25,750 bases of DNA from Phanerodontia chrysosporium (lineage: Eukaryota; Basidiomycota; Agaricomycetes; Polyporales; Phanerochaetaceae): assembly GCA_001910725.1 (NCBI GenBank), contig MJGA01000117.1:1-25750 (forward strand), given 5' to 3'. Shown here piece by piece: positions 1 through 25,750 of the stretch. The notes beneath the pieces are model-generated. The model searched no databases, was not told where the DNA came from, and saw only the letters and a program-made list of their open reading frames with translations. The position numbers were made by a program, and so were the translations under genes. Each line of letters begins with the position of its first letter. Position 1 is the first letter of the stretch.

Positions 1-12
1 CTCGAGTAGTCC

Positions 13-145
13 ACCGCGAGTTCTCGACACACTCGCGGCGGGACGGTACTTGAGTGATGTCCAGCCGCGAGTGTGTCGAGACACTCGCGGCGGGAGGGTA
101 CTTGAGTGGTGTCCAGCCGCGAGTGTGTCGAGACACTCGCGGCGT
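13..145. repeat. Palindromic satellite A, short block (3 units)
   Basis: Three units are spaced 52 bp apart (palindromes starting near 13, 65 and 117). Each unit is a ~28-bp near-palindrome of left arm GCCGCGAGTGT, centre TCGA and right arm ACACTCGCGGC, followed by a ~24-bp spacer containing GTACTTGAGTG. The same unit recurs 13 times at 1315-1967, so this block and the later one bracket gene B1. The spacers are themselves repeated, which makes this a satellite. Confidence 0.9.
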
Positions 146-190
146 TGGCTGGCCCAGAACGCACATGACAACAGACAGACGTCCAGAGGG

Positions 191-485
191 TTCAGACATG
201 GGTTAAAGAAGAGATTTGTGCCACGATCAATTTTACAGATGTTTGTGTCGGTCACATAGTATAGATCGTACTATCTGGGATGTCAGAAATTGCATACGTC
301 TGCCACAAACATACTATAAAAACAAATGCAAAGACGGGAATGTCCATTCCACAGCCATCAGCTGGTCAATCTATCTGCAAACAGGTGCATACAACATGTG
401 ACCAACTTCTTATCAGTAGCGATCTCGTGCAAGGGAAATGCTGAGTGACTTGAAAGACCACCACCACCACCACCCCCTCATCATA
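191..485 (+). promoter_or_regulatory. Conserved 5' flank of B-family gene B1
   Basis: This stretch is strongly conserved with the flanks upstream of B2 (about 16495-16802) and B3 (about 18826-19130, inverted). It holds a TATAAA at 315-320, about 170 nt before the chosen start, and a CCACCACC tract just before it. An in-frame ATG at 438 would add 16 residues including a histidine run, but in B2 that extension meets a stop, so this part is probably leader. Core promoter elements are inferred only from conservation and the TATA-like box. Confidence 0.5.
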
Positions 486-1153
486 ATGTCCACAAACGCT
501 CCATCTCGTGCCCTGACCGAAGAGGTCGACGATGGCGAGCGTGCCTCATCTCATGTAAGTAAGGTTTTCGCTGAAGTGAAGAGGGTACTGATGAAGAGTT
601 TGGCAGGATCGATGTGGGAGGATGCTCCGCGAGGTAGAATACGCGGTTGAGCGATATTGGGACTTCGATGGTTTGTCTGGGGAGAAGTACCACGAACGAG
701 ATCGGGACAACTTCGAGGGAGATTTCGCAGAGTACGCGCGGCAGCACGATGATGCCCGGGACGTCAAGAGGGCCAGGTTCGTGCGCATACTCACCAGCGC
801 GCGGTCGATTGCTGGCCAGATCCTGAGGATGAACCTGGATATCAACGGAATGACTTCCGGCGACCCGGCATGGACCGCCCTCCGCGATTTCGCGGTGAGT
901 TGATGGACGATCATGATGCATAGTGCGACAGCGAGCTCACTGTTGAACCCAGCCGGAGTGTATCCAGAAATACGGAGAGACTGCATGGGAAATTGCCATG
1001 CGTCACCTCGTGTGGAGTCATGGTCTGCGGATGCTTTTGAACTTCAACGGCGAGTTCAAGTATGAGTGGTCCGGTGACTACGCGCTCCCGTTTGAGGACT
1101 CAATCCACCAGGAGCTCTCTCAGATCGAAATGTGCATCTACTTCTATGAATAG
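486..1153 (+). CDS. B1: hypothetical protein of the B family, 185 aa, three exons, intact
   Basis: The proposed exons are 486-554, 607-894 and 953-1153 (introns of 52 and 58 nt, GTAAGT...CAG and GTGAGT...CAG). All junctions are in phase 0 and the frame stays open to TAG at 1151-1153. The start at 486 is chosen because the paralogue B2 has a stop just upstream of the equivalent ATG. The product is small and soluble, with no signal peptide or membrane segment. It has an acidic N-terminus, then a block with FDGLSG, a basic helix-like segment around VKRARFVRILTSARSIAG, and a C-terminal exon with MRHLVWSHGLRML. Three relatives lie in the window (B2, B3, B4); the FxGLSG and KKAR..RI..SA blocks are the shared signature. 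I do not recognise the family. The gene is bracketed by satellite A. Expression and splicing are inferred from sequence only. Confidence 0.7.
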
Positions 1154-1314
1154 CCCATTGCTATATCCGTTATCTGCTGTACAAATCTCTTGTAAATGTA
1201 TCCAGTCTATCTCGAGTAATGGAAATGATTTGTGTGACTTATGGTGGCCTTTGAGATAAGGTCAAATTGCTCTAACCTTGCTGGTATTTCACCATCCACG
1301 TGGGGTGTGGGCCA
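1154..1314 (+). other. 3' flank of B1
   Basis: Non-coding. Its first ~110 nt are homologous to the 3' flank of B3 (18055-18160, inverted), including a shared GAGATAAGGTCA end, so the duplicated unit extends past the stop codon. After about 1265 the homology ends and satellite A begins. No clear terminator is seen. Confidence 0.5.
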
Positions 1315-1967
1315 GCCGCGAGTGTGTCGAGATACTCACGACGCAACCGTACTTGACTGGTGTCCAGCCGCGAGTGTATCGAGACATTCGCGGCGCGACC
1401 ATATTTGACTGGTGTCCCGCTGCGAGTGTGTCGACACACTCGCGGCGGGACGGTACTTGAGTGATGTCCAGCCGCGAGTGTGTCGAGACACTCGCGGCGC
1501 AGCCGTACTTGAGTGAAGTCCAGCCGCGAGTGTGTCGAGACACTCGCGGCGCAACCGTCCTTGAGTGGTGTCCCGCCGCGAGTGTGTCGAGACACTCGCG
1601 GCGCAGCCGTACTTGAGTGAAGTCCAGCCGCGAGTGTATCGAGACATTCGCGGCGGGAGGGTACTTGAGTGAGGTCCAGCCGCGAGTGTGTCGAGACACT
1701 CGCGGCGCAGCCGTACTTGAGTGAAGTCCAGCCGCGAGTGTATCGAGACATTCGCGGCGGGAGGGTACTTGAGTGAGGTCCAGCCGCGAGTGTATCGAGA
1801 CATTCGCGGCGCGACCTTATTTGACTGGTGTCCCGCCGCGAGTGTGTCGACACAATCGCGGCGCAACCGTACTTGACTGGTGTCCCGCCGCGAGTGTGTC
1901 GACGCATTCGCGGCGCAACCATACTTGAGTGGTGTCCAGCCGCGAGTGTATCGAGACATTCGCGGCG
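1315..1967. repeat. Palindromic satellite A, main array (13 units, 52-bp period)
   Basis: Palindromes start near 1315, 1367, 1418, 1471, 1523, 1575, 1627, 1679, 1731, 1783, 1835, 1887 and 1939, a nearly exact 52-bp period. Each has a GCCGCGAGTGT-type arm and a TCGA centre. Spacers fall into a few recurring types (for example GGGAGGGTACTTGAGTGAGG and GCAGCCGTACTTGAGTGAAG), and a 104-bp dimer is repeated at 1627 and 1731. Most unit-to-unit changes are C/T or G/A. Long open frames on both strands here arise because the array has few stops; they are not genes. The array lies between B1 and A1. Confidence 0.95.
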
Positions 1968-2257
1968 CAAGTATAGCGTTGATCAATACATATCCTCATC
2001 ATCACCCACACGATAACTACAAATCAGGAGATATCCATAATTAAATATTTACCGTGAATTAGTTAACTACCCGTTTGGGATACCACATCAATCGATGCTA
2101 TCGTGCCCAATCCTCCATCGCCCTCTCGTCCTCGGTCCCTCCACCACCGTCATTGTCGTCACCGCCTCAGAATCTATTCGAATCACTTCAACAACTCTGG
2201 TACGTTTGGTGCTAGATGTTTTGCATGTATTATTCTCACAGAATATCTACAGGAAAC
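1968..2257 (+). promoter_or_regulatory. Upstream and 5' UTR region of gene A1
   Basis: This AT-rich stretch follows satellite A. It contains a pyrimidine-rich region (about 2105-2165) and a probable 42-nt leader intron at 2200-2241 (GTACGT...ACAG). The gene start at 2258 lies in the context GGAAACATG. Paralogue A2 has the same arrangement: a ~43-nt leader intron (22934-22976) and GGAAACATG at its start, which supports the model. Confidence 0.45.
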
Positions 2258-4694
2258 ATGCCGAAAGCTCTGTCTATGTCAACTGCCGCCCTGAAGCGAG
2301 CAATGGCAAATATCAAAAGCCAGAGCGGCAAGGAGCCGAAGAAAACAACCCGAGCACCTCGCAAGAAGGCTCAGGAGGCAGGGGATAACGACAAACCGGT
2401 TGAGAGCTCCACAAAGAAGCCTCAGCGCATGAACGACGCGGACGATGAGGTCGAAGTAATTGACGAAGATGTATCAGCCGACGAAGGCGACACCGATGGA
2501 GGCATCGTCGAAGGCGATCCTCCTCGTAAAGGGAAGGGGAAGGCTGTCGACAAGGACAGCCAAGAGGAGGAGCAATGGGTTGACGAGAATGAGGACGCAA
2601 CCACGCGCTACGTACGTGTTAAGTCTCTAATCGCGTACCTTGTCTTGCTAAATCGCATCGCTACCAGGCGCGAGAGCTCCGTAGCGTTTTGGACGAGCTT
2701 TCGACCCTGCCGCCAAGCAAGACCGCGTTCGACCCGCACGTCATCACACGAATTCGCGTGAACATCACGGACGCGTTCATGGGCTTCGCCCGTGTCAACT
2801 GGCTCGCGGACGACGCGGTCCGTCCTGAGTTTGGCCGCTGGGTCAAACGAATAGTCCATAACCAGGCGCTGACGAACCTCGTCCGTCGGTACGAGGACGA
2901 GGGCATCCGGCGGGTTGACCGCACCACGATGTTCAAGGTGCCGCTAAAGGTTGGAACTGATCTGAAGCCGGACGCGGCAGAGCGTCTGGCCAAGTGTTCC
3001 AGCTACGCGGCACTGCAGAACCTCGACATTTTCACGGCGAGCGAAGACGTCTGGCCGACGCTAGATTCTCTGCTGAAGGACAATGTCAAGTACATCGCGG
3101 TCTCCGGTGGGCAGCATCGTCTAGCAGCCCTGCGGCAGTACATGAAGATCGTCGACAATCGGGTTATACAAGGGGCGGTACGAATTCACGGGTTGCAAGA
3201 CACATTGAAACACCTGAAGAACAAGATCGACGAAGAAGAGAAGAAGGGGAATTTGAACCATGAGAACATACCAGAAGCTCAAGAGTACCACGCCACCGTC
3301 GCGGTTCTCGAGGCCGCGAAGCAGGAGACGAAGAAGTGGCAGGACATCCAGAAAGCAAGCGGTTGGTGGTTGGTTGCGATCTACGACCGCGGTAAGGCAT
3401 TACTCGGGACTTCTACACCGATATATTGAAGTACTCATTACATTGCAGACAAGATGACCCAGGACGAGTTGTACGAGATGGCGCGAAACTTCAACGAGAC
3501 GTTGCGCGGCGAGACACCTGAGGAGTTTCTCGAGATGATCGTCGGGCTGCTTGCGATCGAGCGCGACGGCCTCGTTTACGGCGAGAAGAAGGCCACGGCT
3601 GACGGGTTGACCGCGCTCGCCGAGAGCAAGCTGGAAGCAAGCTTGGGGACGATGACCGCTGCAAACGCGGACGAGGCCATCGAGGGCGCGAAGGGCGTCG
3701 ATGTCGCTGATGAGACGGCCGCGGAGGTGGCGACCTCGGCACAGTCGAGCAAATCCGCGGCGAAGACGACGAAGGGCGGCAAGGCGGCGAAGGCGAAGGG
3801 CGCAGGGAAAGCGGCGTCGACATCGAAAGGTGTCGACGTTGCGACTGCGACGGCTGCGATGGCGAAGAAGCAGAAGGAGACGCCGCGGAAGTCAGCTCCG
3901 GTGGCTGCTTTGCTTCGTGTCCCTCACTCTCTGCAGCTCCTTATGCATCTCATCGAGGCCAAAAACCCGCTCGTGGAGCATCCGATCTGGAAGGTTTCGT
4001 ACTTGGTTTCGCATTTGCTCAACGTGTACGGCGCGGTGAGTGCAGCAGGCGAAGGAGGTGATTGCTTTACTGACTATGTGTTGGACACCAGATCGCCTCG
4101 AATGTCGTCGAAACGCTCTGGGTACATTTCGACGGAATGGGGCGTATTATCAAGGATTGCCCGACAGCGGACGAACTCGACAGGAGCATGGAGTACTGGG
4201 CGCAGCAGCGCGCATCAGGTACACAAGCCACTATCGACGAGGCGAACACGAATATGACCAAGGTGTACAAGAAACTGCTGGGCAACGCGAAAGAGCGACC
4301 GTCGTACGAGATCTTGCCCGACATCATGGCTATCGCGGACGCGGCGTATTGCGAGGCGTTCAAGACCAACAAGAAAAGCCTCGAGGTCTCTACCGCCGCT
4401 ATGCTGCTAACGAACAGGCCCCTTGCGAACAGCGACGACCAGGATCTGCTGCTTGATACCATCGACAACTACGTGCACGCGCTGCGCAAGGGGCTGCGGG
4501 CGAAATGCGAAGAGGTCGAGGCTGACGACACCGCGACGGCTAACTCGAAGAAGCTGTGGCAGCAGGCTGAAGCGAAAGCAATGCTTTTCGTGCTTGCAGG
4601 CCAGCATGTCCATCCGCATTATGGACCGATGCCTCTGCCGAGCCTCACCTTCGTCAACGAGATGTTCCGTCGTCTCGAGTTCTGCAAGGATGCG
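2258..4694 (+). CDS. A1: GGQHR-motif (ParB/DGQHR-like) protein, 3'-truncated by the retroelement array
   Basis: The exons are 2258-2611, 2668-3391, 3449-4035 and 4092-4694, with introns of 56, 57 and 56 nt that keep the frame open for about 756 residues. Residues 1-118 are low-complexity: lysine-rich, then acidic. Exon 2 carries ISGGQHRLAAL-type sequence (actual VSGGQHRLAAL, GGQHR at about 265-269), then a charged probable coiled coil, then WWLVAIYDRDK (about 351-361) and a helix with ELYEMARNFNET. A GQHR box followed later by a hydrophobic strand and an ELxxxARxxN helix recalls ParB/sulfiredoxin-fold DGQHR proteins; this is my inference from motif spacing. Exon 3 ends in Ala/Lys/Thr-rich linker and a WKVSYLVSHLL helix. 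The gene stops being homologous to paralogue A2 at KDA, exactly where A2 has an intron donor. From 4696 the frame reads into retroelement DNA up to a stop at 5093, which is not native sequence. Function unknown. Confidence 0.7.
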
Positions 4695-4754
4695 GTTAGG
4701 GTTTGGGGGGCGCGAGACGCGAGCGTAGCGAGCGGCGAGCGCGGAATGCTTCAC

Positions 4755-4827
4755 AGGAAAACCGAAGGCAGCCGACACTGTTGTGTCGCGCTGAGCTTTC
4801 GTCGTGAAGACTCATCAGCGGTTTCCT
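4755..4827 (-). ncRNA. Hammerhead ribozyme (type I), pseudo-LTR 1
   Basis: On the minus strand, stem I AGGAAACCG (4827-4819) is followed by the invariant CUGAUGA (4818-4812). Stem-loop II is GUC-UUCAC-GAC (4811-4801), followed by GAAA (4800-4797). A long stem III (CAGC/GCUG and CGACAC/GUGUCG around an AACA loop, with small internal loops) closes at A15.1-U16.1 (4766). The cleavage-site nucleotide is U17 at 4765. The 3' strand of stem I is CGGUUUUCCU (4764-4755), pairing with one bulged U. All core bases are present. Cleavage is predicted between 4765 and 4764. Hammerheads are established components of Penelope-like elements. Confidence 0.85.
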
Positions 4828-5480
4828 ACTGGGATATATACCCCTTGCAACCGCCAGGCCCGAAGGGACTGGCGGGCCGACGAGAGGCGAAATGTCGCTC
4901 GTCGGCTGTAATGCGATTGGTGCGGAGAAAAGTCTCCCCGAGGTCGGGAGCAACGGATCCCCTTAAGGGACTCTTTCTCGGCAAAAGTACGAAGGTTTTG
5001 TATGTACAGATCATGCGGAAGGGGCCAACAACACCCCAACGAGCAGCGGACTACCGAAAAGTCACCTTTCGAAGTCTCGAGATCTCGATCTGATCGGATC
5101 AACGCCACAAAGTGCCCGGACGAAGTCCGGCACGCGGCTACCCCGGCGAAAGTCTCCCGAACCTAGCGGAGTCAGTTCGGAGCCGACCCGGATTCGGGCC
5201 GGTTATTAACACGCGCATCGAATCCAGAGTTAACCGCATCCCTGGGTCGAAGATCACATGATCACAAACGCTATTAGCAGCCACGAGACGGACACGTGGA
5301 ACACGTGCGCGGCCATCACGGCGATCACCGAAGCACCCACGCCACGAAGGCGGGCGCTCACTGCATCCATTGAATAATGACGCTGTACAACAAAATACTC
5401 TATAACTGCTGGCTGTACCGTTCAACGGGTACAACTCCGCTCCAGGGGGTTTAGGCCTGTGAGGGAGACGCTAATGAATA

Positions 5481-5516
5481 TTTAGGCTTAGGGCTTAGGT
5501 TAGGGGTTTTGGGTTT
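5481..5516 (+). repeat. Degenerate telomere-like tract inside pseudo-LTR 1
   Basis: About 36 nt of TTTAGG/CTTAGGG/GTTAGGGG-like units lie inside the pseudo-LTR, about 65 nt from the ORF stop. The tract also occurs in pseudo-LTRs 2 and 3; pseudo-LTR 4 is truncated before it. It is therefore a fixed part of the element rather than a fresh telomere addition. Confidence 0.6.
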
Positions 5517-5582
5517 GAACCAAAGTGTATGCCGCTAAGTAAATATCCTCTGACCATTACGGCCAGCAGTTATCGAATCGCA

Positions 5583-8500
5583 TTACTGCCATTCGTCCAC
5601 GTGCATGTGTTGAGCAGAGTCACTGTTCAATGCTGCTTGAATGATGTCCTTTTTCCAGCTATTGACTATATCCCCGAGATTGCGAATTTTCTTTTGGGAG
5701 ACAAGCCAGGCGCGGTCGTGGAATCCAACGGACCGTATATCCAGATCCTCCTGGACGATTCCCGAGTCCTTCTTCGCCGTACAAATACGATAGGGCTTAC
5801 TATTCGTTGTGCCGTCATCTCCGCTAGCAACCGACTCCGCATCTGAGGCGGGTCCGAGGTCACCGACCTGGTCCTCCACTCCCAAAGGTACATGGAGGGC
5901 AGGATTTACCTGCGGATCCGCATCTAACCGAGGCTCGGCCATTGCGTATCGTATTCGTAGGGATTTAGGTACTCGTAACGCGTTGTCAGTCCACACAACA
6001 CTGAGGTCGTGTGCCGAGAAGCTGGGTTCGCTGAGAGCTACAAGCTCGTCAACGTCCATGACATCCCTGGGATCGTAGGTCACACGGGGTTTCGCAACAT
6101 TGGCTACGCCCACTCGGCCGGCCACCCCTTCAGGGCGACTCTCACCGGGATATAGACTGCTCTGCTCGCCTTGGAACTGACCGAGAGTCGTCTGCCGAAA
6201 GATCTTCAGCTCGGACCCATCAGTGCTCTCCGCGGCGTGCCACGTACGGTCCTGAGATTGATTAGCTCCGTCGAGCTTACTCAGGCTGGACAACCAGGAT
6301 TCAACGACGACTTCAGACAAGCCGTGGACGTTGAACGCAGACCAAGCGGGATTGAAGTGGGATTTAAGCACAAAGACTTCATCCCGTACGATTGGCTCAC
6401 CAAGCCTTCGTTCCCATCTTTGTGAAAAGTGAGCTTTAACCCAACTCCTCACCGCATCGTCTGGGTATCCACGTGCCAAGTACAGATTACTCAGGTCGGA
6501 TATGGCGTCTCTGTAGTGTTCCAGTTTACTACAAAGCGTGGCCAGACGAGACATCTCGCCGATAAAGGTGCCTTTCTTAACATCTTTTGGGTGGTGAGAT
6601 GCCCATGGTATGCGTTCACGGTGGTTCAGTGGTTTAGAATATGGTTTCCAATGTAACCTCTTCTCGACTGGATCGAGATAGAGGAAAAGATCCAGGAACG
6701 GAGTGTGGTACTCCGACACTGACCACTCGATTTCGACGCCGTCGTAGCGAATCTCGTTCGCGTACGACATAGCCTCCTCTGCTGACGAAGCGTAGACTAT
6801 GCCGAGTACGTCGTCCAGATACCGACCGAAGAAGGCAAACTTCGATTTCATGTCGGGTCTGGCGAGTATAGGGTTCTCGTAATGAGAACCGTAGAGGTTA
6901 GCCAGGTCCGGACTACAGGCAATACCCATAGCCAGGCCCCGGATCTGCTCTGCATACTCGTCGCCGAATTGTATAACGAGCCGCTTGTTAGCAGTCATGA
7001 AGGACATCAGGAAGAGCTGACGTTCTTCTGGGGAGAGCTTCTCCGCCTCGGGGCTGCTCCGCCACATTTGTGTGACTACACGGATACAGTTCTCTAGGGG
7101 GATATTCGGATAGAAGGCGACGATATCGCCTGAAACAATCCACGCTTTCCTGTGCTTATCAAGCTGCAACGACTCAAGCTGCCTCACGAGATGTTTAGAA
7201 CCGTGAATTACGTGTGACTGACGCGACACGAGTGGCTTGAGCATTTTAGAAACATACGTAGCGGAGGGGGCTTGCGAGACAGAATGACACGGGACGATAG
7301 GCCGCATTTTGACCGGTCGCTTGTGTACCTTAGGTACGCCATAGAACTGGCCGAGCGTATAGCCCGCTGTCTTCGCATCCTTCCCATGGATCTTTGATAC
7401 AAGGAATTCCGCCAACTGACGCTTCCCAAGCCGCCTAGCAAGTCTGGCAGCGCGGAAGATCCGTTCGTGTTTCTCTTCCATAATCTCATCCGCCTCCAAC
7501 AGTGATCCGAGCTTACGGTAGTTGGAGGGGTCGTTCCAGAGAGTACGGGTCTGATCAGTCGCCCAGTCGGCCTGCAAGATGCATACGCCGAGATTCTTAT
7601 CAGAAGGACTAACGATATATTTGTTAGCACTCAAGTAGTCCTTGAGCTCGTCCAGCCAAACCAAGTTCAGGCTACGAGAAGTGGCTTTTACGCTTGGCAT
7701 GACGTTCGAGATATAATCGTCCACGAACTTGTCGCCTTTGCGAAGGCCGAGCTCAATATACGCAGGTGTGGTGCGAACACCGTCATCAAAGCGCTTGCGC
7801 GCCTTGGGCACCACGTAGTCTGGGTCGAAGTCAGGATCGTCGTCGTTTGGGGAGTCAATGAGTTTCTCAGTGAAGAAAACTCGCCACCTGAAGCGGTCTT
7901 TAAAGTCTTCCCATGCCTCACGCACTACGTTCGATGACGGGACGGAGTACATTAAATAGCGGAGGCTAGACGATACATGCATTTGTAGATGTTCCGGTAC
8001 AGTTACATTAGGTCCAAGGAAAACTCTCGAACGGAATCTCGCTGCACGCTTCACTTCAAGCGGCACTCGCTCGAGGAGCAACTGAATGGCACGGGGTGCC
8101 GGAAGCATCAGAATCACGTCGGGGTAGGAATGAGGAGCATCGTACCTCCAAGGGGCCGCGCGAACGTATGCGACTATTTCTTCTGGGTCTTCTTGCCCTT
8201 CCCTTGTTCCTTCCCCTTGCCCTTCTTGAGGCGATCCAGCCTCGCCGCTGCTGCAGCGGAGTCGCCGGGACGGGCCTTGATGGCCGTCGTCTTGCCTTTG
8301 CCGGAGTCGCTTGCCGAGCTGGACACCTTGCGCTTCGTGCCTTGCGCGGTGGTCGACAAGCGAGAAGGGCCGGCTTGAGGGGCTCTGTCCTGAGACGAAA
8401 GGATGAGTATTCTCGACGCGAATTCGCGAAGAAGATGAGAGACTCACCTTGCCCTTGCCGTTCGTGAGCGCCTTCATGCCCGAGACGAGACCCTCGACTT

Positions 8501-9383
8501 GCTTCTCGAGCCTCTTGACAGCGGAGTCGACTGCGGCGTCATCCGTAGCCATTTCGACGTCTGCCTGATCCTTCAAGTCGCGTTTGGCCTTATTACGTTG
8601 CTGTTGAGTCAGCGCACGGTTCACCACGAGCATGATGACCGTCGAGGCCAACCGGGGAATGCTCCTCCGGATGTTCTCGTGCTGAGCAACCATAACAGGG
8701 TCCGTTACGAACTTGAGGGGATGGAGTTCCTCTGCAGACGGGACAGTCGCCGGCACCTGCCCTTCGACAGGAGGCCGAACGAATCCCTCGAGGACCTGGT
8801 AACGTTGCTCGAGTTCGTCTTTCCAGTGCGTGTCCGCAGCGGTCAGAACTCGGCGTGTCACCTCCATCGCTTGAAGGCGCGACTCATACCATGCATGCTC
8901 AGCAGCCTTGGTCTCGATGAAACCATCAAGGAGCTTTGCAGCGCAGGCTTTCACGATATCCGGGGCCTTCCCCGGAAAGTCGGGTTTCTGTGACTCCAGA
9001 AACCCTTTCGTGAATTGAATCGCAGGCGTGCTGCCCAGCCCCTTCAGAGGTGAGGGGAGGGTGCCTGCAGCCTTGTGCTGGCGCAGCCGTTCGAGTTGAG
9101 CCGCTATCTCCACACGCTTCGTAGCGTCGTGGTGGATGTCCGTGAGGACTGGGCTCAACGCTACTTGGTAAAGCTTCGGCAACGTCGCAATGACCTCGTC
9201 AAGCGAGGTACAATGCGCGAGGGCCGCTGCGCGACGCTCGTCGAACGTGCCGAAGCTTATCTGCTCGCCGAGCACCACTGAAGCCTGTGAAGGCGACAGC
9301 GCACGGGTGAACGAGGGGAAATGGCCTGTGGATGAAGACGCAGTCGCGCGGACCGCACGGCGAGTAGTGTCTTGGGCGGGCAT
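5583..9383 (-). CDS. ORF1-reverse transcriptase of Penelope-like element 1 (1266 aa, unspliced frame)
   Basis: RT of the Penelope class. Residues 1-312 are a probable coiled-coil ORF1 region. Residues ~313-400 are encoded by a retained 58-nt intron plus a region also read in another frame. The RT follows: SPSDKNLGV (D595), PKVHK (~684-688), the catalytic block GDIVAFYPNIP (D753), LAMGIACSPDLANL (~818-830) and YLDD (855-858, Asp857/858). PKVHK...RPIV, AMG..SP..ANL and the N-terminal DKNLGV block are Penelope hallmarks. No GIY-YIG catalytic pattern is visible in the C-terminal ~300 residues, which fits the telomere-associated EN-lacking group. The start ATG at 9383 lies 24 nt after the upstream pseudo-LTR. 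The frame is intact, with roughly a dozen residue differences from copy 2. Proposed role: target-primed synthesis at chromosome ends. Confidence 0.92.
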   Translation of the reverse strand: MPAQDTTRRAVRATASSSTGHFPSFTRALSPSQASVVLGEQISFGTFDERRAAALAHCTSLDEVIATLPKLYQVALSPVLTDIHHDATKRVEIAAQLERLRQHKAAGTLPSPLKGLGSTPAIQFTKGFLESQKPDFPGKAPDIVKACAAKLLDGFIETKAAEHAWYESRLQAMEVTRRVLTAADTHWKDELEQRYQVLEGFVRPPVEGQVPATVPSAEELHPLKFVTDPVMVAQHENIRRSIPRLASTVIMLVVNRALTQQQRNKAKRDLKDQADVEMATDDAAVDSAVKRLEKQVEGLVSGMKALTNGKGKVSLSSSSRIRVENTHPFVSGQSPSSRPFSLVDHRARHEAQGVQLGKRLRQRQDDGHQGPSRRLRCSSGEAGSPQEGQGEGTREGQEDPEEIVAYVRAAPWRYDAPHSYPDVILMLPAPRAIQLLLERVPLEVKRAARFRSRVFLGPNVTVPEHLQMHVSSSLRYLMYSVPSSNVVREAWEDFKDRFRWRVFFTEKLIDSPNDDDPDFDPDYVVPKARKRFDDGVRTTPAYIELGLRKGDKFVDDYISNVMPSVKATSRSLNLVWLDELKDYLSANKYIVSPSDKNLGVCILQADWATDQTRTLWNDPSNYRKLGSLLEADEIMEEKHERIFRAARLARRLGKRQLAEFLVSKIHGKDAKTAGYTLGQFYGVPKVHKRPVKMRPIVPCHSVSQAPSATYVSKMLKPLVSRQSHVIHGSKHLVRQLESLQLDKHRKAWIVSGDIVAFYPNIPLENCIRVVTQMWRSSPEAEKLSPEERQLFLMSFMTANKRLVIQFGDEYAEQIRGLAMGIACSPDLANLYGSHYENPILARPDMKSKFAFFGRYLDDVLGIVYASSAEEAMSYANEIRYDGVEIEWSVSEYHTPFLDLFLYLDPVEKRLHWKPYSKPLNHRERIPWASHHPKDVKKGTFIGEMSRLATLCSKLEHYRDAISDLSNLYLARGYPDDAVRSWVKAHFSQRWERRLGEPIVRDEVFVLKSHFNPAWSAFNVHGLSEVVVESWLSSLSKLDGANQSQDRTWHAAESTDGSELKIFRQTTLGQFQGEQSSLYPGESRPEGVAGRVGVANVAKPRVTYDPRDVMDVDELVALSEPSFSAHDLSVVWTDNALRVPKSLRIRYAMAEPRLDADPQVNPALHVPLGVEDQVGDLGPASDAESVASGDDGTTNSKPYRICTAKKDSGIVQEDLDIRSVGFHDRAWLVSQKKIRNLGDIVNSWKKDIIQAALNSDSAQHMHVDEWQ
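8174..9383 (-). CDS. Alternative spliced ORF1 product of element 1 (383 aa, basic tail)
   Basis: Exons 9383-8448 and 8389-8174 (minus strand) are separated by a 58-nt intron beginning GTGAGT and ending CTCAG. Because 58 is not a multiple of three, splicing shifts the frame. The shared 312-residue N-terminal region is then followed by 71 new residues that are Ser/Ala/Lys-rich and end in a run of GKGK and KKTQKK before TAG. The spliced frame looks like genuine protein, a basic nucleic-acid-binding tail, whereas the unspliced frame through the same DNA is Gln/Arg/Gly-rich. Reading through without splicing leads to the RT. The same arrangement is preserved in element 2. The spliced form is inferred. 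Confidence 0.65.
8390..8447 (-). other. Predicted 58-nt intron within element 1 ORF
   Basis: Minus strand: donor AAG/GTGAGT at 8447, acceptor TCTCAG/GAC at 8390. Its length and sites match the host introns in this window. It contains no in-frame stop, so retention leaves the 1266-codon frame open. Confidence 0.7.
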
Positions 9384-9407
9384 GGTGAAGAGTGCTTACT
9401 CGATTGA

Positions 9408-10357
9408 TTAGGGTTTGGGGGGCGCGAGACGCGAGCGTAGCGAGCGGCGAGCGCGGAATGCTTCACAGGAAAACCGAAGGCAGCCGACACTGTTGTGTCG
9501 CGCTGAGCTTTCGTCGTGAAGACTCATCAGCGGTTTCCTACTGGGATATATACCCCTTGCAACCGCCAGGCCCGAAGGGACTGGCGGGCCGACGAGAGGC
9601 GAAATGTCGCTCGTCGGCTGTAATGCGATTGGTGCGGAGAAAAGTCTCCCCGAGGTCGGGAGCAACGGATCCCCTTAAGGGACTCTTTCTCGGCAAAAGT
9701 ACGAAGGTTTTGTATGTACAGATCATGCGGAAGGGGCCAACAACACCCCAACGAGCAGCGGACTACCGAAAAGTCACCTTTCGAAGTCTCGAGATCTCGA
9801 TCTGATCGGATCAACGCCACAAAGTGCCCGGACGAAGTCCGGCACGCGGCTACCCCGGCGAAAGTCTCCCGAACCTAGCGGAGTCAGTTCGGAGCCGACC
9901 CGGATTCGGGCCGGTTATTAACACGCGCATCGAATCCAGAGTTAACCGCATCCCTGGGTCGAAGATCACATGATCACAAACGCTATTAGCAGCCACGAGA
10001 CGGACACGTGGAACACGTGCGCGGCCATCACGGCGATCACCGAAGCACCCACGCCACGAAGGCGGGCGCTCACTGCATCCATTGAATAATGACGCTGTAC
10101 AACAAAATACTCTATAACTGCTGGCTGTACCGTTCAACGGGTACAACTCCGCTCCAGGGGGTTTAGGCCTGTGAGGGAGACGCTAATGAATATTTAGGCT
10201 TAGGGCTTAGGTTAGGGGTTTTGGGTTTGAACCAAAGTGTATGCCGCTAAGTAAATATCCTCTGACCATTACGGCCAGCAGTTATCGAATCGCATTACTG
10301 CCATTCGTCCACGTGCATGTGTTGAGCAGAGTCACTGTTCAATGCTGCTTGAATGAT
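9408..10357 (-). repeat. Pseudo-LTR 2 (5' end of element 1)
   Basis: A full 950-bp copy, matching pseudo-LTR 1 at every base I compared, including positions where copies 3 and 4 differ. It ends at GAATGAT, inside what would be the ORF C-terminus, and is followed directly by telomeric repeats. It behaves as the 5' leader of element 1 and carries the promoter-proximal ribozyme. Confidence 0.9.
9467..9539 (-). ncRNA. Hammerhead ribozyme, pseudo-LTR 2
   Basis: Same core and stems as the copy at 4755-4827 (offset 4712). Predicted cleavage lies between 9477 and 9476. Together with the 4765/4764 site it would release a 4712-nt unit RNA. Confidence 0.85.
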
Positions 10358-10380
10358 TTAGGGTTTAGGGTTTAGGGTTT
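10357..10380 (+). repeat. Short TTTAGGG tract at the junction between the two elements
   Basis: Three TTTAGGG units and a partial fourth lie between the 5' end of element 1 and the 3' end of element 2. The G-rich strand runs left to right. This is the expected scar of telomere addition to element 1 followed by priming of element 2 from that end. The last nine bases overlap the start of pseudo-LTR 3. Confidence 0.9.
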
Positions 10381-11321
10381 GGGGGGCGCGAGACGCGAGC
10401 GTAGCGAGCGGCGAGCGCGGAATGCTTCACAGGAAAACCGAAGGCAGCCGACACTGTTGTGTCGCGCTGAGCTTTCGTCGTGAAGACTCATCAGCGGTTT
10501 CCTACTGGGATATATACCCCTTGCAACCGCCAGGCCCGAAGGGACTGGCGGGCCGACGAGAGGCGAAATGTCGCTCGTCGGCTGTAATGCGATTGGTGCG
10601 GAGAAAAGTCTCCCCGAGGTCGGGAGCAACGAATCCCCTTAAGGGACTCTTTCTCGGCAAAAGTACGAAGGTTTTGTATGTACAGATCATGCGGAAGGGG
10701 CCAACAACACCCCAACGAGCAGCGGACTACCGAAAAGTCACCTTTCGAAGTCTCGAGATCTCGATCTGATCGGATCAACGCCACAAAGTGCCCGGACGAA
10801 GTCCGGCACGCAGCCACCCCGGCGAAAGTCTCCCGAACCTAGCGGAGTCAGTTCGGAGCCGACCCGGATTCGGGCCGGTTATTAACATGCGCATCGAATC
10901 CAGAGTTAACCGCAGCCCTGGGTCGAAGATCACATGATCACAAACGCTATTAGCAGCCACGAGACGGACACGTGGGACACGTGCGCGGCCATCATGGCAA
11001 TCACCGAAGCGCCCACGCCACGAAGGCGGGCGCTCACTGCATCCATTAAATAATGACGCTGTACAACAAAATACTCTATAACTGCTGGCTGTACCGTTCA
11101 ACGGGTACAACTCCGCTCCAGGGGGTTTAGGCCTGTGAGGGAGACGCTAATGAATATTTAGGCTTAGGGCTTAGGCTAGGGGTTTTGGGTTTGAACCAAA
11201 GTGTATGCCGCTAAGTAAATATCCTCTGACCATTACGGCCAGCAGTTATCGAATCGCATTACTGCCATTCGTCCACGTGCATGTGTTGAACAGAGTCACT
11301 GTTCAATGCTGCTTGAATGAT
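10372..11321 (-). repeat. Pseudo-LTR 3 (3' end of element 2)
   Basis: Full-length copy. It differs from copies 1 and 2 at scattered sites (for example CGAATCCCC instead of CGGATCCCC, CAGCCACC instead of CGGCTACC, and ATCATGGCAATC instead of ATCACGGCGATC) but shares these variants with copy 4. Confidence 0.9.
10431..10503 (-). ncRNA. Hammerhead ribozyme, pseudo-LTR 3
   Basis: Core and stems identical to the copy at 4755-4827 (offset 5676), with CUGAUGA, GAAA, stem II GUC/GAC and the UU cleavage dinucleotide. Predicted cleavage lies between 10441 and 10440. Confidence 0.85.
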
Positions 11322-14300
11322 GTCCTTTTTCCAGCTATTGACTATGTCCCCGAGATTGCGAATTTTCTTTCGGGAGACAAGCCAGGCGCGGTCGTGGAAT
11401 CCAACGGACCGTATATCCAGATCCTCCTGGACGATTCCCGAGTCCTTCTTCGCCGTACAAATACGATAGGGCTTACTATTCGTTGTGCCGTCATCTCCGC
11501 TAGCAACCGACTCCGCATCTGAGGCGGGTCCGAGGTCACCGACCTGGTCCTCCACTCCCAAAGGTACATGGAGGGCAGGATTTACCTGCGGATCCGCATC
11601 TAACCGAGGCTCGGCCATTGCGTATCGTATTCGTAGGGATTTAGGTACTCGTAACGCGTTGTCAGTCCACACAACACTGAGGTCGTGTGCCGAGAAGCTG
11701 GGTTCGCTGAGAGCAACAAGCTCGTCAACGTCCATGACATCCCTGGGATCGTAGGTCACACGGGGTTTCGCAACATTGGCTACGCCCACTCGGCCGGCCA
11801 CCCCTTCAGGGCGACTCTCACCGGGATATAGACTGCTCTGCTCGCCTTGGAACTGACCGAGAGTCGTCTGCCGAAAGATCTTCAGCTCGGACCCATCAGT
11901 GCTCTCCGCGGCGTGCCACGTACGGTCCTGAGATTGATTAGCTCCGTCGAGCTTACTCAGGCTGGACAACCAGGATTCAACGACGACTTCAGACAAGCCG
12001 TGGACGTTGAACGCAGACCAAGCGGGATTGAAGTGGGATTTAAGCACAAAGACTTCATCCCGTACGATTGGTTCACCAAGCCTTCGTTCCCATCTTTGTG
12101 AAAAGTGAGCTTTAACCCAACTCCTCACCGCATCGTCTGGATACCCACGTGCCAAGTACAGATTACTCAGGTCGGATATGGCGTCTCTGTAGTGTTCCAG
12201 TTTACTACAAAGCGTGGCCAGACGAGACATCTCGCCAATAAAGGTGCCTTTCTTAACATCTTTCGGGTGGTGAGATGCCCATGGTATGCGTTCACGGTGG
12301 TTCAGTGGTTTAGAATAAGGTTTCCAATGTAACCTCTTCTCGACTGGATCGAGATAGAGGAAAAGATCCAAGAACGGAGTGTGGTACTCCGACACTGACC
12401 ACTCGATTTCGACGCCGTCGTAGCGAATCTCGTTCGCGTACGACATAGCCTCCTCTGCTGACGAAGCGTAGACTATGCCGAGTACGTCGTCCAGATACCG
12501 ACCGAAGAAGGCAAACTTCGATTTCATGTCGGGTCTGGCGAGTATAGGGTTCTCGTAGTGAGAACCGTAGAGGTTAGCCAAGTCTGGACTACAGGCAATG
12601 CCCATAGCCAGGCCCCGGATCTGCTCCGCATACTCGTCGCCGAATTGTATAACGAGCCGCTTGTTAGCAGTCATGAAGGACATCAGGAAAAGCTGACGTT
12701 CTTCTGGGGAAAGCTTCTCCGCCTCGGGGCTGTTCCGCCACATTTGTGTGACTACTCGGATACAGTTCTCTAGGGGGATATTCGGATAGAAGGCGACTAT
12801 ATCGCCTGAAACAATCCACGCTTTCCTGTGCTTATCAAGCTGCAACGACTCAAGCTGCCTCACGAGATGTTTAGAACCGTGAATTACGTGCGGCTGACGC
12901 GACACGAGTGGCTTGAGCATTTTAGAAACATATGTAGCGGAGGGGGCTTGCGAGACAGAATGACACGGGACGATAGGCCGCATTTTGACCGGTCGCTTGT
13001 GTACCTTAGGTACGCCATAGAATTGGCCGAGCGTATAGCCCGCTGTCTTCGCATCCTTCCCATGGATCTTTGATACAAGGAATTCCGCCAACTGACGCTT
13101 CCCAAGCCGCCTAGCAAGTCTGGCAGCGCGGAAGATCCGTTCGTGTTTCTCTTCCATAATCTCATCCGCCTCCAACAGTGATCCGAGCTTACGGTAGTTG
13201 GAGGGGTCGTTCCAGAGAGTACGGGTCTGATCAGTCGCCCAGTCGGCCTGCAAGATGCATACGCCGAGATTCTTATCAGAAGGACTAACGATATATTTGT
13301 TAGCACTCAAGTAGTCCTTGAGCTCGTCCAGCCAAACCAAGTTCAGGCTACGAGAAGTGGCTTTTACGCTTGGCATGACGTTCGAGATATATTCGTCCAC
13401 GAACTTGTCGCCTTTGCGAAGGCCGAGCTCAATGTACGCAGGTGTGGTGCGAACACCGTCATCAAAGCGCTTGCGCGCCTTGGGCACCACGAAGTCTGGG
13501 TCGAAGTCAGTGTCGTCGTCGTTTGGGGAGTCAATGAGTTTCTCAGTGAAGAAAACTCGCCACCTGAAGCGGTCTTTAAAGTCTTCCCATGCCTCACGCA
13601 CTACGTTCGATGACGGGACGGAGTACATTAAATAACGGAGGCTAGACGATACATGCATTTGAAGATGTTCCGGTACAGTTACATGAGGTCCAAGAAAAAC
13701 TCTCGAACGGAATCTCGCTGCACGCTTCACTTCAAGCGGCACTCGCTCGAGGAGCAACTGAATGGCACGGGGTGCCGGAAGCATCAGAATCACGTCGGGG
13801 TAGGAGTGAGGAGCATCGTACCTCCAAGGGGCCGCGCGAACGTATGCGACTATTTCTTCTGGGTCTTCTTGCCCTTCCCTTGTTCCTTCCCCTTGCCCTT
13901 CTTGAGGCGATCCAGCCTCGCCGCTGCTGCAGCGGAGTCGCCGGGACGGGCCTTGATGGCCGACGTCTTGCCTTTGCCGGAGTCGCTTGCCGAGCTGGAC
14001 ACCTTGCGCTTCGTGCCTTGCGCGGTGGTCGACAAGCGAGAAGGGCCGGCTTGAGGGGCTCTGTCCTGAGACGAAAGGATGAGTATCTTCGACGCGAGTT
14101 CGCGAAGAAGATGAGAAACTCACCTTGCCCTTGCCGTTCGTGAGCGCCTTCATGCCCGAGACGAGACCCTCGACTTGCTTCTCGAGCCTCTTGACAGCGG
14201 AGTCGACTGCGGTGTCATCCGTAGCCATTTCGACGTCCGCCTGATCCTTCAAGTCGCGCTTGGCCTTATTACGTTGCTGTTGAGTCAGCGCACGGTTCAC

Positions 14301-15059
14301 CACGAGCATGATGACCGTCGAGGCCAACCGGGGAATGCTCCTCCGGATGTTCTCGTGCTGAGCAACCATAACAGGGTCCGTTACGAACTTGAGGGGATGG
14401 AGTTCCTCTGCAGACGGGACGGTCGCCGGCACCTGCCCTTCGACAGGAGGCCGAACGAATCCCTCGAGGACCTGGTAACGTTGCTCGAGCTCGTCTTTCC
14501 AGTGCGTGTCCGCAGCGGTCAGAACTCGGCGTGTCACCTCCATCGCTTGAAGGCGCGACTCATACCATGCGTGCTCAGCAGCCTTGGTCTCGATGAAACC
14601 GTCAAGGAGCTTTGCAGCGCAGGCCTTCACGATATCCGGGGCTTTCCCCGGAAAATCGGGCTTCTGTGACTCCAGAAACCCTTTCGTGAATTGAATCGCA
14701 GGCGTGCTGCCCAGCCCCTTCAGAGGTGAGGGGAGGGTGCCTGCAGCCTTGTGCTGGCGCAGCCGTTCGAGTTGAGCCGCTATCTCCACACGCTTCGTAG
14801 CGTCGTGGTGGATGTCCGTGAGGACTGGGCTCAACGCTACTTGGTAAAGCTTTGGCAACGTCGCAATGACCTCGTCAAGCGAGGTGCAATGCGCGAGGGC
14901 CGCTGCGCGACGCTCGTCAAACGTGCCGAAGCTGATCTGCTCGCCGAGCACCACTGAAGCCTGTGAAGGCGACAGCGCACGGGTGAACGAGGGGAAATGG
15001 CCTGTGGATGAAGACGCAGTCGCGCGGACCGCACGGCGAGTAGTGTCTTGGGCGGGCAT
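11259..15059 (-). CDS. ORF1-reverse transcriptase of Penelope-like element 2 (1266 aa)
   Basis: Same length and domain order as the ORF at 5583-9383: coiled-coil ORF1 region, intron-derived segment, SPSDKNLGV, PKVHK, the catalytic GDIVAFYPNIP, LAMGIACSPDLANL and YLDD. No GIY-YIG nuclease is seen. About a dozen amino-acid changes separate the copies, several of them clustered in the intron and dual-frame region and in the segment before DKNLGV. All catalytic residues are retained. Two intact frames in tandem argue that the family is, or very recently was, active. The start ATG at 15059 again lies 24 nt inside the upstream pseudo-LTR boundary. Confidence 0.92.
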   Translation of the reverse strand: MPAQDTTRRAVRATASSSTGHFPSFTRALSPSQASVVLGEQISFGTFDERRAAALAHCTSLDEVIATLPKLYQVALSPVLTDIHHDATKRVEIAAQLERLRQHKAAGTLPSPLKGLGSTPAIQFTKGFLESQKPDFPGKAPDIVKACAAKLLDGFIETKAAEHAWYESRLQAMEVTRRVLTAADTHWKDELEQRYQVLEGFVRPPVEGQVPATVPSAEELHPLKFVTDPVMVAQHENIRRSIPRLASTVIMLVVNRALTQQQRNKAKRDLKDQADVEMATDDTAVDSAVKRLEKQVEGLVSGMKALTNGKGKVSFSSSSRTRVEDTHPFVSGQSPSSRPFSLVDHRARHEAQGVQLGKRLRQRQDVGHQGPSRRLRCSSGEAGSPQEGQGEGTREGQEDPEEIVAYVRAAPWRYDAPHSYPDVILMLPAPRAIQLLLERVPLEVKRAARFRSRVFLGPHVTVPEHLQMHVSSSLRYLMYSVPSSNVVREAWEDFKDRFRWRVFFTEKLIDSPNDDDTDFDPDFVVPKARKRFDDGVRTTPAYIELGLRKGDKFVDEYISNVMPSVKATSRSLNLVWLDELKDYLSANKYIVSPSDKNLGVCILQADWATDQTRTLWNDPSNYRKLGSLLEADEIMEEKHERIFRAARLARRLGKRQLAEFLVSKIHGKDAKTAGYTLGQFYGVPKVHKRPVKMRPIVPCHSVSQAPSATYVSKMLKPLVSRQPHVIHGSKHLVRQLESLQLDKHRKAWIVSGDIVAFYPNIPLENCIRVVTQMWRNSPEAEKLSPEERQLFLMSFMTANKRLVIQFGDEYAEQIRGLAMGIACSPDLANLYGSHYENPILARPDMKSKFAFFGRYLDDVLGIVYASSAEEAMSYANEIRYDGVEIEWSVSEYHTPFLDLFLYLDPVEKRLHWKPYSKPLNHRERIPWASHHPKDVKKGTFIGEMSRLATLCSKLEHYRDAISDLSNLYLARGYPDDAVRSWVKAHFSQRWERRLGEPIVRDEVFVLKSHFNPAWSAFNVHGLSEVVVESWLSSLSKLDGANQSQDRTWHAAESTDGSELKIFRQTTLGQFQGEQSSLYPGESRPEGVAGRVGVANVAKPRVTYDPRDVMDVDELVALSEPSFSAHDLSVVWTDNALRVPKSLRIRYAMAEPRLDADPQVNPALHVPLGVEDQVGDLGPASDAESVASGDDGTTNSKPYRICTAKKDSGIVQEDLDIRSVGFHDRAWLVSRKKIRNLGDIVNSWKKDIIQAALNSDSVQHMHVDEWQ
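13850..15059 (-). CDS. Alternative spliced ORF1 product of element 2 (383 aa)
   Basis: Exons 15059-14124 and 14065-13850, joined across a 58-nt intron (14066-14123), encode the shared N-terminal region plus a 71-residue basic tail ending KKTQKK. Compared with element 1 the tail differs only by Thr to Ser (KGKTT to KGKTS). The same base change in the unspliced frame gives Asp to Val, a more radical change. That suggests the spliced frame is the better-conserved one here, on very few substitutions. Confidence 0.65.
14066..14123 (-). other. Predicted 58-nt intron within element 2 ORF
   Basis: Donor GTGAGT and acceptor CTCAG are conserved with element 1, while several bases inside differ, giving three amino-acid changes in the unspliced frame. 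Conserved splice sites with a drifting interior are typical of a real intron. Confidence 0.7.
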
Positions 15060-15083
15060 GGTGAAGAGTGCTTACTCGATTGA

Positions 15084-15739
15084 TTAGGGTTTGGGGGGCG
15101 CGAGACGCGAGCGTAGCGAGCGGCGAGCGCGGAATGCTTCACAGGAAAACCGAAGGCAGCCGACACTGTTGTGTCGCGCTGAGCTTTCGTCGTGAAGACT
15201 CATCAGCGGTTTCCTACTGGGATATATACCCCTTGCAACCGCCAGGCCCGAAGGGACTGGCGGGCCGACGAGAGGCGAAATGTCGCTCGTCGGCTGTAAT
15301 GCGATTGGTGCGGAGAAAAGTCTCCCCGAGGTCGGGAGCAACGAATCCCCTTAAGGGACTCTTTCTCGGCAAAAGTACGAAGGTTTTGTATGTACAGATC
15401 ATGCGGAAGGGGCCAACAACACCCCAACGAGCAGCGGACTACCGAAAAGTCACCTTTCGAAGTCTCGAGATCTCGATCTGATCGGATCAACGCCACAAAG
15501 TGCCCGGACGAAGTCCGGCACGCAGCCACCCCGGCGAAAGTCTCCCGAACCTAGCGGAGTCAGTTCGGAGCCGACCCGGATTCGGGCCGGTTATTAACAT
15601 GCGCATCGAATCCAGAGTTAACCGCAGCCCTGGGTCGAAGATCACATGATCACAAACGCTATTAGCAGCCACGAGACGGACACGTGGGACACGTGCGCGG
15701 CCATCATGGCAATCACCGAAGCGCCCACGCCACGAAGGC
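15084..15739 (-). repeat. Pseudo-LTR 4 (truncated 5' end of element 2)
   Basis: A 656-bp copy sharing the pseudo-LTR 3 variants. It is cut at CGAAGGC and capped by TTTAGGG repeats. Confidence 0.9.
15143..15215 (-). ncRNA. Hammerhead ribozyme, pseudo-LTR 4
   Basis: Core and stems identical to the copy at 4755-4827 (offset 10388). Predicted cleavage lies between 15153 and 15152. The ribozyme survives although this pseudo-LTR is truncated. Confidence 0.85.
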
Positions 15740-15880
15740 TTAGGGTTTAGGGTTTTAGGGTTTAGGGTTTAGGGTTTAGGGTTTAGGGTTTAGGGTTTAG
15801 GGTTTAGGGTTTAGGTTTAGGGTTTAGGGTTTAGGTTTAGGGTTTAGGTTTAGGTTTAGGGTTTAGGGTTAGGGTTTAGG
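15740..15880 (+). repeat. Telomeric TTTAGGG tract (interstitial)
   Basis: About 141 bp of TTTAGGG with occasional TTTAGG, TTAGGG and TTTTAGGG variants. The G-rich strand reads 5' to 3' rightward, as at a right-hand chromosome terminus. It joins directly to truncated pseudo-LTR 4 on the left and to non-telomeric DNA on the right through a shared AGG. Confidence 0.97.
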
Positions 15881-16025
15881 CTTTGGCTTTTATTTTTGCG
15901 AAATAAGAGGGGTATCCCGACACATTTCCAACCTATGTGAAATTATGGAACGTGGAAATCCATGAATGGGATCGGTTATGTATGCTGCAAGCATGAGATC
16001 AAACTTATGAAACGTGACTGAATCT

Positions 16026-16259
16026 CCGATGGCTGCTCGAGCAGCGATCGGAAACGGTCCAGTCATGGCAGGTAACACTGCGTAGAACCAGTGTTACCGT
16101 CCGATCACTGCTCGAACAGCGATCGGGTGGCGACAGCTGATGAGATTGGTAGGACCACCCGATTGCTGTTCGAGCAGCGATCGGGAAGCACCGACAATCG
16201 AAGGCAGCAAAGGAGCGAGTATACCCATGAGCCCCGATCGCTGCTCGAGGAGCGATCGG
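16026..16259. repeat. TCGA-palindrome cassette B, copy 1 (4 palindromes)
   Basis: 26-bp palindromes lie at 16026-16051, 16101-16126, 16159-16184 and 16234-16259. Each is of the type CCGATCGCTGCTC followed by its reverse complement. Individual copies carry one to three mismatches, usually in one arm. Confidence 0.9.
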
Positions 16260-16494
16260 AGTGAGGGCTTCATTGCACAGAAGGCACTTCGATCACACCC
16301 ATAGCAGCAAAGTGACAACAAATTGTCATACGCAAGCGACAACAGTCTGCATATCATGACATGCTGGTTTTCAAGTCACCAGTCCCTCAATCATGTAACC
16401 ACAAACAGAGATCGTGAATAAATGTCAGAAGTGTTTATGCCTCGAATAAATCGCCCTCGGTTCAGGGTAGATGTTGGGTTCAGAATGGGTTAGG

Positions 16495-16802
16495 GGTTCA
16501 GAGGGTTCAAAGAGGAGTTGACGAAAAGGCATTTGTGCCACGACCAATTTTACAGATGTTTGTGTCGGTCACATAGTAGAGATCATACTATCTGGGATGT
16601 CAGAAATTGCATACGTCTGCCACAAACATATTTAAAAACAAAAACAAATGCAAAGGCGGGAATGTCCATTCCACCGCCATCAGCTGGTCATCTATCTGCA
16701 AACAGGTGCATACAACATGTGATCAAATTCTTATCAGTAGCGATCTCGCGCAAGGGCAATGCTGAGCGACTTGAAAGACCACCACCACCATCCACCCTCG
16801 TA
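16495..16802 (+). promoter_or_regulatory. Conserved 5' flank of B2
   Basis: Nearly identical to the inverted flank of B3 (18826-19135) and strongly similar to that of B1 (191-485). It includes the shared GTGCCACGA, CATACGTCTGCCACAAACAT and AACAGGTGCATACAACATGT blocks. A TATA-like TATTTAAA lies near 16629. The upstream in-frame ATG at 16759 is closed by TAA just before the B2 start. Confidence 0.45.
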
Positions 16803-17456
16803 ATGTCCAGCACTACCGATTCGCGTGCCGTTCCCGAAGAGGTCGAGGATGGGAAGCATGCCTCATCTGGCGTAAGTAAGGTTTTCGCCGAGGTGAAGAT
16901 GGTACTGATGAAGAGTTTGGCAGAACGAAGATGGGAGCCCAGTGCGCAACCGACAATACGTGTTTGAGGAGCATTGGAAGTTCGAGGGTTTGTCTGGGCC
17001 GTGGTACCGCGATCGAAATTGGACAACTTCGAGGGAGATTTCGCAGAGTACGCACGGCAGAACGATGACGCTGAGGACGTCAAGAAGGCCAGGTTCGTGC
17101 GCATACTCCACAGCGCGCGGGCGATTGCTGGAATGATCCTGAGGATGAACCTGAATATCAACGACATGTCGCGGGGTGACGAGGCCTGGACGACGATCCG
17201 TGACACCGGGGTGAGTTCGTGAACGACATTGATGCATAGTGTGAAAGCGGCTTACTATCGAATCCAGACGTATTGTCGGGAGCATTTCGGACCGAGTCCC
17301 TGGAACATTGCGATGTATCACCTCGTGCGGAGTCATGGTCTGCACTGGCTTAGGACCTTTCAGCGCGATTTCATTTTTACTATGTCCGAGAGTTTCGACT
17401 TTGAGTTCACATTGCATCAGGAGCTCGCGCAGCGCGAGAAATGTTGCTACTTGTAA
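16803..17456 (+). pseudogene. B2: B-family gene with one frameshift
   Basis: The exons are 16803-16871, 16924-17210 and 17268-17456, with introns of 52 and 57 nt at the same places as in B1. Exon 1 reads MSSTTDSRAVPEEVEDG and exon 2 begins NEDGSPVRNRQYVFEEHWKFEGLSG. At about 17015-17022 one base is missing relative to B1 (exon 2 is 287 rather than 288 nt). The conserved DNFEGDFAEYARQ part continues in the neighbouring frame to the intron. Exon 3 is intact and ends at TAA 17454-17456. The protein is clearly diverged from B1 and B3 although its upstream flank is nearly identical to that of B3. It is a decayed paralogue or carries a single sequence error. Confidence 0.65.
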
Positions 17457-17507
17457 CTAGTATCCCTCGTTATTGGCATGTTTGGTCGTGAAAATCTACA
17501 ACTCGGG

Positions 17508-17960
17508 GTCAGTTATGTATGCTGCAACAATGAGATCAAACACATGAAAAGCGACTGAATCTCCGATGGCTGCTCGAGCAGCGATCGGACAGCGTACACT
17601 GATGAGAGGTGACAACGAATAGAACCAGTGTGGCCATCCGATTGCTGATCGAGCAGCGATCGGGTGACAACAGATAATGAGGTTGGTAAGGTCACCCGAT
17701 CGCTGTTCGAGCAGCGGTCGGGGAACCACCAACAATTGAGGGCATTGGAGAGAGGCAGCATACCCATGGGCCCCGATCGCTGCTCGAGCAGCGATCGGAG
17801 AGAGGCATTCATTGTGCAGAAGGCACTTTGATCGCTCCCATAGCAGGCACAGTAACAACCACTTATCACACGCAAGCCACAACAGTCTTCATATTACGAC
17901 ATGCTAGGTTTCAAGTTACGGGTGCCTCAGTTATGTAACAACAAACAGAGATTGTGAATC
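17508..17960. repeat. TCGA-palindrome cassette B, copy 2, direct repeat of 15970-16425
   Basis: Palindromes lie at 17563-17588, 17638-17663, 17696-17721 and 17773-17798. Flanking sequence (TTATGTATGCTGCAA..., ACAAACAGAGAT...) matches that around cassette copy 1 in the same orientation, so gene B2 sits between two direct copies. Confidence 0.85.
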
Positions 17961-18160
17961 AGTGTCAGTAGTATGCAAATGTGACTGCTGGAAGACAACA
18001 AGTCGCCTTTCATCGTCGATGTTAGAATACAAGCAGTTTATACGAATGTGACCTTATCTCAAAGCCCACCATAAATCACACAAATTATTTCTCTTCCTCG
18101 GGATAGACTGGATACATTTGAAACCGATTTGTACAGCAGATAACGCACATAGCAATGAGT

Positions 18161-18825
18161 TATTCATAGAAGCAGATGCACCTTTCGATCTGAGAGAGCT
18201 CCTGGTGGATTGAGTCCTCAAACGGAGCGCGTAGTCACCGGACCACTCATACTTGAACTCGCCGTTGAACATCAAAAGCATCCGCAGACCATGACTCCAC
18301 ACGAGGTGACGCATGGCAATTTCCCACGCAGTCTCTCCGTATTTCTGGATACACTCCGGCTGGGTTCAACAGTGAGCTCGCTGTCGCACTATGCATCATG
18401 ATCGTCCATCAACTCACCGCGAAATCGCGGAGGGCGGTCCATGCCGGGTCGCCGGAAGTCATTCCGTTGATATCGAGGTTCATCCTCAGGATCTGGCCAG
18501 CAATCGACCGCGCGCTGGTGAGTATGCGCACGAACCTGGCCCTCTTGACGTCCCGGGCATCATCGTTTTGCCGAGCGTACTCTGCGAAATCCCCTCGAAG
18601 TTGTCCCGATCTCGTTCGTGGTACTTCTCCCCAGACAAACCATCGAAGTCCCAATATCGCTCAACCGCGTATTCTACCTCGCGGAGCATCCTCCCACGTC
18701 GATCCTGCCAAACTCTTCATCAGTACCCTCTTCAGTTCAGCGAAAACCTTACTTACATGAGATGAGGCACGCTCGCCATCGTCGACCTCTTCGGTCACGG
18801 CACGAGAAGGAGCGTTTGTGGACAT
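18161..18825 (-). pseudogene. B3: B-family gene with two frameshifts, nearly identical to B1
   Basis: On the minus strand the exons are 18825-18757, 18704-18418 and 18359-18161, with introns at B1 positions. Exon 1 is MSTNAPSRAVTEEVDDGERASSH, nearly identical to B1. Exon 2 lacks one base near 18592 (GAGGGGATTT where B1 has GAGGGAGATTT), so DFAEYARQ falls in another frame. Exon 3 lacks one C near 18225, breaking the frame after GDYAL. The coding sequence is closer to B1 than to its inverted partner B2, whereas the upstream flank is closer to B2. It is probably non-functional unless these are sequence errors. Confidence 0.7.
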
Positions 18826-19375
18826 TATGATGAGGGGGTGGTGGTGGTGGTTGTCTTTCAAGTCGCTCAGCACTGCCCTTGCGCGAGATCGCTACTGATA
18901 AGAATTTGATCACATGTTGTATGCACCTGTTTGCAAATAGATTGACCAGCTGATGGCGGTGGAATGGACATTCCCGCCTTTGCATTTGTTTTTGTTTTTA
19001 AATATGTTTGTGGCAGACGTATGCAATTTCTGACATCCCAGATAGTATGATCTCTACTATGTGACCGACACAAACATCTGTAAAATTGGTCGTGGCACAA
19101 ATGCCTTTTCGTCAACTCCTCTTTGAACCCTCTGAACCCCTAACCCATTCTGAACCCAACATCTACCCTGAACCGAGGGCGATTTATTCGAGGCATAAAC
19201 ACTTCTGACATTTATTCACGATCTCTGTTTGTGGTTACATGATTGAGGGACTGGTGACTTGAAAACCAGCATGTCATGATATGCAGACTGTTGTCGCTTG
19301 CGTATGACAATTTGTTGTCACTTTGCCTGCTATGGGGTGTGATCGAAGTGCCTTCTGTGCAATGAAGCCCTCACT

Positions 19376-19609
19376 CCGATCGCTCCTCGAGCAGCGATCG
19401 GGGCTCATGGGTATACTCGCTCCCTTTGCTGCCTTGATTGTCGGTGCTTCCCGATCGCTGCTCGAACAGCAATCGGGTGGTCCTACCAATCTCGTCAGCT
19501 GTCGCCACCCGATCGCTGTTCGAGCAGTGATCGGGCGGTAACACTGGTTCTACACAGTGTTAGCTGCCATGACTGGACCGTTTCCGATCGCTGCTCGAGC
19601 AGCCATCGG
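19376..19609. repeat. TCGA-palindrome cassette B, copy 3 (inverted)
   Basis: Palindromes lie at 19376-19401, 19451-19476, 19509-19534 and 19584-19609, in inverted order relative to copy 1. Spacers match the left arm closely. Which arm carries the mismatch differs from copy 1 for some units, showing independent mutation after duplication. Confidence 0.9.
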
Positions 19610-19749
19610 AGACTCAGTCACGTTTCATACGGTCGATCTCATCTTTGTAGCATAAATAATTTGTATTTTCCGCTTACGTAATTCGACATAGACTGGAAAT
19701 GTGTCGAGGATACCCCCTTTTACTTCGCAAAAAATAAAAGTCAAAGCCT

Positions 19750-20187
19750 GGAGGGTGACCGAGGCGCTGAGGTACCGGTAAAAAACCGCTATATATTGAA
19801 GAGTTTATTAATTGAATTCAATGGAGGGAATGGATGGAAGTTGCGGCTTCCCCGGTCGGCTGACACCAGAAGGGCGGGCTGTCTGCATGAATGCTAAATA
19901 ACAAAATTGGGCCTTGTTTAAACGAGAGGAGGGTCAGGATGCGCAGAATGAGATGGGACGGTCAGAATCTGTCAATCCGTGAAGCAATCAAACCGTGCGT
20001 GTTCCGCTGTCGCGTCTTCCTGGCGTGTGATAAATGGAGTGTCATGTGAGAAATTCATATGAGTGGACAGGGCCCAAGATTAGATTGTACATGCTTGGCG
20101 CTCTTTCTTTATTGTACTGTTACTGTGGATGGTAGGCGACAGGATGCTCTCCGTTCGCCTCCCCCCCCTTCTCTTTCACGGACCACG
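19750..20187. other. Intergenic region with no recognised feature
   Basis: No convincing ORF, repeat family or palindrome. A C-rich tract at 20159-20168 lies shortly before the proposed start of the next gene and is the only promoter-like feature. Confidence 0.4.
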
Positions 20188-21144
20188 ATGATTCCGGTTC
20201 CAAAGTCGACATCGAAGTTCCGCGGGCTCACTTCGATTGAAGGAATGACGGCGGAGAGAGGAGGGAACTGATCGTGCGTTGGTGAAGGAACTTGGAGGGT
20301 CGATTGAAAAGCTAATTGCAATATTGTTGTTGAATGTGCAGAAGGTGGCGAGGGAGGAGTATCCACGGTTCATCCCTTTGGAGAGGCGTTGGGGTGATCG
20401 GTCTGCAGCAGAATACGAGTCACTGCGGAACAAAGTGAGTGCTGAGTAGGCTGAATTGGAAGGCAAAGATAGAAATATAGCGAGGTGCTGATGTACGATA
20501 TAGGTGATGGAGAGATGCCCGTTCCTTGGACGGTACGAGGAGGGGTGGCCGCTGGAGGTGTATCTACGAGCACACGTGACGAGCCAGCAGTGGCGGGCTG
20601 AACAATCGTTGAAGAAAAAAGGCAAGGGGCGCAAGGCGAAAGAGAGTGAGGAGGAGAATGAAGAACCTATGGATGAGGACGAGGACGAGGAGGAGGAGGA
20701 GGAGGAGGAGGAGGAGGAGGAGGAGGAGGAGGAGAAGAACAAGGAGGAGGAGGAGGACGAGGACGAGGACGAGGAGAGGACGAGGAAGATGAACTTGTTG
20801 AGGAGGAGGACGAGCAGGCTGAGGGAAGCAAGGATGGCAAGGTGATGGAGACGATGCAGGCTGATGAGCCTGAGGAGGTCGGGAGTAGCATGGCTACTCA
20901 GGATGCGAGCGCTCCAGTCGAGTCAGGTGGGGCTGTCCTGGAGTTTCTCCGAAACCTGCAGCTCCCGCTTGACACGTACCTCGATCGGTTCCTGGAGGCA
21001 GGTATTCGGACGGAGGAGGATTTGCGCGCGGTGGCGAATCTAGGTGAGGATAATTATTTGAAGATGCTCCGTCATGATATTGGGATGACGCTTCTCGACT
21101 CCCGCCGTGTTGAGTCTCGGTTGCGGGAATTGTATCTTCACTAA
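20188..21144 (+). CDS. Acidic protein with C-terminal SAM-like domain (two apparent frameshifts)
   Basis: The proposed start is ATG 20188 (MIPVPKSTSKFRG). An extra base in the G run near 20268 shifts the frame into TDRALVKELGGSIEKLIAILLLNVQ and EYPRFIPLERRWGDRSAAEYESLRNK. A 69-nt intron follows (20435-20503, GTGAGT...ATATAG). Exon 2 gives VMERCPFLGRYEEGWPLEVYL, a basic KKKGKGRKAK segment, then about 45 acidic residues encoded by a GAG microsatellite. One base appears missing in that tract near 20778, after which the frame continues to TAA 21142-21144. The last ~68 residues (FLRNLQLPLDTYLDRFLEAG...GEDNYLKML...GMTLLDSRRVESRLREL) fit a SAM-like helical bundle. SAM domains mediate protein or RNA contacts; the partner is unknown. 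The frameshifts may be sequence errors in homopolymeric DNA. Confidence 0.55.
20691..20735 (+). repeat. GAG trinucleotide microsatellite coding poly-Glu
   Basis: An uninterrupted run of GAG codons, flanked by GAC/GAG mixtures, forms the acidic tract of the SAM-like gene. The opposite strand shows a spurious poly-Ser frame. The apparent frameshift near 20778 lies just downstream, in the same low-complexity region. Confidence 0.85.
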
Positions 21145-21231
21145 GTGCCATGTAATGTAACAATAGTTGTCTGTTTGTAGTAGATATTGTTGGCCAACTT
21201 ACGAGAGTTTACTGTTGAACGGTGCGAGACT

Positions 21232-21315
21232 CCGATGGCTGCTCGAGTAGCGATCGGGGATGGCGGACATTGAGATTGGTGCTAAGTCCCCGATCGCTGT
21301 TCGAGCAGCGATCGG
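21232..21315. repeat. Two TCGA palindromes (family B) between the SAM-like gene and B4
   Basis: Copies at 21232-21257 and 21290-21315. The first has GGCTGCTCGAGTAGCG at its centre (arms mismatched); the second is nearly perfect. Both lie in the 3' flank of one gene and the 5' flank of the next. Confidence 0.85.
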
Positions 21316-21472
21316 AGAGGCACTACCGTGTTCAAGACAGTGCGCAGGAACGATAAACACGTGCTTCGGCTATCAAGCGTGGGAACAATTAGTAGATTAC
21401 AAATCGTCACATCGCCCGTTCGCTGTCGAACGCAGCTTCAAGAGTACCACCACCTCATCGAAGTTAGTTCAT

Positions 21473-22129
21473 ATGGCACAGAACAACCAAGGCGAGGGAT
21501 TGAACGGAGGAGAGCCCGAGGCGAGGAGAGCGGTGAGCCATTAAGCTAAATGAGGTTATTGAGGTTAACGTGGTAGGATAGGCTTTGGGGGAGGAGGCAG
21601 CGATGTCCAACGATGGGAGGGAATCGGCCTTTGACGGGCTATCAGGTGAAGCTTATGGAGAGGAAGCATATGACCTGGCGGACGGTATAAGCGAGGACAA
21701 CATGGTTGGGAACGCGAGGAACGAGAAGTTGGCTTTGAAGAAGGCGAGGCTGAGGCGAATCGTGTCAAGTGCTTGGCAGATTACGTCGAGGTTGCTAGAG
21801 CTGGAGAAGTTGATCCCTGATATGCAGGCAGGAGATCTGACTTGGTTGGTAGTCCAACATGAAATCGTAAGTGACTGGAGGACTGAAAGTCATTGATGGA
21901 GGACTGACGGAGCGGTGGTTGTGGACAGAGGCAGTCCATTGCTCGATACGGAATGCATGCGTGGCAGCTGGCTGCCTCTCATGCAATCGAGTTTCATGGA
22001 CTGGAGCGATTGGGCCAGTTCCCAGCGGCTTTCTACTTCGATCCTGAGGTGGGAATTGTTCATGGATACCGAAGGATCGCGCGAACGCTTATGGAACGGG
22101 ATGACCGCTGCTACGAACGTCGAGAGTGA
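21473..22129 (+). CDS. B4: B-family hypothetical protein, 181 aa, three exons, intact
   Basis: The exons are 21473-21532, 21582-21866 and 21929-22129, with introns of 49 and 62 nt. All junctions are in phase 0 and the stop is TGA 22127-22129. The first acceptor could instead be 12 nt later (after GGGGGAG), shortening the protein by four residues. The product shares FDGLSGEAYGEEAYDLADG, then LKKARLRRIVSSAWQITSRLLELEKLIPDM, with the FDGLSG and VKRARFVRILTSARSIAG blocks of B1, and has the same exon order and phases. Exon 3 (RYGMHAWQLAASHAIEFHG) aligns with B1's KYGETAWEIAMRHLVWSHG. It is the most diverged member here and lacks the flank shared by B1-B3. No known domain is recognised. AATAAA-like signals follow near 22165. 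Confidence 0.65.
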
Positions 22130-22426
22130 ATTTTATTATGGGTATCCATCATCGAAACTCAATTCAATAATAAATTTCATTGTGTTCTATTTTATATCGG
22201 ACGAAGAGGAAAGAAATGAGACGAGATTTCAAATTTGTGAAGAAAAGGACGGGGTTGGCTAAGGCCTGCAGACTGCAGGCCAGTGTGAATGGGATGGCCT
22301 GACAGGATGTGAAGCGTGATACAGGCGCCCGAGCAGAGCTTGCGAGTTAAGACCAAAGTCAAAATAAACCATTCACAGAAATGGCCATGTTTGCAGACGG
22401 AGCGTTTGCAGAGATAGAATATTCTC
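22130..22426. other. Intergenic; 3' flank of B4 with a perfect 19-bp palindrome
   Basis: AT-rich DNA after B4 contains AATAATAAATTTC (likely polyadenylation region). At 22263-22281 GGCCTGCAG and CTGCAGGCC flank a single A. This palindrome is unrelated to the TCGA families. No gene is seen. Confidence 0.5.
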
Positions 22427-22745
22427 CCGATCGCTGGACGAGTAGCGATCGGAGTGGCACAACGAGAATGGATGCAATCATCCGATCGCTACTCGACCAG
22501 CGATCGGAAAAGAGGCACCGTATTGGCGCAGGATTGAATTGAGAGGTGTCACCGACCGCTGGTCGAGGAGCGATCGGGGAATGAGGCAGCATGCCCAAAT
22601 TCCTGCGCAATCCGATCGCTGCTCGACCAGCGGTCGGAAGAGCGAGGTGAATTTGATGGGACAGCGTAGTGACAGCCAAACATGCTGCGAAATTGCATTC
22701 TCGCCATTCCTGAGTGCTCCCGATCGCTCCTCGAGCAGCCATCGG
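22427..22745. repeat. TCGA-palindrome cluster B (5 palindromes) upstream of A2
   Basis: Copies at 22427-22452, 22482-22507, 22552-22577, 22612-22637 and 22720-22745. Several are hybrids with one arm of the CGATCG type and the other CGACCG/CGGTCG, and with varied centres (GGACGAGT, CTCGACC, GGTCGAGG). These are intermediate between family B and family C. Confidence 0.85.
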
Positions 22746-22996
22746 GAAGACACAAAAAGTTATGTCCACATTGAGCCTTATCAAATAAATTAATTAGTTG
22801 TGTTAATTCCAAATCTGGACGGCGTGCAATCGATCGCATGCTGATCGAGGCGTTTTTTACTCACTCAACCACCACTCGGTCGAGAAACTCGCGAACAACA
22901 GCAACAGCAACAGCAACAACAGCAACAACAACAGTAAGTGGGACATTGTCATTAGGGTGCAGAGCAAGTCTGACAGGGAAGGTCGCCCTAGGAAAC
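22746..22996 (+). promoter_or_regulatory. Upstream and 5' UTR region of gene A2
   Basis: It includes a CAA/CAG microsatellite (about 22893-22936) and a probable ~43-nt leader intron (22934-22976, GTAAGT...ACAG). The start context GGAAACATG matches A1. The CAA/CAG tract runs straight into the donor site. No TATA box is evident. Confidence 0.4.
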
Positions 22997-25357
22997 ATGT
23001 CTGAAAAACGAAATCTGGTACACGGAAGGCGAGGTCGTCTCTCGCAGCTGCACCTGAGGCCGGGTCGTCGGCGACAGGGCGCGGCAGCAACGTGGCGGGA
23101 GATCGCCGTGGAGGATCGGAAGGCAAAGGAAAAGGGAAGGGAAAAGGCAAGAACGTGACGATCGACGAAACTACGGTGCGCTTGATACGTCATGGGAACT
23201 CCTGTTGGGAGTTCCCTGCAGGGTAAAATGAAGTGCTGACGTGATGAACAGAAGCAAAAGGTTGACGCGGAGATCCAGAAAAAGACAAGCGAGCTGGAGA
23301 GGACGCACACAGAGCGGCTGCAGCAGTTGTCCAAGGCGGCGAAGAAGGCACTGCTCGGACATGCGCGGATGAACTTGTCAGAAGGCGCGTTGGTCGAGCT
23401 CGAACACGGTATCTACAACACGCGCGCGCTCCTGAAGCAGGCTACGCAGAATCTGAAGAACGGCATGATCGAGGCTGGCATCCGGCGCTGCGACGCGACG
23501 TCGGTGATTCTGATTCCGGTCCACGTCAAGACGCAGCTGAAGCCCGACGCGGTCGAGCGGCTGAGCAAGTGCCGGGACCTCGACCGACTGCGCGAGCTGT
23601 CGATCTCAGAGGCAAGCGAAGAAGAGTGGCCGACGGTCGAGTCGCTCGTCAAGGAGGACGTCAAGATGTTGCCCTCTTGTGGCGGACAGCACCGTCAAGC
23701 GGCGCTGCGTGCGGTTCTCAAAACTGCGGAGACGCAGATCGCGGCGGCGATGCAACGCTACGCGACGATCGAGGCCGATCTGGGGACGCTTCAGGACCAG
23801 GCTTTGAAAGAAGACCTCGCGAGCGAGAAGATCGGCGCGGAGCAGCCGTCGGCACGGCGCAAGATCTTCCTGGAGGAGGAGAGAGACAAACTGCTCATGT
23901 CGATGGCGAAGTGGGAGAGGATCCGGAAGGATGGCGGGCTCTGGACTGTGGCTTTGTATGACGCTGGTGAGTGCGAGGCTCGAGTGGAACGCGTCTCGAG
24001 GGAGCTGAAAATTGTGCGCAACAGATTTATTGGCTATGGACGATTTGTACGCTATGGCAAGGAACGAGGCGGACCCCAAATATGTGGAATCGAACGAGGA
24101 GTTCTTGGACATGCTGATGGTACAGGTGGCGCAGATGCGGGACCGCTACATCTACGGCGAAGGCGAGGACGGCGAGGCGGCGGCGGCGGCGGCGATGGCT
24201 ACTGCGGCAAGCGAACTGGAGGGTGTGCCGCACGCGGTCCAAGAAAGCAATCGGCTCAAGGAGAGGGCGCGGCTTGCGATGGAGGAGGTGAAGACACTCG
24301 AGGCGAAGATCAAGGCCGCGTCGAAGGCGAGGCAAGACGTGTCGGCGTTGAAGCAGGAGCTCGCGGCGGCGAAGGTCGAGGCTTCGGAGGCGAAGACTGC
24401 TGCGAACGAGGCAGTCGCGGCAGCTGAAGCAGCGGCGGGTGAAGGAGACGGAGGCCGCAATGAAGGAGAGGAACACGAAGGCGCGGGGCGTCATGGACAC
24501 GCTGAAGCAGAAGGCGAACGACAGGGCTGGCAATAAACCGGGCCCTGTCATAGGCCTGGTACGTTGCGAGCATGCGGTCGCGTTCTTGATCCGTGTGGTG
24601 CGTGGACGCCGTGCGCTGGCTCGGCATCCGCTGTGGAAGGTCCCGGAGTTGTTCGCGCATCTGCTTGGAACGTCTGGAGCGGTGAGTTTGGGAATTTTTT
24701 TCTTTTCGTGCGAACGAACTGAGATAATGTATTTGTGCGGGCAGATTACATCGGAAATAGTGGACACGCTATGGGAGCGGATGGACGCTATGGGGCGAAT
24801 GGTGGCGGAGTGCGGCTCGCAGCAGGAGGTGAGGACGTGGGTGCAGAGCCTCGTCGAGAAGAGCGACACGCTGGACGAGAAGGCGTTGAAGCAGAACGAG
24901 GAGGAGCAGCGTGGATGCTGGCTGCGGTACCTGGGGAACCCTCGCCAGAAGCCGTCGTACGACATCCTCGAGGACCTGCTGCCGGTGATCGACGAGGCGT
25001 ACCTGGAGGCGTTCCCTCGTACATCGGACGGCGAGCCGAGCGACGCGATCATGGCGCTGACGGCGGATGGAAGTCAATCGCTGGGCGAGGAGAAGATGGT
25101 GATGAAGGCGATGGATCACTACCGGAACACGCGTGTTGGACAAGATCGAGAAGGTGGTCGAGAGGTTCGGCAAGAAGGAAACGCGATACTCGGAGTCGCA
25201 GAAGGCTTTGTGGCGACAGGTCGCGGCGAAGGTTCACGTCTTCACGACGCTGGCTGGGTTTCCCGAAAGCTACGTGCCGCGTATGCCTCTGCCGTCGTAC
25301 AGCTTCATCCAGGACTTGATGCGTCGGCTCGATCTGAGCCAAAGCGGTATCGCGATG
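22997..25357 (+). pseudogene. A2: paralogue of A1 (GGQHR-motif protein) with three frameshifts, 3' end not resolved
   Basis: The exons are 22997-23175, 23252-23966, 24025-24681 and 24745-25357. Introns of 76, 58 and 63 nt sit at the same positions and phases as in A1. Exon 1 ends in a GKGKGKGKGKN basic run. Exon 2 has a coiled-coil start, the paired LIPVHVKTQLKPDAVERL and SCGGQHRQAAL segments (GGQHR codons 23681-23695), a second charged helix and WTVALYDA. Exon 3 has DLYAMARNEADPKYVESNEEFLDML and an Ala/Glu-rich coiled coil; exon 4 aligns with A1 to MPLPSYSFIQDLMRRLDL. Three single-base shifts interrupt it: one missing A in an A run near 23004-23008, one extra base near 24435 and one near 25130. 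Beyond 25357 a GTGAGT donor opens an intron containing palindromes. Decayed gene or sequence errors; function as for A1, unknown. Confidence 0.65.
23194..23216 (+). other. Hairpin inside A2 intron 1
   Basis: GGGAACTCC and GGAGTTCCC are separated by TGTTG, a perfect 9-bp stem within the 76-nt intron (23176-23251). This intron is 15-20 nt longer than the others, so the hairpin may be an insertion. Confidence 0.6.
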
Positions 25358-25407
25358 GTGAGTACTGCTCGACACTTCGTATCCACGTTCACCACACATT
25401 GTCCCTT

Positions 25408-25706
25408 CCCCGACGCTCCTCGAGCAGCGGTCGGGGCGAGGCACAGGTGCTCGTTCCCCGACCGTCTTCGAGCAGCGGTCGGGGCGAGGCAGGTGCTCGT
25501 TCCCCGACCGCTCCTCGAGAGCGGTCGGGGCGAGGTGCAGGTGCTCGTTTCCCGACCGCTCCTCGAGCAGCGGTCGGGGCGAGGCGTGCGTACTCGTTCC
25601 CCGACGCTCCTCGAGCAGCGGTCGGGGCGAGGCATGCGTACTCGTTCCCCGACCGCTCCTCGAGCACCTACACTCGCCCCGACCGCTCCTCGAGGAGCGG
25701 TCGGGG
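25408..25706. repeat. TCGA-palindrome array C (7 units, ~48-bp period) in presumed A2 intron
   Basis: Palindromes start near 25408, 25456, 25502, 25550, 25599, 25647 and 25677. They are of the type CCCCGACCGCTCC, TCGA centre, and matching right arm. Spacers of about 18 bp (CGAGGC..GCGTACTCGTT-like) are also repeated. The last unit is a perfect palindrome. Several others carry a CAG-type right half, and one lacks a base. The array begins about 50 nt after the exon 4 donor. Long minus-strand Arg/Ser/Pro frames across it are artefacts of the repeat. Confidence 0.88.
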
Positions 25707-25750
25707 AGCTCACTTACTATGCACAATCTCAGTCTACCTCGACCCAACAC

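Follow-up and report, generated by a model that had tools for sequence, protein, structure and literature searches.

An optional intron as a putative switch between ORF1 and an ORF1-RT fusion in apparently telomere-associated, Penelope-like elements of Phanerodontia chrysosporium

We propose, with a probability of about 0.7, that a 58-nt optional intron acts as a reading-frame switch in a Penelope-like element of Phanerodontia chrysosporium: spliced RNA would encode ORF1, and unspliced RNA would both encode an ORF1-reverse transcriptase (RT) fusion and serve as the template that is copied. Once the intron, whose length is 3n+1 nt, is excised, ribosomes would read on in another frame through a Lys-rich tail to a stop codon, yielding a mostly helical ORF1 protein of 383 aa, while retention would keep the frame open into a fusion of 1266 aa. 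The basic tail of ORF1 may bind nucleic acid. As the intron is kept in each of the eight genomic copies, the copied RNA is likely to be the unspliced one, and because this RNA would also be the template, the RT may be made solely from template-competent RNA. We infer from the sequence that both RNAs are made and translated, as we do their ratio, the role of ORF1 and the coupling to the template.

Layout of the elements and of the intron

The window is an entire contig of 25,750 nt. Two elements, A and B, lie head-to-tail on its minus strand (Table 1), with direct terminal repeats of about 964 nt; their architecture is identical and they differ at 55 of 3813 nt. The intron sits within the open 1266-codon frame, its donor in phase 0 after AAG. 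In both elements GTGAGT falls at a codon boundary, CTCAT lies 18 nt before the intron end and CAG closes it; we take CTCAT to be an instance of the CTNAY branch-site consensus. Removal of the 58 nt joins the 312 residues of exon 1 to 71 further residues, rich in Lys, and a stop. The 216 nt downstream of the intron are thus open in two frames, the RT frame being -1 relative to the spliced frame.

Table 1. Features of the two elements in the window
Feature	Position	Strand	Basis or remark
Element A, Penelope-like element	4696..10371	-	Repeat families, shift comparison, RT homology
Element A, direct terminal repeats, 964 bp	9408-10371 and 4696-5659		Far end inferred from the 964-nt spacing of copies
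Element A, fused ORF1-RT frame (intron retained), 1266 aa	5583..9383	-	Open in 7/7 full copies
Element A, exon 1, 312 ORF1 codons	8448..9383	-	Predicted mostly helical
Element A, putative spliceosomal-type intron, 58 nt, 3n+1	8390..8447	-	GTGAGT ... CTCAT ... CAG
Element A, CTCAT, candidate branch site	8403..8407	-	Identical in 8/8 copies
Element A, second AG, 5 nt downstream of the acceptor (63-nt in-frame intron)	8385..8386	-	In 7/8 copies
Element A, stretch open in two frames: RT-frame linker and, after splicing, the Lys-rich ORF1 tail (71 aa, stop 8174-8176)	8174..8389	-	
Element A, RT core, residues 687-872	6768..7325	-	Pfam RVT_1, E 2.4e-6, 27.8 bits, slightly below the curated cut-off of 29.6 bits
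Element B, its 5' repeat cut short at a telomere-repeat array	10372..15735 (upper end approximate)	-	Repeat comparison
Element B, fused ORF1-RT frame, 1266 aa	11259..15059	-	
Element B, intron, 58 nt	14066..14123	-	
Element B, dual-frame stretch	13850..14065	-	
TTTAGGG telomere-type array, adjoins the 5' end of element B	15740..15875	+	

A preliminary description of this DNA had reported a 58-nt intron with consensus sites inside an uninterrupted 1266-codon frame, with splicing leading to a Lys-rich tail and the stop of a 383-aa ORF1, and both points, coordinates included, agree with the sequence. It had also claimed that both elements keep the splice sites, the retained frame and the alternative stop. 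This holds well beyond the window. A genome search found the 274-nt stretch of intron and overlap in eight copies in the 39-Mb assembly. In seven of these the 1266-aa frame is full-length; C51, the eighth, is matched in two frames, apparently because a frameshift interrupts it further on. The GTGAGT donor, CTCAT, the CAG acceptor and the 383-aa spliced frame are kept in 8/8 copies and the 1266-aa fused frame in 7/7 full-length copies, and stops accumulating in one frame of intact copies, which the preliminary description would have taken as a refutation, are not seen. Several 3' fragments of the element are present in the assembly, and five 5'-truncated copies carry in-frame stops: L016 (C77), L017 (C89), L020 (C44), L021 (C82) and L022 (C85).

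The splice signals are near consensus and look strong. GTRAGT occurs once in the 3.8-kb ORF, at the intron donor, and the T content of the intron is 34%, whereas the overlap has 9% and the final 200 nt of exon 1 have 16%. Among 12 gaps in host actin-family genes, 10 contained a GT-AG candidate within the 43 to 112 nt sought and 2 did not; nine of these 10 had a candidate of 46 to 63 nt, with a CTNAY motif in four of the nine, and the length of 58 nt therefore fits host introns. A looser pattern of donor, branch site and acceptor matches the ORF 3 times, against a mean of 1.33 and a maximum of 5 in codon shuffles. The two alternative frames of the ORF contain eight open runs of at least 72 codons, probably including that of the overlap itself, and an open second frame of 72 codons is therefore not unusual by itself.

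Variation among copies and the spliced tail

The intron varies among the copies like noncoding DNA, whereas exon 1 and the RT region vary like coding DNA. Counted by first, second and third codon position of the fused frame, variable columns number 3, 2 and 23 in exon 1, 9, 9 and 66 in the RT region, 1, 2 and 1 in the overlap and 3, 2 and 1 in the intron. Change in the intron amounts to 10.3 per 100 sites, without codon bias, which is near the 7.6 seen at third positions elsewhere. First and second positions of the intron changed at 5 of 39 sites versus 0.98% elsewhere (P = 5e-5); across 3412 other windows of 58 nt in the ORF, such changes never exceed 2. In total change the intron is not unique, since 84 of the 3412 windows have at least its total of 6. 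Five of these six changes alter an amino acid of the retained intron peptide, which is thus unconstrained in the copies; constraint is stronger in the overlap than in the intron (Fisher P = 0.007). No intronless copy was detected in the 39-Mb assembly by a search for the 30-nt exon-exon junction with up to 3 mismatches, which covered the junction left by removal of the 58 nt only.

A relative that ends with ORF1 points the same way. P0024, a 379-aa gene-model protein of Phanerochaete sordida, is 46% identical to the spliced product across 95% of its length, and was the sole ORF1-only protein matched in searches with the spliced product and with an ORF1 profile (in each, about 8000 candidates, those with the most shared words, were scored). 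Its tail aligns to the spliced-frame tail with a score of 89 and to the retained-frame peptide with a score of 36, the maximum of 2000 shuffles being 67. Judged by this alignment, what is conserved after the intron junction in P0024 matches the spliced tail and not the retained peptide.

The overlap itself may be under selection in both frames. The preliminary description held that about 210 nt code in two frames; 216 nt are indeed open in both, and dual constraint is weakly suggested by the copies. Each frame has a single third-position change where 5.45 would be expected (P = 0.024 for either frame), a low value in both frames that is nonetheless unexceptional, as 114 of 1032 other 216-nt windows have no more than 1. 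Codon usage per codon ranks the spliced frame (+0.098) above the fused frame (-0.044) and the third frame (-0.223). Measured against 33 windows of the RT region, which score at least 0.04 in frame and at most -0.142 out of frame, the fused frame of the overlap falls between in-frame and off-frame values.

The overlap also invites a different explanation, in which the intron is always removed and ribosomes slip by -1 into the RT frame within the 216 nt, as in many gag-pol pairs. Both frames are open there and the RT frame lies at -1, as this would need. However, the one copy scanned has no X_XXY_YYZ heptamer in the overlap when this is read in the spliced frame (one such site occurs in exon 1, far upstream), and an open intron would be needless, yet it is open in all seven full copies, and a single frame crosses the junction in most homologues described below. 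We regard such frameshifting as very unlikely.

Homologous proteins across the ORF1-RT junction

With the fused product as query, 5.8 billion proteins were searched and the 7993 candidates with the most shared words were scored, which returned at least 23 relatives. Two remote proteins, P0022 and P0023, were left out of the junction count; P0023 has a weak GIY-YIG match (E 0.003, below the cut-off), and P0022 is GIY-YIG-like by eye only. One frame runs through the ORF1-RT junction in 18 of the remaining 21 homologues: 17 were assigned by a match to the ORF1 profile, which nine of them helped to build, and P0016 starts just before the junction. P0004 and P0006 have no single frame through it, and P0011, a eukaryotic gene model, was assigned to neither group. 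With the base composition of this intron, the chance of its staying open is 0.53, for which 18 of 21 gives P = 0.0018, in a sample where fused proteins are more readily found as a single ORF.

Fifteen of the 18 junction-crossing homologues have V[S/R/C], the residues encoded by GTNNGN in phase 0, at the donor position (a place chosen by eye); the others are P0016 (V-P), P0018 (V-I) and P0021 (none). V[SR] occurs in 13 of 13 linkers, a set that includes the window, whereas 2000 shuffles average 6.1 and never reach 13. For V[SRC] the set comprises 17 linkers, among them the window and P0011; 15 have the pair, and 3000 shuffles average 5.7 without reaching that count. P0019 and P0021, with no RT anchor, were dropped from the 17-linker control, and the homologue linkers contain further V[SR] pairs besides the donor place. 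From the donor-like residues to the next conserved motif, the peptides vary in sequence and length, as a translated intron with constrained ends would look like. At the other end, 7 of 17 linkers have [L/S/T]-G before KR (shuffles average 0.14); this pattern, picked after looking, fits a YA|G acceptor with a 3n+1 intron. The NSS/NST..GKRK motif of P0015 to P0020 may be plain protein conservation, because the RT regions of these proteins are 51-70% alike. All of this evidence comes from proteins, the splice phase being deduced from the peptides. Profile scans for the corresponding DNA gave 6 pattern matches in viral contigs and 65 in GTDB genomes, none of which was confirmed, and plasmids yielded none; single-protein searches of the present genome with P0015 and P0009 for other families led only to loci of the present element family.

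One objection is that splicing does not occur at all, the splice-like signals having arisen by chance and the 1266-aa protein being the sole product. The loose intron pattern does occur twice more in the ORF, and the fused frame is intact in every full copy. Chance signals would leave unexplained the intron-like variation, the conserved spliced tail, the donor-like residues of distant homologues and a length and base composition typical of the host; we consider this account extremely improbable, and the reality of the intron is well supported by the first three of these sequence comparisons.

A further possibility is that two alternative acceptors, and not retention, set the outcome: use of the CAG at 58 nt would give ORF1, while use of the AG 5 nt downstream would remove 63 nt in frame and give ORF1-RT without the intron peptide. 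The second AG is present in most copies, and an unconstrained intron peptide is expected if it is never translated. In the NCBI gene model P0011 (Bondarzewia), ORF1 seems, on visual inspection, to be fused to RT with the V[SRC] peptide left out, but this may be a prediction artefact. Moreover, the intact copy C55 lacks the second AG and still keeps the frame, and alternative acceptors would make the open fused frame needless, contrary to the single frame through the junction in 18 of 21 homologues. We regard this arrangement as a serious but unlikely competitor, and favor retention of the 58-nt intron.

If the homologues are read in the same way, the fungal Penelope-like elements would share an ancient intron-retention switch, with an open 3n+1 intron at the ORF1-RT boundary of elements whose RTs are 23-70% alike, and with RT made solely from unspliced template RNA. 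We put forward this wider proposal tentatively, at slightly less than even odds.

Element identity and related systems

The element appears to be a telomere-associated member of the Penelope-like elements, with no endonuclease recognized. A model of the RT (pLDDT 83.9, 24 sequences) has the telomerase structure 3du5 (TERT) as its best PDB match; telomerase entries fill 13 of the first 14 rows, with the G2L4 RT at rank 2, and TMq values against telomerase structures are just 0.36-0.45. Pfam gives only RVT_1 in the whole fused protein at E ≤0.1, with no match to integrase or protease families, and membership of the Ty1/copia long terminal repeat (LTR) retrotransposons was rejected on these grounds, the RT model being nearest to telomerase. 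The C-terminal 226 residues have no Pfam match at E ≤1, a search in which a divergent GIY-YIG domain could be missed, as perhaps in P0022. The model of ORF1 residues 1-311 is mostly helical (mean pLDDT 82.6) and had no significant match in a PDB search (best E 0.11), and a structural role for ORF1 is therefore a guess. Rfam at E ≤5 detected no hammerhead ribozyme, where a divergent motif could be missed, and a hammerhead was not treated as obligatory.

The setting of the copies is telomeric. Two 5' sides adjoin telomere-repeat arrays, those of element B and of copy C63, where 21 CCCTAAA-spaced units (7-nt spacing) run inward from the contig end. At the 3' end, 7/7 full copies have a CCCTAA unit at +4681 to +4683, counted from the start codon. 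The ORF starts 964 nt from the contig end in C63, 345 nt in C88 and 3.2 kb in C114; copies C55 and C82 sit about 24 and 37 kb inside their contigs. TTTAGGG is a plant-type telomere repeat of 7 nt, unusual for a fungus.

Other features of the contig were recorded alongside. Long inverted repeats occur at 318-1278, 15976-16690 and 18035-19659, the four longest being 325-402 nt with 94-100% complementarity. They link the 18-19.7 kb stretch to the contig's left end as well as to the 16-kb stretch, a pattern that suggests a rearranged subtelomere. A 52-nt tandem repeat array (1201-2072 and 24-196) has minus-strand open frames that overlap. Short GC-rich palindromic repeats with GCTCGAnnAGCnATCGG-like arms occur at 25406-25682, 16104-16180, 19455-19531, 21230-21317 and 22553-22636, and account for weak Rfam matches; seven matches to microRNA or sRNA models were rejected as below gathering scores, the four displayed being palindromic. 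Two ORFs, 2623-3429 (+) and 23240-24427 (+), share by eye the pattern LKPDA.ERL.KC ... GGQHR.AAL; no convincing Pfam match was found for them, and we take them to resemble ParB/sulfiredoxin-like proteins.

Coprina is fungal, as is the present element. In the available descriptions, telomere-associated Penelope-like elements show 5' truncation by telomere repeats, head-to-tail arrays and 3' telomere repeats (PMC6431247), and the telomere-truncated 5' ends, head-to-tail array and 3' telomere repeats found here fit this description. The telomerase-akin RT and the lack of a recognized endonuclease are further likenesses (PMC6431247, PMC3846280). The available text of these sources mentions no frame-shifting intron at their ORF1-RT boundary, and the present element also differs in that no hammerhead ribozyme was detected.

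The preliminary description held that the switch would be a functional analogue of ribosomal frameshifting in retroviruses, and knew of no account of it for this group. The principle is known. In BARE1, a Ty1/copia element of barley, a 104-nt optional intron lies near the end of the structural ORF; its splicing causes a frameshift and an early stop so that only Gag is made, the unspliced RNA keeps a single Gag-Pol frame, and the intron is more U-rich than its flanks (PMC3735527). The layout here is alike in sequence, with a short, putatively optional intron whose removal would lead to an early stop after the structural domain and whose retention leaves one frame; the spliced frame is present in 8 copies and the fused frame in 7 full copies. 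The element may therefore operate as BARE1 does without belonging to its group. BARE1, however, is a plant LTR retrotransposon in which splicing was shown on RNA, whereas ours is a fungal Penelope-like element known from sequence, with a shorter intron and a basic tail of 71 aa added by splicing. Drosophila copia and Arabidopsis EVD also make Gag from spliced and Gag-Pol from unspliced RNA (PMC3735527, PMC8892269); in copia, nearly the whole of pol (2950 nt) is spliced out (PMC3735527), and EVD splicing is coupled to premature polyadenylation (PMC8892269). These two share the principle of spliced Gag with other layouts, and neither is Penelope-like. For Penelope-like elements, no intron that selects between ORF1 and its RT fusion was found described in the literature searched, where the coverage did not extend to key Penelope-element papers and an earlier description is possible; that part of the earlier claim stands within this scope. 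The variant seen here seems to be conserved.

Introns that persist through retrotransposition have been discussed for Penelope elements (PMC3846280), and the intron of every copy here agrees with this. In those elements, as far as the available text describes, introns are carried along, whereas the present intron would decide which protein is made. The same discussion is in keeping with a more modest account, in which the intron is real and retention is unregulated leakage, with RT made from RNA that escapes splicing and no tuned ratio. Given the strong-looking splice sites, retention may be just incomplete splicing, and regulation is not evident from the sequence. Against this, the fused frame is open in divergent homologues above chance, and a constant leak would still act as ratio control. 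We hold unregulated leakage to be distinctly unlikely, and return to retention as a switch.

The means by which Penelope-like elements adjust their protein amounts, and the reason their introns are kept, appear unsettled in the available parts of the literature covered. An RT that depends on retention would join these two questions, and a switch shared by the family would, if it is real, explain the keeping of introns in Penelope-like elements. If our reading is correct, a splice-controlled ratio of structural protein to polymerase, as known from Ty1/copia elements, would have arisen independently in the class of retroelements closest to telomerase.
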